Of a stretch of DNA of 64,000 bases, positions 1 to 64,000 are shown one piece after another (the stretch's first letter is position 1; the number at the start of each line of letters is the position of its first letter). The notes under the pieces are model-generated. The model did no database searches, had not been told where the DNA came from, and was given only the letters and a program-made list of their open reading frames with translations. Origin of the DNA: Williamsia sp. CHRR-6 (GTDB taxonomy: Bacteria; Actinomycetota; Actinomycetes; Mycobacteriales; Mycobacteriaceae); assembly GCF_018474015.1 (NCBI RefSeq), contig NZ_JAHCSG010000004.1:434001-498000 (forward strand). The letters run 5' to 3'. A program made the position numbers and the translations under genes.

Positions 1-232
1 CGTCGACGATGCGGCGCAACTGTTGCAGATGCGAGGTGCGCAGTAGGTGGGAGATGTCGTCGATTGCGGTACGTGCGAGCGCGCGCAGGGTCTGTGCGGG
101 CAGGTGCAGCAATTCGAGGTCGCCGTGGCGCACCACCTCCGGCGCGGGCAGATCGAGTGCTCGGAACCGAGTGGTGGTGTCTGGGGCGACCGGCAGCAGG
201 GTGGAGTGATCGAACGATTCGGATATCACCAT
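1..232 (-). CDS. Class I fumarate hydratase-like Fe-S hydro-lyase, N-terminal part (cut by window edge)
   Basis: The minus strand reads openly from an ATG at 232 to the window edge, giving 77 codons. A strong GGAGGA ribosome site lies 4 bases before the ATG. The N-terminus (LLPVAPDTTTRFR, then a helix ending SHLQQLRRIVDD) matches the start of mycobacterial class I, oxygen-sensitive [4Fe-4S] fumarases, which read LLP-x-GPDTT-x-YR and later AHLKQLRSILDD. The family hydrates fumarate to malate, and some members are mesaconases or tartrate dehydratases. It diverges from the GntR gene and probably shares its control region. Next to a CoA transferase and a CitE-like lyase, a mesaconase role is possible. 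The catalytic cysteines lie outside the window, so the subfamily cannot be decided. Confidence 0.72.
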   Translation of the reverse strand, partial: MVISESFDHSTLLPVAPDTTTRFRALDLPAPEVVRHGDLELLHLPAQTLRALARTAIDDISHLLRTSHLQQLRRIVD

Positions 233-259
233 TTGTCCTCCAGGCTCACGGCTCGCGAT

Positions 260-286
260 AATGCATGGTGCGACGGGTCATGCATT
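260..286. promoter_or_regulatory. Inverted repeat in the fumarase/GntR divergent region, candidate GntR operator
   Basis: AATGCATG at 260–267 and CATGCATT at 279–286 form a perfect 8-base inverted repeat with an 11-base centre, between the divergent fumarase-like gene and the GntR gene. The string ATGCATGGTG recurs before the SDR gene at about 1094–1103. That makes it a candidate site for the local regulator. The assignment is inferred; no binding evidence exists here. Confidence 0.4.
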
Positions 287-337
287 CCCAGGTGTACCCG
301 CCGGCACGTGCCACCGTCCACAATCGAATGCGAGCCG

Positions 338-1015
338 ATGACCGATCAGGCCCTGACCAAGAGCGAGCTCATTGTCGACGAGTTGCGTCGACTGGTGCTC
401 TCGGGCGAGCTCGCGCGCGGTGAGCGCCTACGTCAAGATGATCTGGCCCAACGGTTTTCGGCCAGCATCACCCCGGTGCGCGAAGCCCTGCAGCAGCTGG
501 TGGCCGAGGGGCTGCTGGTGTCTGAGCCGCATCGCGGAGTGCGCGTCGCCGGCGTGGATCTGTCCCGGATCACCGGTGTCTACGTGGTGCGACGATTGAC
601 CGAGGCCTATGCAATGCGTCGAGTGGTCGACCGGATGTCACCGCGCGATCTGCGTGCGGCGCAGGCCATCCTGGAGCAGCTGTCGGGTGCCCAAGCAGCG
701 GGTGACGCGGCACTGGCGCGAGAGCTGAACCGGCGGTTTCATTTTCACTTCTACGATCGGTGCGGACTACCTGCGCTGCGCGACGAGATCGCCGGGATGT
801 GGCGCGCGTTCCCCTGGGACCTGATGCTCAGTAGCGGAAGTCGGATGAGTCAGTCGGCCATAGAGCACGCGATGATCGTCGACGCCGTGCGAGCCGGTGA
901 CGCAGATCGGGCGGCTGAAGTCACCGAGCAGCACATCATGCACGGCTACTTGTCGCTGGCTGAACAGATCGACGGCGTTGCTGGGCGCGACCCGTTCGAC
1001 ATCGCCGAGAACTGA
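338..1015 (+). CDS. GntR-family transcriptional regulator (FadR/FCD type)
   Basis: This 225-residue protein has an N-terminal winged helix (about residues 8–75) with the GntR signature: LVLSGELARGERLRQDDLA followed by SITPVREALQQL. A C-terminal all-helical FCD-like ligand domain follows, with histidines in RRFHFHFYDR and EQHIMHGYL that would fit metal or carboxylate binding. The ATG at 338 was chosen because homology begins within ten residues, and the longer upstream reading is not protein-like. The gene sits between the divergent fumarase-like gene and the catabolic cluster, so it is probably their local repressor responding to an acid intermediate. The effector is unknown. Confidence 0.88.
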   Translation: MTDQALTKSELIVDELRRLVLSGELARGERLRQDDLAQRFSASITPVREALQQLVAEGLLVSEPHRGVRVAGVDLSRITGVYVVRRLTEAYAMRRVVDRMSPRDLRAAQAILEQLSGAQAAGDAALARELNRRFHFHFYDRCGLPALRDEIAGMWRAFPWDLMLSSGSRMSQSAIEHAMIVDAVRAGDADRAAEVTEQHIMHGYLSLAEQIDGVAGRDPFDIAEN

Positions 1016-1054
1016 GCACCTAGTTGCAGGTCGCCGGCCATGCCCGGTGCAAAG

Positions 1055-1101
1055 AATGCATGATTATCATACTTGTGCATCACCACTGTTTTGATGCATG
1101 G
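1055..1101 (+). promoter_or_regulatory. Repeated ATGCAT motifs upstream of the SDR-led operon
   Basis: The 156-base gap between the GntR gene and the SDR holds AATGCATGAT at 1055–1064 and GATGCATGG at 1093–1101. Both carry the same core as the dyad at 260–286. The stretch between them is AT-richer than its surroundings (TGATTATCAT). I read this as the promoter/operator of the catabolic operon under the GntR protein. Confidence 0.35.
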
Positions 1102-1171
1102 TGGAAGGGAACATGTGACCCACGCCATCACATCGGTTCGGGTCCACCGCGTCCACCACCGAGGAGGCCCC

Positions 1172-1936
1172 GTGAACAGTCATGACCTGACCGGCAGAGT
1201 CGCAGTGGTCACCGGCGGCGCCAGCGGAATCGGGCGTGCCGCCGTCGAACAGCTCGCTCGAACCGGCGCATCGGTGGTGATCGCCGACCTCGACGAGGTG
1301 GCCGCCAAGGATGCAGCCCAGCAGGTGGTCGACCCCGACCTAGCGCTGGCGGTGCACTGCGACGTCGCCGACGCCGACTCGGTCCAAAGCGCGGTCGACA
1401 GTGCCGTGGACACCTTCGGCCGCCTCGACATCCTGGTGGCCAACGCCGGCATCACCCATCTGCCCACTCCGGCGCTCGACCTCGACGAAGAGCAGTTCGC
1501 CCGCGTCTTCGACGTCAACGTCAAGGGAGTGTGGCTGTGCGCGCGCGCCGCGGTGCCTGCCATGCGGGCCGGCGGTGCCGGCGGCTCGATCGTCATCACC
1601 GGCTCGGTGATGGGTGAACGCACCCGGCGTGGGTTCAGCGCGTACGCGCCCAGCAAGGCCGCCGCCAATCACCTTGCCCGAACCCTGGCCATCGAACTCG
1701 CCCCCGACATCCGGGTGAACGCGGTGGCACCGGTGGCCACCGACACCCCGATGCTGCCCAGTTTCCTGGGACCCGATGACCCGGCCGCCGCGCGCGAACG
1801 GTTCATCGCGGGTATCCCGTTGGGCCGCTTGGCCACTCCCGCCGACATCGCTGAGGGCATCGTGTTTCTGGCCTCGGATGCAGCGCGTTTCATCACCGGG
1901 TCGGTGTTGCCCGTCGATGGGGGGCGCGCCCTATGA
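1172..1936 (+). CDS. Short-chain dehydrogenase/reductase (SDR)
   Basis: This is a classical 254-residue SDR for NAD(P)-dependent alcohol/ketone conversion. The Rossmann motif TGGASGIG lies at 14–21, the NAG structural motif near 90, and the catalytic YxxxK as Tyr158–Lys162 (YAPSK), with a Ser in ITGSV before it. It ends in the usual substrate loop and FITGSVLPVDGG. The GTG at 1172 follows GAGGAGG by four bases; the longer upstream extension has no family similarity. Its stop overlaps the next ATG (ATGA), so it is translationally coupled to the CoA transferase. The substrate is presumably a hydroxy-acid or alcohol intermediate of the pathway and cannot be read from sequence. Confidence 0.9.
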   Translation: MNSHDLTGRVAVVTGGASGIGRAAVEQLARTGASVVIADLDEVAAKDAAQQVVDPDLALAVHCDVADADSVQSAVDSAVDTFGRLDILVANAGITHLPTPALDLDEEQFARVFDVNVKGVWLCARAAVPAMRAGGAGGSIVITGSVMGERTRRGFSAYAPSKAAANHLARTLAIELAPDIRVNAVAPVATDTPMLPSFLGPDDPAAARERFIAGIPLGRLATPADIAEGIVFLASDAARFITGSVLPVDGGRAL

Positions 1937-3102
1937 CTGCGTCACATGCCCTCCCGCTGGACGGTGTGCTGGTGGTGTCGTGCGAGCAGGCTGTGGCGGC
2001 GCCGATGGCCACCCGCCAGCTCGCCGATCTCGGAGCGCGGGTGATCAAAGTGGAACGTCCGGGCACCGGCGACTTCGCCCGCGCCTACGACGAGACCGTG
2101 TACGGCCAGTCCAGCCACTTCGTCTGGCTCAACAGGTCCAAGGAGAGCATCGCTCTTGACCTCAAAGACGACGATGACAAATCGGTTCTGCTGCAACTGC
2201 TCTCCCGAGCTGACGTCTTCGTCCAGAACTTCGCCCCCGGCGCGGTCGAGCGTCTCGGACTGGGTGCTGCCGCCCTTCAGAAGCGCAACCCGCGCTTGAT
2301 CACCTGCTCCATCTCCGGATACGGCACCACCGGTCCGTACCGGGACGCCAAGGCCTACGATCTGTTGATCCAAGCCGAAGCCGGTCTGGTGTCAGTGACT
2401 GGTAGCCCAGATCAGCCCGCCAAGTCCGGTATCCCCGCGGCCGACATCGGCGCGGGCATGTATGCCTTCTCCGGCATCCTCACAGCCCTCTATGACCGTG
2501 AGAAGACCGGTCGCGCAGCGGCGTTGGACATCAGCCTGTTCGACTCGCTGGTCGAGTGGATGGGGTATCCGATGTACTACGCCGAGTATGGGGGACACGC
2601 GCCGGCACGGGCCGGAACCAGCCACGCGGCCATCGCACCGTACGGTGCGTTCGCCGCCGGCGACGGTGCGGAGGTGGTGCTGTCGGTGCAGAACGAACGG
2701 GAGTGGGCGTCATTCTGCACCTTGGTGCTGCGGCAACCGCAGCTTGCCGACGACCCCCGGTTCGCGACCGGCAGCGCGCGGGTGGCCAACCGAAAGGCGT
2801 TGCAGGACGACATCGACGCTGTTCTCGCCACCCTGTCGGTCGGCGAACTCGAGGCGAGGCTGCGAGCAGGTAACATCGCGCACTCGCGGATGCGGTCGGT
2901 GACCGAGGTGATGGATCACCCGCAGCTGCGTGCGCGCGACCGACTGCGCAGCGTGCAGACGCCGCGGGGGACGATCAGCGCGGTGCTGCCTGCCATCACC
3001 TTCCCCGACCGGCCGCCGCGGATGGATCCGGTGCCCGCGGTGGGCGAGCACAACGAGCCCATCATCACCTGGCTACGCGACACCCAGGAGTCCTCGTCAT
3101 GA
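1933..3102 (+). CDS. CaiB/BaiF-type (class III) CoA transferase
   Basis: This full-length 389-residue family III CoA transferase moves CoA between carboxylic acids through a mixed anhydride on an aspartate. It shows the N-terminal ARVIKVERPGTGDFAR segment, WLNRSKESIALDLK, and the active-site block AYDLLIQAEAGLVSVTG, whose Asp is the expected catalytic residue. IPAADIGAGMYAFSGILTAL is the typical dimer/substrate segment. Start and stop overlap both neighbours by four bases (ATGA), so SDR, transferase and ALDH form one operon. With a CitE-like lyase two genes downstream, it may activate a dicarboxylic or hydroxy-acid for cleavage (compare succinyl-CoA:citramalate or mesaconate transferases). 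That substrate is inferred. Confidence 0.9.
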   Translation: MTASHALPLDGVLVVSCEQAVAAPMATRQLADLGARVIKVERPGTGDFARAYDETVYGQSSHFVWLNRSKESIALDLKDDDDKSVLLQLLSRADVFVQNFAPGAVERLGLGAAALQKRNPRLITCSISGYGTTGPYRDAKAYDLLIQAEAGLVSVTGSPDQPAKSGIPAADIGAGMYAFSGILTALYDREKTGRAAALDISLFDSLVEWMGYPMYYAEYGGHAPARAGTSHAAIAPYGAFAAGDGAEVVLSVQNEREWASFCTLVLRQPQLADDPRFATGSARVANRKALQDDIDAVLATLSVGELEARLRAGNIAHSRMRSVTEVMDHPQLRARDRLRSVQTPRGTISAVLPAITFPDRPPRMDPVPAVGEHNEPIITWLRDTQESSS

Positions 3103-4571
3103 CAACGATGCACGAGTTCCCCCCCACGGCAACGTCATCGAACGCCGCAGCGGTCACCCAGTCGTTCATTGCGGGTCAGTCGGTGGCTTCGACCGACACC
3201 TTCGACAACATCGACCCGGCCACCGGGCAGTCCCTGGGGCCGGTCGCCGCAGGCGGCGAAGCCGAAGTCGACCAGGCGGTGACCGCAGCGCGGGCCGCCA
3301 CCCGCGACTGGCGGCGTGTGGCCCCCGCCGCCCGCGCCGAGATCCTGTGTCGACTCGCCGACCTGATCGCCGCGGACGCCGAGCGACTGGCCGTACTGGA
3401 GAGCGAAGACACCGGAAAACCGTTGTCGCAGGCCCGAAACGATGCGCTGGTGGCCGCCCGCTACTTCCGCTTCTACGGCCACGCCATCGACAGCCACTAC
3501 GGACACACCATCCCGCTGGAACCCGACACCCACGCCTACACGCGACGCGAACCGTTCGGGGTGACCGGTCACGTCTTGGCCTGGAACTACCCGATGCAGT
3601 TGCTGTCGCGGGCGGTGGCCCCGGCCATCGCGGTGGGCAACTGCTCGGTGGTCAAACCGGCTGAGGAAACACCCCGGACCGCAGTGGAATTCGCTCGACT
3701 CGCGCAACAGGCCGGAGTCCCCGACGGGGTGTTCAACGTGGTCACCGGCGCCGGCCCCCAGGCGGGTTCGGCCTTGGTCGACCACCCCGGGGTCGACCAC
3801 CTGGGGTTCGTCGGATCGACCGAGGTCGGTTCCCTCATCGCCCACGCCGCCGCCGATCGGGTCGTGCCCACAGTCCTCGAGCTCGGTGGCAAGTCACCGC
3901 AGATCGTTTTCGCCGACGCCAACCTGTCCACCGCAGCAGCGACCGTGGCCCGGGCCATCCTGCAGAACGCAGGCCAGACCTGTTCGGCCGGTTCACGTCT
4001 GCTGGTGCAGCGCGACATCGCCGATGCCGTCGTCGCCGACGTGGTGCAGCGGCTGCAGGCCGTTCGGATGGGCCCCGGCCTCGACGACCCCGACCTCGGA
4101 CCGTTGGTGTCACGAACCCAGCAGCGGCGGGTGCAGTCGATGATCGATGCCGTCACCACCGGGGAGGTGGTCCTCGGCGGCACCGCGCCCACCGATCCGC
4201 AGCTGTCCGCGGGGGCCTACTTCGCGCCCACCGTCATCGTGGGCGTCGACCCAACTGCGCCCATCGCCCAGGAAGAGATCTTCGGTCCAGTCCTGACTAT
4301 CAACACCTTTGACGACGAAGACCACGCCATCGCGCTGGCTAACGGCACGCCATACGGCTTGCTGGCCGCAGTGTGGACCCGCGACCTCTCACGGGCGCAC
4401 CGGATGGCCGCTGAGCTGCGCGCAGGTCAGGTCTACGTCAACGCCTACGGAGCCGGCGGTGGGGTCGAGTTGCCGTTCGGTGGCTTCGGCAAGTCCGGCT
4501 ACGGCCGAGAGAAAGGGTATGAGGCACTCGACGCGTTCAGCGCGACCAAGACCGTGGTGGTGACGCTGTGA
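3099..4571 (+). CDS. NAD(P)-dependent aldehyde dehydrogenase
   Basis: This 490-residue ALDH superfamily enzyme oxidises aldehydes to acids. The catalytic general base is Glu261 in LELGGKSPQ and the nucleophile Cys295 in GQTCSAGS. The cofactor region GFVGSTEVG and the C-terminal EEIFGPVL and PFGGFGKSGYGREKG motifs are present, typical of the betaine-aldehyde/phenylacetaldehyde branch. The start overlaps the CoA transferase stop, and its own stop overlaps the CitE-like GTG (GTGA). It probably makes the acid that the CoA transferase then activates. The aldehyde is unknown. Confidence 0.92.
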   Translation: MTTMHEFPPTATSSNAAAVTQSFIAGQSVASTDTFDNIDPATGQSLGPVAAGGEAEVDQAVTAARAATRDWRRVAPAARAEILCRLADLIAADAERLAVLESEDTGKPLSQARNDALVAARYFRFYGHAIDSHYGHTIPLEPDTHAYTRREPFGVTGHVLAWNYPMQLLSRAVAPAIAVGNCSVVKPAEETPRTAVEFARLAQQAGVPDGVFNVVTGAGPQAGSALVDHPGVDHLGFVGSTEVGSLIAHAAADRVVPTVLELGGKSPQIVFADANLSTAAATVARAILQNAGQTCSAGSRLLVQRDIADAVVADVVQRLQAVRMGPGLDDPDLGPLVSRTQQRRVQSMIDAVTTGEVVLGGTAPTDPQLSAGAYFAPTVIVGVDPTAPIAQEEIFGPVLTINTFDDEDHAIALANGTPYGLLAAVWTRDLSRAHRMAAELRAGQVYVNAYGAGGGVELPFGGFGKSGYGREKGYEALDAFSATKTVVVTL

Positions 4572-5425
4572 ACGACACGGTGCGGCGAGCGGTGCTGGTC
4601 GTCCCGGCCGGCGACGAACGCAAGATGGCCAAGGCCGCAGGCTGCGGCGCGGACGAGGTGGTCTTCGACCTCGAGGACGCGGTCGCCACTGAACGGAAAA
4701 CGTCTGCCCGCGAGGCGTTGTCGAGGTTCGTGCGCACCTGGGACCAGCCCGCCGGCGGCCCTGCGCTGAGCGTGCGCATCAACCCGATCGGCACGCAATG
4801 GGGTGCCGCTGACCTCGACGTCGCCCTGGCTGCACCGGCCGTCTCGTCGGTGGTGGTGCCCAAAGTCGAATCCGCTGCTGACATCGAGCTGGTGGGCCGG
4901 CGAATCGACCGCAGTGGCCGGGCGGGTTGTGGGATTCAGGCGCTGATCGAATCAGCGGCTGGGCTGGCCGCGCTGCACCAGATTGCCCGGTGCAGTTCAC
5001 GCTTGCGCAGCCTCATCATCGGTTACGCCGACCTCGCCGCGTCCCTCGAGCGACCCCTCGACGCCCCTGGTGAGGTCTGGTCCGGCGTACAGGATCGCGT
5101 GTTGCTCGCCGCCCGCGTCGCCGGCATCGACGTGATCGACGGGCCAGTGCTGTCGGTGGCCGATGACGACGCGCTACGCGCTGCCGCCGTGCGCGCCCGT
5201 CAGATGGGCCTCGACGGCAAGTGGGTGATCCACCCCGCCCAGATCGCTACGGTGACTGCGGTTTTCACCCCCGCCGACGCCGAGGTGCGCCGAGCCCGCG
5301 CCATCGTCGACGCCCTCGACGCCGGGGTGCACGGGGGAGCTGGAGCGATCGCCCACGACGGCGTGATGATCGATGAAGCCGTGGCCCGTAGCGCTCGCCG
5401 CGTGCTTGCGCGCGCAGCCATCTGA
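4568..5425 (+). CDS. HpcH/HpaI–CitE family CoA-ester lyase
   Basis: This 285-residue TIM-barrel protein of the citrate lyase beta subunit-like family cleaves or condenses 3-hydroxyacyl-CoA esters (malyl-, methylmalyl-, citramalyl-CoA). Diagnostic pieces are GADEVVFDLEDAV near 30–42 (metal-binding acidic residue), SVRINPIGT, VPKVES, QALIESAAG, the GYADLAASL block and GLDGKWVIHPAQI. The start is a GTG overlapping the ALDH stop. Its presence beside a family III CoA transferase argues that the pathway ends by splitting a CoA thioester into acetyl-CoA plus a 2-oxoacid. Citramalyl-CoA is one candidate among several. Confidence 0.88.
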   Translation: MNDTVRRAVLVVPAGDERKMAKAAGCGADEVVFDLEDAVATERKTSAREALSRFVRTWDQPAGGPALSVRINPIGTQWGAADLDVALAAPAVSSVVVPKVESAADIELVGRRIDRSGRAGCGIQALIESAAGLAALHQIARCSSRLRSLIIGYADLAASLERPLDAPGEVWSGVQDRVLLAARVAGIDVIDGPVLSVADDDALRAAAVRARQMGLDGKWVIHPAQIATVTAVFTPADAEVRRARAIVDALDAGVHGGAGAIAHDGVMIDEAVARSARRVLARAAI

Positions 5426-5489
5426 CCGAGTTCGCGACCCGCCCGACGATCTGCCCCCGGACGATCCGCATTCAATCAAAGGAGACGCC

Positions 5490-6938
5490 ATGACCGCAGT
5501 GATCCCCACCGACAACCCCGTCGACTTCACCGGGCCCTACCGGTTGAGCATCAACGGTGAACTCCGCGAGGCCACAACGACATTCGATGTGCCCAACCCG
5601 GCCACCGGCGCGGTGATCGCGCAGGCGCCCGACGGTGGAGCCGACGAGCTCAACGCAGCGGTGGCGGCCGCGAAGGCAGCCGTCGCATCGTGGTCGGGGC
5701 TGTCGTGGGAGCAGCGCAGCGCCTACCTCACCCGCTACGCCGACGCCCTCGACAGCCACCGCGACGAGCTGGCCACGCTGCTGACCACCGAGCAGGGTAA
5801 ACCCCGCCACACCATGGCTGCCTCCGAGGTGGACGCCGCCATCTTCTGGGTGCGGGAGGTTGCGCAGCGCACGGTCCCCGTGGAGGTGATCGAGGACGAC
5901 GACGACCACCGCGTGGAGGTGCATCACGTGCCGCTCGGCGTCGTGGGTGCCATCACGCCGTGGAACTTCCCGGTGTTGTTGGGACTGTGGAAGGTGGCTC
6001 CGGCGCTGATCACCGGGAACACCATGGTGCTCAAGCCATCTCCGTACACACCGTTGTGCAGCTTACGCTTCGGTGAGATCGCCGCCCGCGTGCTGCCGCC
6101 CGGTGTGCTCAACGTCGTCTCCGGTGGCAACGAGATCGGCCAGTTGCTGTGCGAACATCCTGACGTCGCCAAGATCAGCTTCACCGGGTCCACCGCCACC
6201 GGCAAGAAGGTGATGGCCAGCGGGGCGGGCAACCTCAAGCGCATCACCCTGGAACTCGGGGGCAACGACGCTGCCATCGTATTGGCCGATGCCGACTGGA
6301 AGTCGTTGATCCCCAAGCTGTTCGACGCCGCTTTCGGCAACTCCGGGCAGTGGTGCATCGCCATCAAACGGCTGTACGTCCACAGCTCCATCCACTCGCA
6401 GTTCGTCGACGAGTTCGTGAAGTACTGCGCCACCAAGACCGTCGGCGACGGCATGGACCCCCAGACCGATCTAGGCCCCATCCAGAACACCATGCAGTAC
6501 GAGAAGCTGCGCAGCATGTTCGCCGACATCGAGGCCAACGGTTACCGCGTGCCGCTCGGCGGTCAGATCGACGTGGATCGGCCCGGCAACTTCGTGCCCA
6601 TCACCATCGTCGACAACCCGCCTGAGGACAGTCGCATCGTTCGCGAGGAGCCCTTTGGTCCGGTGCTGCCGATTCTGTCGTTCGACACCGAGGACGAAGT
6701 GGTGGCCCGGGCCAACGACACCGAGTTCGGGCTCGGTGGGTCGGTGTGGGGCGGTCGGGAGCAGGCGGCGCGCATCGCGGGCCGCCTGGAGACGGGCACG
6801 GTGTGGGTCAACGAGATCCACATCCACGGCATCGATGTGCCGTTCGGCGGACACAAATGCTCGGGACTCGGGGTGGAGAACGGCGCCGAGGGGCTGACTG
6901 GCTTCACCAACACCAAGACCCTGATGTTCCACAAGTGA
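5490..6938 (+). CDS. Aldehyde dehydrogenase, second copy
   Basis: This is a second ALDH of 482 residues, clearly diverged from the one at 3099. Glu255 lies in LELGGNDAA and the nucleophile Cys289 in GQWCIAIKR; EEPFGPVLPIL and VPFGGHKCSGLG are present. The ATG at 5490 follows AAAGGAG by five bases. The upstream reading into the CitE-like gene was rejected as a start. Two ALDHs in one cluster suggest either two aldehyde steps, as in diol oxidation, or different chain-length preference. Confidence 0.9.
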   Translation: MTAVIPTDNPVDFTGPYRLSINGELREATTTFDVPNPATGAVIAQAPDGGADELNAAVAAAKAAVASWSGLSWEQRSAYLTRYADALDSHRDELATLLTTEQGKPRHTMAASEVDAAIFWVREVAQRTVPVEVIEDDDDHRVEVHHVPLGVVGAITPWNFPVLLGLWKVAPALITGNTMVLKPSPYTPLCSLRFGEIAARVLPPGVLNVVSGGNEIGQLLCEHPDVAKISFTGSTATGKKVMASGAGNLKRITLELGGNDAAIVLADADWKSLIPKLFDAAFGNSGQWCIAIKRLYVHSSIHSQFVDEFVKYCATKTVGDGMDPQTDLGPIQNTMQYEKLRSMFADIEANGYRVPLGGQIDVDRPGNFVPITIVDNPPEDSRIVREEPFGPVLPILSFDTEDEVVARANDTEFGLGGSVWGGREQAARIAGRLETGTVWVNEIHIHGIDVPFGGHKCSGLGVENGAEGLTGFTNTKTLMFHK

Positions 6939-6982
6939 GCTGACGGTCCACAGATGAGCTCTCGACCGACGAGGAGAACGGC

Positions 6983-8086
6983 ATGAAGGTGACAGGTGCG
7001 GTGGTGGCCGGTAGCGGGGCCCCGTTCGAGTTGATGGATCTCGACCTCGCTGACCCGGGACCAGCCGAGGTCCGGGTACGGATGGTGGCCTGCGGGGTGT
7101 GCCACACCGATCAGGTGATCCGAGATCAGCTGGTCCCGATGCCGTTGCCGGCGGTGCTGGGCCACGAAGGCGCGGGGATGGTGGAGGCCGTCGGTCCGGG
7201 CGTGACGAACGTGGCCCCCGGTGATCGGGTCGTGTTGTCGTTCAACTCGTGTGGCACGTGCAGCGCATGCTCCTCCGGTGCGCCGGGGTACTGCGCAGAG
7301 TTCGGCGCCTACAATTTCGGCGGCGGCCGACCCGATGGCTCGACGTCGCTGACCTGTGGCGGTGAGCGGGTCTCGTCGCACTTCTTCGGACAGTCGTCCT
7401 TCGCCACCCACGCCACGGTGTCCATGCGGTCGGTGGTGCGGGTCGACGACGAGGACGTGCCGTTGGAGATCCTCGGGCCGCTGGGTTGCGGTATCCAGAC
7501 CGGAGCCGGCGCGGTGCTCAACTCCCTGGCCCCCGAGGCGGGTTCATCGATCGCCATCTTCGGCGCCGGCGCGGTGGGCGATGCTGCGCTGCTCGCGTCG
7601 CGGGTGGCCGGGTGCACCACGATCATTGCTGTGGATCGCATGGCCAAGCGCTTGGAATTCGCTCGGGAGTTGGGCGCCACCCACACCGTCGACGTCGCCG
7701 ACGGGGATCCGGTGGCCGCGATCATGGACATCACCGCCGGGGCGGGAGTGAACTACGCCCTGGAGACCACGGGTGTGCCGCCGGTGCTGCGACAGGCGGT
7801 GGACTCGTTGGCCATCCGTGGGGTGGCCGGGTTGCTGGGCCAAGCGCCCATCGGATCAGAGGTGGCGTTGGAGACCGGATCGTCGTTGCTGCGCGGGTGG
7901 TCGTTGAAGGCGATCATCGAGGGCGACTCGGTGCCACAGGTGTTCATCCCCAGGCTGATCCGGCTGTACCGCGCGGGCCTGTTCCCCTTCGACAAGCTGA
8001 TCCAGACATTCCCGTTCGCCGAGATCGGGGATGCTTTCGTGGCCTCCGAACATGGAGAAGTGGTCAAGCCGGTGTTGGTGATGTGA
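6983..8086 (+). CDS. Zinc-dependent alcohol dehydrogenase (aryl/allyl alcohol type)
   Basis: This 367-residue MDR-family dehydrogenase is preceded by GAGGAG. Catalytic zinc ligands are the Cys in ACGVCHTD and the His-Glu in LGHEGAGMVE. The structural zinc lobe has the four-cysteine pattern CGTCSAC…YC. The Rossmann motif is IFGAGAVGDAAL, with an Asp after the second strand (IIAVDRMAKR), so NAD is expected. Overall it resembles aryl-alcohol dehydrogenases such as XylB/AreB. It probably performs the first oxidation feeding the two ALDHs. Its 3' end overlaps the convergent DCC gene by 23 bases. Confidence 0.9.
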   Translation: MKVTGAVVAGSGAPFELMDLDLADPGPAEVRVRMVACGVCHTDQVIRDQLVPMPLPAVLGHEGAGMVEAVGPGVTNVAPGDRVVLSFNSCGTCSACSSGAPGYCAEFGAYNFGGGRPDGSTSLTCGGERVSSHFFGQSSFATHATVSMRSVVRVDDEDVPLEILGPLGCGIQTGAGAVLNSLAPEAGSSIAIFGAGAVGDAALLASRVAGCTTIIAVDRMAKRLEFARELGATHTVDVADGDPVAAIMDITAGAGVNYALETTGVPPVLRQAVDSLAIRGVAGLLGQAPIGSEVALETGSSLLRGWSLKAIIEGDSVPQVFIPRLIRLYRAGLFPFDKLIQTFPFAEIGDAFVASEHGEVVKPVLVM

Positions 8087-8498
8087 CCGAGCGCCCGCAC
8101 TCCTGCGGGGCGTGTTCGCAGTACGGGGTGACCCCGGGGAAGTACTGACGGTGGGTGGCCACCCAGGCGTACACCTTCTCCTGGGTCCACCCCACGCCGG
8201 GGATCATGTAGAGCCACAACGGCACCCGCACGCCGGTGGCGGTGGCGACGGCGAGGTTGGCTGCGCGCGCGGCCGAGGCGATCGCGCCGTCGTCACCGAT
8301 CCACCAGATGGAGGCCATCAGCTGCTGGTGCGTGATGCCCAGTCGGTGGGCCAGTCCGGGTTCCTGCAGCGGTGTCAACGTCAGGCGCCCGGTGCGGTTG
8401 ATGCGGCGCAGCACATTGACCGCGCGGGTACACATCCCGCAGTCCCCGTCGAAGTACAGCGTGCCTGCGGTGGTCGAGTATGCGCTGCGAGATCCCAT
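8064..8498 (-). CDS. DCC-family thiol-disulfide oxidoreductase-like protein (DUF393)
   Basis: This is a 144-residue protein with the family hallmark YFDGDCGMC near residues 14–22, a thioredoxin-like CxxC. Typical VLRRINRTGRLTLTPLQEPG and WLYMIPGVGWTQEKVYAWVATHR segments follow. The ATG at 8498 has GGAG just upstream; the longer frame to 8636 has no similarity. Function in the family is not established, though redox activity is presumed. The gene converges with the alcohol dehydrogenase and overlaps it tail to tail by 23 bases, so the two are not co-transcribed. Confidence 0.8.
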   Translation of the reverse strand: MGSRSAYSTTAGTLYFDGDCGMCTRAVNVLRRINRTGRLTLTPLQEPGLAHRLGITHQQLMASIWWIGDDGAIASAARAANLAVATATGVRVPLWLYMIPGVGWTQEKVYAWVATHRQYFPGVTPYCEHAPQECGRSVTSPTPA

Positions 8499-8784
8499 GT
8501 CTCCAGTATGCGCGGGCGGGTGCGCCGCGCTGCGTGGCTCTGGCCACAGTGCTGCGCCGGTGCGGGATCGGCGATTTCTGATCGAGAACATTCCACGAAA
8601 ACGCCGGTTTCCTCGAGCCGGGCAAACGGCCGCCAACTATACGGCGGTCAAGGACAATGTTGTGTCACAGAACCGTGAACAGTTGGTGTGTACGCGGCTC
8701 GTGGAAATCAGACGAAAAGGCGTAGTCACGCAATTTCACGTATCGACGGATCGTTGAATCTGGACAATATTCGCGAACAATGCA

Positions 8785-8798
8785 GTTCACGAGTGAAC
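8785..8798. promoter_or_regulatory. Palindrome in the leader of the secreted protease gene
   Basis: The 364-base gap 8499–8862 between the divergent DCC gene and the protease gene has no convincing gene. It is less GC-rich than its flanks and includes GTTCAC-GA-GTGAAC at 8785–8798, a perfect 6-base dyad about 65 bases before the protease ATG. A regulator site or leader structure is possible. GGGGAG near 8854 is the likely ribosome site. Confidence 0.35.
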
Positions 8799-8862
8799 TA
8801 TTCCTGCATCGGGCTGTTAGCGTCCGAACGTCATTCAGACACACCACAAGCGGGGAGTTTTC

Positions 8863-9768
8863 ATGAAATTGTTCAACAAATCGAGAAGGTTGTACGGCTT
8901 CGCCTGTGCGGTGGCCGTTCTCGGCGGCCTCGTGGCCTCCGCGCCGACGGCCGTCGCTCAGCCTGCTGCGGCGGCGCCCAACCACGCTGCCGCACCGCTT
9001 GGCGTGCTGCCACAGGAGGGTGGCTTCAACTCGTCAGCCCCCATCTATGCGGGCGACCGGATTCGAAACATCACGCAATCGACCAACGGCAATGTTGACT
9101 GCACGGTTGGAGCCGTTCTGCTGCCTGGCCCCTGGGAGATTCTCCGCAACATCTTGACCGTCGGCTTCGCCAACACTCGCTGGTTGGTGACCGCAGGCCA
9201 TTGCGGCAACGTGGGCGACAGTTTCTCGGCGGTGACTTCCGGGGAGGTCATGGGCTACATCGACAAGAAGCTCGACAATGCCGACGTCGCTTTCATCAAG
9301 GTCGAACCGGGCAGAAAAGGAAGTAAGAATTTCTACTGTGCCCCTGGATCATCCTCGATCGGATGCACCGGTGTCGGTCCGACAAGCTACTTTCCGCGGG
9401 CCAGTGGCAGGGTGACCTGCTCGCAATTCGGTCGAGACGCCCGGACTGTCCACCCGGTCAAGGGCTACGCCACCGATCTTCAAGGTGACTACCGGTACTG
9501 CGGGTCGTTCTCACCCGGTGAGCAGGTTGTGATCCCGCGGATAGAGGGCAGGGGTATCCCCAACGCGTTCTTCTCGCAGGTGCGCTACTCGCTGCCCGGC
9601 GACTCGGGATGCCCGATCTTCAGGCTCGGCGCAGACGGGGCCTACCTGGCCGGGATCACCAGCACCCGCCAGCAGGCTCTGGATCCGAACAACCCGCACT
9701 TCGGCGTCACGGCGACGAACCTCATGTTCGCGGTCGATCAGACCTACCACATCCTGGAGAAGGAGTAG
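8863..9768 (+). CDS. Secreted trypsin/chymotrypsin-fold serine protease
   Basis: This 301-residue protein has a signal peptide: a basic start (KLFNKSRRLYG), a hydrophobic core and an Ala-x-Ala cleavage zone near 30–40. The S1-type triad is visible as His113 in TAGHC, Asp141 in DNADVAF and Ser248 in LPGDSGCPIF. Cysteines at CAPGSSSIGC and near 186–205 suggest disulfides, fitting export. The domain resembles actinobacterial alpha-lytic/streptogrisin-like secreted proteases but has no long propeptide. It stands alone, with its own leader upstream and a strong hairpin downstream. Substrate is unknown. Confidence 0.88.
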   Translation: MKLFNKSRRLYGFACAVAVLGGLVASAPTAVAQPAAAAPNHAAAPLGVLPQEGGFNSSAPIYAGDRIRNITQSTNGNVDCTVGAVLLPGPWEILRNILTVGFANTRWLVTAGHCGNVGDSFSAVTSGEVMGYIDKKLDNADVAFIKVEPGRKGSKNFYCAPGSSSIGCTGVGPTSYFPRASGRVTCSQFGRDARTVHPVKGYATDLQGDYRYCGSFSPGEQVVIPRIEGRGIPNAFFSQVRYSLPGDSGCPIFRLGADGAYLAGITSTRQQALDPNNPHFGVTATNLMFAVDQTYHILEKE

Positions 9769-9775
9769 CGGCATC

Positions 9776-9816
9776 GACCAGCCAGAGTCACCCCCTCGTG
9801 GCGACTCTGGCTGGTC
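9776..9816. terminator. Strong bidirectional terminator hairpin
   Basis: A perfect 14-base inverted repeat (arms 9776–9789 and 9803–9816, 13-base loop) lies directly between the protease stop and the stop of the convergent LLM gene. It lacks a long T run, as is common in actinobacteria, but position and stem strength fit a shared terminator. Confidence 0.8.
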
Positions 9817-9843
9817 ACCGCCGTACCGCCGAGCGGGTCCGGG

Positions 9844-10653
9844 TCAGCTCTGGGAGTCGCGCCAGCGGCAGAGTTCGGCCAGTGGGGTCATGTCGTAGTC
9901 GGGGCCGTTGACGCCGACGGTGAAGAAGGTGACGCCCTCGGCCTTGAGGGCTTCGGCCTTGGCCACCAACGCTTTCAGGCCCTCGTCGGTGGGCACGGTG
10001 CGGTCGAACTCGACGCCCGCCGAGTGCTCGATCTCCGCCGCGTCCCGTCCGGCGTCGGCGCAGTGAGCCGCCAGCACGCCCGACTTGTGGCGGTATGACT
10101 CCACGTCGACGAAGTAGTGCCAGGTCTGGGCGTACTGGGCCACGAACTTCAGAGTCTTCTTCTCCCCGCCCCCACCGATGAGGATGGGGATCTGGCGGGT
10201 GGGTGCGGGGTTCAACTTGCCCCAGCGCTCCACGATCCGCGGCAGCGCGGTACCGAGATCGTTCAGACGTGAACCGGCGGTACCGAACTCGTAGCCGTAC
10301 TCGTCGTAGTCACGCTGAAACCACCCCGACCCGATGCCGAGTATCAGTCGACCGCCGGAGATGTGGTCGACCGTGCGCGCCATGTCGGCCAACAGTTCTG
10401 GGTTGCGGTAAGAGTTGCAGCTGACCAGGGCGCCGATCTCGATGCGGCTGGTCTGTTCGGCCCAGGCACCCAACATGGTCCAACACTCGAAGTGGGCGCC
10501 GTCGGGATCGCCGTACAGCGGGAAGAAGTGATCCCAGTTGAAGGCGACGTCCACGCCGACCTCCTCGGCGCGCGACACCGCGTCGCGGATCGAGGAGTAG
10601 TCGGGGGAGTGTTGCGGTTGGATCTGAACGCCGATGCGGATGTTGTGAGCCAT
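9844..10653 (-). CDS. LLM-class F420-dependent oxidoreductase
   Basis: This 269-residue luciferase-like monooxygenase fold protein has the bacterial luciferase/F420 pattern. IRIGVQIQPQHSPDY is strand 1. NWDHFFPLYGD is the F420 region with Asp-His. EIGALVSCNSYRNPELLADMARTVDHISGGRLILGIGSGW is the typical family core, and IPILIGGGGEKKTL closes it. It presumably uses reduced F420, a cofactor of Mycobacteriales. The substrate cannot be predicted. It has no operon partner, and the next gene (polymerase IV) is divergent. Confidence 0.88.
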   Translation of the reverse strand: MAHNIRIGVQIQPQHSPDYSSIRDAVSRAEEVGVDVAFNWDHFFPLYGDPDGAHFECWTMLGAWAEQTSRIEIGALVSCNSYRNPELLADMARTVDHISGGRLILGIGSGWFQRDYDEYGYEFGTAGSRLNDLGTALPRIVERWGKLNPAPTRQIPILIGGGGEKKTLKFVAQYAQTWHYFVDVESYRHKSGVLAAHCADAGRDAAEIEHSAGVEFDRTVPTDEGLKALVAKAEALKAEGVTFFTVGVNGPDYDMTPLAELCRWRDSQS

Positions 10654-10741
10654 GGCTTCAGGTCTACACGCGCGGCGGACGCACGCGCCAAGGTTTCCTG
10701 GTGAACAACCGTTGAACCGGGTTGCGTGTCCGGGCGCTATG

Positions 10742-10755
10742 CGAACATGTGTTCG
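10742..10755. promoter_or_regulatory. LexA (SOS) box overlapping the dinB start
   Basis: CGAAC-ATGT-GTTCG is a perfect 5+4+5 dyad that fits the core of the actinobacterial SOS consensus TCGAAC-N4-GTTCGA, missing only the outermost bases. It covers the GTG at 10749, which is itself a candidate first codon. LexA bound here would block initiation of transcription and translation of polymerase IV. Confidence 0.85.
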
Positions 10756-11933
10756 TGTCCCCGTCCATCCTGCACGCCGACCTCGACTCGTTCTATGCCT
10801 CGGTCGAACAGCGTGACGACCCCACGCTGCGTGGCCGACCGGTCATCGTCGGTGGCGGTGTGGTGTTGGCGGCCAGCTACGAGGCGAAGGCGTTCGGTGT
10901 CTGCACTCCGATGAACGGTGCGGCGGCGCTGCGGCTGTGCCCGCATGCGGTGGTGGTGCCGCCGCGATTCGAGGCGTACACCCAGGCCAGTCGCGACGTG
11001 TTCGAGATCTTCGACGACACCACACCGCTGGTCGAAGGGCTCTCCATCGACGAGGCTTTCCTGGACGTGACCGGGTTGCGCCGGATCGCCGGTGAGCCCC
11101 ACGTGATCGCACAACGGCTGCGCGCGCGGGTGGCCGCCGAGGTGGGATTGCCCATCACCGTGGGCATCGCCCGCACCAAGTTCCTGGCCAAGGTGGCCAG
11201 TGCACATGCGAAACCTGATGGGCTGCTGGAGGTCTCGCCCGACGGGGAACTGGAGTTCCTGCATCCACTACCGGTGGAACGGCTGTGGGGGGTGGGCGCG
11301 GTGACCGCGGCGAGACTCCACGACGTGGGTATCGGCACCATCGGTGACATCGCAGCGGCGGGTGAGGCGATGCTGCGGGCTGCGCTCGGTAGGTCGGCTG
11401 CGGCGCACCTGTACGCGCTGTCGATGGCGCGTGATCCGCGTCGGGTCACCACCGGGGTGCGCCGCCGATCCATCGGTTCCCAGCGCGCGCTGGGTCGGGG
11501 GCCCACCTCGCCGGCCGACCTCGACGCCGCAGTGATCGCCATCGTCGACCGGCTGGGGCGCCGGCTGCGCCACGCTCATCGGGTGGCGCGAACCGTGGTG
11601 CTGCGTCTGCGGTTCGGCGACTTCACCTGCGCCACCCGCTCCCACACGCTGACTGAGGCGACCGCAGCCACCGACGTCATCTTGTCGGCGGCGCGGCGTC
11701 TGCTCGCCGACGCGATGCCGCTGGTGGGCGAGCGTGGCTGCACGCTGATCGGGGTGTCGTTGGGCAACCTCGACACCGACGACGCGGTGCAGCTGGTGCT
11801 GCCGTTCGCCCAGACCGACGCCCTCGATGCGGCGCTCGACGATCTGCGTGATCGCTTCGGTGCCGGCGCGCTCACCCGGGGAGTGCTGCTGGGTCGCGAA
11901 CCGGGAATGGAGGTGCCCAAGCTGGCCGACTGA
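10749..11933 (+). CDS. dinB: DNA polymerase IV (Y-family translesion polymerase)
   Basis: This is a Y-family polymerase of about 394 residues. Palm motifs ADLDSFYASVEQ and SIDEAFLDV carry the metal-binding acids; ITVGIARTKFLAKVAS and GVGAVTAARL (helix-hairpin-helix) follow. The little-finger domain ends with QLVLPF, a clear beta-clamp binding peptide near the C-terminus. The start is uncertain: GTG at 10749 (reading MFVSPS) or GTG at 10755. No Shine-Dalgarno is present, so a leaderless message is likely. The LexA box over the start predicts SOS induction, unlike M. tuberculosis dinX/dinP as usually described. It bypasses lesions with low fidelity. Confidence 0.93.
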   Translation: MFVSPSILHADLDSFYASVEQRDDPTLRGRPVIVGGGVVLAASYEAKAFGVCTPMNGAAALRLCPHAVVVPPRFEAYTQASRDVFEIFDDTTPLVEGLSIDEAFLDVTGLRRIAGEPHVIAQRLRARVAAEVGLPITVGIARTKFLAKVASAHAKPDGLLEVSPDGELEFLHPLPVERLWGVGAVTAARLHDVGIGTIGDIAAAGEAMLRAALGRSAAAHLYALSMARDPRRVTTGVRRRSIGSQRALGRGPTSPADLDAAVIAIVDRLGRRLRHAHRVARTVVLRLRFGDFTCATRSHTLTEATAATDVILSAARRLLADAMPLVGERGCTLIGVSLGNLDTDDAVQLVLPFAQTDALDAALDDLRDRFGAGALTRGVLLGREPGMEVPKLAD

Positions 11934-11965
11934 GTTCATGACTGTGGGCAACGTGCCATCGTCGG

Positions 11966-13249
11966 ATGTCCTACGGTGTGCGGGTGGCATCACACCGACG
12001 CGGCATCGTGGCCGCCATCGCAACCGTCTTGACCGCTGGGTCACTGGCCGTGCTGACCCCCGGCGGACCTGCCGCAGCGGCCCCGGTCGATCGGTTCTAC
12101 TTGCCGCCGACCGCGCTGCCCGCAGACGCCGGCGCCGTGGTCAAGACACGGCCCACCGCGGTACTTCTGCAGATCCCGGCGTTTCCACGGCCGTTCCCGG
12201 GGGCCGCACGCACGGTGATGTACACCTCCCGGTTGCAGGACGGCACGCCCACCGCGGTCACCGGCACCTTCATCGAGCCGTTCGTGCGGTGGCGGGGACG
12301 CGGCCCACAGCCGACGGTGGTGATGGCTCCGGGAACGGTGGGACAGGGCGATCAGTGCGCGCCGTCGAAGTTGATCGCGACCAGCGTCGGCATCGACCCG
12401 AGCAAACCGAGCATCGGACTGAACTACGAGATCCCCTTCGCCACAGCGTTGTTGGCCTCTGGCTACAAGGTCTTCATGACCGACTACATCGGTCTGGGCA
12501 CCCCGGGCGTACACACCTACGTCAACCGCGTGGAGGAGGCGCACGCCGTGCTCGACGGGGCGCGGGCCGCTCTGCGGCTGGGCCGGGCGCCGTCGAATGC
12601 GCCGGTCGCGTTCTGGGGTTACTCGCAGGGCGGCGGTGCCAGCGCCGCGGCGGCCGAACTCGCGTCGACCTACGCCCCTGAGCTGAACGTGAGGGGCACC
12701 TACGCGGGTGCGCCGCCGGCTGATCTGGTCAAGGTGTTGGCGCGCGTCGACGGCAGCTCCATCTCCGGGGTCATCGGGTACACCGTCAACGCGCTGCTGG
12801 CCCGCTACCCCGACCTGCGGCCCATCATCGCCCGCGAGGCCAGCCCGTCGGGTCGGCGTGTGTTGGCGCAGCTGGCCGGCGATTGCGTCGGTGACACCGC
12901 GCTGCGGTTCGGGTTCCGATCCACCCGCGAGCTGACCACGGCACGTCAGCCCCTGTCGGCTCTGGTGGCCCGCTACCCGCAGGTACTGAAGGCGATCGAC
13001 GAGCAACGCATCGGTCGGCTGAGGCCCAACGCACCAGTCCTGGTGGACACCGGTGTCAACGACGACATCATCCCGCACGGGCAGGTGCTGACGCTGGTGT
13101 CGGACTGGCGGGCCAAGGGTGCCGACGTTCGGTTGATCACCGACACCACCCCACCGATCTTCCCGCGGTTGGCCCTCAATCACGCGCTGCCATATTTGTT
13201 GAGTGCTGCACCCGCGCTGCAGTTCCTGCAGGCCCGATTCAACGGGTGA
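11966..13249 (+). CDS. Secreted lipase/esterase (LIP-family alpha/beta hydrolase)
   Basis: This 427-residue exported hydrolase has a signal peptide (SHRRGIVAAIATVLTAGSLAVLTPGG…AAAA). It resembles the actinobacterial secretory lipase family, with FYLPPTALP, TVVMAPGTVGQGDQCAPS and MTDYIGLGTPGVHTYVN. The nucleophile elbow is GYSQGG, the acid lies near DTGVNDDIIPHGQ, and the catalytic His is probably in the final LNHALPYLLS. The GTG at 11984 is an alternative start. It presumably hydrolyses lipid esters outside the cell, and has no clear operon partner. Confidence 0.85.
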   Translation: MSYGVRVASHRRGIVAAIATVLTAGSLAVLTPGGPAAAAPVDRFYLPPTALPADAGAVVKTRPTAVLLQIPAFPRPFPGAARTVMYTSRLQDGTPTAVTGTFIEPFVRWRGRGPQPTVVMAPGTVGQGDQCAPSKLIATSVGIDPSKPSIGLNYEIPFATALLASGYKVFMTDYIGLGTPGVHTYVNRVEEAHAVLDGARAALRLGRAPSNAPVAFWGYSQGGGASAAAAELASTYAPELNVRGTYAGAPPADLVKVLARVDGSSISGVIGYTVNALLARYPDLRPIIAREASPSGRRVLAQLAGDCVGDTALRFGFRSTRELTTARQPLSALVARYPQVLKAIDEQRIGRLRPNAPVLVDTGVNDDIIPHGQVLTLVSDWRAKGADVRLITDTTPPIFPRLALNHALPYLLSAAPALQFLQARFNG

Positions 13250-13289
13250 CCGTGTCACGTCGGCACCGACCGTGGCCGTTGGCCGTGGG

Positions 13290-14795
13290 TCACCCGCGCC
13301 AGGGGTCATCAGTTGCACTGGGGCCACGTCGTTTTCGCTGACGGACCTGCTCGAGCAGTTCGTCGGGATGGTGTAGGTGGTTGACGCGAGGGGTTCGGGT
13401 GGGATCGATGTGTGCTGGGGCGATCCATCCGACGCGGCCTCGGTAGGGGCCGGATTTCATGATGGTGGTCGACCATTGGTGGGGCCCGGCGCCGATGGTG
13501 GCGTGGTGGCTGGGGCAGGCGGACGCGAGATTGTTGATGTCGGTTGCGCCGCCGTTCGACCAGTCGGTGTCGTGGTGGGCCTGCACCCAGGATGAGGGCA
13601 GGCAGCAGCCGGGTTTGGTGCAGCCTTTGTCTCGGATGTCCAGCATGATTCGTTGGGCGTGTGAGGCGAGTCGCTTGGTGCGGCCGAGGTAGAGCGGTTG
13701 CTCCTGGAGGTCCATCACGGCGAGCCAGGCGTGGTTGTGGCCGGCGAGTTCCACGGCATCGGCGACGGGGATGGTGCCGCCCGAGGGGGTGGTGACCACT
13801 CCGGTCATGCGTTCGAGCTTGTCGATGGGTATGGTGATGACGACCTGGGCGGGCGAGCCTTTGCTGCTACCGAGGGCTCCGGTGGCGATGATGTGCGTGA
13901 GCATCGCCGAGAACGCATCGTGGCGTCGTTGGGCGGGTGATCGCAGGTCGGTGCGGGCGGCCTCGTCGGGGTCGGTCGGGCAGGGATCGTCGGGGTTGTG
14001 TTTGCCGGGTGCGGCCCAGGTGTCGAGCAGGACGTCGAGTTTCGCGCGGGTTGCGGGATCCAGTGTCGCGGTCAGCTTCGACATCATTTGTGCGTCTTGG
14101 GGACTCAGCGTCAGCGCCCGGTGGCGGGCGCGGTCGGATGGTTCGGTCAGTTGCCCGTCAGGGTCGAGGTGAGCCAACAGTCGGTCGCCCAGCATGCGGA
14201 TCTCGCGGGGCCGGAAGCAGGTTGCGGCTTCGGCCAGTGATGCCGCCGCCGAGGCCCGTTCGTCGTGGTCGACGGCAGCGGGGATCTTGTCGTACACAGA
14301 CAAGACGGTGTCGGCGGCCGCCTCGCTGATCACGCCGGCCCGCACGCCAGCGGCGAGGTCTGGGTGGACAGGTGGCCGCTGGTCTCCTGTCAGTGTTCGC
14401 ATCGCGACGATCGCGGTGGTGATCCGCATGCGGCGGGCCGCCTCGGCCGGGGACAACCGGAGCTCGTCGATCAACAGATCTCTACCGTTCCGGTGTCCCC
14501 AACGGGTGTCGAAGCCACGATCGGAGATCTCCACCAGCGCCTCGGCGGACGCGGCGACCGCTTTACGAGCCAGACGCTCGATGCCGTGCACCAGCGTCCG
14601 CAGTTCGGCCTCGTCGAGCTTGGTCAGTTCGGAGTCCAGCAGGCGGTCGAGCAGGTTCTCCGCGAGCTGCAGGTGAGTCACTGCGGTGACTGGCACATCG
14701 GCAATCGCAGTCAACTGTTGCTCACCCCCCGGCGTCGCGACGACCGAGCACGTACTCGATCTGCTACTCCGTACTGTACCACAATATACGAACAC
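13290..14795 (-). CDS. DUF222/13E12-repeat HNH endonuclease family protein
   Basis: A 501-residue protein has an N-terminal DUF222 (13E12) helical domain, about 50–320, and a C-terminal HNH nuclease. In the HNH region, CTKPGCCLPSSWVQAHHDTDW supplies zinc cysteines and the catalytic His-His, followed by NNLASACPSHH. The family is very common in Mycobacteriales and several M. tuberculosis members are LexA-controlled. Here the first GTG at 14795 lies inside a LexA box, with AATAAT (14809–14804) at −10 distance, so a leaderless start is plausible. A TTG at 14714 after GGGGGG is the alternative. Function is unproven; a DNA-damage or mobile-DNA role is presumed. Confidence 0.85.
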   Translation of the reverse strand: MFVYCGTVRSSRSSTCSVVATPGGEQQLTAIADVPVTAVTHLQLAENLLDRLLDSELTKLDEAELRTLVHGIERLARKAVAASAEALVEISDRGFDTRWGHRNGRDLLIDELRLSPAEAARRMRITTAIVAMRTLTGDQRPPVHPDLAAGVRAGVISEAAADTVLSVYDKIPAAVDHDERASAAASLAEAATCFRPREIRMLGDRLLAHLDPDGQLTEPSDRARHRALTLSPQDAQMMSKLTATLDPATRAKLDVLLDTWAAPGKHNPDDPCPTDPDEAARTDLRSPAQRRHDAFSAMLTHIIATGALGSSKGSPAQVVITIPIDKLERMTGVVTTPSGGTIPVADAVELAGHNHAWLAVMDLQEQPLYLGRTKRLASHAQRIMLDIRDKGCTKPGCCLPSSWVQAHHDTDWSNGGATDINNLASACPSHHATIGAGPHQWSTTIMKSGPYRGRVGWIAPAHIDPTRTPRVNHLHHPDELLEQVRQRKRRGPSATDDPWRG

Positions 14796-14802
14796 ACGTT
14801 CG
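14789..14802. promoter_or_regulatory. LexA (SOS) box at the start of the DUF222-HNH gene
   Basis: CGAAC-ACAC-GTTCG, followed by A at 14803, is a perfect 14-base dyad matching the SOS box. It sits at the same place relative to a GTG as the dinB box at 10742–10755: GTG plus TTCG form the right half-site. A −10-like AATAAT lies just upstream on the minus strand. Confidence 0.85.
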
Positions 14803-14804
14803 AA

Positions 14805-15026
14805 TTATTCTCGAGGCTGGGACGAGGCGCCACGGCGTCCGCTGAAGGCGGGGCCGCCGAAATACAGCCGCACCTTCACTGTGTGCACGCAGCTTCCGTT
14901 GCCAAGGGCGAGGCTCCCCGTGACGACTATGTCGCCGATGCTGACAGCACCAGCGTCGCGCGCATGCTCGGCGACGGCCTTGGTGATCTGTTGGCTCAGT
15001 TGCGGACCTCGGAGGTCGGCTGGCAA
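14805..15026 (-). pseudogene. Small open frame, possible macro-domain-like remnant
   Basis: Between the HNH gene and the MFS remnant (14796–15069) the minus strand encodes up to 73 residues. They include a helix (ITKAVAEHARDAG) and GDIVVTGSLALGNGSCVHTV, which faintly recalls the GDVVVT…VIHTVG core of ADP-ribose-binding macro domains. It is far too short for a whole domain and ends in low-complexity residues. It could be a decayed fragment or chance. Confidence 0.2.
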
Positions 15027-15069
15027 CTCACATCGAAATGTCGCCTCGTTGCTTTTCGCGATACAGCAA

Positions 15070-15555
15070 TTATGTGCGGTCAGGCGAGACGGGTATCTGT
15101 GGGCCCGGATGAGTGAGGCCGGTCTGGTGTTGCGCCGGTCTGCGATGTGTCAGCCACCAGGTGACGGCGACTCCCATCCCGACCATGGTCGTGGTGCCGA
15201 GGCCCGCCAGCACCAACCCGCCCGCCGGGCCCAGCACGGCCACCACCGGGGCGCCGATCAGATACCCGCACAACATCGCAGCGGTGTTGACCGAACCCAT
15301 TGTCGACAGGGCACGTGCCCGCGCCGAATCAGCCACTGCGTGAACGATGACGAGGCGGATTGCTGCTACCTGTGCTGCGTTGGCGGCACCAGCGAAGCTG
15401 AAACACAACCCAGCGAGCCACGGACTCGGTACCAACCCTGCAAGCAGGAGTCCGAAACCCATTGCCACACCAGCCGCGACCAGGCTTCGTTGGGCTCCGG
15501 CGTGCGTCACTCGTGCGCCCAAGCGGGAGCCGACCAGGTGTCTCTGCCTCGACAT
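15070..15555 (-). pseudogene. C-terminal half of an MFS transporter (truncated remnant)
   Basis: 161 residues with four or five hydrophobic segments look like the last half of a major facilitator protein. The motif GSRLGARVTHAG looks like the loop starting transmembrane segment 8. The following segments (LVAAGVAMGFGLLLAGLV, SFAGAANAAQVAAIRLVIV, LGPAGGLVLAGLG) belong to the second six-helix bundle. The N-terminal half should lie to the right but is replaced by the VapBC pair, so this is most likely a gene truncated by insertion or deletion. An intact small membrane protein is less likely. Confidence 0.55.
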
Positions 15556-15572
15556 CAGCGTCGGCGCGATGC

Positions 15573-15588
15573 GGTGATGCGGTGATGC
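15573..15588. repeat. Tandem 8-base repeats in front of vapB, candidate operator
   Basis: GGTGATGC occurs twice in tandem at 15573–15588, preceded by a degenerate copy (GCGATGC). The block ends just before a −10-like TACGAT at 15589–15594. Six bases later is the GTG at 15601, so the message is probably leaderless. Repeats at this position fit binding by the ribbon-helix-helix antitoxin. Confidence 0.4.
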
Positions 15589-15600
15589 TACGATGTTGTG

Positions 15601-15861
15601 GTGCGTACCACTCTAGACCTCGACCCGGTGGTGCTCAGTGCCGCCCGTGCGAAGGCAGCTGCCGAGCACATCTCCCTGGGCAAGGCCGTATCCGAGCTCG
15701 CGCTCTCCGGCCTCAAAGCGCCGCGCGCACCGCGCAGTGCGCCATCGGGTTTCCCGGTGCTGTCCGGCGTCCCCGGACGTCCAGTCACCGACGAGCTGGT
15801 GGCGTCCTACCGCGATCACGAGATCGACGGCGACGAAGCGGACGACGACGGTGTTGCTTGA
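15601..15861 (+). CDS. VapB-like ribbon-helix-helix antitoxin
   Basis: The 86-residue protein begins with the RHH strand and two helices (RTTLDLDPVVLSAARAKAAAEHISLGKAVSELALSGL), then a flexible tail with PSGFPVL and an acidic end (HEIDGDEADDDG) suited to toxin neutralisation. GTG at 15598 is an equally possible start. The stop overlaps the VapC gene by 11 bases, giving translational coupling. Such antitoxins bind both their PIN toxin and the operon promoter; the tandem repeats just upstream fit that. Confidence 0.82.
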   Translation: MRTTLDLDPVVLSAARAKAAAEHISLGKAVSELALSGLKAPRAPRSAPSGFPVLSGVPGRPVTDELVASYRDHEIDGDEADDDGVA

Positions 15862-16270
15862 CGTCAACGTGCTGCTCGCCCTGACGTGGGACCAGCATGT
15901 TCATCATGTGATGGCGCACGAGCGGTTCGCCGAGCTGGATGCCTGGAGCACGTGCCCCGGCACCGAGGCGGGGCTGCTTCGGCTGCTGTTGACCGAGCGG
16001 GTGGTGGGCCGAAAGGTGACCGGCGGCGAGGCGCTCGGGCAGCTGGACGCGATGCGGCGGGTGCCGGGGTGGAGCTTCCTGGCCGATGCGGGCTCGCTCG
16101 CGGCACCTGTGATCGACACCCGCGTGCTGATGGGGCGCCGACAGGTGACCGATCTTCAGCTCGTGAACCTGGCGGCTTCCAACGACACGAAACTCGCGAC
16201 GTTCGACGCCACGATCGAGGGTGCGCTCGTGCCCGCGGATCGGCGCTGGGTCACCGTGTGGAGCGGGTGA
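15851..16270 (+). CDS. VapC PIN-domain toxin
   Basis: The 139-residue PIN RNase starts at a GTG inside the vapB 3' end. It shows the first acidic residue in VLLDVNVLLALTW, a glutamate in CPGTEAGLLRLLL, and the third and fourth positions in VTDLQLVNLAASNDTKLATFD. This matches the VapC branch with TDLQLVNLA near the end, which cleaves tRNA or rRNA in known members. The frame upstream of 15851 is a shadow of vapB. All four acidic positions seem intact, so the toxin is probably active. Confidence 0.87.
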   Translation: MLLDVNVLLALTWDQHVHHVMAHERFAELDAWSTCPGTEAGLLRLLLTERVVGRKVTGGEALGQLDAMRRVPGWSFLADAGSLAAPVIDTRVLMGRRQVTDLQLVNLAASNDTKLATFDATIEGALVPADRRWVTVWSG

Positions 16271-16821
16271 CGCCGAGTTCGACGGTCTCCACCAACGTCA
16301 CCTGATCGGGCGCGACCGTATCCGGAAGGAAGGCATAGCCCTCGGGTGCGATGACGAGGCTCCCGCCGCCAAGGGTCTACGGACGCACTGAATCCCAGCA
16401 GCCGGCACATGTCAGCGGCCGGGGAAATCCGATCGACGCCGGCCGACGCGGGGCCTGCGGTGCTGACATGTCGCTCTTTCAGCGGACCCACCGCCGCGGC
16501 CGCGATGGCCGCGACCGCGAGTCCCAGCGCCACCCACGCACCGGAATTGCTCAGCCACCCGGTGGCCGCGTCGTCGATCCACCATCCGCGTACTGCGACG
16601 GCGAGGACACCGATCAGCGCGAGTGGCCCGGCCGGGGCGGGGGCGACGATGAGGCCGGGGACCATGAACCGCAACGCCATGACGGCGAAGAACACCAAGA
16701 GGAACAACGACGAGGCCCAGCCGGCAGGAGTCGTCGCGGTCACTCCGATGAGGATGTGGGCCAGGACGATTGCGATCCAGATGCCCGGCCAGGCCCGGGT
16801 CACCACCCCTGCAAGAGTCAT
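16156..16821 (-). CDS. Small polytopic membrane protein with doubtful C-terminal extension
   Basis: The first 130 residues form four clear membrane segments (WPGIWIAIVLAHILIGV, ASSLFLLVFFAVMALRF, PAGPLALIGVLAVAV, GAWVALGLAVAAIAAAAVG) with a WWIDD loop, resembling unnamed actinobacterial integral membrane proteins. After PLKERHVSTAG the frame runs on for about 85 Arg-rich residues, through the amidotransferase-like remnant and antisense to vapC. That part is unlikely to be real. The natural gene probably ended near 16420 and lost its stop. It may start at 16860 instead. No function can be assigned. Confidence 0.4.
   Translation of the reverse strand: MTLAGVVTRAWPGIWIAIVLAHILIGVTATTPAGWASSLFLLVFFAVMALRFMVPGLIVAPAPAGPLALIGVLAVAVRGWWIDDAATGWLSNSGAWVALGLAVAAIAAAAVGPLKERHVSTAGPASAGVDRISPAADMCRLLGFSASVDPWRREPRHRTRGLCLPSGYGRARSGDVGGDRRTRRHPLHTVTQRRSAGTSAPSIVASNVASFVSLEAARFTS
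16251..16410 (-). pseudogene. Possible remnant of a class II glutamine amidotransferase
   Basis: The minus strand has an ATG at 16410 reading MCRLLGFSAS. This is the characteristic start of YafJ/EgtC-type class II amidotransferases, in which Cys2 is the nucleophile. The frame then loses sense. In another frame, 16251–16370 reads a protein-like tail including GGGSLVIAPEGYAFLPD, which could be the far C-terminus of the same gene. I read this as a gene with most of its middle deleted. Chance similarity of ten residues cannot be excluded. Confidence 0.3.
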
Positions 16822-16945
16822 CCGAACGCCGCGAGTGCCCGTGCACCCGATGATGCCCAATACACACCCCGAGCGCGACCGGCGTGACGGTCATGGACGC
16901 GAACCGGAGGCGGCGGGCGTCCCCGGCTACCACACAGGGATACAA

Positions 16946-16985
16946 CACAGGCCCGCATCGGTGCGAAACCGGTTGCGGGCCTGTG
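16946..16985. terminator. Terminator downstream of ino1
   Basis: A perfect 12-base inverted repeat (16946–16957 with 16974–16985) contains an inner CGGT/ACCG stem and a GCGAA loop. CTTTT follows on the plus side. It lies 27 bases beyond the ino1 stop and separates ino1 from the decayed region to the left. Confidence 0.85.
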
Positions 16986-17012
16986 CTTTTACAGTGTGAG
17001 GTGTCCTGGCTG

Positions 17013-18107
17013 TTACTCGGCGCCCACGATGAACGCTTCGAGCTGCTCACGCGCGACGTCGTCGGCGATCTGCTCGGGCGGGCTCTTCATCAGGTAGGCC
17101 GAGGCGGGCAGGATGGGGCCGCCGATGCCACGGTCCTTGGCGATCTTGGCGGCCCGCACGGCGTCGATGATGATGCCGGCCGAGTTGGGCGAGTCCCACA
17201 CCTCGAGCTTGTACTCCAGGTTCAGTGGCACGTCGCCGAAGGCGCGACCCTCCAGGCGCACGTAGGCCCACTTGCGGTCGTCGAGCCACGCCACGTGGTC
17301 CGAGGGACCGATGTGGACGTTCTTGTCCTCGACCTTGCCTGCCAACGAACCGGTGAGGTTGGAGGTGACGGCCTGGGTCTTGGAGATCTTCTTCGACTCC
17401 AGACGCTCACGCTCGAGCATGTTCTTGAAGTCCATGTTGCCGCCCACGTTGAGCTGGTAGGTGCGGTCGAGGGTGACGCCACGGTCCTCGAACAGCTTGG
17501 CCATCACGCGGTGGGTGATGGTGGCACCGACCTGGCTCTTGATGTCGTCGCCGACGATAGGAACGCCTGCGGCACGGAACTTCTCGGCCCACACCGGGTC
17601 GGAGGCGATGAACACCGGCAGGGCGTTGACGAAGGCCACGTTCGCATCGATGCAGCACTGCGCGTAGAACTTGTCGGCTTGCTCGGAGCCGACGGGCAGG
17701 TAGGACACCAGCACGTCGACCTTGGCGTCTTTGAGCACCTTGACCACGTCCACACCCTCGCCGTCGGCTTCGGTGATGGTCTCGCGGTAGTACTTGCCCA
17801 ACCCGTCGAGGGTGTGGCCACGCTGCACGGCGACACCGGTGGGCGGCACGTCGGCGATCTTGATGGTGTTGTTCTCGCTGGAGACGATCGCCTCGGACAG
17901 GTCGAAGCCGACCTTCTTGGCGTCGACGTCGAACGCGGCCACGAACTCCACGTCGCGCACGTGGTACGGACCGAACTTGACGTGCATCAGGCCGGGAACG
18001 CTGGCGGTCTCGTCGGCGTCCTTGTAGTACTCCACACCCTGAACCAGGGATGAGGCGCAGTTACCGACGCCGACGATGGCTACGCGCACTGAGTTGTTGT
18101 CACCCAT
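17013..18107 (-). CDS. ino1: Inositol-3-phosphate synthase
   Basis: The 364-residue enzyme converts glucose-6-phosphate to 1D-myo-inositol-3-phosphate with NAD, the first step to phosphatidylinositol, mycothiol and LAM/PIM lipids in Actinobacteria. It has the short actinobacterial form with the NAD loop [18 protein letters not shown] near residues 7–24. Also present are the catalytic-domain segments [43 protein letters not shown] and [22 protein letters not shown]. The start ATG overlaps the PadR stop by eight bases, so the two genes form one operon, as in M. tuberculosis (Rv0047c–Rv0046c). PadR is the likely regulator. Confidence 0.97.
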
Positions 18108-18699
18108 GGTCGGGCTCTCTTTCTTTCGGTGGTGAATCTGATGTGTCCGGGCCTCCGGAGTCGGCGGTCCCGGCGGGATCGTCCGACGATTCGGCGGCGA
18201 TGAGGTCGTTGAGCCAGCGCACTTCTCGCTCGCTGGACTCGAGACTCAACATGTGGAGCTGCCGCGTGTAGCGATCGACCGCCCGATCGGAGCGGCCCAC
18301 CGCCTCGCGGAGGCCTTCGCGGCGTTCCTCGACCTGGCGACGTCGACCTTCCAGGATCCGCATGCGAGCCACGGCCGGTGTTCGGCTGAAGAATGCGAGA
18401 TGCACCCCGAAACCGTCGTCGGTGTAGTTCTGCGGCCCGGTGTCCGACACCAGCTCGGCGAACCGTTCCTTACCTGCGGGTGTCAGCTTGTACACCCGCC
18501 GCGCACGTCGCTTGAGCGTCCCCGGGGGCCCGGCGTCCTCGACGATGAGGCCGTCGTTCTGCATCCGACGCAAGGTCGGGTACAGCGACCCGTAGGAGAA
18601 CGCCCGGAAGGCGCCCAGCAGGCCGGTGAGGCGTTTGCGCAGCTCGTAGCCGTGCATCGGCGCCTCGAGGAGAAGTCCAAGCACAGCCAGTTCGAGCAT
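18100..18699 (-). CDS. PadR-family transcriptional regulator upstream of ino1
   Basis: This is a 199-residue PadR protein with the winged helix at the N-terminus: [23 protein letters not shown], then [20 protein letters not shown] and [19 protein letters not shown]-terminal helical dimerisation domain (Vir type) with a long basic/acidic coiled stretch follows, then a disordered acidic tail. The ATG at 18699 fits homology; the frame opens at a TTG 21 bases earlier, and AGAGGAGG lies 10–17 bases upstream. It overlaps ino1 by eight bases. A role in inositol-synthesis control is inferred from conserved adjacency. Confidence 0.9.
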
Positions 18700-18761
18700 C
18701 TGCCGACATCCTCCTCTCAACCTGTCGTCCCAACGTGTGACGGCGATGCTACACCGTTATG

Positions 18762-18774
18762 TATCGGGCCGATA
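18762..18774. promoter_or_regulatory. Palindrome in the PadR/DUF5318 divergent region, candidate PadR operator
   Basis: TATCGG-G-CCGATA is a perfect dyad in the 183-base divergent region 18700–18882. On the minus strand TAGCAT (18751–18746) is a −10-like box, so the dyad would cover the −35 of the padR-ino1 promoter. Autoregulation is typical of PadR proteins. The link is an inference. Confidence 0.45.
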
Positions 18775-18882
18775 TAACTGGGTCAGGAAACCGGGGATGA
18801 ACCCAGCCTTGCGCGTAGACGAGCGCCAGCCGAACAACGCGATCCCCGCGGCACGCCCGGTGCTGCACGTACTCTTGACGAC

Positions 18883-19293
18883 GTGCTCGTGCAACGACAG
18901 ACGGTGGATTACGCGCTGCAGCGCCGTTCCCTGCTGTCCGACCTGCACGCGGGGCGTACCGCGGTGGCCTCGGTGTGCGACGCCGACCCCTACCTGCTGC
19001 GGGCGGCCAAGTTCCACGGTCGGTCCAGCACGGTGGTGTGCCCGGTCTGCCGCAAGGAACAGCTGACGGTGGTGTCGTGGGTGTTCGGTGACAAACTGGG
19101 CCCCGCCTCGGGTTCGGCCCGCACCCCCGACGAGATCACCCGACTTGCCGCAGGCAGCGAGGAGTTCACCGTCCACGAGGTGGAGGTGTGCCGCAGTTGC
19201 CGGTGGAACCACCTCATCCAGTCGTTCGTTGCCGGGCTGCCACCCCGGCCCCGGGTACGTCGCTCGCGGCGGGTGGCCGGCACCGCAGAGTGA
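18883..19293 (+). CDS. DUF5318 family protein (Rv0049-like), zinc-ribbon-like
   Basis: This 136-residue conserved actinobacterial protein carries two CxxC pairs (CPVCRKE near 53 and CRSCRW near 103), suggesting a zinc ribbon. Conserved blocks are LLSDLHAGRTAVASVCDADPYLLRAAKFHG and EVCRSCRWNHLIQSF. A −10-like TACTCT at 18870–18875 is seven bases before the GTG at 18883, which predicts a leaderless message. It sits just before ponA1, as in mycobacteria, and may act with cell-wall genes. Its function is unknown. Confidence 0.85.
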   Translation: MLVQRQTVDYALQRRSLLSDLHAGRTAVASVCDADPYLLRAAKFHGRSSTVVCPVCRKEQLTVVSWVFGDKLGPASGSARTPDEITRLAAGSEEFTVHEVEVCRSCRWNHLIQSFVAGLPPRPRVRRSRRVAGTAE

Positions 19294-19357
19294 CCGGGTC
19301 AGCTCTGCATGCGAGGAGGGCTCTGGCCCCAGGACAGATGATTACGGAGATGTTGTT

Positions 19358-21574
19358 GTGAGTAACGGAGCCGCGGCCACGCCGCGTTCGCCCCGCGAGA
19401 AGAAAGCCCTCCGGTTGCGCATCGTGGCCTGGGTGGCCGGTGTGGTCGGGGCCATGTTCCCCCTGGCTGTGGCGGTTGCCGCGATCGTCTTCCTGTTCAC
19501 CTACCTCGGGCAGTCGGTTCCCGGCCCCGATGACATCAAGCAGAACCAGGTGGCGACCATCGTCGACGCCGCGGGTGGGCAGATCGCGCGCATCGTGCCG
19601 CCGGAAGGCAACCGCACCGACGTCACGATCGACAAGATCCCCCTGTCGATCCAGAACGCGGTGATCGCCGCCGAGGACCGCAACTTCCGCACCAATGCCG
19701 GCTTCTCGGTCACCGGTCTCGGCCGTGCGGCACTGGGGCAGGTGACCAACAACGCCGACGCCGGCGGTGGGTCGACCATCACCCAGCAGTACGTGAAGAA
19801 CGCGCTCGTCGGCGACGAACGCACCTACACGCGGAAGTTCAAAGAGCTGGCGATCGCGACCAAGATGTCCAACGAATGGTCCAAGGACGAGATCATGGCC
19901 GCCTACCTCAACACCATCTACTTCGGTCGTGGCGCCTACGGCATCTCGGCGGCCGCGCAGGCCTACTTCAACACCGACGTCACCAAGATCACCGTTCCGC
20001 AGGCCGCGGTGCTGGCCTCGTCCATCCGGTCGCCCTCCTACTACGATCCGGCCACCAATCTGGCTGCCGCGCAGGAGCGTTGGCGCTACGTGCTCGACGG
20101 CATGGTTGCCATCGGGGCGTTGCCCAAGGGTGAGGAGACCACCCTGGCGTACCCCAAGGTCGCACCGGTGCGCGACACCTCCGGCGGCGTGACGGCCGGA
20201 CCCAATGGGCTGATCAAACAACAGGTGCTCGCCGAGCTGTCCTCGCTGGACATCACCGAGCAGGACGTGCAAACCGAGGGCCTCAAGATCACCACCACCA
20301 TCGACCCCAAGGTGCAGAACGCCGTGGTCAAGGCGGCCAACGGCCAGCTGGAGGGAGAGCCGAAGAACATCCGCGACGCGGTGGTGTCCATCGATCCGCG
20401 CACCGGCGCCGTCCGCGGCTACTTCGGCGGCAACAACGGACAGGGCTTCGACTACGCGCAGGCCGCCCTGCAGACCGGCTCGTCGTTCAAGGTGTTCGCA
20501 CTGGTCGCTGCGCTCGAACAGGGCATCCCGCTGTCCAAGGTGTACGACGCCTCGCCGTATCAGGCCCCCGGCGGCACCACCATCACCAACTCCGACGGTG
20601 AGAGTTGCGGACGCTGCAACCTGGCCACGGCGCTCAAGATGTCGTTGAACACCGTCTACTACCGGCTGATGCTCGACCTCAACGGTCAAGCCCAGGCGGT
20701 GGCCGACGCCGCGCACCAGGCCGGCGTGGCCGAGAGCTTCGGTGACATCAAGAAGACGCTGGAGAACACCGACGGGTCCGGTGTCGAGGGTGGCGTGGTG
20801 TTGGGTCAGTACGCCTCGCGCGTCATCGACATGGCCTCGGCCTACGCCACGCTCGCCAACTCCGGCGTCTACCACGCCCCGCACTTCGTGCAGAAGGTGG
20901 AGACCAGCGATGGTCGGGTGCTCTTCGAGCGCAAACCCGATCCTGGCCAGCGGCGTTTCCCGGCTGCGGTGGCCGACAACACCACCGCCGCGATGAAGCC
21001 GATCGCCGCCTACTCACGCGGGCATGCCCTCGATGACGGCAACCGTCCGTCGGCGGCCAAGACCGGCACCACCCAGCTCGGCGACACCGGCCAGAACAAG
21101 GACGCCTGGATGGTCGGCTACACCCCGCAGCTGTCCACCGCGGTGTGGGTGGGCACCGACCGCAACGAGCCGTTGAAGAACTACCAGGGCTCCATCGTCT
21201 ACGGCTCAGGTCTACCCGCCGACATCTGGCAGGCCGCGATGGACGGCGCGCTCGACGGAGAACCGGTGATGAACTTCCCCGAGCCCACCGAGATCGGCGG
21301 GCAGGCCGGGGTCCCGGTGGAGGCGCCGCGGAGCACTCCCCGGTCCAGCTCACCGAGCGTGCCCGGGCAAGACGGGGTGCCCTCGACCACGCTGGAACAA
21401 CCAGGCATCACCCTGGCCCCGGGCATCACCATCCCGCTGGGTCCGCCCACCGAGCGCACCGTGCCCCCGGTGCCGGGTGACACACCCCCCGACGGCGCCG
21501 ACAACGGGAACGGCAATGGCAACGGGAACGGCAACGGCAATGGCAATGAGAACGGCAACGGGAATGGCCCGTAG
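19358..21574 (+). CDS. ponA1: Bifunctional penicillin-binding protein PBP1 (transglycosylase/transpeptidase)
   Basis: This is a 738-residue class A PBP that polymerises and cross-links peptidoglycan. A short basic cytoplasmic tail and one membrane helix (IVAWVAGVVGAMFPLAVAVAAIVFLF) precede the GT51 domain, with EDRNFRTNAG, GGSTITQQYVKN and the KFKELAIATKMS / YLNTIYFGRGAYG blocks. The transpeptidase domain has Ser375 in TGSSFK, the SLNT motif, and KTGTT with Lys568. The C-terminus ends in a Pro/Thr-rich linker and an Asn-Gly repeat. The GTG at 19358 follows GGAG by eight bases; the frame upstream is a shadow of the DUF5318 gene. Confidence 0.96.
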   Translation: MSNGAAATPRSPREKKALRLRIVAWVAGVVGAMFPLAVAVAAIVFLFTYLGQSVPGPDDIKQNQVATIVDAAGGQIARIVPPEGNRTDVTIDKIPLSIQNAVIAAEDRNFRTNAGFSVTGLGRAALGQVTNNADAGGGSTITQQYVKNALVGDERTYTRKFKELAIATKMSNEWSKDEIMAAYLNTIYFGRGAYGISAAAQAYFNTDVTKITVPQAAVLASSIRSPSYYDPATNLAAAQERWRYVLDGMVAIGALPKGEETTLAYPKVAPVRDTSGGVTAGPNGLIKQQVLAELSSLDITEQDVQTEGLKITTTIDPKVQNAVVKAANGQLEGEPKNIRDAVVSIDPRTGAVRGYFGGNNGQGFDYAQAALQTGSSFKVFALVAALEQGIPLSKVYDASPYQAPGGTTITNSDGESCGRCNLATALKMSLNTVYYRLMLDLNGQAQAVADAAHQAGVAESFGDIKKTLENTDGSGVEGGVVLGQYASRVIDMASAYATLANSGVYHAPHFVQKVETSDGRVLFERKPDPGQRRFPAAVADNTTAAMKPIAAYSRGHALDDGNRPSAAKTGTTQLGDTGQNKDAWMVGYTPQLSTAVWVGTDRNEPLKNYQGSIVYGSGLPADIWQAAMDGALDGEPVMNFPEPTEIGGQAGVPVEAPRSTPRSSSPSVPGQDGVPSTTLEQPGITLAPGITIPLGPPTERTVPPVPGDTPPDGADNGNGNGNGNGNGNGNENGNGNGP
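21506..21570 (+). repeat. Asn-Gly-coding hexanucleotide repeat at the 3' end of ponA1
   Basis: About eleven near-identical 6-base units (AACGGC, AATGGC or AACGGG) encode an Asn-Gly tail interrupted by one Glu. Synonymous changes between units suggest slippage followed by drift. The tail is extracellular and probably disordered. Confidence 0.8.
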
Positions 21575-21599
21575 CGTCGACGCACAGGTCGATGCGTAG

Positions 21600-23180
21600 A
21601 TGACACGAGTCGGGCCGGACACCGTCACCACCGACGAGCCGGAGTGGGATTCGCCTGCCCCGTTGGCTTCCGACCTCCGCGAGGCTGATCGGCGGGAGCT
21701 GCCCACCCGCACCGACTCGATCGCCCGTGAGGCGTCGACCGCCGTGGGCGGGCCGCTGGGAGTCCACGCGGTGGTGGGCCGGTCGCGATACCTCACCCCG
21801 CTGCGCGTGTTGTTCCTGCTGGCGCTGCTGGCGATGTCCATCGGTTGGTACGGCAAGGCGGGCTGTCTGCAGCAGGCACCACGCGCGGGAGACCGTGTAC
21901 TGGAACTGGATTGGAGCAACCACCGCCAATACATCGCTCTGTGCTACTCCGACACGGTTCCGCTCTACACCGCCGAGCGACTCGACACCGGCGCGCTGCC
22001 CTACAAGTCCTACTGGTTCCAGAAACGACCCGACGGCACCACCGAACAGCGGTTCATGGAGTATCCGGTGCTCACCGGCATGTTCATGTACGCCGCCGCC
22101 CAGATCACCCACGGTTGGCAGTGGGCGCACAAGAACTATGGCGTCCCGTCGGCGCTGAGCGTGGTCGTCTTCTTCTGTGTGTGCGCGCTGGCGCTGGCGA
22201 TGTTCTGGTTGATCACGGTGTGGGCCACCGCGCTGACGGCGGGTGTCCGGATCTGGTCGGTGGCGTTGGTGGCGCTCTCGCCGCTGGTGATGGTGCACAT
22301 CTTCACCAACTTCGACGCCATCGCCACCGCGTTCCTGGCCCTGGCGATGTTGGCGTGGGCGCGTAAGAACCCGCTGCTCACCGGGGTGTTCATCGGTCTG
22401 GGTATCGCGGCCAAGCTGTACCCGGTGATGTTGTTGGTGGGGCTGTTCGCATTGTGTCTGCGCACCGGAAAGACCCGCGAGTTCACCGTCACCGTCCTGG
22501 CCACCGTCGGAACGTGGCTGGCGGTCAACCTTCCGATCATGATCGCCTTCCCCCGCGGGTGGCGAGAGTTCTTCCGCCTCAACAATGATCGCGGCTACGA
22601 CCCGGACACCTGGTTCAACCTGTTGACCAAGATCACCGGATTCGACTGGGGTGGCGACGCGAACGGTCGCTCGGATCTGGTCAACGCCACGTTCATCGGG
22701 TTGATCCTGCTGGTGTTCGTGGGTGTGGTGTTCGTCGGGCTGCACGCCCCATCGCGACCGCGATTGGCGCAGTTGGCGTTTCTCACCGTCGCCGGGTTCC
22801 TGTTGGTCAACAAGGTGTGGAGTCCGCAATACTCGCTGTGGCTGGTGCCGTTGGCGGTGCTGGCGCTACCGCGGCCACGATTGCTCATCGCGTGGATGGT
22901 GATCGACGCGCTGGTGTGGGTGCCCAGGATGGGCCTGTATCTGCCTGCCGAGGTGAAATGGCTTCCCGAGCAGTGGTTCCTGGCCGCGATCGCACTGCGT
23001 GCCGTGGCCGTGGCCGGACTGTGCGCAGTGGTCATCTGGGAGATCTACCATCCCCGCAACGATTTGGTGCGCAACGGTTCTCGTGGGGAGTACTACGACG
23101 ACCCGGGCGGTGGGGTACTGGACAACGCGCGAGACCTGTTGGTGTTGCGTCGCCGTCGCGCCGTTTCGCTGTCGGCCTGA
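21600..23180 (+). CDS. GT87-family integral membrane glycosyltransferase (Rv0051-like)
   Basis: This 526-residue polytopic protein resembles the GT87/DUF2029 polyprenyl-phosphate-mannose alpha-mannosyltransferases. It has a polar N-tail of about 65 residues, then roughly ten membrane segments. Family blocks are CYSDTVPLYTAERLDTGALPY, FMEYPVLTGMFMY, FTNFDAIATAFLALAM, GLGIAAKLYPVMLLVGLF and NKVWSPQYSLWLVPLAVLAL. The position after ponA1 equals that of Rv0051 in M. tuberculosis. It probably glycosylates a lipoglycan or wall polymer on the outer face. The 3' end overlaps the convergent paralogue by 88 bases. Confidence 0.85.
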   Translation: MTRVGPDTVTTDEPEWDSPAPLASDLREADRRELPTRTDSIAREASTAVGGPLGVHAVVGRSRYLTPLRVLFLLALLAMSIGWYGKAGCLQQAPRAGDRVLELDWSNHRQYIALCYSDTVPLYTAERLDTGALPYKSYWFQKRPDGTTEQRFMEYPVLTGMFMYAAAQITHGWQWAHKNYGVPSALSVVVFFCVCALALAMFWLITVWATALTAGVRIWSVALVALSPLVMVHIFTNFDAIATAFLALAMLAWARKNPLLTGVFIGLGIAAKLYPVMLLVGLFALCLRTGKTREFTVTVLATVGTWLAVNLPIMIAFPRGWREFFRLNNDRGYDPDTWFNLLTKITGFDWGGDANGRSDLVNATFIGLILLVFVGVVFVGLHAPSRPRLAQLAFLTVAGFLLVNKVWSPQYSLWLVPLAVLALPRPRLLIAWMVIDALVWVPRMGLYLPAEVKWLPEQWFLAAIALRAVAVAGLCAVVIWEIYHPRNDLVRNGSRGEYYDDPGGGVLDNARDLLVLRRRRAVSLSA

Positions 23181-24631
23181 GGATCGGGTGTGGCCACCCG
23201 GATCGCCGGCGTGGCCGTGACGAACACGAACACCAGCAGCGCCAACAGGACCGCGTGCATCCACACCCCGAACTGCACCCCGCCCAGCACCCACCACTGC
23301 ATGGGGCTCTCGCTCTGATAGATGCCGAACAGCCGGAAGATGGTTGTGTCCAACGCGAAATCGGCGAGCAGATACAGCACCACGATGGGCCACCGGATCC
23401 GCAGCAACACGAAGAACGGCAGAATCCACAAGGTGTACTGCGGAGAGTGCACCTTGTGGAACAGCATGAACCCGGCCAACACCGCCGCGCTCACGCCGAT
23501 CCACGGAAACGGCTCACCCCTCCGCCACACCCGCAGACCCAACGCGATGGCCAACACGAACGACGCCGCGATCAACAGGGGCGACAAGATGCCGACCAGA
23601 TCGCTGTACCGGGCGTCGACCCGCCCACCCACCAGATGGCGAAATCCCCAGTACCAGAAGGTGTTCGTGTTGACGTTGGCCTCGCGTAGCGACTGGAACC
23701 TCAGCGATGCCTTCCACCCCTCGGCGCGGGGGATCAGGAAGGGCAGCTGGATGGCCACGATGGCAACCGCAGCGCTGCCCAGCACCGCTGCGGCGCCCCA
23801 CCAATCCAGGGCCAACGCGCGGATCTGGCCGGACAACGCGGTCCAACGATGGCGTAGCGTGCCCGTGCGCGGCCAGGCGAAGCCACCGGGGACGCTCGGC
23901 CCCTGCGCCCGGGTCAATACGTACAGCGCCAGCGGCACCACGAACAAACCCGGGTAGATCTTCAGGCAGAAGCCCACCGCCAACAGCAGCGCCGCGACGA
24001 TCGATCGGGCGCGCAACGACATTCGTGGCGCCCCGGTGCGCTTGGAGGTCGCGGCGCCGAACACCATCACCGCCACTGCTGCCACCGAGGTGGCCACCAC
24101 GGGTAGTTCCCAGTTGTGGAAGGCGTAGAGGATCAGCGGCGGGGTGGCCGCCCACAGCAGCGCCCGCCACCGCGACAGCCAACCCAGCAAGGCCGACACC
24201 AGAAACCCGAAGGGCGCCAACAGGAACGCTGACTGCACCAGGAACTCGTTGTCGGTCTGGGCACCGATCGCGCCGATGTACATCAGCAGACCCGAGAGCA
24301 CCGGATACTCCACGGCGCCGCCGAAGAGCACACCTTTGTCGGTGATCCCGCCGTGGATGTAGGGGAAGACGTGGTTGTTGATGTCGCGGCCCAGCCACAG
24401 GAACTGGATGTCGGAGTAGCACGGCATGATCAGCTCGTTCTTGCTGACCGGCCAGTGTTTGGTCCTACCGAGGGCGTCGTAGGGCCCGCCCGCGCAGTCC
24501 AGTTTCCCCAGCAGGCCCAGTGTCATCGCCACGGCACTGAGCAGCAGCAACACCAGTACGACCACCGTCACGTTGCCGGCCGCGGCCGACCAGCGCAGGC
24601 GTAGGCGGTGCAAAAACGTCACCTCGGGCAT
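23093..24631 (-). CDS. Second GT87-family membrane glycosyltransferase, convergent paralogue
   Basis: This 512-residue protein is related to the gene at 21600, sharing the blocks CYSDIQFLWLGRDINN, GAVEYPVLSGLLMYIGA, LAVGFCLKIYPGLFVVPLAL and HKVHSPQYTLWILPFFVLLR. It has about ten membrane segments and an Arg-rich tail. The ATG at 24631 starts two bases after the stop of the upstream kinase-like gene on the same strand, so both belong to one transcript. The frame continuing to 25120 is a shadow. The tail-to-tail overlap with its paralogue means that both C-termini are encoded by the same 88 bp on opposite strands. Confidence 0.83.
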   Translation of the reverse strand: MPEVTFLHRLRLRWSAAAGNVTVVVLVLLLLSAVAMTLGLLGKLDCAGGPYDALGRTKHWPVSKNELIMPCYSDIQFLWLGRDINNHVFPYIHGGITDKGVLFGGAVEYPVLSGLLMYIGAIGAQTDNEFLVQSAFLLAPFGFLVSALLGWLSRWRALLWAATPPLILYAFHNWELPVVATSVAAVAVMVFGAATSKRTGAPRMSLRARSIVAALLLAVGFCLKIYPGLFVVPLALYVLTRAQGPSVPGGFAWPRTGTLRHRWTALSGQIRALALDWWGAAAVLGSAAVAIVAIQLPFLIPRAEGWKASLRFQSLREANVNTNTFWYWGFRHLVGGRVDARYSDLVGILSPLLIAASFVLAIALGLRVWRRGEPFPWIGVSAAVLAGFMLFHKVHSPQYTLWILPFFVLLRIRWPIVVLYLLADFALDTTIFRLFGIYQSESPMQWWVLGGVQFGVWMHAVLLALLVFVFVTATPAIRVATPDPQADSETARRRRNTNRSRALSSTPPPGSS

Positions 24632-24633
24632 CG

Positions 24634-26634
24634 CTACACCGTAGGGGATGGGCAACTCCAGTCCATCCAGCCGAGTCCGGTCAATCCGTCGTTGCGGGTG
24701 AATGTTCCCCACGCCCGCTGCACCACCACCACCCGCCCACTGCGGGTGCGCTGACCCAGCGGTCCGTGACCCACGGTGGTGAAGCCGATGGTGGCCGAAC
24801 CCGGTTCGATGGCGATGGTGCTGGCGGTGATCAGCCCCTCGTCGGACACGACGTCGATCACCCGGCAACGCTCCAACTGCACCGGTGGCGCGTCGGCGGG
24901 TTGATAGTGCAGGCGCGACCCCGGCGTCAGCCCGTGCGGTCGCACATCCAGCCCGTGCAGATAGGTGCCGTCCTCGAAGTGCACGGCGAACCAGAACCAC
25001 GTGGTCGACCACCAGTCGGCGATGTTCCAGGAGTGGCTGCGCTGGCCGGGACCGTTGATCGCCAGTGGCCCGATGTGCAGGTCCGGGCCCGTCACCTCGA
25101 TCGTCCCGGTCACCGCGCACGGCACCTCGTAGGCCTCGATCATGTCGCTGCGGTGGGCCACCCCGGAGGTGTAGAAGTTCAGGTCCAGGCTCACCGTCAC
25201 CGGCACCTCGCCGCTCTGGACCACCACGTCGCGCGGGTCGGCGAAGGCCTGACCAGTTCCGGTGACCGACAGGCCGGTGTGCGAGAGCGCGGTGAGCACC
25301 CGCGCGGTGTAGCGCACGTTCTCGCTGGTGACGGTCATGTCCGGACCACTCAGGTCGGCCATGTCGATCCCGCGGTGCAGCAGGGTGATCGTCGGGATGG
25401 ACGGGCCGCAGATGACACCGCTGAGCGTCCCCCCGCTACGACCGCTGCCGCTGCCCAGCCGCAGGTATGCCCCCACACCGTGGCTCATGTCGACCACGTC
25501 GTGATACCAGGTCTCGTTGGCGTCGAGCCCGCTCGGATCGCCGTGGGGGAACTCGTCGTCGGGGTCCACCCGGGCGACCGCGACGCGCGCTCGGCGGCTT
25601 GGTGCCTTCTCCATGTCGATGAGGTACTCGCAGGCACGCGAGAACATCGCCAACGCGTGCTCGTCGGAACGCTCGGCGGCGTGGGGGGCCGCGGTGGCCG
25701 ACCCGGTGAACCGGCGCGGTCGACACAGGGCGGCCAACAACCCCACGTACGCCTGCTCGCTGACCTCTCGACGCATCGCCTCCATCGACGGCGCCCGGTC
25801 CCCGAGTCCCTCGTGGTACACCGCGATCACCGCGTCTCCGTGTTCGCGGCGCTCCTCGGGGGTCATGCCGCACGACAACAGCATGGCCACGTCGGTGGCC
25901 ATCGGGCCCCACGACATCTGGTGCCACTGGGTCAGGGTCACCGGTCGCGCCGACCCGGGGCCGCCGAACATCAGGTTCGCGGGCCGAAAGTCGCCGTGTA
26001 CCAACCCTTGTGGCGAGGTTGACCGCGCGGCCACGTCCTGCAGCGCCTCGGCCGAGGCGACCACCCGGTTGGCCACCGACAGATGGGTGACCGAGAGCCG
26101 TTCGCCGAACCGCTCCACGAACTCCACGTACCGATCACCCACCTCGTCGGCGGGGATGGGGGTGGACGCCGGGATCCAGTCGTGTTCTCCGCCGTCGCCG
26201 CGCCCCGACAGGGTCAGATGCATCTTGGCCAGCGCACTGGCCGCCAGCCGACCTTGCCAGTCGCCCACCCCGCGTAGATCGTCGCCGAGTTCCATCGGGC
26301 CTTCGGCGGACAGGATCAACCAGATCAGCCGGTGCGCGGGGACGAACATCGCGCCCACCAGGGCGCTGACCGTGGTGAGCTGGAATTCCCTTGCCCGCGT
26401 GTAGAACACGTGCTGGCGGCGCAGCGGTTCGATGGGCCCGTCGTAGTCGGGCTGACACAGCTTGACATAGACCGAGCGATGGTCGTCGGTAGGGGTGAGT
26501 GCATTGACCCGAACGGTGAGGTCATACGGCGATTCGCGGATCGGCTCGATCCAGATGCGGGAAACCCGACCCATGCCGGTGTGTTCTTCCACCCACGCCG
26601 GGGTGATGTCGGATACCGACCACCAGCGTGTCAC
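24634..26634 (-). CDS. Aminoglycoside-phosphotransferase-like kinase fused to a C-terminal DUF7064/CrtC-like domain
   Basis: This 666-residue two-part protein has residues about 60–330 resembling APH/choline-kinase folds. The Brenner-type motif GLVHGDFRPANLMFG has the catalytic Asp, but the second metal motif is altered: TQWHQMSWGPMATDVAML has no Asp before the tryptophan, where iDWq is usual. Residues about 370–660 are beta-rich (NETWYHDVVDMSHGVGAYLRLG, NIADWWSTTWFWFAVHFEDGTYLHGLDVR), resembling the lipocalin-like DUF7064/hydroxyneurosporene-synthase group. The GTG at 26634 was chosen by homology. It lies two bases before the GT87 gene and is probably co-translated. Its substrate is unknown. 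Confidence 0.68.
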   Translation of the reverse strand: MTRWWSVSDITPAWVEEHTGMGRVSRIWIEPIRESPYDLTVRVNALTPTDDHRSVYVKLCQPDYDGPIEPLRRQHVFYTRAREFQLTTVSALVGAMFVPAHRLIWLILSAEGPMELGDDLRGVGDWQGRLAASALAKMHLTLSGRGDGGEHDWIPASTPIPADEVGDRYVEFVERFGERLSVTHLSVANRVVASAEALQDVAARSTSPQGLVHGDFRPANLMFGGPGSARPVTLTQWHQMSWGPMATDVAMLLSCGMTPEERREHGDAVIAVYHEGLGDRAPSMEAMRREVSEQAYVGLLAALCRPRRFTGSATAAPHAAERSDEHALAMFSRACEYLIDMEKAPSRRARVAVARVDPDDEFPHGDPSGLDANETWYHDVVDMSHGVGAYLRLGSGSGRSGGTLSGVICGPSIPTITLLHRGIDMADLSGPDMTVTSENVRYTARVLTALSHTGLSVTGTGQAFADPRDVVVQSGEVPVTVSLDLNFYTSGVAHRSDMIEAYEVPCAVTGTIEVTGPDLHIGPLAINGPGQRSHSWNIADWWSTTWFWFAVHFEDGTYLHGLDVRPHGLTPGSRLHYQPADAPPVQLERCRVIDVVSDEGLITASTIAIEPGSATIGFTTVGHGPLGQRTRSGRVVVVQRAWGTFTRNDGLTGLGWMDWSCPSPTV

Positions 26635-26760
26635 GACGCTGACGATACATTCGCACGGTCCTGCAGGAGCCGCAATGGCCGCCGAGAAGGACGCCACGCC
26701 AGCGATTTCGCTGGTCAGGGGTCACTGGGGTAGCCTGGGCCGGTTGCCGACGCAGGCGAC

Positions 26761-26803
26761 CCTCCTGCCACGGACAGTCCGTGGCCGATCAGCCCATAGG
26801 AGG
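26761..26803 (+). promoter_or_regulatory. rpsF leader structure, candidate S6:S18 autoregulatory element
   Basis: The leader contains CCTCCT (26761–26766), fully complementary to the Shine-Dalgarno AGGAGG (26798–26803). Between them are a perfect 8-base hairpin CCACGGAC-A-GTCCGTGG (26768–26784) and then CCG at 26785–26787. A hairpin beside an unpaired CCG near the ribosome site resembles the known S6:S18-binding leader of rpsF operons. A TAGCCT box near 26731 may be the −10. Confidence 0.5.
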
Positions 26804-26815
26804 TGATGTGGTCTT

Positions 26816-27103
26816 ATGCGTCACTACGAATTGATGGTCATCCTCGATCCGAACCTGGACGAGCGCACCGTCGCCCCATCGCTCGACACCTTTCTCAACG
26901 TCGTCCGCAAGGACGGTGGAAAGGTTGCCAAGGTCGACATCTGGGGCAAGCGCCGTCTTGCCTACGAGATCGAGAAGCACGCCGAGGCGATTTACGCGGT
27001 CATCGACATCGATGCCGAGCCCAAGACGGTGTCTGAGCTCGACCGTCAGCTGAAGCTGAACGAGTCGGTGTTGCGGACCAAGGTGCTGCGCACCTCCAAG
27101 TAG
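26816..27103 (+). CDS. rpsF: 30S ribosomal protein S6
   Basis: This is a 95-residue S6 with the family start [52 protein letters not shown], and [11 protein letters not shown] at the end. It binds S18 on the 30S platform. AGGAGG lies 12 bases upstream within the possible leader structure. It is first in the rpsF-ssb-rpsR-rplI operon. Confidence 0.98.
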
Positions 27104-27117
27104 CCAGGCGTCACGAT

Positions 27118-27179
27118 CCGTCGAAGGTCCATCCGGAGATTTTTCCGGCGAGATGGAACCGAATCGGCTCCTTCGACGG
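27118..27179. other. Large structured inverted repeat between rpsF and ssb
   Basis: CCGTCGAAGG (27118–27127) and CCTTCGACGG (27170–27179) form a perfect 10-base outer stem. Inside, TCCAT-CCGG (27128–27136) can pair with CCGG…ATGGA (27145–27157), leaving a T-rich loop. The element takes up a third of the 203-base rpsF–ssb gap. It could be an attenuator, an RNase processing site, or a partial terminator isolating rpsF from an ssb promoter downstream. Confidence 0.55.
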
Positions 27180-27306
27180 TCGTATGTCGGTACCGGGCAA
27201 TAATGTCGGCCACAGACGGCGGGATCACCCCGCTGGTTGCGGGCGACACCGGATGCCCGGTGCGCATCGACCTCGACAACACACCTCACGTGTAGGGAGC
27301 TTCACC

Positions 27307-27810
27307 ATGGCCGGCGACACCAACCTCACCGTCATCGGAAACCTGACTGCCGACCCCGAGCTGCGGTTCACCGCGTCGGGCGCGGCGGTGGCCAACTTCA
27401 CCGTTGCCTCCACCCCGCGGATGTTCGACCGTCAGAGCAACGAGTGGAAAGACGGCGAGGCGCTGTTCATGCGCTGCAGCATCTGGCGGGAGGCGGCCGA
27501 GAACGTCGCCGAGAGCCTGACCAAGGGCTCCCGGGTCATCGTCACGGGCCGTCTCAAGCAGCGGTCCTACGAGACCCGTGAAGGCGAGAAGCGCAGTGTG
27601 ATCGAGCTCGAGGTCGAAGAAGTCGGCCCCTCGCTGAAGTACGCCACCGCCAAGGTCAACCGCGCATCGCGTGGTGGCTCCGGTGGTGGCGCCTCCTCCG
27701 GTGGCGCCAGCCGCGGCGGGTCTTCGGCACCGGCCCAGAACGACGATCCCTGGGGCAGCGCCCCGGCGAGTGGATCGTTCGGTGGAGCCGACGACGAACC
27801 ACCCTTCTGA
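27307..27810 (+). CDS. ssb: Single-stranded DNA-binding protein
   Basis: This 167-residue SSB has the OB fold in residues 5–112 ([31 protein letters not shown], then [30 protein letters not shown]). A Gly/Ser-rich linker and the acidic interaction tip DDEPPF follow. The ATG at 27307 follows GTAGGGAGCTTCACC; the longer frame to 27184 is non-coding. It protects ssDNA and recruits repair and replication proteins. Confidence 0.97.
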
Positions 27811-27878
27811 GCGGGATCGAAACGATCTTGCTCACCCGGGTCCTCACATGGCCCGGCAGCATTTTTTCGGAGCAACAC

Positions 27879-28142
27879 ATGGCAAAAGCACGAGCCGGTG
27901 GCGGGCGGAAGCTGCGCACCGAGAAGGTGGTGAAGGCGAAAGCCTGCTCCTTCTGCAAGGAAAAGAACCACGGGATCGACTACAAGGACACGTCGCTGCT
28001 GCGTCGCTTCCTGTCTGACCGGGGCAAGATCCGGTCGCGTCGCGTCACCGGAAACTGCGTCCAGCACCAGCGGGACGTAGCCATCGCCGTCAAGAACTCT
28101 CGCGAAGTCGCCCTTCTGCCGTTCACCTCGACGGCACGCTGA
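27879..28142 (+). CDS. rpsR: 30S ribosomal protein S18, cysteine-containing (zinc) form
   Basis: This 87-residue S18 carries [60 protein letters not shown]. The CxxC plus the later Cys and His fit the C+ zinc-binding version, which in mycobacteria has a zinc-free alternative gene elsewhere. GGAG lies eight bases upstream of the ATG. It partners S6. Confidence 0.97.
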
Positions 28143-28159
28143 GCGGAAAAGGACCACTC

Positions 28160-28612
28160 ATGAAGCTCATCCTCACTGCTGAAGTCGACAACCTCGGAGC
28201 GCCTGGCGACACCGTGGAGGTCAAGGACGGCTACGGCCGCAACTTCCTGCTGCCGCGCGGGCTGGCCATCCCGGCCACCCGTGGCGCACTCAAGCAGGTC
28301 GACGGCATCCGTCGGGCCCAGGAAGCCCGCGCGGTGCGCGGCCTCGACCACGCCAACGAGCTCAAGCAGGCCATCGAAGGCCTCGAGAGCGTGGCCGTTC
28401 AGGTCAAGACCCACGACTCGGGCAAGCTGTTCGGCTCGGTGACCACCGGCGACATCGCTGCGGCCATCAAGTCCGCCGGCGGTCCGGTCGTGGACAAGCG
28501 CGCCGTGGAGCTGCCCAACGGTCACATCAAGGCGACCGGCTCGTACCCGGTGGTCGTGACGCTGCATCCGTCGGTGCAGGCCAAGGTGACCGTCGCGGTC
28601 ACCGCCGGCTGA
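28160..28612 (+). CDS. rplI: 50S ribosomal protein L9
   Basis: This 150-residue L9 has the N-terminal domain [37 protein letters not shown], a connecting helix ([18 protein letters not shown]) and a C-terminal RNA-binding domain ([16 protein letters not shown] … VDKRAVELP). It lies 17 bases after rpsR with GGAAAAGGA as ribosome site. It is the last gene of the operon, followed by a strong hairpin. Confidence 0.97.
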
Positions 28613-28632
28613 CGTTTTTCATCCACGCCACA

Positions 28633-28666
28633 TTCCGCCGATCGGGGTTCACCCCGATCGGCGGAA
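28633..28666. terminator. Terminator between rplI and the convergent DUF3089 gene
   Basis: TTCCGCCGATCGGGG pairs perfectly with CCCCGATCGGCGGAA around a four-base loop. A T run (28614–28619) lies to the left, so the hairpin is followed by A/T on both strands and can end transcription from either side. Confidence 0.88.
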
Positions 28667-28674
28667 TTGTCGTG

Positions 28675-29751
28675 TCAGCGGCCCGCAGTGGCCAGGTAGG
28701 TCGCGGTCTGCGATCGCACCAGGCCCACCAGGTCGCGGTCGGCGACGTCGATGTCGAGCAGGTGCAGTCCCCAGTTCGCCTGGGGCAGTTCAGGAAGCAG
28801 GTTGGCCGGCACCGGTGACCCGCCGCGCAGCTGCAACACGTGCGGGCCGGCGCCGGTTGTGCATCGCGCCGAGTAGCTGCTGGGCAGCCCACCGGGCAGT
28901 GTGCCGTGCAGTACGGCAGATGCCGTGGATCCCAGGGCCGCGGGATTGGTGCAGAGCACGCTGTACTGCGGCCCGAACGGCAGCCGACCGGCGGGGCCGT
29001 AGGAGGCCGCGCGCGGGGCGGTACCGAACCGGGTGTCCGGCGGCGGTGTGCGACCGTAGGCCGAATAGGCCACCACACAACCGATCTGGCCGCGCGCGGT
29101 GCACGCGGGGACGGTGGTGAAGTCGCCACCGGTGGTAGATCCCTTGCGCACCAACACGTTTCCGCCGATCAACAGCGCCGAGATCAACTGCTTGCGCGCG
29201 GTGGTGTTCTCGATGCGTTCGCGGATGAGGGCCCGCAGCAGGTAGGTGCCCTGGGAATGGCCGATGAGGACCACCCCGCGCCCCCGGTTGTGGTGGGTCA
29301 GATAGTCGGTCCAGGCGTTGACCACATCCTGGTAGGCGCGTTCCAGCGCCGCGTTGCGCGCGGTGGGGTCGCTGGCGGCGAACAGTCCACGCAGGGTGCT
29401 CTGTCGATACATCGGCGCCCACACGGTGCACGCCGAGGAGAACGGCGCAGCCTGCTGCGCGGCCACCGTCCGCTCCTCGAGTCCTGGGCGCAGGTCGGAG
29501 TTGGCCCCGGGATCCAGCGACACCGTCGGGTAGACGTAGAAGCAGTCGACGGGTGCACCGGAGTTGCCGCCGCACGGGTTGTCGGGCTGACCCGGGCGGC
29601 ACAGCCACGTGGTCGGCGCGGTGACCGCCCCGGCGGGCTGGGTGCTCAACGCCTGCGCGCACCCGGTGCCCAGCACCGTGATCGCCAGCATGGTCGCCAG
29701 TCGCATCGCCAAGCTGTGCGCGCTCATCCAGGTCCGAACCGTCACCGTCAT
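28675..29751 (-). CDS. DUF3089 alpha/beta-hydrolase lipoprotein (lipase-like)
   Basis: This protein of about 358 residues has a lipoprotein signal ending LAITVLGTGCAQ, so it is probably anchored outside the membrane. The hydrolase core carries CFYVYPTVSLDPGANSD, the GHSQGTYLLRALIRERIEN nucleophile elbow, and C-terminal GLHLLDIDVADRDL, where the catalytic acid and helper residues are expected. The start is uncertain: ATGs at 29751, 29727 or 29706 are possible, and GGGAGG precedes the first. It follows a hypothetical gene by 19 bases on the same strand. Confidence 0.78.
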   Translation of the reverse strand: MTVTVRTWMSAHSLAMRLATMLAITVLGTGCAQALSTQPAGAVTAPTTWLCRPGQPDNPCGGNSGAPVDCFYVYPTVSLDPGANSDLRPGLEERTVAAQQAAPFSSACTVWAPMYRQSTLRGLFAASDPTARNAALERAYQDVVNAWTDYLTHHNRGRGVVLIGHSQGTYLLRALIRERIENTTARKQLISALLIGGNVLVRKGSTTGGDFTTVPACTARGQIGCVVAYSAYGRTPPPDTRFGTAPRAASYGPAGRLPFGPQYSVLCTNPAALGSTASAVLHGTLPGGLPSSYSARCTTGAGPHVLQLRGGSPVPANLLPELPQANWGLHLLDIDVADRDLVGLVRSQTATYLATAGR

Positions 29752-29770
29752 CGCCTCCCGATCGTGGCGA

Positions 29771-30358
29771 CTACCCATGGCCGCCGATCACAGTAGACAC
29801 CCTCACCGTCGGGCGACGGTAGCTGCCGGCGATCAGGGAGTCGACCGGTTGTGGTGCCGTCGCCAGGGCCGGTACCGCCAGCAGATCGCCCACCTGCAGA
29901 TCCTCGGGGAGAAAGGCGTGAACCCTGCTGTGTCGCAGGGGATTGTCCAACGTAGCGCAGCTGTTGTGGCCGTCGGCGAAGACCACATGGGGATGTCGGT
30001 GTGCCACCGAGATCCGCCCGATGAGACGCACCTCCTCCCACGCCGCCGCCCGTGCGGCCACGCAGCCGTCGAGCATGGCCACCGGTGACTCGGTGCCGGC
30101 GAAAACGGCGGTCACGGTGTGTACCCAGATGCCGATGATGTCGCGATCACACGCTCTGGCGACAGATGCCATGGCTGCGGCGGGCCGTGACGCCGCGATG
30201 AGGGTGCGGGTACCCCGTCGGTGTGCGGCCGCCACCGCCGACCGTCCGCCCAGGATGACGTCGTCGAGGGTGATCGTGGTTTCCGAGGGCCAGCGGTGTG
30301 GGTCGTGGGGATCGGGGATGCTGAGGCGAAGGGTGGGAATGATGTCGGTGAGCGTCAT
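29771..30358 (-). CDS. Conserved-looking hypothetical protein
   Basis: I do not recognise this 195-residue protein. It has no membrane segment, and reads as a globular alpha/beta protein: TITLDDVILGGRSAVAAAHRRGTRTLIAASRP, IIGIWVHTVTAVFAGTESPVAMLDGCVAARAAAWEEVRLIGRISVAHRHPHVVFADGHNSCATLDNP. Codon use matches neighbouring core genes and the frame is clean. It is probably transcribed with the DUF3089 lipoprotein gene 19 bases downstream. Confidence 0.6.
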   Translation of the reverse strand: MTLTDIIPTLRLSIPDPHDPHRWPSETTITLDDVILGGRSAVAAAHRRGTRTLIAASRPAAAMASVARACDRDIIGIWVHTVTAVFAGTESPVAMLDGCVAARAAAWEEVRLIGRISVAHRHPHVVFADGHNSCATLDNPLRHSRVHAFLPEDLQVGDLLAVPALATAPQPVDSLIAGSYRRPTVRVSTVIGGHG

Positions 30359-30613
30359 CGCCGCATCGCCCCCCGCGAATCATGTTGTGCCGTCGCGTAT
30401 TGTCTCACCAGATCGGTCTACGCGCACAGGTGCGCGCTGCGGGGGTTCGTAGCGGAATCATTACGCACCCATGCATCGTGTTCACGTGATCTTGACGCTG
30501 TGTCGCGGCGTCATCAGCTGTTGGGCGGGCCTTCACGCAACGGCAACCCCCCGCTGGTTGCGGAATTCGAACACGCCCGAGGCGCGGCACGTCGCGACAC
30601 GCCGAACGAATAT

Positions 30614-30753
30614 TCCTCCACAGCCTGTTCAGCGTGTTCTCGCAGCCTGAACAGCGAATATATTCTCGCTTGCCCGGCTCCTCCACAGGCTTTCCACACG
30701 CGGTCAACACAGCTTCTGCCGTGGTCCACAGGTAGTGCACACAGCTGTGCACA
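30614..30753 (+). promoter_or_regulatory. Cluster of DnaA-box-like motifs and a hairpin upstream of dnaB
   Basis: The 589-base stretch 30359–30947 has no supported gene. Part of it is notably AT-rich. In the same orientation it holds TCCTCCACA (30614, 30679), CTTTCCACA (30690), TGGTCCACA (30722, 8 of 9 to mycobacterial TTGTCCACA) and CTGTGCACA (30745). CTGTTCAG (30625–30632) and CTGAACAG (30647–30654) make a perfect inverted repeat. GGAGG at 30934 is the dnaB ribosome site. Control of dnaB by DnaA is a possible reading. Confidence 0.4.
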
Positions 30754-30947
30754 GGGCCGTTTGTGGGCCGCTGACATCGGCCCTATGTTCACGGGGTGGC
30801 CTACGACGGCCTACCTGCAGTAGCGGTCGACCCGGCGCTCGTGGCGAGCCTGTGTCAGACCCCGCAGGTAGGACTGGACTCGGCGCAGCCGGTGGGGGAC
30901 CGGTGGTGGTTTCCTGCCAGGCGGTTCGACTACGGAGGTTTGCAGGC

Positions 30948-33158
30948 GTGGCAGTTGTGGATGATCGTGGGAATCAGCAGCGCGACGAGCCGCCCCCGCC
31001 AGAGGACTTCGGCCGGCAGCCGCCGCAGGATCTGGTGGCCGAGCAGTCGGTACTGGGCGGGATGATGCTGTCCAAGGACGCCATTGCCGATGTGCTGGAG
31101 GTGCTGCGCCCCGGTGACTTCTACCGTCCCGCCCACCAGGCGGTGTACGACGCCGTGCTGGAGCTGTATGGCAAAGGTGAGCCTGCCGACGCGGTGACCG
31201 TCTCGGCGGAGTTGGAACGCAAGGGCGAGTTGCGGCGTATCGGTGGGGCACCGTACCTGCACACTCTCATCTCCACGGTGCCCACCGCAGCCAACGCCGG
31301 TTTCTACGCCGAGATCGTGGCGGAGAAGGCCATCCTGCGGCGGTTGGTGGAGGCGGGTACGCGCATCGTGCAGTTCGGCTACGCCGGTGCTGACGGCCAG
31401 GACGTGGCCGAGGTGGTCGACCGGGCGCAGGCGGAGGTCTACGAGGTGACCGAGCGCCGTACCGCCGAGGACTACGTGGCGTTGGAGGAGCTGCTGCAGC
31501 CGACGATGGACGAGATCGACTCCATCGCCTCCCGCGGCGGCATATCGCTTGGTGTGCCAACCGGTTTCGCTGATCTGGACGCGGTCACCAACGGCCTGCA
31601 CCCAGGCCAGATGATCATCGTGGCGGCCCGTCCCGGTGTGGGCAAGGCGTTGGCGCTGGACACCCCGCTGCCCACACCACGCGGCTGGACCACCATGGGT
31701 GAGGTTCGGGTGGGCGATCACCTCCTCGACGCCGCTGGTCGCCCCACCAGGGTGGTCGCGGCCACCGAGGTGATGACCGAGCGCCCGTGCTTCGAGGTGG
31801 AGTTCTCCGACGGCACCGTGCTGGTGGCCGACGCGCAGCATCAGTGGCTGACCGAATGCGATGGCGTGTCGGCGGTGCAGACCACGGCAGCGTTGCGCTC
31901 GCAGGTGGGTGCGGTCGAGGTGCGCAACGCCGCACCGTTGGACCTGCCGTGGCGGCACTTCTGCTACGGCCCCTACACCGTTGCGGCGTTGGCGGGCATG
32001 GCTTTCGACGATCCGGAGATCGCCTTGCGAATCGAGGCCGAGGGTCCGGTCGACGTGATGGCTTTGATGGCCGATCTCGGCGGCCGTATCCCGCACGAGT
32101 ACCTGCGGGGGTCGCAGGCGCAACGGCGGGCGCTGCTGGCCGGGCTGCTCGACGCCCGCGGCATCGTCGACGAGGACGGCTGGATCACCGTTCCGGCCGC
32201 CACCCAGCACATGTCGACCGTGGTGGCCGATCTGGTTGCTGGACTGGGGTATTCGTATCGTCGGTCCGAGACCGGTTGGGTGCGTGTGGACATCGGCGAC
32301 GATGTGTTCACCGTCCATCACAAAGCGTTGCGCCACAAGGAGTTGCGTGGCCACAGCACCACCCGCACCGTGGTTGCGGTGCGTCCGGTGCCCAGCGTGC
32401 CGGTGCGGTGTGTGCAGGTCGACAACGCCGAGCACATGTATCTGGCGGGCGAATCGATGGTGCCGACCCACAATTCGACGCTGGCCATGGATTTCCTGCG
32501 GAGCTGCTCGATCGCCAATCAGATGACCAGCGCGATGTTCTCGCTGGAGATGAACAAGACCGAGATCGTGATGCGGCTGCTGTCGGCGGAAGCGAAGATC
32601 AAGCTGGCCGACATGCGCGCCGGGCGGATGAGTGACGCCGACTGGACCAACCTGGCCCGCCGGATGGGGGAGATCTCCGAGGCGCCGATGTTCATCGATG
32701 ACTCGCCGAACCTCACCATGATGGAGATCCGCGCGAAGGCGCGTCGACTCAAGCAGCGCCATGACCTCAAACTCATCGTCATCGACTACATGCAGCTGAT
32801 GTCCTCAGGCAAGAAGGTCGAATCCCGTCAGCAGGAGGTCTCGGAGTTCTCGCGCAGCATCAAGCTGCTGGCCAAGGAACTAGAAGTCCCCGTGGTCGCC
32901 ATCAGCCAGCTCAACCGTGGCCCCGAACAGCGAACTGACAAGCGCCCCATGGTGTCTGACCTTCGCGAGTCGGGCTCTCTGGAACAAGATGCGGACATGG
33001 TGATCCTGCTGCACCGGCCGGATGCGTTTGAGCGTGACGATCCCCGCGCGGGTGAGGCCGACATCATCTTGGGCAAGCACCGCAACGGCCCCACCGCGAC
33101 CATCACCGTGGCCCACCAGCTGCATCTGTCCCGCTTCGTCGACATGGCGCGCGGCTGA
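30948..33158 (+). CDS. dnaB: Replicative DNA helicase DnaB with intein
   Basis: The 736-codon precursor yields a helicase of about 460 residues after splicing. The N-terminal domain is PPQDLVAEQSVLGGMMLSKDAIADVLEVL…FYRPAHQAVYDA. The RecA-like core has Walker A as GVGK, interrupted by the intein, then STLAMDF. Walker B is LKLIVIDYMQLM, and the final motifs are EVPVVAISQLNRGPEQRTDKRPMVSDLRESGSLEQDAD. The GTG at 30948 follows GGAGG by nine bases. It unwinds DNA at the replication fork as a hexamer. Immediately after its stop the sequence changes character and a transposon end begins. Confidence 0.97.
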   Translation: MAVVDDRGNQQRDEPPPPEDFGRQPPQDLVAEQSVLGGMMLSKDAIADVLEVLRPGDFYRPAHQAVYDAVLELYGKGEPADAVTVSAELERKGELRRIGGAPYLHTLISTVPTAANAGFYAEIVAEKAILRRLVEAGTRIVQFGYAGADGQDVAEVVDRAQAEVYEVTERRTAEDYVALEELLQPTMDEIDSIASRGGISLGVPTGFADLDAVTNGLHPGQMIIVAARPGVGKALALDTPLPTPRGWTTMGEVRVGDHLLDAAGRPTRVVAATEVMTERPCFEVEFSDGTVLVADAQHQWLTECDGVSAVQTTAALRSQVGAVEVRNAAPLDLPWRHFCYGPYTVAALAGMAFDDPEIALRIEAEGPVDVMALMADLGGRIPHEYLRGSQAQRRALLAGLLDARGIVDEDGWITVPAATQHMSTVVADLVAGLGYSYRRSETGWVRVDIGDDVFTVHHKALRHKELRGHSTTRTVVAVRPVPSVPVRCVQVDNAEHMYLAGESMVPTHNSTLAMDFLRSCSIANQMTSAMFSLEMNKTEIVMRLLSAEAKIKLADMRAGRMSDADWTNLARRMGEISEAPMFIDDSPNLTMMEIRAKARRLKQRHDLKLIVIDYMQLMSSGKKVESRQQEVSEFSRSIKLLAKELEVPVVAISQLNRGPEQRTDKRPMVSDLRESGSLEQDADMVILLHRPDAFERDDPRAGEADIILGKHRNGPTATITVAHQLHLSRFVDMARG
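31647..32474 (+). other. DnaB class 3 intein with decayed homing endonuclease
   Basis: A 276-residue intein sits in the P-loop, between Lys233 and the restored Ser of GK-S. It starts with Ala instead of Cys/Ser (ALALDTPLPTPRGW), has the block B Trp in HQW, a Cys in block F (VRCVQVD) and Thr in the terminal PTHN. This is the W-C-T triad of class 3 inteins, first described for a mycobacteriophage DnaB. A LAGLIDADG-type motif is present as LLAGLLDARG, with the catalytic Asp replaced by Arg, and no good second copy is seen. Splicing should work; endonuclease activity should not. Confidence 0.9.
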
Positions 33159-33167
33159 TAGGGCCGG

Positions 33168-33247
33168 TGTAGGTTCTCAAAAATTTGACTGCACTTTCTC
33201 ACGACTGACTGCAACACGGCTGCACTTGTGCAGAAAGACTGAGACAC
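33168..33247 (+). mobile_element. Putative left end of a Tn7-like element beside dnaB
   Basis: Nine bases after the dnaB stop, an AT-rich run starts with TGT at 33168. It holds three spaced copies of a CTGCA-type motif (GACTGCAC 33187, GACTGCAA 33207, GGCTGCAC 33218) and TGAGACAC (33240). A TGT terminus plus repeated sites in front of tnsA fits the TnsB-binding end of Tn7/Tn402-like transposons. The matching right end was not found with certainty. Confidence 0.5.
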
Positions 33248-33296
33248 GCCGTCTGGAATCCGCGTAGCGGCATTTCGGAGATGCGATGGTGGCGGC

Positions 33297-34022
33297 ATGC
33301 CGGAAGCGGGGGCACCGCCACTCCCAAATATCTCTGTGCGTTCAAGGGACTCCTTGACGGAGGCCTGCATGGAATGGGGTCGCGCTCCTCTTGAATTGAT
33401 CAGCAATGCCGCGCCTTGGCGGACGTTCCGCTGGCGCCACGGTCAGACGCACTATTCGGGTACCTACTGGCCGGCGACCGAGCGGGCGCATGTCATCTAC
33501 GAATCTCGCTTGCAACTCGCGCGGCTGCTGTTCGCGGACTTTGATCCCGCGGTTACTCGAATCATTGCGCAGCCGTTTATACTTCGCGCTTTCATCGAGA
33601 AGCGTGCGCGCAAGCACGTGCCGGACTACCTGCTGTTGACGGACGATGGGCCGGTAGTCGTTGATGTGAAGCCGTGCTTCCAGCTCGATGAGCCCAAAGT
33701 CAAGTTCACGCTCGACTGGACGAGGACGCTCATCGAACGGCGTGGATGGTGCTACGAAGTGTGGAGCGAACCTCCGGCGACCGAGCTCGAGACCGTCCGC
33801 TTTCTGGCTGGATTCCGCAATGCTGAGCGTTTCGACCCGGAACTCATCAACGCGCTGAAGGCCCGAGACGATCTTACAGGCCGAACGTTGGCTCACGCGT
33901 TCTGCGAGTACCGCAAGTGGACAGAGCCCATTGTGCGTTCCGCCGTCCTTCATCTGTTGTGGTCCAACTACTTTGCGGTGAGTGTCGACCAACCCCTCAG
34001 CCCCCGAACCGTCCTTAGGTAA
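33297..34022 (+). CDS. TnsA-like heteromeric transposase endonuclease subunit
   Basis: This is a 241-residue PD-(D/E)xK nuclease of the actinobacterial TnsA-like family. Characteristic sequence is YESRLQLARLLFADFDPAVTRIIAQPF (Glu69), then KHVPDYLLLTDDGPVVVDVKP (Asp110, Asp123, Lys125), followed by FTLDWTRTLIERRGWCYEVWSEPP. In Tn7 the TnsA subunit cuts the 5' ends while TnsB joins the 3' ends. The gene seems intact, but its TnsB partner just downstream is broken, so the element cannot move by itself. Codon use is visibly less GC-biased than dnaB. Confidence 0.82.
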   Translation: MPEAGAPPLPNISVRSRDSLTEACMEWGRAPLELISNAAPWRTFRWRHGQTHYSGTYWPATERAHVIYESRLQLARLLFADFDPAVTRIIAQPFILRAFIEKRARKHVPDYLLLTDDGPVVVDVKPCFQLDEPKVKFTLDWTRTLIERRGWCYEVWSEPPATELETVRFLAGFRNAERFDPELINALKARDDLTGRTLAHAFCEYRKWTEPIVRSAVLHLLWSNYFAVSVDQPLSPRTVLR

Positions 34023-34032
34023 GGATTCCGTC

Positions 34033-34374
34033 ATGAGCGATGGCCTCGTTCGTGTCAGTGTTGGCACCCGATTCATTCACGATGGCGAACTCATGCAGGT
34101 CGTGGAAATGTAGGCCGCCGCGACCGGAACGGTGGTCGTTCTTGGAGCTGCCACAGGCGGGAGCACTGCCGTTATCCGAGTGGCATTGCGTGAGCTACTT
34201 GACGGTGGTCGTGCGCGACTGCTGCCTGACGACAGCGGCCCGCAGGCTGACGATGATGTGGACCTCGCCAGCGTCCTCTTTCAATGGAACAGCTTTGACC
34301 ACTGGGGGCGGTCGAGTCCGGGACCTGCCAACCCGAAGAAAGCTGGTGGTGCAACTGCGGAGGTTCGCGCATAA
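34033..34374 (+). pseudogene. TnsB (Mu-type transposase) N-terminal remnant with an internal stop
   Basis: Ten bases after tnsA the frame reads MSDGLVRVSVGTRFIHDGELMQVVEM, then a TAG at 34111–34113. It continues in the same frame: VVLGAATGGSTAVIRVALRELLDGGRARLLPDDSGPQADDDVDLASVLF, to a stop at 34374. This resembles the first 85 or so residues of actinobacterial TnsB/Mu-C transposases, which normally exceed 600 residues. The DDE domain is gone and no TnsC follows. The remnant shows that a whole transposition module once stood here. Confidence 0.6.
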
Positions 34375-34504
34375 AACTCGGTGTCCGGCGCAGACGTGCT
34401 CCTGGCCAGGGCGCGCGGCCGGTTCCTGGCCGTGCCGACGGATCTCGGTTGTATGGTCAGCACCATCATGAGCAGCGGCCCGCGCGTGCAGGAGGAGGTG
34501 TGAC

Positions 34505-35128
34505 GTGAGCTTCCCCGAGGATCTGACTATGGTGCTCACCGGCGTCACCGCGCACCAGCTGCGCAGCTGGCGATCGACCGGCTTACTGGTACCAGAGATC
34601 AGCCCGAAAAGGCCGCCGCTGTACTCGTTCCGCGACCTGGTCGCGCTGCGGGTTGTGGCACATCTACGCGCGAGCACTTCGCTGCAGCAGGTGCGGAAGG
34701 CTTTCACGAACTTGGAAGAGTTCGACCTCACGGACCACCCGTCCAAGTACAAATTCGCCGTCGCCGACGGCAGCATCGCGGTGTGGACCGACGAAGGGTT
34801 CATGGATCTGGTGAAGAACCCCGGCCAGTACCACATCGTCTCACTCGCTGACATCTATCGGCCGTTCCGCAACCACCGCAACGACGAGGTGGTGGATTTC
34901 GAGCACCCGCGCGAGATGTTGCGCGGCGATGCTCGTCGCCTCGGGGGATGGCCAACGATCGACGGGACCCGGGTGCCCTTCGACACGGTCGCCGATGCGA
35001 TGAGCGGTGACAGCCCGATCAACCCCGAAGACCTCCGCCATTTCTACCCAGGTGTGACGGCAGCGGCTGCCGCCGATGCACTGGGCTTCGCAGAGGGCGT
35101 CGCCATCCGAAGCCGGCGGTCGGCATGA
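34505..35128 (+). CDS. MerR-HTH plus DUF433 antitoxin (VapB45-like)
   Basis: This 207-residue two-domain protein has residues 5–70 as a MerR-like winged helix (LTGVTAHQLRSWRSTGLLVPEISPKRPPLYSFRDLVALRVVAHLR). Residues about 140–195 form a DUF433 domain (GGWPTIDGTRVPFDTVADAM … YPGVTAAAAADALGFAEGV). The same layout is seen in M. tuberculosis Rv2018 (VapB45). The GTG at 34505 follows AGGAGGAGG. Its stop overlaps the toxin ATG (ATGA). It should bind its own promoter, near TATGGT at 34448–34453, and neutralise the PIN-like toxin. Confidence 0.8.
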   Translation: MSFPEDLTMVLTGVTAHQLRSWRSTGLLVPEISPKRPPLYSFRDLVALRVVAHLRASTSLQQVRKAFTNLEEFDLTDHPSKYKFAVADGSIAVWTDEGFMDLVKNPGQYHIVSLADIYRPFRNHRNDEVVDFEHPREMLRGDARRLGGWPTIDGTRVPFDTVADAMSGDSPINPEDLRHFYPGVTAAAAADALGFAEGVAIRSRRSA

Positions 35129-35577
35129 AGTTCTTCCTCGACGAGAACATCAACGACGGGTGTCTGGCGCCGCCGCGCGCCGTGTACCGCGACCACGAAT
35201 TCCGCCACGCCCACGACGAGGGGTTGGCCGGAGAGCAGGACGTTCCGCTGTTCGGCAAGCTGCAGGAGCAGAAGTACGATGCCATCCTCACCAAGGACCG
35301 CAATCAGCTGACGAACCCTGAGGAACGGCGTGCGCTGTTTGACTCTGGCCTTCACTGGATCGGCCACGTCGCCAAGGGGTTCAAGGGTCTGATGAACCTG
35401 ACGATGGAGACCGCGACGGTCACCGCGGGCCTGATCTACGTGCTGAACGATTGGAAGCGTGAGCCGCACAGCTACCAACTGCGCGGGATTCCTAACGAGC
35501 CCGGGCGGCGGGTGAAGGTGCGGGCCGTTGCGCTCGGTGAATGGCCGGACGACTACAGCGGCCGCGGAGTCGCGTAG
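35125..35577 (+). CDS. PIN-like (DUF5615/VapC45-type) toxin
   Basis: The 150-residue protein starts [12 protein letters not shown], the first acidic pair of the DUF5615 PIN-like family. It has [30 protein letters not shown] in the middle, the usual position of the second acidic cluster. It resembles Rv2019 (VapC45), the partner of Rv2018. It is translationally coupled to the antitoxin. Predicted to be an RNase that blocks growth when released. It lies directly upstream of the TIR–caspase operon, separated by a 168-base gap that may carry that operon's promoter. Confidence 0.78.
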
Positions 35578-35745
35578 CTGGTGTGTCTCGTCGCGCTGGC
35601 CCCGGGCAGGGGATCGCAGTAGTCGGGCAATGGTGGTTTCCGGAGCACGTTCGGCGCTTTGGATGTCAGTGGTTGCCAATAGCCTTCGACCGGAGTCTTT
35701 GGGCGATCGACGGCGGTCGCGGCTCAGCAAGATTAGGGGGCATAC

Positions 35746-36117
35746 ATGACCGACAAGAAGACCGTATTCATCGCGTTCGCGATCGAGGACGAGCGCCAGC
35801 GCGACCTACTGAAAGGGCAGTCGCTGCACCCGCGCTCCCCGTACGAGTTCATCGACATGTCGGTGAAGGAGCCTTACGACACCGGGTGGAAGGAGAAGGT
35901 TCGCACACGCATCCGCCGCTCCCACGGAGTCATCGCACTCGTGAGCAAGAACTCGCTGACGTCCTCCGGGCAGAAGTGGGAGATCCAATGCGCCAAGGAC
36001 GAGGGCAAGCCACTGCTCGGAGTCTGGGCTTACGCCTCCGACCGTACGAATCTCGCCGGCGTCCGGACGGTGCCCTGGACCGACGTGAACATCGCCGGCT
36101 TCATCGACTCGCTCTGA
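35746..36117 (+). CDS. TIR-like (ThsB-type) signalling enzyme
   Basis: This 123-residue single-domain TIR-like protein of the MTH538/ThsB group begins [17 protein letters not shown] and continues with [62 protein letters not shown]. The predicted catalytic glutamate is Glu79 in KWEIQCA. In Thoeris systems such proteins sense phage and turn NAD into cyclic ADP-ribose-type messengers. GGGGG lies before the ATG. The stop overlaps the caspase ATG (TGATG), so the two are co-translated. It is probably the sensor of a type IV Thoeris-like system. Confidence 0.85.
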
Positions 36118-37109
36118 TGCCGAGGGACACGCGCAAGGCGCTCATCATCGGGATTGATCACTATGACAAGATCCAGTCGCTCAGCGGCGCAGTGAACGAC
36201 GCTCACAGCGTCAAGGCCGCGTTGGAACGGCATGCCGACGGCACGCTCAACTTCGCGCAACCGCGGCTGATGACGGCTACCGGTCCGGGAGCAGCTGTGT
36301 CCCGCACGGAGTTGCGTGAGGCGGTTCAGGAGCTGTTCAAGGACGATGCCGAGATCTCGCTGTTGTACTTCTCCGGACACGGCTACATCGACGGGGCCGG
36401 CGGGTACCTATGTGCGAGCGACTGCGCCTCCGGGCACGACGGTCTCTCGCTCAACGAAGTGCTGACCTTCGCCAACAGCTCGCCGGCGAAGAACAAGGTG
36501 ATCATCCTGGATAGCTGCCACAGCGGGGTGGCCGGCACCAACCCAGTCGCGGAGCAGGTTGCCGAGATCAAGGAGGGAGTCACGATCCTGACCGCGTCGA
36601 CCGCGGAGCAGTACGCGATGGAGTCCGGTGGCTCGGGCGTATTCACGAGCCTGCTTGTCGACGCACTGAACGGGGCTGCGGCCAATCTCGTCGGCGATGT
36701 AACCCCCGGCAGCGTCTACGCGCACATCGACCAGTCGCTCGGTCCGTGGGCGCAGAGACCGGTATTCAAGACGAACATCAAGAAGTTCGTTTCGCTGCGG
36801 GAGGCGGACGCACCGATCGAGCTCGTCAAGCTGCAGCAACTCACTGTCCTGTTCAACCTACCGACCGTGCAGCTCCAACTCGATCCGAGCTATGAGCCTG
36901 AGCGCACGGGAAACGAGGACGACTCGGTTCCGCCGCCGGACCCGGCCAAGAACGCCGATTTCGCTGTGCTGCAGGAGTTGGTCAGGGTCAACCTGGTCCG
37001 CCCGGTTGGTGCGCCGCACATGTGGCACGCAGCGATGCAGAACAAGGCGTGCGAGCTCACCGTCCTTGGCCAGCACTACTGGAAGCTCGTGAAGCAGGAC
37101 CTGATCTGA
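36117..37109 (+). CDS. Caspase-like (C14) protease effector, type IV Thoeris-like
   Basis: This is a 330-residue protein. The N-terminal 220 residues form a caspase-haemoglobinase fold: [31 protein letters not shown], the His dyad residue His88 in [12 protein letters not shown], and the nucleophile Cys134 in [10 protein letters not shown], then TAS and [12 protein letters not shown] blocks. A linker rich in Pro/Asp (277–288) leads to a small helical C-terminal domain ([13 protein letters not shown] … [24 protein letters not shown]), a candidate ligand sensor. Paired with a TIR gene it matches reported TIR–caspase immunity, in which an ADP-ribose-type signal switches on proteolysis and abortive death. 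It is co-translated with both neighbours (TGATG overlaps). Confidence 0.85.
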
Positions 37110-37390
37110 TGCCATCGACCGACGCAATTCGGAAGGTTCTAGAGAGTGAGCAGCTCGTCGACGAGCTCGCCGCCGTCGAGCACGAGCGTTGGGCGCACTG
37201 GCAGCGGTACGTCCATGACCACTGCGAGCGCCAGCACGATGGATCCTTAGTGATTCCGGCCGTGCTTGCTGCGCGCTGGGAGGCTCAGATCGAGACACCA
37301 TACGTCAGGCTGTCTGAGCGGGAGAAAGACAGCGACCGGGAGCAGGTTCGTCGGTACCTCCCCGTAATTTCCGACGCTCTCACGCGATGA
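37109..37390 (+). CDS. Small RyR-domain-like protein, third gene of the TIR–caspase operon
   Basis: This 93-residue protein starts at an ATG that overlaps the caspase stop (TGATG); the frame upstream is a shadow. Its sequence, LAAVEHERWAHWQRYV … TPYVRLSEREKDSDREQVRRYLPVI, resembles the Ryanodine-receptor-type (RyR) repeats found in phage and bacterial conflict proteins. There, a Trp-rich helix and LSExEKxxDR are shared. RyR domains have been proposed to bind nucleotide-derived ligands. In this operon it could sense, bind or remove the TIR product, or target the caspase. The RyR assignment is moderate and the function is inferred. Confidence 0.65.
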   Translation: MPSTDAIRKVLESEQLVDELAAVEHERWAHWQRYVHDHCERQHDGSLVIPAVLAARWEAQIETPYVRLSEREKDSDREQVRRYLPVISDALTR

Positions 37391-37727
37391 CGACAACCAA
37401 CGACGGTTGAGGGTCCCGGAAGGCTACGCCGCTCGTGCTTACGCGTGTCACCTCTGCAATTTGTCTGGGTGACAGCGTTGCCCAGGTCACGACCTCGGAT
37501 GGGGTCGGCATGCCTGCAGCTGCAGACAAGGAATCGACGATCCTGGCCGCCTGGAACGACGCTGCCACCGGGTCGCCGCGGCCACACCGGCGGAGCCGTC
37601 TCCCGTTGAAGGACCCTCAACTCAACGCATCGGAGAAGCGCGCACGCTGCGACAGCCACCAGAAAGCACGGTAGGGCGGCCGAGATACCTACCTTAAATT
37701 CACAGATGACGTGAACCGCATAGGCAC

Positions 37728-37757
37728 TTGACAGGTGCGGCAACTACGTGCGAATCT
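37728..37757 (+). promoter_or_regulatory. Candidate promoter of the NYN–methylase operon
   Basis: The 373-base stretch 37391–37763 has no convincing gene; its open frames lack protein character. Near its end a perfect TTGACA (37728–37733) and GAATCT (37752–37757) are 18 bases apart, just before the NYN ATG at 37764. The local sequence is AT-richer than elsewhere, which fits a promoter. Confidence 0.4.
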
Positions 37758-37763
37758 TCTGAC

Positions 37764-38279
37764 ATGCGATTCACGGAAACTCTCAAGGACGCCAAGGGCC
37801 GCAAGACCGCTAAGCGCCGGATCGTCCTGATCGATATCGAAAATGTTGTCGGTGGTCTATCTGCTGTCCGCGGTTACGTCTCATGGGCCAAGGCCGTAGT
37901 AGGTGAGTGCGTCCCGGCGCAGTCTGGTGATCAGGTTGTGATCGGCGTTGGTCCAACTGGATTGCTGGACCTCGCCTGCGTATGGAAGAGCGTCAGGTAC
38001 GTCATGCGTCCAGGACAGAACGGCGCAGATTTGGCCTTGCTTGAAGTGCTTAGCGAAAACATCGCCGACCGCTTTACCGAAGTCGTACTGGTGTCGGGCG
38101 ACGGAATTTTCACGCACGCGATTGCTGAACTCGCTGCGCGGGGAGTGACGACAACTGTGGTTGCACACGCCAGCGGTTTGTCTCGGCGGCTGGAGCTCGC
38201 TGCCGCAGAGGTCAGGCTACTTCCCGAGCAGCCGTCGCCGCGATCTGTCGCAGCCGTGTCGAACATGGATGTGGCCTGA
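37764..38279 (+). CDS. NYN-domain (PIN-like) nuclease
   Basis: This 171-residue protein has a basic start and then the NYN core: RIVLIDIENVVGG with Asp24 and Asn27, NGADLALLEVLSENI, VVLVSGDGIFTHAIAELAARGVTTTVVA and a LSRRLELAAAEVRLLP tail. The acidic residues expected for metal-dependent RNase activity are present. The ATG at 37764 was chosen by homology. Its stop overlaps the start of the methylase-like gene (TGATG), so the two proteins are made together. NYN nucleases cut RNA in many contexts. Coupling to a DNA-modification-type protein suggests a conflict system. Confidence 0.83.
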   Translation: MRFTETLKDAKGRKTAKRRIVLIDIENVVGGLSAVRGYVSWAKAVVGECVPAQSGDQVVIGVGPTGLLDLACVWKSVRYVMRPGQNGADLALLEVLSENIADRFTEVVLVSGDGIFTHAIAELAARGVTTTVVAHASGLSRRLELAAAEVRLLPEQPSPRSVAAVSNMDVA

Positions 38280-40366
38280 TGGGTGAATCGGCAGGGGTGC
38301 TGCTCACTCCGAGCGAGATCGCAGACCTGGCGGGCGTCACGCGAGGAGCAGTCACCAACTGGAGGAAGCGGCCGAGCGATCCGCCATTTCCAGATCCGGC
38401 GCCGGAGTCAGCGACCAAGCCGCTGTACGACCTGGATAAAGTCATCGCTTGGCTTGCTGAAACGAAGCCGGAGATCCAGATACAACGCGACAGCGGTCTG
38501 GCGGCGCTTTCGCATTCGTTGAACGTGCTGCGGGGACGTGTATCGGGTTCGGTAGCGGGTGAGCTCGCTCTAGCCCTGTGTTGTGCAAAGAAGCTGTCGC
38601 TAGAAGCCGCCGACGCGAATTGGAGGCTTATAGCGGCAGCCAGTCCGTCTCAAACAGCGGATGTACTGCGGCGGATTGCGACCGACGCGCAGTGGGACGA
38701 CATTCTTTCAACCCTCGATGATGTTGAGCGGGAGACAAACGGGCGGCTCGACACACTCCCGATCGCGGCCGTGGTGAGCGCCGTTGACGGGATCGAGCCT
38801 GACCGCTTGGCGGTTGCGGCAGACGAGGTGCTCCGACGCGGAAGCGGTGAACGCGGTCGCGCCGCCGGGTACGGAGTCGGCGAACACGGGATTGTGAACT
38901 CGCGCGTATCGGAACTCCTTTCGAGCCTCGCATCGTCGACCAAGGGCCTCGTCTATGACCCCGCATGCGGGATTGCTGAGGCACTCATTCGGACGCGGAC
39001 GAAACGCGCGGGGGGTGTTCGCTTGGTCGGCCACGACATCAATGTGCGCGCCATTCGGATTGCTCGCATGCGCAGCTTCCTGCATGAGCTGAACGCCGAG
39101 TTCGAGTGTGCCGACGTGCTGCTCGAAGACCCTGCCCCAGATCTTCGAGCCGACACCGTCGTCGCTGAACCTCCGTTTGGTATGGACTGGTCGCGCTCCC
39201 AGAACATCGCGGATCCGCGTTGGGCCTTCGGCATACCGCCCGCGAACAACTCCGAGTTGGCCTGGCTTCAGCACGCAATTGCTCACTTGAAGCCGGATGG
39301 GAGTGCATACGTCGTCACATCCATGGCACCGTTGACGGCGCGTGGCAGCAGCACCGCGATCCGCGCCGAACTGCTCCGATCAGGCTGGATCGAAGCCGTC
39401 ATTCTGCTACCCCCAAAGATGCTGCCGCACACTACTATTCCGGTAGCACTATGGGTATTGCGGCAGGCGGACCATCCGTCCAACACGGTTGACGTCTTAC
39501 TGATTGACGCTTCGGCGGCGGAGAGTCCTGAGACACACGTACTTTCGTGGCTAGACGACTGCCTAAACGGATCGGCGGTCGACGCGCCGCCGTATGCACT
39601 GGTCACAACGTTGGACCTGCTCGCTGATGACGCACAGCTCGATCCTCGGCGCTGGGTACAAACACCTGGCTCCGATCCGAAGGACGTGGCGGCTCGTCTC
39701 TCCGACTCGCAGCGTGTTCTCCAGAACGCACTCGCCTCGTTGTTGGATCGCGCGGTAGTGCCGGTACCGCAGGGACCGTCGGCAGCGCCGCGGCTCCTGA
39801 CCGTGAAGGAACTAGTGCAACTAGGTGTGGCCTCGATTCAGAACGGACGCATCAAACGGGATGACCTCGACGAAGCAGATGCCGCTGTGCTGATCACGCC
39901 GAGCGAGGTGCGCGACGGGCTACCGGTGCTCGACGAGTTGCCGACCGATGGACAGCCAAGCCTGGCAGGCGGACGCGACGAACGAACGCGAGCCGGCGAC
40001 GTGCTGGTGACGACCTGGAATGCCGTCCGGGCGGTGGTCGATGAGCAGGGCGGCCGAATCATCGGCAGTGGCGTACATCGTCTGCGCGTCGATGACAAGC
40101 AATGCGAACCGCACTACGTAGCACGGTGCCTGTGCGGCAGTTGGAACGAACGATTCAAGAAGGGTTCGTCCATTCAACGCGTTGATCTGCGGGATCTTGA
40201 AATTCCGCTAGTCCCGCTGCCGGATCAGGAACGCCTTGTCGAAGCATTACGTGAGATCGAGCAACTTGCTCGACATGCCGCGGCGGTGGCCGAGGCCGCT
40301 GCAGCTTCCGCCACCGCGATCCTCGACGCCGTGCGGTACGACGCGCCGATGGACGACAACAAGTGA
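38279..40366 (+). CDS. Atypical N6-adenine methylase fused to a specificity (TRD) domain
   Basis: This 695-residue protein starts with a helix-turn-helix (LLTPSEIADLAGVTRGAVTNWRKR, 9–32) that includes a DPPFPDPAP hinge. A type I HsdM-like methylase core follows, about 190–420, with motif I changed to DPACGIAEAL (Asp227) and motif IV to EPPF (Glu297) instead of NPPF/Y. The C-terminal part, about 500–690, looks like half an HsdS: RAGDVLVTTWNAVRAVV, then SSIQRVDLRDLEIPLVPLPDQERLVEAL, and an Ala-rich coiled end. The altered motifs may mean lost or unusual methylation. It is co-translated with the NYN nuclease and lies before, not within, the regular hsd operon. Confidence 0.8.
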   Translation: MGESAGVLLTPSEIADLAGVTRGAVTNWRKRPSDPPFPDPAPESATKPLYDLDKVIAWLAETKPEIQIQRDSGLAALSHSLNVLRGRVSGSVAGELALALCCAKKLSLEAADANWRLIAAASPSQTADVLRRIATDAQWDDILSTLDDVERETNGRLDTLPIAAVVSAVDGIEPDRLAVAADEVLRRGSGERGRAAGYGVGEHGIVNSRVSELLSSLASSTKGLVYDPACGIAEALIRTRTKRAGGVRLVGHDINVRAIRIARMRSFLHELNAEFECADVLLEDPAPDLRADTVVAEPPFGMDWSRSQNIADPRWAFGIPPANNSELAWLQHAIAHLKPDGSAYVVTSMAPLTARGSSTAIRAELLRSGWIEAVILLPPKMLPHTTIPVALWVLRQADHPSNTVDVLLIDASAAESPETHVLSWLDDCLNGSAVDAPPYALVTTLDLLADDAQLDPRRWVQTPGSDPKDVAARLSDSQRVLQNALASLLDRAVVPVPQGPSAAPRLLTVKELVQLGVASIQNGRIKRDDLDEADAAVLITPSEVRDGLPVLDELPTDGQPSLAGGRDERTRAGDVLVTTWNAVRAVVDEQGGRIIGSGVHRLRVDDKQCEPHYVARCLCGSWNERFKKGSSIQRVDLRDLEIPLVPLPDQERLVEALREIEQLARHAAAVAEAAAASATAILDAVRYDAPMDDNK

Positions 40367-40442
40367 TCCCGCATTCCGTCAGAACTGGGGTGCCACACTC
40401 GTGCGACACCCACAGTAAGCGCAGTTTCAGAAGGAGAGTCAA

Positions 40443-42179
40443 TTGAGCAAGCTGGGCAACTTCGTGTGGGGTATCGCCGACCAGCTCCGTGGTGTGTATA
40501 AGCCACACCAATACGGCGGGGTGATCTTGCCCTTCACAATCCTGAGGCGTCTGGACTGCATCCTCGAACCCACCCGCGACGAGGTGCGTGAGTTGGCCGA
40601 GAAACACCCCGGAGGCGCGTTGGATGTGCAGGTGAAGCGTAAGACCGGCCTCGCCTTCTACAACACGAGTCCCTTCGATTTCAAGCTCCTCTTGAAGGAT
40701 CCGGAGGGTCTGCGCGCCAACCTGATGGATTACATCACCGGGTTCTCGGCCAACATTGATGTGTTCGAGCGGTTCAAGTTCGAGAACGAACTCGCCACAC
40801 TCGACGAGAAGAACCGGCTGTACCTCGTGACGTCACAGTTCGCCGAGGTGGACTTGCACCCCAACGCTGTGTCCAACGCCGAAATGGGGGATCTATTCGA
40901 GCACCTCATCTATAAGTTCGCGGAAGCCTCCAACGAGGAGGCTGGTGAGCACTACACCCCACGTGACGCGATCCGGTTGATGGTCGATTTGTTGTTTGCC
41001 GAGGACAATGTCGCTCTGCTCGAACCTGGGACTGTGCGGACTATCTATGACCCCACAGCGGGCACCGGCGGCATGCTCTCCGTTGCCGAGGAGAGACTCC
41101 TCGAACGAAACCCCAGTGCGCGGCTGCGGCTGTACGGGCAAGAGATCAACGACCAGTCCTACGCGATCTGTAAGTCCGACATGATCGCCAAGGGACAGGA
41201 CGTGGGGAATATCAAGCTCGGCGACACCCTGGCCGACGATCTCTTCTTCGATCGCACCTTCGATTTCTGCATGTCCAATCCGCCGTACGGAGTGGATTGG
41301 AAGGCGTCGCAGGAGTCTGTGAAAAAGGAGGCGTTAGTTCAGAATTCGCGCTTCTCACACGGTTTACCGTCAATTGGGGACGGACAGATGCTGTTCCTGT
41401 CGCATCTGGCATCGAAGATGCGGCCAGCGCACGACGGAGGTGGCCGCGCCGGCATTGTTCTCAACGGATCGCCCTTGTTCAACGGAGCGGCAGGGTCGGG
41501 TCCCTCCTTGATCAGACAGTGGCTGCTCGAATCCGACCTGGTGGAGGCGATCGTTGCGTTGCCGACGAACATGTTCTTCAACACCGGGATTGCCACGTAC
41601 ATCTGGATTCTGGACAACGCCAAGCGTCCTGAGCGTGCCGGCAAGATCCAGTTGATCGACGCCACCTCGTTCTGGACCAAGCTGCGGAGGAACCTCGGCG
41701 CGAAGGGGCGCGAGGTCGACGCCAAGTCCCGGGACCGGATTCTGGCGCTCTACGACGCGTTCGACCAAGCCGACCCGGAGTACTCCAAGGTGTTTACCGC
41801 CAACGACTTCGCCTACTGGACGGTCACGGTCGAGCGTCCACTTCTGACCCAAACAGGGAAGGTGTCGACGGACCGGAGAGGCAACCCGAAGCCGGACGCT
41901 AAGCTGCGCGACACCGAGAACGTCCCCTTTACCTACGCCGGTAACACTGACGGCGATGCCAGCCGAGCAGCGACGATCAAGGCGTACCTCGACGCCGAGG
42001 TCCTGCCACACGTACCGGACGCGTGGATCGACACGGCGAAAACGAAGGTAGGCTACGAGATTCCGCTCACTCGGCACTTCTACAGGTACGTTCCGCCCCG
42101 ACCGCTGGCTGATATCGACGCGGACCTGGAGAAGCAAGTTGCCAAAATCATGGACTTGCTGCGGGAGGTTGAGGGGTGA
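40443..42179 (+). CDS. hsdM: Type I restriction-modification methylase subunit HsdM
   Basis: This 578-residue methylase starts at a TTG preceded by AAGGAGAG. The N-terminus SKLGNFVWGIADQLRGVYKPHQYGGVILPFTILRRLDCIL is typical. SAM motif I is DPTAGTGGML (Asp203) and catalytic motif IV is NPPYGVDW (279–282). It methylates adenine in the HsdS-defined site and forms the M2S core. The stop overlaps the hsdS GTG (GTGA). All motifs look intact, unlike those in the methylase-like gene just upstream. Confidence 0.95.
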   Translation: MSKLGNFVWGIADQLRGVYKPHQYGGVILPFTILRRLDCILEPTRDEVRELAEKHPGGALDVQVKRKTGLAFYNTSPFDFKLLLKDPEGLRANLMDYITGFSANIDVFERFKFENELATLDEKNRLYLVTSQFAEVDLHPNAVSNAEMGDLFEHLIYKFAEASNEEAGEHYTPRDAIRLMVDLLFAEDNVALLEPGTVRTIYDPTAGTGGMLSVAEERLLERNPSARLRLYGQEINDQSYAICKSDMIAKGQDVGNIKLGDTLADDLFFDRTFDFCMSNPPYGVDWKASQESVKKEALVQNSRFSHGLPSIGDGQMLFLSHLASKMRPAHDGGGRAGIVLNGSPLFNGAAGSGPSLIRQWLLESDLVEAIVALPTNMFFNTGIATYIWILDNAKRPERAGKIQLIDATSFWTKLRRNLGAKGREVDAKSRDRILALYDAFDQADPEYSKVFTANDFAYWTVTVERPLLTQTGKVSTDRRGNPKPDAKLRDTENVPFTYAGNTDGDASRAATIKAYLDAEVLPHVPDAWIDTAKTKVGYEIPLTRHFYRYVPPRPLADIDADLEKQVAKIMDLLREVEG

Positions 42180-43333
42180 GTCAGCCAGCACTGGCTTCAT
42201 GGTCCGAGAAAGCGCTAAAGCACTGGGTCGAGAGCCTCGACGGTCGCCGGATCCCACTTAGTGCGGAAGAGCGGGGCGGACGACAAGGCGCTTACCCCTA
42301 TTATGGTGCTTCAGGGGTAATCGATCACATCGACGGATTTCTGTTCAACGAACCGTTGGTCCTGGTTGCGGAAGATGGCGCTAACCTGCTCTCGCGGTCC
42401 ACACCTATCGCGTTCCTCGCTACCGGGAAATACTGGGTCAACAACCACGCCCACGTATTGAAGCCACGTTCAGGTCCTGCGCGCTACTGGGCCTATCGAC
42501 TCGAATCTGTTGACGTGACTCCATTCATAACCGGATCGGCACAGCCGAAGTTCACAGCAGCAGCGCTCATGGATATGAGGGTTACTGCACCTGAGTCCGT
42601 AGATGAACAGGATGCCATCGCCGACTTCCTCGACCGAGAGACGGCCCAGATTGACACGCTTACCGTAGAGCAGCAGCGGCTCGTCGAGATGCTCCGAGTT
42701 CGCAAGCGGGCGGTCTTGGACCAGGTGACGGGAGCGGCCTCAGGAACTCGCGTCCGCCTGAAGTACCTTTTCGCGCCGTCATCCGAAGCGAATCATCCGG
42801 ACGAAGAGGTGTTGTCGGTGTATCGCGACTACGGGGTTATCCCGAAGTCCTCCCGCGACGACAACTTCAACCGCACACCCGAGAACGTCGCGCGGTACTT
42901 GCTTGTGCGGCCAGGCGATCTAGTCATCAACCGGATGAAGGCGTGGCAGGGGTCGTTGGGCGTCTCGGAGTATCGAGGCATCGTCAGCGGTGACTACGAA
43001 GTGGTGCGGCCAATCGGCAACCGCCTGCTGCCGCGTTTCGCGCACCTTTTCCTGCGGAGCCCTCTGATGGTCGCTGACTACGCCGTAAGGTCGACCGGAA
43101 TCCGCCCGTCGCAGTGGCGCCTTTATTGGGACCAGATGGGGAACGTCGAGGTCCCAGTACCGCCGCCCGCGGAACAGGCCGGCATTGTGGAGCGCATCGA
43201 CGAGCAGACCACAAAGATCGACACCCTCATCGCCGAGACGGAGCGGTTCATTGAGCTGGCGCGCGAGCGTCGTGCCGCGCTGATTGCCGCCGCGGTGACC
43301 GGGCAGATTGCCATCCGAGCGGAGGTGGACTGA
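42176..43333 (+). CDS. hsdS: Type I restriction-modification specificity subunit HsdS
   Basis: The 385-residue protein has two target-recognition domains, each ending in a conserved helix. TRD1 (about 1–140) leads to DEQDAIADFLDRETAQIDTLTVEQQRLVEMLRVRKRAVL. TRD2 (about 200–335) leads to PAEQAGIVERIDEQTTKIDTLIAETERFIELARERRAALI. The two helical repeats give the internal symmetry of HsdS. The recognition sequence cannot be predicted. It is translationally coupled to hsdM and three bases from hsdR. Confidence 0.94.
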   Translation: MSQPALASWSEKALKHWVESLDGRRIPLSAEERGGRQGAYPYYGASGVIDHIDGFLFNEPLVLVAEDGANLLSRSTPIAFLATGKYWVNNHAHVLKPRSGPARYWAYRLESVDVTPFITGSAQPKFTAAALMDMRVTAPESVDEQDAIADFLDRETAQIDTLTVEQQRLVEMLRVRKRAVLDQVTGAASGTRVRLKYLFAPSSEANHPDEEVLSVYRDYGVIPKSSRDDNFNRTPENVARYLLVRPGDLVINRMKAWQGSLGVSEYRGIVSGDYEVVRPIGNRLLPRFAHLFLRSPLMVADYAVRSTGIRPSQWRLYWDQMGNVEVPVPPPAEQAGIVERIDEQTTKIDTLIAETERFIELARERRAALIAAAVTGQIAIRAEVD

Positions 43334-43336
43334 GCC

Positions 43337-46300
43337 ATGGCTCAGCACAACGAGATCGAATTCGAAAAGGACATCGCCGAGTATCTCGCCGCCCGCGGCT
43401 GGATGTACTCGCCGAACGACACTGGGTACGACAAGGAACGCGCGTTGTTCCCCGAGGATGTCCTTGGCTGGCTCGCGGACACCCAGCCCGACCAGTTGGA
43501 GAAGGTCGTCAAGCCCGGCTCGAAGGATGTTGCCAAGCAGCAAGCGCAGGTTCTCGACCGGATTGTGAAAGTGCTCGATCTGCCGTTGGAAAATGGTGGC
43601 GGTACCCTAAACCTTTTGCGTAAGGGCTTCTCACATTTGGCTGCGAAGTTTCAGACGTGCGTGTTCAAACCCGAGTCCACGCTGAATGCCAAGCGCAACG
43701 CCGACTACGCAGCTGTGAGGGTGCGGGTGATGCGCCAGGTGCACTTCTCAACCGCTGGCAATCAATCGGTCGATCTTGTGTTCTTCGTCAATGGACTGCC
43801 GGTGGCTACAGCCGAGCTCAAGACGGATTTCACCCAGACTGTCGCCGATGCCATCACCCAGTATCGGACGTCGCGGCTGCCAAAGGACCCGGTGTCCGGG
43901 AAACTGCAGCCGTTGTTCACGGCTGGCGCGCGGGCCCTGGTGCACTTCGCGATATCGAACGACGAGGTGTGGATGACCACTCGGTTGGCCGGTGAGAAAA
44001 CGCACTTCTTGCCGTTCAACCGCGGCTCCGAAACAGGCGGCGCCGGGAATCCCCTGAATCCCAACGGGTCACGAACGTCCTACCTCTGGGAGCGGGTACT
44101 GCAGCGCGACGCGTGGCTCAACATCTTGGGCCGGCTCATGTACATCAAGCACGAATCCTCAACCGACCCGATCAGCGGGAAGACCAGCAAGTCGGCAACG
44201 CTGCGGTTTCCCCGCTTCCATCAGTGGGAAGCGGTCACCGAACTCACCGCGGCGGTCACCACCGAGGGCGCTGGCAAGCGCTACCTGATCCAGCACTCTG
44301 CAGGTTCTGGCAAGACCGACTCGATCGCATGGACAGCGCACCGGATGGCCCGGTTGCAGGTCGACGACCAGAAGGTCTTCGACTCCGTCATCGTGGTCAC
44401 TGACCGCAACGTCCTCGACGCTCAACTGCAGGACGCAATCAAGCAGATCGACAACGACCAAGCCATCGTCGTGGCAATCGACCGCGACGAGGCAGCCAAA
44501 GCCGGCGCCTCGAAGTCAGGGCTCCTGGCAAAGGCGCTCACCGACGGGAAACTGATCATCGTCGTCACCATCCAGACGTTCCCATTCGCGATGCAAACGA
44601 TCCGAGAAAACAAGGGGCTCAAGGGCAAGAAATTCGCCGTCGTCGCCGACGAAGCGCACTCGTCACAGTCTGGGCAGGTCGCCGGCAAATTGAAGGCGGT
44701 GTTGACCGCCGAGGAACTCAAGGAGATCGGAGAAGGCAAAGAGATCGACGTCGAGGCCGTCTTGGCCGCCGAAGCCACTGAACGAGCGGCATCGGAGAAC
44801 ATTTCCTACTTTGCGTTCACCGCCACCCCAAAAGCCAAGACCCTCGAACTGTTTGGCCGCGAGCCGGCACCGTACGAGAACCCGGTGCCGTTCCACGTCT
44901 ACACGATGAAACAGGCCATCGAAGAGGGCTACATCCTCGACGTACTGACCGGCTATCACTCGTTCAAGCTCGCCTTCCAGATCGGGCAGAACGCGGGTGG
45001 CGGTGACGAGGTAGACCAGAACGAAGCCACCAAAGCAGTTATGCGTTGGGTCAAACTCAACCCGCAGACGATCTCGCAGAAGGCCGCCATATCCGTCGAA
45101 CACTTCCGCGAGAACGTCGCATCACTACTTGACGGTCACGCCAAGGCCATGGTCGTCACCGACTCCCGCAAGGCCGCCGTCCGCTACAAACTCGCGATTG
45201 ACGACTACATCGCCAAGAAGGGCTACGGCTACGGCACCCTGGTCGCGTTCTCCGGTGCGGTGCAGGATCCCGAATCCGGTCCGAATGACTTCACCGAAGC
45301 GACCATGAACCCGGGCGTGCACGATCTGCGCACCGCGTTCCGCGGAGACGACTACAAAATCATGATTGTCGCCAATAAGTTCCAGACCGGGTTCGATCAG
45401 CCGCTGCTCTGCGCGATGTACGTCGACCGGATCTTGTCCGGGGTGACGGCCGTGCAGACTCTGTCTCGGCTGAACCGCACCTACCGCACCCCGTCGGGGA
45501 TAGTGAAGACGGCGGCCATGACTCAGGTCGTGGACTTCGTCAACGAACCCGCCGCCATCAAAGATGCGTTCGAGCCGTACTTCACCGATGCGTTCTTGGA
45601 AACTGCGACCGATCCGAACTTGGTGCATGACCTCGCCGCAAAGCTCGACACCGCCGCGATCTACACCCAAGTCGAGATCGACCAGTGCGCTGAATCTTTC
45701 GTGAAGGGCAAGGGCAACAGCGCTCTTGCCGGGGCGGTCGGCCCGGGCCAAAAGCGCTTCGCTGACCGGTACACCGCGGCTCTGATTCACAACGGCGGCG
45801 AGGGAGACAGGGCTGCGCTAGCGGAGCTGGACATGTTCCGCAAGGACGTCGGGTCGTTCGTCCGCCTCTACGACTTCATGTCGCAGATCATCGACTACGG
45901 CGATCCCGGGTTGGAGAAGAAGCAGATCTACCTGCGACTTCTCGACCGGTTCATCCAGTCGGAAAACTACACAGCGCCCATCGACCTGTCCGACGTAGTG
46001 CTCAAGCAGGTCAAGCAGATTGACCGAGGCCGAATCGACATCGGCCTCGGTGTGCGTGTCGGGTTGTCCGGGGTCACTGCTGCTGGCTCGGGTGAGAAGC
46101 GGGATCCGAAAATGGTGGCATTCCAACAGGTTCTCGATCGTCTCAACGACCTGTTCGGGTCGGAGGACTTCACCCAATCCCAAAAGGTGTCGTTCCTCGA
46201 AGCGTTACTGCGAACACTGCTCGACGACCATGCGCTCGTCCAGCAGGCAAAGGTCAACTCCGCTAAGCAGTTCGTCGAGTCGCCCGACTTCGACGATGCG

Positions 46301-46456
46301 GTTACCGGTGCAGTCGCTGACAACCAAGGTGCTCACGAAAAGATGAGCGATTACTTCTTCACCAACGCGCCGGGCCGCACCCACCTGATGTCCGACATCG
46401 CGAAGTGGTTCTACCAGGTCGTCACGTCAGAGACCGAGCACATCTCGTTGCAGTAA
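43337..46456 (+). CDS. hsdR: Type I restriction enzyme subunit HsdR
   Basis: This 1039-residue motor-nuclease has an N-terminal PD-(D/E)xK nuclease with SVDLVFFVNGLPVATAELKTDF near 145–165. The SF2 translocase has Walker A HSAGSGKTDS (Lys326), DEAH at 438–441 and TFTATPKAKTLE-type motif III (FAFTATP). Helicase domain 2 includes VANKFQTGFDQPLLCAMYVDR and QTLSRLNRTYRTPSG. The C-terminal helical part binds M2S. It cuts unmodified DNA after ATP-driven translocation. It appears complete, so the system should be active. Confidence 0.95.
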   Translation: MAQHNEIEFEKDIAEYLAARGWMYSPNDTGYDKERALFPEDVLGWLADTQPDQLEKVVKPGSKDVAKQQAQVLDRIVKVLDLPLENGGGTLNLLRKGFSHLAAKFQTCVFKPESTLNAKRNADYAAVRVRVMRQVHFSTAGNQSVDLVFFVNGLPVATAELKTDFTQTVADAITQYRTSRLPKDPVSGKLQPLFTAGARALVHFAISNDEVWMTTRLAGEKTHFLPFNRGSETGGAGNPLNPNGSRTSYLWERVLQRDAWLNILGRLMYIKHESSTDPISGKTSKSATLRFPRFHQWEAVTELTAAVTTEGAGKRYLIQHSAGSGKTDSIAWTAHRMARLQVDDQKVFDSVIVVTDRNVLDAQLQDAIKQIDNDQAIVVAIDRDEAAKAGASKSGLLAKALTDGKLIIVVTIQTFPFAMQTIRENKGLKGKKFAVVADEAHSSQSGQVAGKLKAVLTAEELKEIGEGKEIDVEAVLAAEATERAASENISYFAFTATPKAKTLELFGREPAPYENPVPFHVYTMKQAIEEGYILDVLTGYHSFKLAFQIGQNAGGGDEVDQNEATKAVMRWVKLNPQTISQKAAISVEHFRENVASLLDGHAKAMVVTDSRKAAVRYKLAIDDYIAKKGYGYGTLVAFSGAVQDPESGPNDFTEATMNPGVHDLRTAFRGDDYKIMIVANKFQTGFDQPLLCAMYVDRILSGVTAVQTLSRLNRTYRTPSGIVKTAAMTQVVDFVNEPAAIKDAFEPYFTDAFLETATDPNLVHDLAAKLDTAAIYTQVEIDQCAESFVKGKGNSALAGAVGPGQKRFADRYTAALIHNGGEGDRAALAELDMFRKDVGSFVRLYDFMSQIIDYGDPGLEKKQIYLRLLDRFIQSENYTAPIDLSDVVLKQVKQIDRGRIDIGLGVRVGLSGVTAAGSGEKRDPKMVAFQQVLDRLNDLFGSEDFTQSQKVSFLEALLRTLLDDHALVQQAKVNSAKQFVESPDFDDAVTGAVADNQGAHEKMSDYFFTNAPGRTHLMSDIAKWFYQVVTSETEHISLQ

Positions 46457-46584
46457 GTAATCGGAGTCGGCGCTGGCCGGCGTCGTTGTCGCTGAGGATC
46501 GAGTTGTCTCAAACGGCGGCGGTCGTGTCGGTCCCTCGGAGTACCATCGGGGAGTCGAGCAAGACTACGAAATTTGGGGGGCGA

Positions 46585-48894
46585 GTGAAACTCTCGACTA
46601 TGTACGTGCGGTTCTACCGCTCGTTCAATTTCGACTACTTGCGCAAGAGCAGGGAGGACACTACCTCGACGCCGAACCTGTGGGATCTTGTGGGTGATAA
46701 CGATCTGTTCTTTCCCTTCGTGCGCATTCCGCTGGAGCCTGACGTCACCACGGTGGTCGGCGCGAACGAGGCGGGCAAGAGCCAGCTGCTGTACGCGATC
46801 GAGGCGCTGCTGACCGGAGAGGGATACGTCAGGCGCGACTTTTGTAGGTATTCAACGGAATTCGCTGAGGAAGCGGCACCGACTCTGCCCGAGTTCGGTG
46901 GCGAGTTCACCGATCTCACCGAGGACGAGCACACCGCTGTCCTTGCGTTGGCGAAGTGGAATGTGGAGACGATCGACTCCTTCCATTTCTTCCGATTCCA
47001 TGACAGAACGATCGTGTACGTCGGTGAAGAGTCTGTCGAGGTCGACGAGATGCTCTCTGGCCTCACGCTGCCACGTTCGTTTCGAATCGACGCACGAGTG
47101 CCGCTTCCAGACAGTGTCGAGATCGCCTACCTGGCCGGCGACACATCGCGGACCGGGCGGACCCGCGAGGGCTGGCTGGGCCGGATGTCCTTCCTACGCC
47201 GCAACCCCGAGTCGCTGGATACTCCACCCTCAGGCGAGGTCAGGGCGGTGTACGACGGGGCCGACGACCCGCCCAGCGATCGGCTGCTCGAGCAGTGGAA
47301 TCTTGCCCGGCGGCTGCTCCTCGACGTCGCCGAAGTTACCGAGGACGAGTTCCAGGAGCTCGGAGCCGCGATCTCGATCTCAGAGGGTTACGCCGAGGCC
47401 CTCGTGAAGAAATTCAACCGTAAACTGGCCGATAGTCTCAACTTTCGACGATGGTGGACCCAGGACAGCGACTTCTCCCTGCAACTGCGGCTGCGTGATT
47501 TCGATCTGGTGTTCACGATCCGCGACCGGACGGGCACCGACTACACGTTCGCGGAGAGGAGTCAGGGTCTCCAGTACTTCTTAAGCTACTTCGTCCAGTA
47601 CATGTCGCACGACCGAAATAAGGGCGAGATCCTGCTGATGGACGAGCCCGACGCCTTCCTATCGAACTCGGGGCAACAGGACCTGTTGCGGATCTTCGAA
47701 GCATTCGCTCACCCGGACACCGACACGGCGGTCCCGGTCCAGGTCGTCTACGTCACCCACTCCCCGTTCCTGATCGACAAGAATCACGCCGAACGAATTC
47801 GCGTTCTGGAGAAGGGCGAGAATGAGGAGGGAACACGGGTCGTCAAGAACGCGGGGCGCAACCACTACGAGCCGCTGCGATCCGCCCTGGGCGCCTTCGT
47901 CGCTGAGACGACGTTCATCAGCTCGTGCAACCTGATGTTGGAAGGCCAGGCCGATCCCATTCTCCTCGCCGGGGCTAGCGCTGTGGCGAGGAGAGTCGCG
48001 CCTAGCGGCAACGCGCTCGATCTGAACACTCTGACCCTTGTCCCGTGTGGAGGTGCTCGCAACATCGCCTACATGGTTCACCTGGCTCGTGGACGTGACG
48101 AGGATAAGCCGGCAGTGCTCGTCATGGTTGACGACGACGATGAGGGCCGGGCGGCGATCGAGGACGTGAAGGCGATGAAGGGACTATTGCCGACGTCGCT
48201 GGTGTTCACCGTGGCTGACACAGTAGACGGCGAGCGGCGCCCAGGAACTGTCGAACTTGAGGACCTCGTTCCCGTCGCGTTCGCCAACGAAGCCGTTAAG
48301 CGGATCGCGGACGCGGTGCTGCCCGCCGACCAGGCAGGGGCTTTCAGGTCCGCATGGGTCGACGTGAAACCAAGAGGTGGACAGCGGCTCTTCAAGTTGC
48401 TGAAAGACGCCACCATCGCTGCCAGCGCCACGGGCGAACTGGGTCGGCCGCTTGAGCTCGAGAAGGTGCCCTTCGCGCGAAGTGTGATGGATCTTGCGCT
48501 GGCCAAGGACGCCGACCTCGAGCGGCAACAGGAGTTGTACAAGAATTTTCAACCGGTACTCGCGCACATCGAGATGAGGCAACGCGAGGCCATGCGCGAC
48601 CATGCACAGGCAAGGATCTCGACCGTCATCAACCGGCTTCGGAAGAACTTCATTCAGGACCATCCGGGGAGGATCCGCAAGACCGATGCGGTGTCGTTGC
48701 TGGAGTCGTTGCAGGCCCAGCTTCCCCTCGAAGCAGCCGAGGCCGATGCGGTGCTGCAAGGAATGCGCTCCATCCACCGCGACTTCAAACTGGCCGACGA
48801 TCCTCGCTCGATGCTTGATGAACCGGACCTATTCAGGGATCGGCTTTTCACTCTCAGCTACGGAGCGACGAATGCGGTGCAGCAGGAACCCTGA
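46585..48894 (+). CDS. OLD-family ATPase with TOPRIM nuclease domain
   Basis: This 769-residue protein starts at GTG 46585 after a G-rich ribosome site (ATG 46600 is possible). The ABC-type ATPase has Walker A VVGANEAGKSQ (Lys65), a long helical insert, a SQGLQYFLSYFVQY signature and Walker B ILLMDEPDAFLS (Asp353). The TOPRIM domain has Glu453 in LMLEGQADPILLAG and the DDDDEG motif at 516–521. This is the order of class 1 OLD nucleases and of fused PARIS-like proteins. It lies 128 bases after hsdR, with its own likely promoter. It probably acts as an anti-phage nuclease; no UvrD-type partner follows. Confidence 0.85.
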   Translation: MKLSTMYVRFYRSFNFDYLRKSREDTTSTPNLWDLVGDNDLFFPFVRIPLEPDVTTVVGANEAGKSQLLYAIEALLTGEGYVRRDFCRYSTEFAEEAAPTLPEFGGEFTDLTEDEHTAVLALAKWNVETIDSFHFFRFHDRTIVYVGEESVEVDEMLSGLTLPRSFRIDARVPLPDSVEIAYLAGDTSRTGRTREGWLGRMSFLRRNPESLDTPPSGEVRAVYDGADDPPSDRLLEQWNLARRLLLDVAEVTEDEFQELGAAISISEGYAEALVKKFNRKLADSLNFRRWWTQDSDFSLQLRLRDFDLVFTIRDRTGTDYTFAERSQGLQYFLSYFVQYMSHDRNKGEILLMDEPDAFLSNSGQQDLLRIFEAFAHPDTDTAVPVQVVYVTHSPFLIDKNHAERIRVLEKGENEEGTRVVKNAGRNHYEPLRSALGAFVAETTFISSCNLMLEGQADPILLAGASAVARRVAPSGNALDLNTLTLVPCGGARNIAYMVHLARGRDEDKPAVLVMVDDDDEGRAAIEDVKAMKGLLPTSLVFTVADTVDGERRPGTVELEDLVPVAFANEAVKRIADAVLPADQAGAFRSAWVDVKPRGGQRLFKLLKDATIAASATGELGRPLELEKVPFARSVMDLALAKDADLERQQELYKNFQPVLAHIEMRQREAMRDHAQARISTVINRLRKNFIQDHPGRIRKTDAVSLLESLQAQLPLEAAEADAVLQGMRSIHRDFKLADDPRSMLDEPDLFRDRLFTLSYGATNAVQQEP

Positions 48895-48991
48895 CAGGGC
48901 GTCGGCTGGTGGACACCTGCTGATCTTCGCCCCCGAACCTGTCAGTCTGGTTTCTTACCGATGGGGGCAGGACAAACTGTGGCGTGGTTGT

Positions 48992-49025
48992 GCATCAGAC
49001 CCGGCTTGCTCGGGCTGTCTGATGC
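48992..49025. terminator. Hairpin after the OLD gene
   Basis: GCATCAGAC (48992–49000) and GTCTGATGC (49017–49025) form a perfect 9-base stem, extended by CCG/CGG inside. The rest of the 344-base gap 48895–49238 shows no gene. A TAAGAT box at 49187–49192 and GAGGAG before the next ATG suggest a separate promoter for the IetAS pair. Confidence 0.65.
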
Positions 49026-49238
49026 GGTGTTCCGCTCTGTTTACTAGGGCTCGGCTGAAAACGATAAGCGCTGGGCCGAACGTGAGGCGGGGGCGAACGG
49101 GTGAGCGCGGCCAGCAACCCCGCTGAGTCCAGTACGTTTGCCCGGGCGCTGGTCGGCCAAGTTTGCCGGCATGCGCGCGAGTTCTCGGTAAGATGTCTCG
49201 AACGGTGACTGCCGCGCAGGTTGAGGAGAACAAGGGCC

Positions 49239-50216
49239 ATGGCACGTGCAGACCTGCTCCTAGCACTCGTCCAATCGGGTGCGGGTGGTGACGACCTCGC
49301 GTTCAGGCGTGCTGCGGAGGCATTGATCGCCGAGGAGGAAAACAAGCGGCACAATGTTCTCGCTTCGCAGCTCACCGAGGCGCTGCGCCGAAAGCGGCCC
49401 CAGTCTTCATCGAGTGTGACGGCGCTGAGCCGCAACGAGGCGACTAGAGGCTTGTTCTTCGAGCAAGAGCCGGAGCGCCGTGTATCGGAGTTGGTCCTAC
49501 CATCCGAGGTACGCCACGCCGTCGGGCAGCTAACCGAGGAACACTATCGACGCGATCTGTTGCGCAGCCATGGGGTCGAACCTCGGCACCGCGTCTTGCT
49601 CGTGGGCCCTCCCGGTGGTGGCAAGACGTCCTTGGCGGAAGCGGTCGCCACCGAACTCGCCGTGCCGCTGCTCAGCGTTCGCTACGAGGGTCTGATCGGG
49701 AGCTTTCTCGGCGAAACTGCGTCGCGGATGGAAGCACTCTTCGACGCAGTGCGTGTTCGTCCCTGCGTCTTATTCTTCGATGAATTCGACGTGGTCGCTA
49801 AGGAACGCGGAGACACACACGAAACGGGCGAGATCAAGCGCGTAGTCAGCTCTTTGCTGTTGCAGGTTGATCGTCTACCTAGCCATGTGGTGGTGATAGC
49901 GGCGACCAACCACGCCGAGTTGTTGGACCGAGCGGTTTGGCGCCGGATGCAACTGAGGCTCAACCTCCCGCACCCAACTCGGGCGGGGAAGGTTGAATGG
50001 CTACAAGCTTGGTCTGCCAAGTCCGGAATCCGCTTGGGTCTGACGCCGCGAACCATCGCGGATCGGCTTGGTCGGGTCAGCTTCGCTGAGTTGGAAGAGT
50101 TCGCACTCGACGTTCAGCGACGTTCGATCCTGTCGGGTCCTGAGCCGGACGACACGGCGGTTACCCAGCAGGTTCTTAAACAATGGTCCGCGCGAGCCGG
50201 CGCTGAAGACGGGTAA
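49239..50216 (+). CDS. ietA: IetA-like AAA+ ATPase
   Basis: This 325-residue single-domain AAA+ ATPase has Walker A GPPGGGKTS (Lys129), the pore-like YEGLIGSFLGET segment, Walker B CVLFFDEFD (Asp181-Glu182), sensor 1 IAATNHAELLDRAVWRR and an arginine-finger region. The N-terminal 90 residues are helical and variable. It is co-translated with a subtilase (TAATG overlap). ATPase plus S8 protease pairs are the IetAS anti-phage system. How ATP hydrolysis controls the protease is not known from sequence. Confidence 0.86.
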   Translation: MARADLLLALVQSGAGGDDLAFRRAAEALIAEEENKRHNVLASQLTEALRRKRPQSSSSVTALSRNEATRGLFFEQEPERRVSELVLPSEVRHAVGQLTEEHYRRDLLRSHGVEPRHRVLLVGPPGGGKTSLAEAVATELAVPLLSVRYEGLIGSFLGETASRMEALFDAVRVRPCVLFFDEFDVVAKERGDTHETGEIKRVVSSLLLQVDRLPSHVVVIAATNHAELLDRAVWRRMQLRLNLPHPTRAGKVEWLQAWSAKSGIRLGLTPRTIADRLGRVSFAELEEFALDVQRRSILSGPEPDDTAVTQQVLKQWSARAGAEDG

Positions 50217-52726
50217 TGGCGCCTGAAGAGCGCGCCTCGACCCGACCGGTGATCTTGGGGCGCGTTACCCCACCCCGCGCGATACCGCCACGTCGTGGAG
50301 GCGGGGGACGAGCTCAATTCACCGATCCGGATGCCCGCGCGCGGCGCATCGATGCACAATTTGACGCTGCGGTGGCTGCAATCGGCGACCAGGTGCGTAT
50401 CTCGGATTCTATCCAGGCCGCTGATCCGCAGCTGGTCCTCGTTTTCGAGGCGCTTGACGAACAGATCGACCTGACAAACGTTGCCGAGAAGCTCGGCATC
50501 GAAGTGTTGATTGAAGCCGAAAATGCTGTACTGCCGACCGACGAAGTTCGGCTCACGAGCGACAAGCCCCGCAATCCGTTCATCGCATCGTGTCTTCACG
50601 CGGTCTGCATGAATCAGTCGGCGTTCGACAACCTCTTGTCATTGTGGCGTACATGGAGGGACAGTCGAGAGCTGCCGCGAGGGTACTCACCACTACGAGA
50701 CTTGTTCGCCCGCCTCAAGGATGTTCGGCCGTGGGGTCCGCAAGACCGGTTGCAGACGATAGATTGGGATGAATATTTCGACGGCCGAATCGACGACCGC
50801 CTCCACTCAATCGAGATCGAGCTTTGGTACCGCCGCGGCCCCACTGCACGCGACAAGAGCCAGCGGGAGGTCGTGACTCTGGTCGAGCAGGCGGGTGGGC
50901 GAGTCGCCACAGTCGCAGTCATCGATCAGATTGGATTTCATGGGCTCAAGTGCGAGGTCCCGACCGCGCTCTTGCGCGAACTGGCAGCGGGCAACTTTGA
51001 TGGTGTCCGCTTAGTTCGTTCCGCCAACGTGATGTACCTGCGAATCACGGGGCAGGCGCTGCCGATAGTCGGACCCTCCATCGAGATCTCCGAGGAGATC
51101 GACGATCCGCTGCCTGGTGGCGACCCCGTTCTTTGCCTTCTTGACGGTGTGCCCATGGCGAATCACGTCCTGCTACGTGATCGAGTAGCTGTCTATGACC
51201 CAGACGATCTCACCCAGCTTGCGACGGCCGGCGAACGCCGACACGGAACTTGGACAGCGTCTATCGCTGTTTGGGGTGACCGCGGCTCGCAACAGGTTCC
51301 GGCGGCTCGGCCTGTGTTAGTTCGCCCCGTGCTGGTTCCATCGGACGAGACAGCCGATCGGACAGAGGAATTGCCATCCAACGAGCTGGTACCAGATCTG
51401 ATGTGGCGGATATTCCGGGAGTTGTTCGAGGACGGCCCGAGCGGGCCTGCCGCGGCACCCACCGTCGCTATCGTCAACATCTCAGTAGGTGACCCCGCGG
51501 TGCCCTTCGAGACCGTCTTGTCTTCCTGGGCGCGCATGCTCGACTGGCTGAGCTACGAATACGGTGTTCTCGTCGTAATTTCCGCAGGAAATCATGGCAA
51601 GCTGACACTAAGTCCTTTGGTGTCAACCGATCTCACGGGAGCGGCCGGAACTGACCGGCGTCAGGTACTGCTGGATGCGATCGATCGTCGACAGAATGAG
51701 CGGAGACTGCTCGCTCCGGCGGAATCTGTCAACGCAATCACCGTGGGAGCCACTCACGACGACGGTTCGACCGCAGTCGCGCAAGGTTACCTCGTCGACC
51801 CGACGGACGGGTGTCCAAGCATTAGCCCCGTGACCGCGACGGGAAGTGGATATCGCCGCAGCATCAAGCCGGACGTACTGGCCCATGGTGGTCGCGCGTT
51901 CTACGTTGACGGTGCAACAGCCCAAGAAGTGATCACGCTGCGTGGCCTCTCGCCTCTCGGCCCCGGGCTCAAGGTGGCGACTCCGCCGGGACTCAATGAA
52001 ACTCATGTAACAGGAACCAGTTTCGCTGCAGCACTAGTATCGCGACAGGCTGCACGCCTCCATGATCTCGTCGAGGAAATCGCGACGGGAACCTCCTTAA
52101 CTCGCCGCCAGCGAGCGGCGGCGATAAAGGCATTGCTGGTGCATGGCACTGCGTGGCCGCCTGATCTAGCCTACGATCCCTTGTCCCCGGAGATTGCGAT
52201 CGGGAATGGAGTTGTATCACGGGACTATGCGGACGGATGTGCCAGCAACGAGGCAGTGATCCTCTACCTCGGCTCGATTGGGGCAGCGGAAGAGCAAGAG
52301 CTGTTGTTTCCGTTGCCTGACGGACTCAATGTCCGCGAGGCAAAACGGATCGATGCAACCCTTGCCTGGCTTACGCCAGTCAACTGGCGCAGCCGCCAGT
52401 ACCGTTGTGCAAGTTTATCTTTCGTCACACCGAGCGGTGCCATCCCAAGGCTTGGCACGCCAGCTGGCCATCCATCGGCCGTAACCACTCGCGGCGCAGC
52501 AACCGTACAGCACCAACGATGGGAGCTGGAAAAGACTTTCGCTTCGGGGCAAGGAAGCGATATGAACATTCGGGTGAAGTGCTATGAACAAGCTGGCGGA
52601 CTTGGTGGACGTGCTGTGGACTTCGCCGTAGCAGTCTCCTTGTGGGTAGCGCCGACTATCAACGTTGATGTCTACAGCCAAGTCCGGGACCAGGTCGCTG
52701 CGCGCGTAGCGGTACGACCTCAATGA
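50216..52726 (+). CDS. ietS: IetS-like subtilisin (S8) protease
   Basis: This 836-residue intracellular subtilase has no signal peptide. A long N-terminal region (1–300) precedes the S8 domain: Asp310 in CLLDGVPMANH, His343 in ERRHGTWTAS, Asn in VVISAGNHGK, and Ser602 in VTGTSFAAALVSRQAARL. A beta-rich C-terminal domain follows, about 660–830. The triad looks complete. Together with the upstream ATPase it forms an IetAS-type two-gene defence module, presumably killing or arresting infected cells by proteolysis. Confidence 0.87.
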   Translation: MAPEERASTRPVILGRVTPPRAIPPRRGGGGRAQFTDPDARARRIDAQFDAAVAAIGDQVRISDSIQAADPQLVLVFEALDEQIDLTNVAEKLGIEVLIEAENAVLPTDEVRLTSDKPRNPFIASCLHAVCMNQSAFDNLLSLWRTWRDSRELPRGYSPLRDLFARLKDVRPWGPQDRLQTIDWDEYFDGRIDDRLHSIEIELWYRRGPTARDKSQREVVTLVEQAGGRVATVAVIDQIGFHGLKCEVPTALLRELAAGNFDGVRLVRSANVMYLRITGQALPIVGPSIEISEEIDDPLPGGDPVLCLLDGVPMANHVLLRDRVAVYDPDDLTQLATAGERRHGTWTASIAVWGDRGSQQVPAARPVLVRPVLVPSDETADRTEELPSNELVPDLMWRIFRELFEDGPSGPAAAPTVAIVNISVGDPAVPFETVLSSWARMLDWLSYEYGVLVVISAGNHGKLTLSPLVSTDLTGAAGTDRRQVLLDAIDRRQNERRLLAPAESVNAITVGATHDDGSTAVAQGYLVDPTDGCPSISPVTATGSGYRRSIKPDVLAHGGRAFYVDGATAQEVITLRGLSPLGPGLKVATPPGLNETHVTGTSFAAALVSRQAARLHDLVEEIATGTSLTRRQRAAAIKALLVHGTAWPPDLAYDPLSPEIAIGNGVVSRDYADGCASNEAVILYLGSIGAAEEQELLFPLPDGLNVREAKRIDATLAWLTPVNWRSRQYRCASLSFVTPSGAIPRLGTPAGHPSAVTTRGAATVQHQRWELEKTFASGQGSDMNIRVKCYEQAGGLGGRAVDFAVAVSLWVAPTINVDVYSQVRDQVAARVAVRPQ

Positions 52727-52786
52727 AGCGTGCCGACCGGGCGTAAATCCGCATCCCCGCACTCTCCTAGGAAATGAAGCGCTCCG

Positions 52787-52820
52787 TGAGACAAAACATA
52801 GTGCAGCGATCATGAGACAA
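52787..52820 (+). repeat. Paired TGAGACAA motifs after the IetAS genes
   Basis: TGAGACAA occurs at 52787–52794 and 52813–52820, 26 bases apart, in the 116-base gap before the Nudix gene. A TGAGACAC copy lies in the presumed transposon end at 33240. They could be transposase-site remnants marking the far side of the island, but they are in direct rather than inverted orientation. The assignment is weak. Confidence 0.25.
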
Positions 52821-52842
52821 CTCGGATACCCCCAGGTCAGCA

Positions 52843-53319
52843 ATGCGTGCATATGCAGCGAAAAGTGAGAACCTACAGCCGCGCCTTCGGGTTGCGGCGT
52901 ATGTGCTGCGACAGCGAGAAGCGTTCTGGGACCTACTTGTTTTCGAGCAGGCCGGTCAACCCGGGGCGGGTCTGCAGGTCCCGGCAGGCGGGGTGCATCC
53001 GGGCGAATCGCTGGTCGCGGCGGTACTGCGGGAGGTCGGTGAGGAGACAGGGCTGCACGCCGTGGCGATCGGGCAACCCGTTGCAGTCGAGGACAAGCCG
53101 CACCCGGTGACCGGGCAGCCCCGCCGAACAACGTATTTCGTCGCACACGTTGACCGCGACACCCCAGATGGCTGGGAGCACCGGGTCAGTGGTGACGATG
53201 GCGATGCGGGCATGGTGTTCGTGTGCAGGTTCATGCCGCTACCTTTGCGTCAGGCATTGGCCGATGATCAAGACCGGTGGCTGGGTGAGATCGACCCGGC
53301 GAACAACTCAGCCGGGTAG
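52843..53319 (+). CDS. Nudix hydrolase
   Basis: This 158-residue protein has a complete Nudix box: GGVHPGESLVAAVLREVGEETGL (G-x5-E-x7-REVxEExGL), near residues 46–68. RLRVAAYVLRQREAFWDLLVFEQ precedes it and TTYFVAHVD follows. The family cleaves nucleoside diphosphates linked to another group. Within a defence island containing a TIR enzyme it could act on ADP-ribose-type molecules, but it is 15 kb from that operon and general housecleaning is equally likely. Confidence 0.83.
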   Translation: MRAYAAKSENLQPRLRVAAYVLRQREAFWDLLVFEQAGQPGAGLQVPAGGVHPGESLVAAVLREVGEETGLHAVAIGQPVAVEDKPHPVTGQPRRTTYFVAHVDRDTPDGWEHRVSGDDGDAGMVFVCRFMPLPLRQALADDQDRWLGEIDPANNSAG

Positions 53320-53345
53320 GTCTCACGGGTGACACGGTGGACGTG

Positions 53346-53531
53346 ATGGAGATGGTGACGGTGCGTGAGCTGCGAAACAACGGTGGCGAGGTGTTGAACC
53401 GTGTGGCACGCGGCGAGGGTTTGGTCGTGACCCGCGACGGGCAGCCTGTCGCCGAGCTGCGTCCTGTGCGTTCGGGGTGGTGGCTGCGGGATTACGCGCC
53501 GCTGGACGCAAGCCGGCGGCTCGCGCCATGA
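53346..53531 (+). CDS. Phd/YefM-type antitoxin, C-terminally altered
   Basis: The 61-residue frame begins with a good Phd/YefM DNA-binding domain (MVTVRELRNNGGEVLNRVARGEGLVVTRDGQPVAELRPV). After SGWWLRDYAP the sequence no longer resembles the toxin-binding tail. The next 130 bases hold the end of a PIN toxin in another frame, so a deletion has joined the front of the antitoxin to the back of the toxin. It may still bind DNA, but is probably not a working antitoxin. Confidence 0.6.
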   Translation: MEMVTVRELRNNGGEVLNRVARGEGLVVTRDGQPVAELRPVRSGWWLRDYAPLDASRRLAP

Positions 53532-53661
53532 CGCGTTGATCGCGGCTACCGCGATCGCCAACGACATGCCGATCTACACGTGCAGTCCCGACGACTTCGC
53601 TGACATCGACGGCCTGACGGTACACGCGGTGCCCCATCCCGATCACCAGGCCCGCGTGTAG
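53497..53661 (+). pseudogene. C-terminal fragment of a VapC PIN toxin
   Basis: In the frame offset from the antitoxin, the bases read HDALIAATAIANDMPIYTCSPDDFADIDGLTVHAVPHP, then TAG at 53659. This is the characteristic last third of Phd-associated PIN toxins (LIAATAIA…LYT-x-NPDDF). The first two thirds are missing, so the toxin is dead. Confidence 0.7.
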
Positions 53662-53733
53662 CGCGGACAAGTGCGATCAGGCGTGGCAGGGTCCGCTTCA
53701 GTCGACGCCGTCGGCGCAGGAGCGTGACCTGGT

Positions 53734-53873
53734 GACGGCAACTCGCGTCCACCGGGCGGCAAATCTCATCGGCTGGGCGGAAGCCTCCGAACTCGTGGCG
53801 AGCGACGCTCTGACGCGACGGTGAGGGCAGATGTTTGGCGCCCAGCGGACGGCAACTAGCGCCCACTCGGCGG
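53734..53873 (+). repeat. Imperfect 26-base direct repeat at the island's right side
   Basis: The gap 53662–53920 holds no supported gene. GACGGCAACT at 53734 and at 53848 each begin a 26-base unit identical at 22 positions, 114 bases apart. The origin is unknown. It may be a scar of the rearrangement that removed most of the toxin gene, or repeats of an inserted element. Confidence 0.4.
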
Positions 53874-53920
53874 TGGTGGAGGCATCGACGTGGTGGATGC
53901 ATGGCATCGGGCCTGAATCT

Positions 53921-55165
53921 TCAGCCCAACGCTATCGCCGTTGCCAAGGCGGTCGCGAACACCGCTGAGGGGACGAACATGCCGGCCACGAATGCAGCAC
54001 CGAAGCGCCTTCCGCCAGAGGTGAAGGCGAGTATCGACTTGACCAACAGGTTGGAGCCGAGCGCGGCGCCGATGGCGATCAGTGCGGTGTCGGTGGAAAT
54101 GTCGCCCTGGGCCGCGAGGCTTGCCGCTGCCACCGAACCGGCGTGAGCGTCGGCCAGACCGGCACCGAAGGCGCCGAGAACAGCTCCACTGGAACCCAAC
54201 ACGTCGGCACCCCAGCGCCCCACCAACAGGGCCAGGGTGAGGACGACGGCGAGGATCAGTGCAGGTTTCAACGCGAAAGGCCGCGCGCGCGATGCCGGTT
54301 CGGTCGACGGATCGGACTGGGCGGCCGCCTGCCCTCGCCGATACACCAGCGCAGCGACTGCGGCCAGGACCAGTGCTCCGGCGGCGGCGGCAGGCCACAG
54401 TCGTTGCAGCACATCGGTACTCACCACGCCGATGACGGCGATGAGTTGGATGAAGGTGGCCAGGCTGGCCATCAGCGCGCCCGACAGCGGGGCCTGCCAG
54501 TTGGCGGCGGTGCGACCGAAGCGCCCCATGGTGGCAGTTGTGGCACTCGCCGAGACGAAACCGCCGGCCAGGCCTGAAACAAGCAGTCCCCGTTCTGGTC
54601 CCAGCGCGCGTACGGCAAGATAGCCCACCCAGCCGATGCCCGTGAGTAGCACCACCAGCAGCCACACCTTGGCCGGGTTCAATACGCCGTAGGGACCCAG
54701 ACCCCGGTCGGGGAGCAGCGGCAGCACCACGAAGACCACCGCGAAGAACTTGATCGCGTCCTCGAGTTCGGTTTCGGTGATCACCTCGCGAACAAACGTA
54801 TGCAGGCGACTCTTGGACACCAGCAGCCCGACGACGATGACTGCCAACGCGCCGGCGATGGCGGACCGTGACACGGCCAACGCACCGAGCAAATAGGTCA
54901 CCACCAGGGCGATCTCGGTGGTGGTGCCCGGGTCGGCGCGGGAGGTGCGCAGGTAGGCGACCACCGCCAGCGCGGCCGCCCCTAGCAGGCCGACCACGAT
55001 TGCGGCGCCGCTGACTGTCGCGCACGCCGCACCAGCCAGCGCCAGCAAGGCAAACGACCGCGAACCGGCCGGGAGGGTGCCGGCATGGCTGCGTTCGCGT
55101 TCCACCCCGATCAGCAGGCCGATGGCCACCGCCACCAGAAACGGCTGGATCTCGTTCCAGCTCAT
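53921..55165 (-). CDS. MgtC/SapB–DUF4010 integral membrane protein
   Basis: This 414-residue protein has about twelve membrane segments. The N-terminal third is MgtC/SapB-like (FLVAVAIGLLIGVERERSHAG, GSRSFALLALAGAACATVSG, TTTEIALVVTYLLGALAV). The remainder matches DUF4010 (ETELEDAIKFFAVVFVVLPLLPDRGLGPYGVLNPAKVW, GLAGGFVSASATTATMG). MgtC proteins adapt cells to low magnesium or modulate ATP synthase; the role of this fused form is unknown. The ATG at 55165 fits the first membrane helix. Codon use returns to the high-GC core type. Confidence 0.86.
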   Translation of the reverse strand: MSWNEIQPFLVAVAIGLLIGVERERSHAGTLPAGSRSFALLALAGAACATVSGAAIVVGLLGAAALAVVAYLRTSRADPGTTTEIALVVTYLLGALAVSRSAIAGALAVIVVGLLVSKSRLHTFVREVITETELEDAIKFFAVVFVVLPLLPDRGLGPYGVLNPAKVWLLVVLLTGIGWVGYLAVRALGPERGLLVSGLAGGFVSASATTATMGRFGRTAANWQAPLSGALMASLATFIQLIAVIGVVSTDVLQRLWPAAAAGALVLAAVAALVYRRGQAAAQSDPSTEPASRARPFALKPALILAVVLTLALLVGRWGADVLGSSGAVLGAFGAGLADAHAGSVAAASLAAQGDISTDTALIAIGAALGSNLLVKSILAFTSGGRRFGAAFVAGMFVPSAVFATALATAIALG

Positions 55166-55348
55166 CGCATCCCCACCGATCCGCCGACACCACGTCCGTT
55201 GACGTCTGTCAATCTAGACGCGTGCGGATGTGATCGACGACCGGTTCGCGACCCGTTGACCGGACGCCTGGGTCTTCTTGACCCGATCCCCGCGCGTTGA
55301 TCACACCTACGAAGGACCGGTGTGGCTGAGAGCTGAGCAGCGTTGTGA

Positions 55349-55528
55349 TCACGCGGGTAACGGCGGAACCCGCTTGAGTCGGCGCCGTCGGATCAGCGCA
55401 CTGACGGCGACCGTGATCAGGGAGATGATGGCCGGGATGGACGCAAACAACACGAACAGGACCACAGGTGCGCGTATCGCAACACCAGAAACGCTAGAGC
55501 TCCACTCGTAGTGATGGTGCTGCAACAC
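55349..55528 (-). CDS. Possible 59-residue single-span membrane protein
   Basis: The region 55166–55634 lacks a large gene. On the minus strand, GTG 55528 opens a clean 59-codon frame with a hydrophobic span (APVVLFVLFASIPAIISLITVAVSALI) followed by RRRRLKRVPP. This is a normal topology for a small inner-membrane protein with a positive inside end. It lies 106 bases downstream of cysW, where cysA would be expected. No similarity is recognised. Confidence 0.4.
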   Translation of the reverse strand: MLQHHHYEWSSSVSGVAIRAPVVLFVLFASIPAIISLITVAVSALIRRRRLKRVPPLPA

Positions 55529-55634
55529 TTCTGCGCCAGTCAGGTCGGTATCTGCTAGACACCGCCAGGGACGCCGACACTCGTCTCTGCACCGAACGAA
55601 ATGGTCCGACTATCGGGGACCTGCCACGCTGAGA

Positions 55635-56450
55635 TCAGGCCGCGACGCCGGTGTTGGCGCGACGACGGTTGAGTACGTTCATCACCACCAGGGCGATCAA
55701 CGCCAACGCCATCAACGTGGTCGATGCCGCGTAGGCGCCGTATTCCTTGCCCTCTTGGTGGCGGCCGTACACCAGCAATGTCAACGTCTGCGACACGCCA
55801 GGTTGGTTGCCCGACACCATGATCACCGCGCCGAACTCGCCGAGACTGCGTGCGATGGTCAGGATGATCCCGTAGCTCAAGCCCCACCGGATGGCGGGCA
55901 GCGTGATGCGCCGGAACGTCTGCCAGGTACCCGCGCCCAGGGTGGCCGCCGCCTCCTCCTGCTCCACCCCGATCTCCTGGAGCACCGGCTCCACCTCGCG
56001 CACCACGAACGGCAGCGTCACGAAGATGGTGGCCAACACCATGCCGGGGACGGCGAAGATGACCTTGAAACCCCAGTCGGACAGGAAGCCGAACCAGCCG
56101 TCAACCCCCCACACCAGGATCAGCGACACACCCACGATCACCGGTGAGATGGCGAACGGCAGGTCGACGATCGCCTCCACGACCGCCTTGCCGCGCCACC
56201 TCCCGCGGGCCAGTGCGATGGCGATGATCACGCCGAACACCACGTTGAGTGGCACCACGATCGCCACGATCAGCAGCGACAGGTTGATGGCCGACTGTGC
56301 GGCCGGGGTGGTCATCGAGTCGATGAACGAACCGAATCCGGGTTCGAAGGTGCGATACATGATGAGCCCCAACGGAACCACCAGCAGCACAGTGAGATAA
56401 AGCAGCGCGAACGCGCGGTTGAGGTACTTAACTGTGGGTTTCGATCGCAT
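55635..56450 (-). CDS. cysW: Sulfate ABC transporter permease CysW
   Basis: This 271-residue permease with six predicted membrane segments carries the EAA loop EEAAATLGAGTWQTFRRITLPAIRWG, which docks on the ATPase. It ends LTLLVYGRHQEGKEYGAYAASTTLMALALIAL. The ATG at 56450 lies 23 bases inside the cysT 3' end. With CysT it forms the membrane channel for sulfate or thiosulfate. Confidence 0.93.
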   Translation of the reverse strand: MRSKPTVKYLNRAFALLYLTVLLVVPLGLIMYRTFEPGFGSFIDSMTTPAAQSAINLSLLIVAIVVPLNVVFGVIIAIALARGRWRGKAVVEAIVDLPFAISPVIVGVSLILVWGVDGWFGFLSDWGFKVIFAVPGMVLATIFVTLPFVVREVEPVLQEIGVEQEEAAATLGAGTWQTFRRITLPAIRWGLSYGIILTIARSLGEFGAVIMVSGNQPGVSQTLTLLVYGRHQEGKEYGAYAASTTLMALALIALVVMNVLNRRRANTGVAA

Positions 56451-57315
56451 CGGCGCGCCGCTCCTTCCGCGAGATCTGTGCTGCGGCACTACGCAAGACC
56501 AACAGCACCAAGAACGACGCGAGCAGCAACACCACCGACACCGCCGCAGCCGCCTGCGGGCTGTCCTGCTCGATCAGCGCACGAATGTACTGCGAGGACA
56601 CCTCGGTCTTCTTCGGGATGCCGCCGCCGATCAACACCACTGAGCCGAACTCGCCGATGGCCCGCGAGAACGCCAACCCCGCCCCCGACAACAGCGCGGG
56701 AGCCAAGGCGGGCAACACGATTCGCCGTAGAATGGTCAGATTGCGCGCGCCGAGGGTGGCCGCGGCCTCCTCGACATCAGCCTCGAGCTCCATCAGCACC
56801 GGCTGTACCGTGCGCACCACGAACGGCAACGTGACGAACAGCAGCGCAATACCCAGCCCGATCTTGGTCTGCTGCACATGGATTCCCACCGGACTGTTGG
56901 GTCCGTACAGCGACAGCAACACGATGCTCGCCACGATGGTGGGCAGTGCGAACGGCAGATCGATCAGCGCGTTGACGACGCCCTTGCCGGGGAAGTCGTC
57001 GCGAGTGAGCACCCAGGCGATCTGCAAGCCCACCACGGTGTTGATCAAGGTGACCACCAACGACGTGCCGATGGTCACCTTGAACGAGGCGATGGCCGAG
57101 TCGGTGGTGACGGCCGAATAGAAGGTGTCCCAACCGTTCTCGAACGATTTGGCGGCGATGGCGGCAATCGGGATGAGCACGATGAGGCTGAGCCACAGGG
57201 TGCCCACCCCGACGCCGATCGCGGGGACGAACCGAGCGCGCCGCCGCCCCGCACCAGGGTTCCGGTGCGGGGCGGCGGCGGGCTTGACGGGCGACGATGT
57301 GTCGGTGTCCGACAT
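56428..57315 (-). CDS. cysT: Sulfate ABC transporter permease CysT
   Basis: This is a 295-residue permease with a basic Pro-rich cytoplasmic start, six predicted spans and the EAA loop EEAAATLGARNLTILRRIVLPALAPA. FSRAIGEFGSVVLIGG is typical of CysT. It begins right after the subI stop and overlaps cysW, so the three genes are one operon. It should need CysA, which is not adjacent here. Confidence 0.93.
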   Translation of the reverse strand: MSDTDTSSPVKPAAAPHRNPGAGRRRARFVPAIGVGVGTLWLSLIVLIPIAAIAAKSFENGWDTFYSAVTTDSAIASFKVTIGTSLVVTLINTVVGLQIAWVLTRDDFPGKGVVNALIDLPFALPTIVASIVLLSLYGPNSPVGIHVQQTKIGLGIALLFVTLPFVVRTVQPVLMELEADVEEAAATLGARNLTILRRIVLPALAPALLSGAGLAFSRAIGEFGSVVLIGGGIPKKTEVSSQYIRALIEQDSPQAAAAVSVVLLLASFLVLLVLRSAAAQISRKERRADAIETHS

Positions 57316-58338
57316 CTAGCCGGTCGCCTTTGCGTACAACTTGGTCAGCAGCCCGTTGTCCTTGTCGAACAGGTCCTTGTCGACCTTCGTCCAGCCGCCG
57401 AGATCATCGATGGTCCACACCTTGCCCAAGGCGGGGAACGACGACGCCGTCGCCGCGGCCACCGTGGTGTCCACCGGACGGAAACCGGCTTCTGCCCACA
57501 GCTTCTGACCTTCTGGTGAGGTGATGTAGTCGACGAAGGCCTTGGCCTCGGTGGGGTGCGAGCCCTTGACCACGGCCACCGGGTTGTCGATGCGGAACGT
57601 GACCGGCGGATCGATGAACTCGATGTCCTTGCCCTGACGCTGCAGGTTGATGGCCTCGTTCTCATACGAGATCAGCACGTCGCCGGTGCCCTGCAGGAAC
57701 AGATCTGAGGCGTCGCGGCCCGAACTCGGGCGAGCCTTGATGTGGTCGGTGACCAGCTTGCTGACGAAATCGAGGCCGGCCTGGGTGTTCTTGCCGCCGT
57801 CGCTGGCTGCCGCATACGGCGCCAACAGGTTCCACTTGGCGGAGCCCGACGAACGCGGATCCGGGCTGACCACCTCGACACCTGGCTTCAGCAGGTCGTC
57901 CCAGGTCTTGATGCCCTTCGGGTTGCCCTTGCGGACCACCAGCGAGACCACGGAGCCGAACCCGATTCCCTTGTACTGGCCGGCATTCCACGAGGCATCC
58001 ACCTTGTCGGCCTTGACCAGACGGGTCACGTCGGGCTCGACGGAAAACGCCACCACATCCGCCGACAGACCGCTCACCACCTTGCGGGACTGATCGCCCG
58101 AGGCGCCGTAGCTCTGGTTGAAGCCGATCTTTTTGCCTGCCTCGGTCTTCTGGAACCCGGGGATCACCTTGGCGAAACCGGGCTGCGGCACCGCATATCC
58201 GACCAGCGAGAGGGTGACGTCGGACTTCGTCGATCCCCCGTCGCTGTCGTCGCTCGAGCCACCTCCACACGCGGTGAGGGTCAAAGCGCTCGCCACGGTC
58301 AGGGCCGTGAGGGTGATGACTCCACGTGCTCGTCTCAT
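57316..58338 (-). CDS. subI: Sulfate-binding lipoprotein
   Basis: This 340-residue lipoprotein has the signal MRRARGVITLTALTVASALTLTACGGG with a LTAC lipobox. The mature part matches sulfate-binding proteins: SLVGYAVPQPGFAKVIPGFQKTEAGKKIGFNQSYGASGDQSRKVVSGLSADVVAFS, then RSSGSAKWNLLAPY and DVLISYENEAINL. The ATG at 58338 was chosen because the signal peptide starts there. It captures sulfate outside the membrane for CysTW. Confidence 0.94.
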   Translation of the reverse strand: MRRARGVITLTALTVASALTLTACGGGSSDDSDGGSTKSDVTLSLVGYAVPQPGFAKVIPGFQKTEAGKKIGFNQSYGASGDQSRKVVSGLSADVVAFSVEPDVTRLVKADKVDASWNAGQYKGIGFGSVVSLVVRKGNPKGIKTWDDLLKPGVEVVSPDPRSSGSAKWNLLAPYAAASDGGKNTQAGLDFVSKLVTDHIKARPSSGRDASDLFLQGTGDVLISYENEAINLQRQGKDIEFIDPPVTFRIDNPVAVVKGSHPTEAKAFVDYITSPEGQKLWAEAGFRPVDTTVAAATASSFPALGKVWTIDDLGGWTKVDKDLFDKDNGLLTKLYAKATG

Positions 58339-58494
58339 CGACACGAGACCTTCCACTCGGCGACGACCCACCGGCCGTCGGAAAACAGGAGAAAAGCGAC
58401 AACGTCGTGTGCAGCGGATCGAGCACCCGACGACGGATCGAAGGCTAACAGCGGGGCGTAGACCTGCCCGGATGACTGTTGAGCCGTTGAAACG

Positions 58495-58551
58495 ACCCAG
58501 CTCACGGCCGCATTGACGGCCTCGCGAGGTCAACGGTGAACACCCAGCTCA
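58495..58551 (-). promoter_or_regulatory. Repeat/dyad region upstream of the sulfate operon
   Basis: The 266-base gap 58339–58604 has no gene. Read on the minus strand, TGAGCTGGGT occurs twice (58551–58542 and 58504–58495), 47 bases apart in direct orientation. Between them lies CCTCGCGAGG (58520–58529) within TTGAC/GTCAA arms (58513–58517 and 58529–58533). This arrangement suggests binding sites for a sulfur-responsive regulator. No riboswitch class was recognised. Confidence 0.4.
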
Positions 58552-58604
58552 GGGCCATGGCACCGCTGTGACCAGCAGGTTGTCTCAAATGCGCGACACC
58601 AGCG

Positions 58605-59492
58605 TCAACTTAGAATCGAGCTGATCGCAACGTCGGGCGCAGGCTGCCACCGCTCCACCGTCTGCAGCAACCAGTACACCGCGAACTCGGCGAGCAGGGT
58701 GGCTTCGATGATCAACAGCCTTGAGCCGGTCGCGTCGAGTGCGGTGTGCGCCAGGATGGTGAGCACCAGGGTGAGACCCATTGCGCCTGCGACCACGAGG
58801 TAGCCCAGACCGAAGGCGTGCGAACGGGAGTCGGCGCGGCTTCGGCTGCGCAACGCCTGCGTGAGCACCACGCCGATGATCGCCACGAACAGGCCGATCG
58901 CGGCCACCGCATGCGCATCCCGGCGGAACCCGACCGCGTCGACGGCGTGGGTGAGGAGAACGATCGTGCCGGCGACACTGAGCGCCAACCGACCGAATCG
59001 GCGCGCCGCGTGTTCGAGCCGACGAAGCAGCCGATGACGGCACCACCGCAACGAGCGGGTGTCCACACCCGGATCGAGCAACACCTGCGCCAACACCCCC
59101 GCAGCCGCTGCCACCCCACCGATCGCGGGGACCGACACGTCGACGAACGCGGTCGGGTCGGTGAGATCGACAGGTCCACACCGGCCGCTCGGTGCCCAGG
59201 TGGGAACGGCGGCCACCACGATGGCCGCGAACCCGGCCAGGTCGAGCAGGGTGTCCTCCACCGCCGAGTCGCCCCGGTAGGCGATGAGGATGGTTCCCGC
59301 GGCGTAGAGCGCACCCACGAAGACGGTGCGGGCCGGGGTGTACCAGTACGCGCTGATCGAGGATTGCGCGCAATCGCTGGTGGCGATCACCTGTCCGATG
59401 GCCAAACCGATCGTGATCACAGCGAACACCAACCCGATCCGCAGCGAACGATAGGTCGACACCTCCGAGCTGACCGCCGTCGTGATCCTCAC
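58605..59492 (-). CDS. Uncharacterised polytopic membrane protein (DUF998-like)
   Basis: This 295-residue protein has about eight hydrophobic segments. It starts with SLRIGLVFAVITIGLAIGQVIATSDCAQSSISAYWYTPARTVFVGALYAAGTILIAYRG, whose order of TYxxx-ISAYWYTP-RTVFVG is typical of DUF998-like actinobacterial membrane proteins. No catalytic motif is visible. It is upstream of the sulfate operon on the same strand but 266 bases away, so it is probably separate. Confidence 0.7.
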   Translation of the reverse strand: MRITTAVSSEVSTYRSLRIGLVFAVITIGLAIGQVIATSDCAQSSISAYWYTPARTVFVGALYAAGTILIAYRGDSAVEDTLLDLAGFAAIVVAAVPTWAPSGRCGPVDLTDPTAFVDVSVPAIGGVAAAAGVLAQVLLDPGVDTRSLRWCRHRLLRRLEHAARRFGRLALSVAGTIVLLTHAVDAVGFRRDAHAVAAIGLFVAIIGVVLTQALRSRSRADSRSHAFGLGYLVVAGAMGLTLVLTILAHTALDATGSRLLIIEATLLAEFAVYWLLQTVERWQPAPDVAISSILS

Positions 59493-59601
59493 CGCGTAAC
59501 GGTAGCGAACATCACGACCCGCCCGGATCGGGAACTTTCTGCACTCCCCGCCCGACTACCCCTTCGACTTGAGTCATGGCACGACCGAAAGGGGATCGAC
59601 G

Positions 59602-60207
59602 ATGGGTGGCGGCCCACTGCTGCAGTGGTCGTCGACCGCGATCTTCGCTGTCGTCGTGGTGCTGTGCGCTCGAGACCTGCTGACCCGTGGTGACCTCGCC
59701 GCCCGTCTCGCCGCCGGGCTACATGTGCTGATGGCGGCCGCGATGATTACCATGACCTGGTCGTGGGGGTCGCACATCCCCGTGCTCGTCTACGTGCTGG
59801 TGTTCACCGCCGCCGCGCTGTACTTCGCCTTCCTGGCTCTGTATCGAGACCGCCACCCCCATGCCAGCCCGTACCACTTCCTGATGATGGCGTCGATGGC
59901 CGTGATGGCGGTGGTGATGTACGCACCGGGCAACGGCGCGTTGAGCACCGCGCAGGCGTCAGGCACCGGCGGGATGTCGCACTCGATGGCGGGTATGTCG
60001 ATGGGGTCGGGCGTCGGCGGTGACACCCCGTTCTGGGCGGTGGCGACCAGTGTCGTCGGGGCCACCGCGTACGCCGTCGCCTTCCTTGTCGGCTTCTACC
60101 TTTTGGTCCGGTCGTCGGGCCGCACGCCCGACGGCGGCTCCACCCGTCCTTACGCCCAGGTGTTGATGGCGGCCGGTATGGCCGTCGGCTTCGCCACGAT
60201 GATCTGA
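59602..60207 (+). CDS. DUF5134 membrane protein with Met/His-rich loop
   Basis: This 201-residue protein has five or six membrane segments and the DUF5134 pattern (LLTRGDLAARLAAGLHVLMAAAMITMTWSWG, YHFLMMASMAVMAVVMYAP). A Met/His-rich loop, GGMSHSMAGMSMGSG (about 124–138), looks suited to copper binding. The ATG at 59602 follows AAAGGGGA. It is the first of three genes with copper-related features, 45 bases before ycnI. Confidence 0.75.
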   Translation: MGGGPLLQWSSTAIFAVVVVLCARDLLTRGDLAARLAAGLHVLMAAAMITMTWSWGSHIPVLVYVLVFTAAALYFAFLALYRDRHPHASPYHFLMMASMAVMAVVMYAPGNGALSTAQASGTGGMSHSMAGMSMGSGVGGDTPFWAVATSVVGATAYAVAFLVGFYLLVRSSGRTPDGGSTRPYAQVLMAAGMAVGFATMI

Positions 60208-60252
60208 CCACGTGAAATACATGCTGGTCGCAACAGATGGAGATGTTCCACG

Positions 60253-60996
60253 ATGAAGAGATGGTTCACCCGGTTGATCGCTGTCACCGCCGTCCCGGTG
60301 GCCGCCTTGACGTTCTCAGCCGGAGCGGCAGCGGCGCACGTGCACGTCGACGGCACAGATGCCACCCAGGGCGGATACGGCGTGCTGACCTTCCGCGTGC
60401 CCACCGAGTCCGACACCGCGTCGACCACCGGACTGACCATCACCCTGCCCGACGACACCCCGATCATCTCGGTGTCGGTGCAGCCCAAGGCAGGCTGGAC
60501 CTCGGAGCTGGTGAAGAAGAACCTGCCCACCCCGCAGAAGGACGACGACGGCGGCGAGATCTCGCAGTACGTGTCCCAGATCGTCTGGAAGGCCACCGGT
60601 CCGGGTGCCCCCATCCCCCCGGGTGGTTTCGACACGTTCGCCGTCTCCGCAGGCCCGCTGCCCAAGGCCGACTCGATCGCGCTGCCGGCGTTGCAGACCT
60701 ACAGCGACGGCAAGACCGTGAACTGGAACCAGAAGACCGCGCAGGGGCAGCCCGAGCCGGACAACCCTGCGCCGGTGCTGAGCATCGACGAGGCCTCCGA
60801 CGACCACGGTGCCGGCCACGACCACAGCTCGATGGGCGCGGCATCGACCTCGGAGAAGTCTGACTCGGCGTCGTCGAACAACTCCTCCGACAGCGACAAC
60901 GGACCCAGCTGGCCCGGCGTCGTCGGACTGGTGGTCGCAGTGATCGCGCTGCTGCTCGGAGTGGCCAACCTGGCCGTCGCGCGCCGCAAGAATTGA
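60253..60996 (+). CDS. ycnI: YcnI-like (DUF1775) copper-binding exported protein
   Basis: This 247-residue protein has a signal peptide cleaved before HVHVDG, so the mature protein would begin with His, as in YcnI and CopC, where the N-terminal His binds copper. The DUF1775 domain spans about 28–170 (YGVLTFRVPTESDTASTTGLTITLP, QPKAGWTSELVKK, GGFDTFAVSAGPLP). A His/Ser/Asp-rich linker (DDHGAGHDHSS) and a C-terminal membrane anchor complete it. Its stop overlaps the copCD TTG start. Confidence 0.87.
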   Translation: MKRWFTRLIAVTAVPVAALTFSAGAAAAHVHVDGTDATQGGYGVLTFRVPTESDTASTTGLTITLPDDTPIISVSVQPKAGWTSELVKKNLPTPQKDDDGGEISQYVSQIVWKATGPGAPIPPGGFDTFAVSAGPLPKADSIALPALQTYSDGKTVNWNQKTAQGQPEPDNPAPVLSIDEASDDHGAGHDHSSMGAASTSEKSDSASSNNSSDSDNGPSWPGVVGLVVAVIALLLGVANLAVARRKN

Positions 60997-62606
60997 GGCG
61001 ACTGGCACCACTGCTGGCGACGCTGGGCCTGATGGTCGCCGGCGCCGCAGTGTCGCCGGCGCCGGCGTCGGCGCATGCCACGCTGTCGTCGTCGAACCCC
61101 GCAGACGGGTCGCGCGTGGAGACCGCACCCACCGAGGTGCGGCTGGTGTTCGACGAGGCTGTGCGCGTGGGAGGTGGTGCCACCGCGGTCATCTCGTCGA
61201 CCGGCGGTCGTGCGGACGCCGGGCCGGCGCGACAGATTGACGGCACCACCCTGGTCATCCCGCTGCGCGCGGGACTGCCGCGTGCGGCATACACCGCCAC
61301 CTGGCGGGTGGTCTCGGCCGACTCCCACGTGGTCACCGGGTCCATCTCGTTCGGCGTCGGGCAGGACGCGGTGGGCGCCCCGGGCGGTGCACCGGCGGAC
61401 AAGGCGTCCTCGCTCACCCTCGCCGACGATGTGGCGCAGGGGGTGTTGTACGCCGGAGTGGTCGGCGGCGTGGGGGTCCCGTTGGTCGCAGTCGCGTTGT
61501 GGGGCTGGGCGTTGCGTCGGCGTGTGGTCCGAGCGACCGTGATCGTCGGCGGCCTGGCGATGCTGGCCGCCACCGTCGTCCAGTTCCTGATGGCCGGACC
61601 GCGCACCCTCAACGTCGGTTGGGACCAGGTGCTTACCCGCGACTCGCTGCGGGCCGGGTGGGAGGGTGACGGCGGCCAACTCGCCTGGAGATTGGTGTTC
61701 ATGGTGGCGGCCACAGTCGGCGCCACGCTGATCCTGCGGGTGGGCGGGCAACCACGGTGGCCGACGGTGCTCACCGGGGCGGCGGGGCTGGCGGCTGCGG
61801 GGGTGATCGCACACGATGGCCACGCTGGCGTGGGCTCGGACGCGTGGCTCGCCACCACCGTTGCTGCGGTGCATATCTCGGCGATGACGTTGTGGCTCGG
61901 GGGTCTGGCGTTGCTCATCGCCGTGGTCCTGCGCACCGAACACACCGACGGCCTGCGACGCTGGTCGTTGCTCGGATTCGGGTGTGTGGCCGTGTTGATC
62001 CTCACCGGCGAGTACCAGTCGTTTCGACAGATCACTCCCGTCGAAGGGCTCTGGGACACCCGCTACGGAGTGACCCTGCTGATCAAACTGCTGCTGGTGG
62101 CCACGATGCTGGCGCTCGCGGTGGCCGGTCGTCGGGGCTGGCGGCGCCGTGCCGCGCCGACGTTGGATTCGGGGCGGTTGCGACGCACCGTCCCGATCGA
62201 GGCGGCGCTGGGGGTGGCGGTGTTGGTCGCCACCAGCTTCCTGGTGGCCGAACCGCCGGCCCGCACCACGTTCGGGCCCCCGTTCACAACCGTTGCCGCC
62301 CTCGATGGTTCACGCTCTGTGCGCATCCAGACCGACACCACGCGGCGAGGTCCGGCGCAGGTGACCATCACCGCGCGAAACCGGGACGGCGAATCGCTGG
62401 CGGTGTCGTCCATCGCTGCCCGGCTGTCCTCGACGGACTCCGACATCGCGTCACTGCCGTTGCGGCTGCGCGAGGACCCGACGACCGGATCGTGGCGCAG
62501 CACCTACGCGGTGATCCCCGAACCCGGTCGCTGGACGGTCACGGTCACGGTGAACTTCACCGAGGCCGACGCCGTGGTCACCTCGGCCGCGTTCCGGGTG
62601 TGGTGA
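60993..62606 (+). CDS. CopC–CopD fusion copper resistance/transport protein
   Basis: This 537-residue protein starts at a TTG overlapping the ycnI stop (TTGA). The signal peptide is followed by mature AHATLSSSNPADGSRVE, a CopC domain (about 28–125) with the Cu(II) ligand set His28 and DSHVVTG. Then eight or so CopD membrane segments follow (LADDVAQGVLYAGVVGG, AAVHISAMTLWLGGLALLI, GVTLLIKLLLVATMLAL), and an extracytoplasmic domain of about 110 residues ends the protein. It probably imports copper across the membrane. The 3' end abuts the convergent ABC ATPase gene with no gap. Confidence 0.9.
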   Translation: MRRLAPLLATLGLMVAGAAVSPAPASAHATLSSSNPADGSRVETAPTEVRLVFDEAVRVGGGATAVISSTGGRADAGPARQIDGTTLVIPLRAGLPRAAYTATWRVVSADSHVVTGSISFGVGQDAVGAPGGAPADKASSLTLADDVAQGVLYAGVVGGVGVPLVAVALWGWALRRRVVRATVIVGGLAMLAATVVQFLMAGPRTLNVGWDQVLTRDSLRAGWEGDGGQLAWRLVFMVAATVGATLILRVGGQPRWPTVLTGAAGLAAAGVIAHDGHAGVGSDAWLATTVAAVHISAMTLWLGGLALLIAVVLRTEHTDGLRRWSLLGFGCVAVLILTGEYQSFRQITPVEGLWDTRYGVTLLIKLLLVATMLALAVAGRRGWRRRAAPTLDSGRLRRTVPIEAALGVAVLVATSFLVAEPPARTTFGPPFTTVAALDGSRSVRIQTDTTRRGPAQVTITARNRDGESLAVSSIAARLSSTDSDIASLPLRLREDPTTGSWRSTYAVIPEPGRWTVTVTVNFTEADAVVTSAAFRVW

Positions 62607-63395
62607 TCAGTCCGCGCAATCCTGGGGTGCCAGTGTCACTCTCGGGCGGCCGGTCAGCGGGTTCTCATCGACGAGTCCGCGCACCCCGAACACCGACTGC
62701 AACACGTGGGCGGTAAGGACCTCGCGCGGTGTGCCGTGGGTGACGATGCCCCCGTCGGCCACCACCACCAGCTGATCGCAGTAGGCGGCCGCGAGATCGA
62801 GGTCGTGCAGGGCAGCCAACACGCCCAGACCCAACTCACGCACCAGCCGCAGGATCCGCAGGGCCGCACCCACGTCGAGGTGGTTGGTGGGTTCGTCGAG
62901 AACGATGAACGGTGCTCTCTGCGCTATGGCGCGCGCGATCAGCACCCGTTGCCGTTCACCCCCAGACAGATTGCCCAACAGTCGATCGCGAGCCCACGAC
63001 ATGTCGACCCGGGCCAGCGCGTCGTCCACGGCCTGCTCATCCGGTGCGCTGGCGCGCTGTAGGAACGTGCGACCCGCCAGCGCGCCGGTCAGCACAGTCT
63101 CGGCCACCGTGAGATCGTCTGCAGCATCTTGCATCTGGGTGACGATGGAGCGGACGGTGGCCGCGCGCCGCAGTGGCATCGACAGCAGATTGTCGTCGTC
63201 GACGGTGATCGCGCCAGATGCCGGCTTCAGCGACCGGAACACCGTTCGTAGCAGCGTTGACTTTCCGCTGCCGTTCGGGCCGATGATCCCCACCATCGCG
63301 CCGTGCGCCACCGCAAGCGAGACCTGCGTCAGCACCCGCTGCCCGGCCAGGTCGACGGTGACCTCGGTCAGACGGAGTCCATCCGATTCGTTCAC
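62607..63395 (-). CDS. Iron-siderophore/haem-type ABC transporter ATPase (FecE/HmuV-like)
   Basis: This 262-residue ATPase has Walker A GPNGSGKST near 39–47, a Q-loop in IVTQMQDAADDLTV, signature LSGGERQRV, Walker B FIVLDEPTNHLD and the switch His in ALHDLDLA. It belongs to the FecCD-associated group that drives import of ferric siderophores, haem or cobalamin. Its ATG overlaps the permease stop (ATGA). Confidence 0.92.
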   Translation of the reverse strand: MNESDGLRLTEVTVDLAGQRVLTQVSLAVAHGAMVGIIGPNGSGKSTLLRTVFRSLKPASGAITVDDDNLLSMPLRRAATVRSIVTQMQDAADDLTVAETVLTGALAGRTFLQRASAPDEQAVDDALARVDMSWARDRLLGNLSGGERQRVLIARAIAQRAPFIVLDEPTNHLDVGAALRILRLVRELGLGVLAALHDLDLAAAYCDQLVVVADGGIVTHGTPREVLTAHVLQSVFGVRGLVDENPLTGRPRVTLAPQDCAD

Positions 63396-64000
63396 GTCGT
63401 GGTGTCCCGCCGACGCATGAGGAACAGGAAGAACGGCGCCCCGATGGCCGCGGTGAGAATCCCGATGGGTAACTCGTTGGGGGAGTCCAGGGTTCGCGAG
63501 GCCACATCGACCAAGACGAGAAACACTGCGCCGATCACCATCGACACCCCGACCACCCGGCGATGATCGCCACCGACGAGAAGTCGGGTGACATGCGGGA
63601 TGATCAGGCCGACAAAGCCCACTCCGCCCGCCACCGAGACCACCGTCGCGGTGAGCAGTGAACCGACCACCAACAGCTCGATCCGGAACGCGAACACGTT
63701 GATACCCAGACCGAATGCTGCATCGTCACCGGCTGCCATCGCGTTGAGAGCGCGGGAACGCAACACCAGCCAGGCCGCCAACAGTCCGACAACGATCGAT
63801 GCCAGCTGCAGCTGCGACCAGGTGCTGCCGGCGAGACTGCCCAACAGCCAGAACATGATTCCCTGCAACTGGCCGGGTTTGGTCGACAGCTGCACATATG
63901 ACGTGATCGCGTTGGCGAGATACGCCACGGCCACGCCCGACAGGATGAGCCGCGTACTGGTGATCCGGCCGAAGCGTTGGGCCAGCGCGAACACTGCCCC
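63392..64000 (-). CDS. FecCD-family ABC permease, C-terminal part (cut by window edge)
   Basis: The frame is open to the window edge, so only the last 200 or so residues are visible. It shows five or six membrane segments and the FecCD pattern: LILSGVAVAYLANAI, IMFWLLGSLAGSTWSQL, AAFGLGINVFAFRIELLVVGSLLTATVVSVAGGVGFVGLIIPHVTRLLVGGDHRRV, and IGILTAAIGAPFFLFLM at the end. It pairs with the ATPase at 62607–63395. The substrate-binding protein lies outside the window. Confidence 0.92.
   Translation of the reverse strand, partial: GAVFALAQRFGRITSTRLILSGVAVAYLANAITSYVQLSTKPGQLQGIMFWLLGSLAGSTWSQLQLASIVVGLLAAWLVLRSRALNAMAAGDDAAFGLGINVFAFRIELLVVGSLLTATVVSVAGGVGFVGLIIPHVTRLLVGGDHRRVVGVSMVIGAVFLVLVDVASRTLDSPNELPIGILTAAIGAPFFLFLMRRRDTTT

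Follow-up and report, generated by a model that had tools for sequence, protein, structure and literature searches.

Gene Content and Setting of the Locus

Three genes were found one after the other on the forward strand at positions 35746 to 37390 of the window, by which the whole stretch of 64,000 nucleotides analyzed here is meant; the source genome comprises 4.0 Mb in 14 contigs. They encode a TIR protein, a caspase-like protease and a small protein related to the ryanodine receptor (RyR) domain, and each stop codon overlaps the following start codon in a TGATG motif. Coordinates, frames and both junctions were as given in a preliminary description of this DNA.

35746..36117, + strand: TIR gene (P0001, 123 aa), ThsB-type, PF08937 match, Glu79
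36115..36119, + strand: TGATG, stop of the TIR gene and start of the caspase gene, read from the sequence
36117..37109, + strand: caspase-like protease gene (P0002, 330 aa), PF00656 match, His88/Cys134
37107..37111, + strand: TGATG, stop of the caspase gene and start of the RyR-like gene, read from the sequence
37109..37390, + strand: RyR-like gene (P0003, 93 aa), PF02026 below the cut-off, profile matches to RyR structures

The nearest accepted gene upstream ends at 35577 and the nearest one downstream starts at 37728; hence, the TIR, caspase and RyR-like genes form a separate unit. No promoter was found when the locus was scanned, and the number of terminators called in it was not above that of shuffled sequences.

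The neighboring genes, examined by Pfam/PADLOC-type family scans, placed the operon in a defence island behind dnaB, together with a TnsA-like gene, a MerR/DUF433 and PIN_10 pair, an NYN gene, type I restriction genes, an OLD/GajA-like ATPase and IetAS. The MerR/DUF433 gene overlaps the PIN_10 gene (34505-35577) immediately 5' of the operon in a toxin-antitoxin-like arrangement. Among the type I restriction genes (38279-46456), two different N6-methylase genes (38279 and 40443) precede the specificity and R genes. The OLD/GajA/AriA-like ATPase gene (46405-48894) gave a weak TOPRIM match, and IetA and IetS (49221-52726), an anti-phage pair, were recognized with PADLOC E-values of 4.3e-145 and 2.6e-254. 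The dnaB frame (30735-33158) carries a long insert between the two helicase halves, intein-like by eye.

The TIR Protein and the Caspase-Like Protease

P0001 matched the ThsB_TIR family (PF08937) above its cut-off, with an E-value of 7.7e-9, and the catalytic Glu79 was conserved in 101 of 101 TIR matches from the loci surveyed below, window included (the best 80 of at least 429 relatives plus five). It is the presumed NAD+-consuming signal maker. P0002 matched Peptidase_C14 (PF00656) above the cut-off, with an E-value of 6.3e-19, and NCBIfam NF047832 at 102.6 bits, below the cut-off of 140 for that model. Its His88 and Cys134 were kept in all 85 caspases of the same survey, window included (best 80 of at least 429 plus five). 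Searches of the PDB with the single sequences of P0001 and P0002 gave no relatives at E-values of 0.1 and 0.01. Both assignments made in the preliminary description, a ThsB-type TIR with Glu79 and a caspase-like protease with His88/Cys134, were confirmed, and neither the catalytic Glu nor the catalytic Cys was found mutated in the alignments.

The match to type IV Thoeris that had been noted for the first two genes also held, by families and by adjacency. Type IV Thoeris pairs a TIR with a caspase-like protease (Rousset et al., 2025, as cited in PMC12847820 and PMC13373217), and its TIR is described as making N7-cADPR, which activates the protease (PMC12847820). As in that system, a ThsB-type TIR adjoins a C14 caspase-like protease with a His/Cys dyad, in one operon and within a defence island; unlike that system, the locus carries an extra RyR-like gene. 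The likeness is one of families and gene arrangement.

The Third Gene Encodes a Distant Relative of RyR Domains

RyR (PF02026) was the sole Pfam match of P0003 at E ≤1 (E-value 7.5e-4), at 20.1 bits against a gathering cut-off of 27.4; all three members of the family with bit scores stayed below this cut-off (20.1 for P0003, 14.8 and 18.3). All 18 members of the RyR alignment (A2) matched PF02026 at E ≤1, with a best value of 4.2e-5, the runner-up family matching four of them, and 17 of the 24 sequences in a wider RyR-like set matched at E ≤0.01. The window's own genome gave no match to the PF02026 profile itself at an E-value of 0.001.

A profile of the 24 rows reached multi-repeat RyR chains, 6uhi at 1.1e-8 and 4ert at 9.9e-6; these are whole-chain values, the best single stretch of 6uhi having an i-Evalue of 0.12. 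Single-domain bacterial RyR proteins followed at 2.4e-4 to 7e-3 (6uag 2.4e-4, 3nrt 5.7e-4), and the first non-RyR match appeared at 0.16. The narrower 18-row profile was weaker; its best value was 0.0011, and its RyR matches were interspersed with a single non-RyR chain (0.064). The RyR similarity is weak for a single sequence and moderate for the family. Because RyR structures are reached by the profile and the Pfam score lies below the cut-off, the RyR relationship proposed in the preliminary description is backed by sequence, outside Pfam membership, and the P0003 family is best supported as a distant RyR relative. P0003 shares a PY..L..E..D stretch and an H-x-x-W motif with RyR repeats and bacterial RyR proteins (6uhi, 4ert, 6uag, 3nrt); unlike the repeats of ryanodine receptors, it is a short, single-domain protein, and the family falls under the PF02026 cut-off where scores are known.

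Eighteen residues were invariant when all complete RyR loci (18 with that of the window) were compared, and eight residues, H25, W28, W31, W57, Q60, L68, E72 and D76, were invariant in all 24 sequences from hosts, viral contigs, phages and plasmids. These could be compared with RyDEP, a phage RyR-domain glycosidase reported in 2026 that destroys TIR signals (PMC13232231). According to the main text of that report, RyDEP hydrolyses 2'/3'cADPR, six of eight tested phage homologues bound these molecules, and two homologues are sponges that sequester 2'/3'cADPR; Thoeris types I and VI are defeated (PMC13232231). The catalytic dyad is H75/D117, H100 contacts phosphate, and residue conservation fails to separate hydrolases from sponges among the homologues; the same text describes adenine ligands and cADPRs as ligands of RyR domains, states that phage RyDEP feeds NAD+ resynthesis and that no proteins hydrolysing 2'cADPR or 3'cADPR were known before it, and mentions neither N7-cADPR nor type IV (PMC13232231). 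Phages, then, use RyR-domain-related proteins against TIR immunity.

Positions 12-87 of P0003 aligned to positions 16-82 of the PF02026 profile, and positions 72-117 of RyDEP to positions 26-71. As a result, H25, W28 and D76 fell at the profile positions of RyDEP H75, W78 and D117, provided that the alignments have no gaps adjacent to their ends, and the Pro-to-Asp spacing was 12 residues in both proteins (P64-D76 in P0003, P105-D117 in RyDEP). A counterpart of RyDEP H100 was absent, the position being A59 in P0003 and other than His in 24 of 24 rows, and the His-to-Asp segment was nine residues longer in P0003. Compared profile to profile, the family and eight RyDEP-type phage proteins matched weakly, over 16 columns (probability 5, E-value 0.0077; 1.9 and 0.026 with the narrower profile). 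RyDEP acts on TIR signals, and the likeness of P0003 to it is one of sequence, in the pocket His, Trp and Asp and in the shared relation to PF02026; unlike RyDEP, P0003 is host-encoded inside a defence operon. Since conserved homologues of RyDEP can be sponges, the residues of P0003 cannot tell a hydrolase from a sponge.

The RyR-Like Gene Is a Lineage-Specific Accessory of TIR-Caspase Loci

In a first sample of 298 genomes of the order, 17 gave a caspase match, and the window and four others were near full length. An alignment of these five caspases was scanned against 84,980 species genomes, which yielded at least 586 stretches, at least 429 of them encoding relatives. The best 80 of these plus five loci, the window's own included, made up the 85 caspase loci compared here, and the counts apply to these nearest relatives.

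An RyR-like ORF was found directly 3' of the caspase gene in 19 of the 85 loci (L002, L003, L004, L019-L022, L024-L030, L033, L038, L047, L052 and L064; best 80 of at least 429 plus five), 18 of them complete and one, L025, cut by a contig end. Among their hosts are Actinomycetota, Alpha-, Beta- and Gammaproteobacteria as well as a single Acidobacteriota MAG. In ten of the 18 complete loci the RyR-like gene started no later than the final base of the caspase stop codon, whereas the start in the other eight lay within 9 bp; start sites were chosen by a script, and that of L020 was moved to 6978. No other non-TIR gene was as common in the slot behind the caspase among these 85 nearest loci (best 80 of at least 429 plus five). 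The next family there, a membrane protein resembling DUF6338 by eye, filled it in three loci by clustering, and a TIR gene occupied the slot in 18.

The remaining 66 of the 85 loci were devoid of the RyR-like gene (best 80 of at least 429 plus five), L054 being counted among them with just 190 bp behind its caspase. The RyR-like gene is therefore the mark of a sub-lineage, and its being part of every TIR-caspase system was ruled out.

Some other neighbors were observed in the same survey. DUF6338-like membrane proteins were encoded near the caspase in L049, L086 and L094, and also at 375-1046 of L005, the Pfam search having been made on L005. In L005 and L006, two distant actinobacterial loci, the gene behind the caspase (1022-1498 in both) encodes about 157 aa with a GHQ motif; the product looks SLOG-like by eye and gave no Pfam match. 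Additionally, L059 (Segetibacter koreensis) and L074 (Staphylococcus equorum) shared an identical caspase and the same downstream gene, probably through contamination of one assembly.

When the caspase tree of the 85 rows (best 80 of at least 429 plus five) was examined, the RyR-like gene was present in 17 of the 19 members of the window's clade (support 100/99), the exceptions being L023 (Nocardia; no TIR by profile) and L032 (a Bdellovibrionales MAG). In a second clade it was present in two of six (L038, Achromobacter, and L064, Xanthomonas dyei), the RyR-less L036 and L040 lying near L038. The presence of the gene required five changes on the tree, against a mean of 17.4 in shuffles. As a finding that would speak against its reading, the preliminary description had named absence of the third gene from homologous loci as a rule; this was half the case, the gene being missing from 66 of the 85 nearest loci but kept in most of the window's clade. 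A single clean origin of the gene was unsupported, given the five changes, at least three of which are forced by starred branches (bootstrap values not fully settled). In the tree of the RyR-like proteins themselves, phage and host copies together, two of 29 inner branches were starred. Hence, the RyR-like gene is a lineage-specific accessory, stable in one lineage and gained or lost elsewhere, and its gain and loss among close caspases suits a modulator role.

Pairwise distances, taken for 15 of the 18 loci that carry all three genes, were correlated between RyR-like protein and caspase (r 0.62, p 0.0002), between TIR and caspase (r 0.63, p 0.0001) and between RyR-like protein and TIR (r 0.29, p 0.03). 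Because host relatedness was not removed from the distances, these correlations indicate co-inheritance at most. The C-terminal region of the caspase (about 230-330) was present also in relatives without the RyR-like gene (alignment A1), and the search for caspase positions specific to loci with the gene gave no clean separator and five partial ones, L005 and L006 being left out.

Copies Found by Searching With the RyR-Like Protein

Plasmids were searched with both proteins. The caspase matched 82 records, and 18 of the 30 listed had an RyR match alongside. The RyR-like protein alone matched 22 records; in 21 of them its gene adjoined a caspase or TIR gene, one being a caspase remnant, and 18 of the 22 adjoined a caspase match by coordinates, the presence of a TIR having been checked in some. 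The arrangement varied: in H84 the RyR gene lies behind a caspase remnant cut by an IS, in H96 it precedes the caspase with two TIR genes nearby, and in H99 a TIR gene precedes it, the cluster also encoding an S8 peptidase and an annotated caspase family protein. In H102, which is archaeal, neither a TIR nor a caspase gene was found beside it.

Furthermore, genomes were sampled with the RyR-like protein alone: 394 from the class, 397 from the order and 396 from the order to which the Sphingomonas genome belongs, with partial overlap between the first two samples. Eight distinct genomes held a full-length copy (G000, G004, G012, G426, G1010, G1108, G1279 and G1402); five of these had supplied profile rows and three were fresh. 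The copy lay directly after a caspase gene in all eight, with a TIR gene too in seven. In the eighth, G012, no TIR was found within 7 kb upstream. G289 held an RyR fragment, with no TIR or caspase within the 2.5 kb examined. A chance neighbor was ruled out by the repeated direct placement after the caspase in loci, plasmids and genomes.

Copies were also present in phages. Ten of 50,697 phage records matched the RyR-like protein: eight Microcystis phages and one cyanophage with a distant copy, and one unverified contig. The neighbors of one of the cyanobacterial-phage matches (L107) were examined, and no TIR or caspase match was found. The unverified contig (MT835687.1, "Bacteriophage sp.", L106) was ruled out as a phage copy; it carries a TIR-caspase-RyR operon of the Sphingomonas type, and its RyR protein reads identical to that of Sphingomonas ginsenosidimutans (L024). 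Nine loci in viral contigs matched as well. Eight showed no TIR or caspase within the sequence examined, which was short on one side for some, and L132 carried a caspase and two TIRs; L137 and L138 encode the same RyR-like protein. Of seven loci checked for phage genes near the RyR gene, four had replication-initiation, tail or terminase genes (L130, replication initiation and HNH; L131, tail sheath and tube; L133 and L138, terminase). L134 and L135 had mainly HNH endonucleases, and the one neighboring protein tried in L136 gave no phage-gene match.

A Possible Signal Sink Within the Operon

We propose, with about even confidence, that the three genes form one antiviral TIR-caspase unit, type IV Thoeris-like, with a built-in signal sink. 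Upon infection, the TIR protein would use NAD+ to make a messenger of the cyclic ADP-ribose type, which in type IV Thoeris is N7-cADPR; this messenger would activate the caspase-like protease, and the resulting protein degradation would halt the infection. The conserved His/Trp/Asp pocket of the RyR-like protein would take up that messenger, which would then be hydrolysed or held. Such a sink could set a threshold against accidental firing and end the signal, much like the ring nucleases of type III CRISPR. Those remove the messenger beside the messenger maker, and viral relatives of them are used as anti-defence, although their fold and messenger are unrelated to those considered here. More specifically, and a little more tentatively, the operon may encode an off-switch of its own, an RyR-like protein that destroys or binds the messenger and has phage relatives, a TIR counterpart of the CRISPR ring nucleases. 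We infer which messenger is made, that it is bound, that it is then hydrolysed or sequestered, and which way the regulation runs.

Since RyDEP and its sponge homologues remove TIR messengers, and the RyR-like protein is translated together with a TIR and a caspase, messenger removal or buffering would be its simplest role. The preliminary description, whose interpretation was borne out in part, had suggested that the protein might sense, store or degrade the messenger; this idea was supported, and degrading or storing fits better than sensing because close caspases occur without the gene and phage relatives occur with no TIR or caspase nearby. In favor of the signal sink are the repeated placement of the gene directly after the caspase, the invariant H25, W28 and D76 at the RyDEP positions, and the viral-contig copies with neither TIR nor caspase in view. 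Against it stand the missing counterpart of RyDEP H100, the weak profile-profile match with RyDEP-type phage proteins, the silence of the RyDEP main text on N7-cADPR and type IV, the PF02026 scores below the cut-off, the rarity of a TIR and the lack of a caspase beside canonical RyR domains (4 and none of 22 loci), and the 66 of the 85 nearest loci (best 80 of at least 429 plus five) that dispense with the gene. The caspase of G012, paired with RyR without a nearby TIR, and RyR distances that track the caspase (0.62) above the TIR (0.29) also speak against it and would suit a direct partner of the caspase.

One such partner would be a receptor or co-activator, which would bind the TIR messenger and relay it to the caspase or influence which messenger the caspase responds to. 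Its fixed slot after the caspase, the co-divergence of both proteins (r 0.62, p 0.0002, 15 loci) and the pair in G012 are in line with this role. We consider it unlikely, though, because close caspase relatives occur without the RyR gene: 66 of the 85 nearest caspases do (best 80 of at least 429 plus five), some nested with carriers (L036 and L040 beside L038), the C-terminal region of the caspase is kept with and without RyR, no position separates both groups cleanly (five partially), and a lone activator would be of little use to a phage. Slightly less probable still is a direct, antitoxin-like inhibitor of the caspase that acts independently of nucleotides. This reading was retained because it also explains the phage copies, as a phage might profit from a caspase inhibitor, and the TIR-less pair in G012; the overlapping genes, the small size of the protein and its closer co-divergence with the caspase than with the TIR agree with it. 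Against it speak the conserved ligand-pocket residues H25, W28 and D76, the binding of adenine ligands and cADPRs reported for RyR domains (main text of PMC13232231), and the occurrence of RyR genes beside TIR genes with no caspase adjoining, in H99 and, as canonical RyR domains, in L108, L121, L123 and L124.

Two further roles appear far less probable than these. Protection from counter-defence, in which the protein would take up phage-made molecules or decoys or recycle ADP-ribose after infection, could draw on the pocket residues and on the feeding of NAD+ resynthesis by phage RyDEP (main text of PMC13232231), but the operon has three genes only, the scanned neighbors gave no NAD+-salvage family and nothing specific was found; we regard it as very improbable. 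The lowest probability of all is given to a substrate or zymogen effector cut by the caspase. The proposal that the RyR-like protein is a caspase target found no support: the common operon is the only point in its favor, whereas 66 of the 85 nearest caspase loci do without the gene (best 80 of at least 429 plus five), phage copies have no caspase within the sequence examined, and a conserved pocket is present instead of a cleavable linker.

If the signal sink within the operon is real, the control and ending of TIR signalling without self-killing become directly testable. The RyR-like gene, tied to the TIR-caspase operon across several phyla, is an immediate candidate for a host signal remover, and three mutable residues, natural pairs of loci with and without the gene, and phage homologues are at hand. 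The locus also places bacterial RyR-like proteins, which are related to a domain of animal calcium channels, in a host setting. The pairing of TIR and caspase was already known, and the RyR-like accessory gene on this defence may be new: no description of the three-gene form was found in the open-access literature searched, nor any host counterpart of RyDEP by titles and abstract openings.

Canonical RyR Domains Beside TIR Genes

Among 396 genomes of the phylum, 19 had canonical RyR domains (PF02026); that of the window was not one of them. A TIR match lay alongside in four of the 22 canonical RyR loci and a caspase in none of them; RyR as such is therefore not tied to TIR. The four (L108, L121, L123 and L124), from the same phylum, represent a separate TIR-RyR pairing, and in L123 the TIR gene adjoins the gene for a larger RyR protein. 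Additionally, a Sphingomonas plasmid (L104, NZ_CP155753.1) carries a cluster of caspase, S8 peptidase, a protein of unknown family, TIR and RyR genes, in this order, which is perhaps a further TIR system with RyR.
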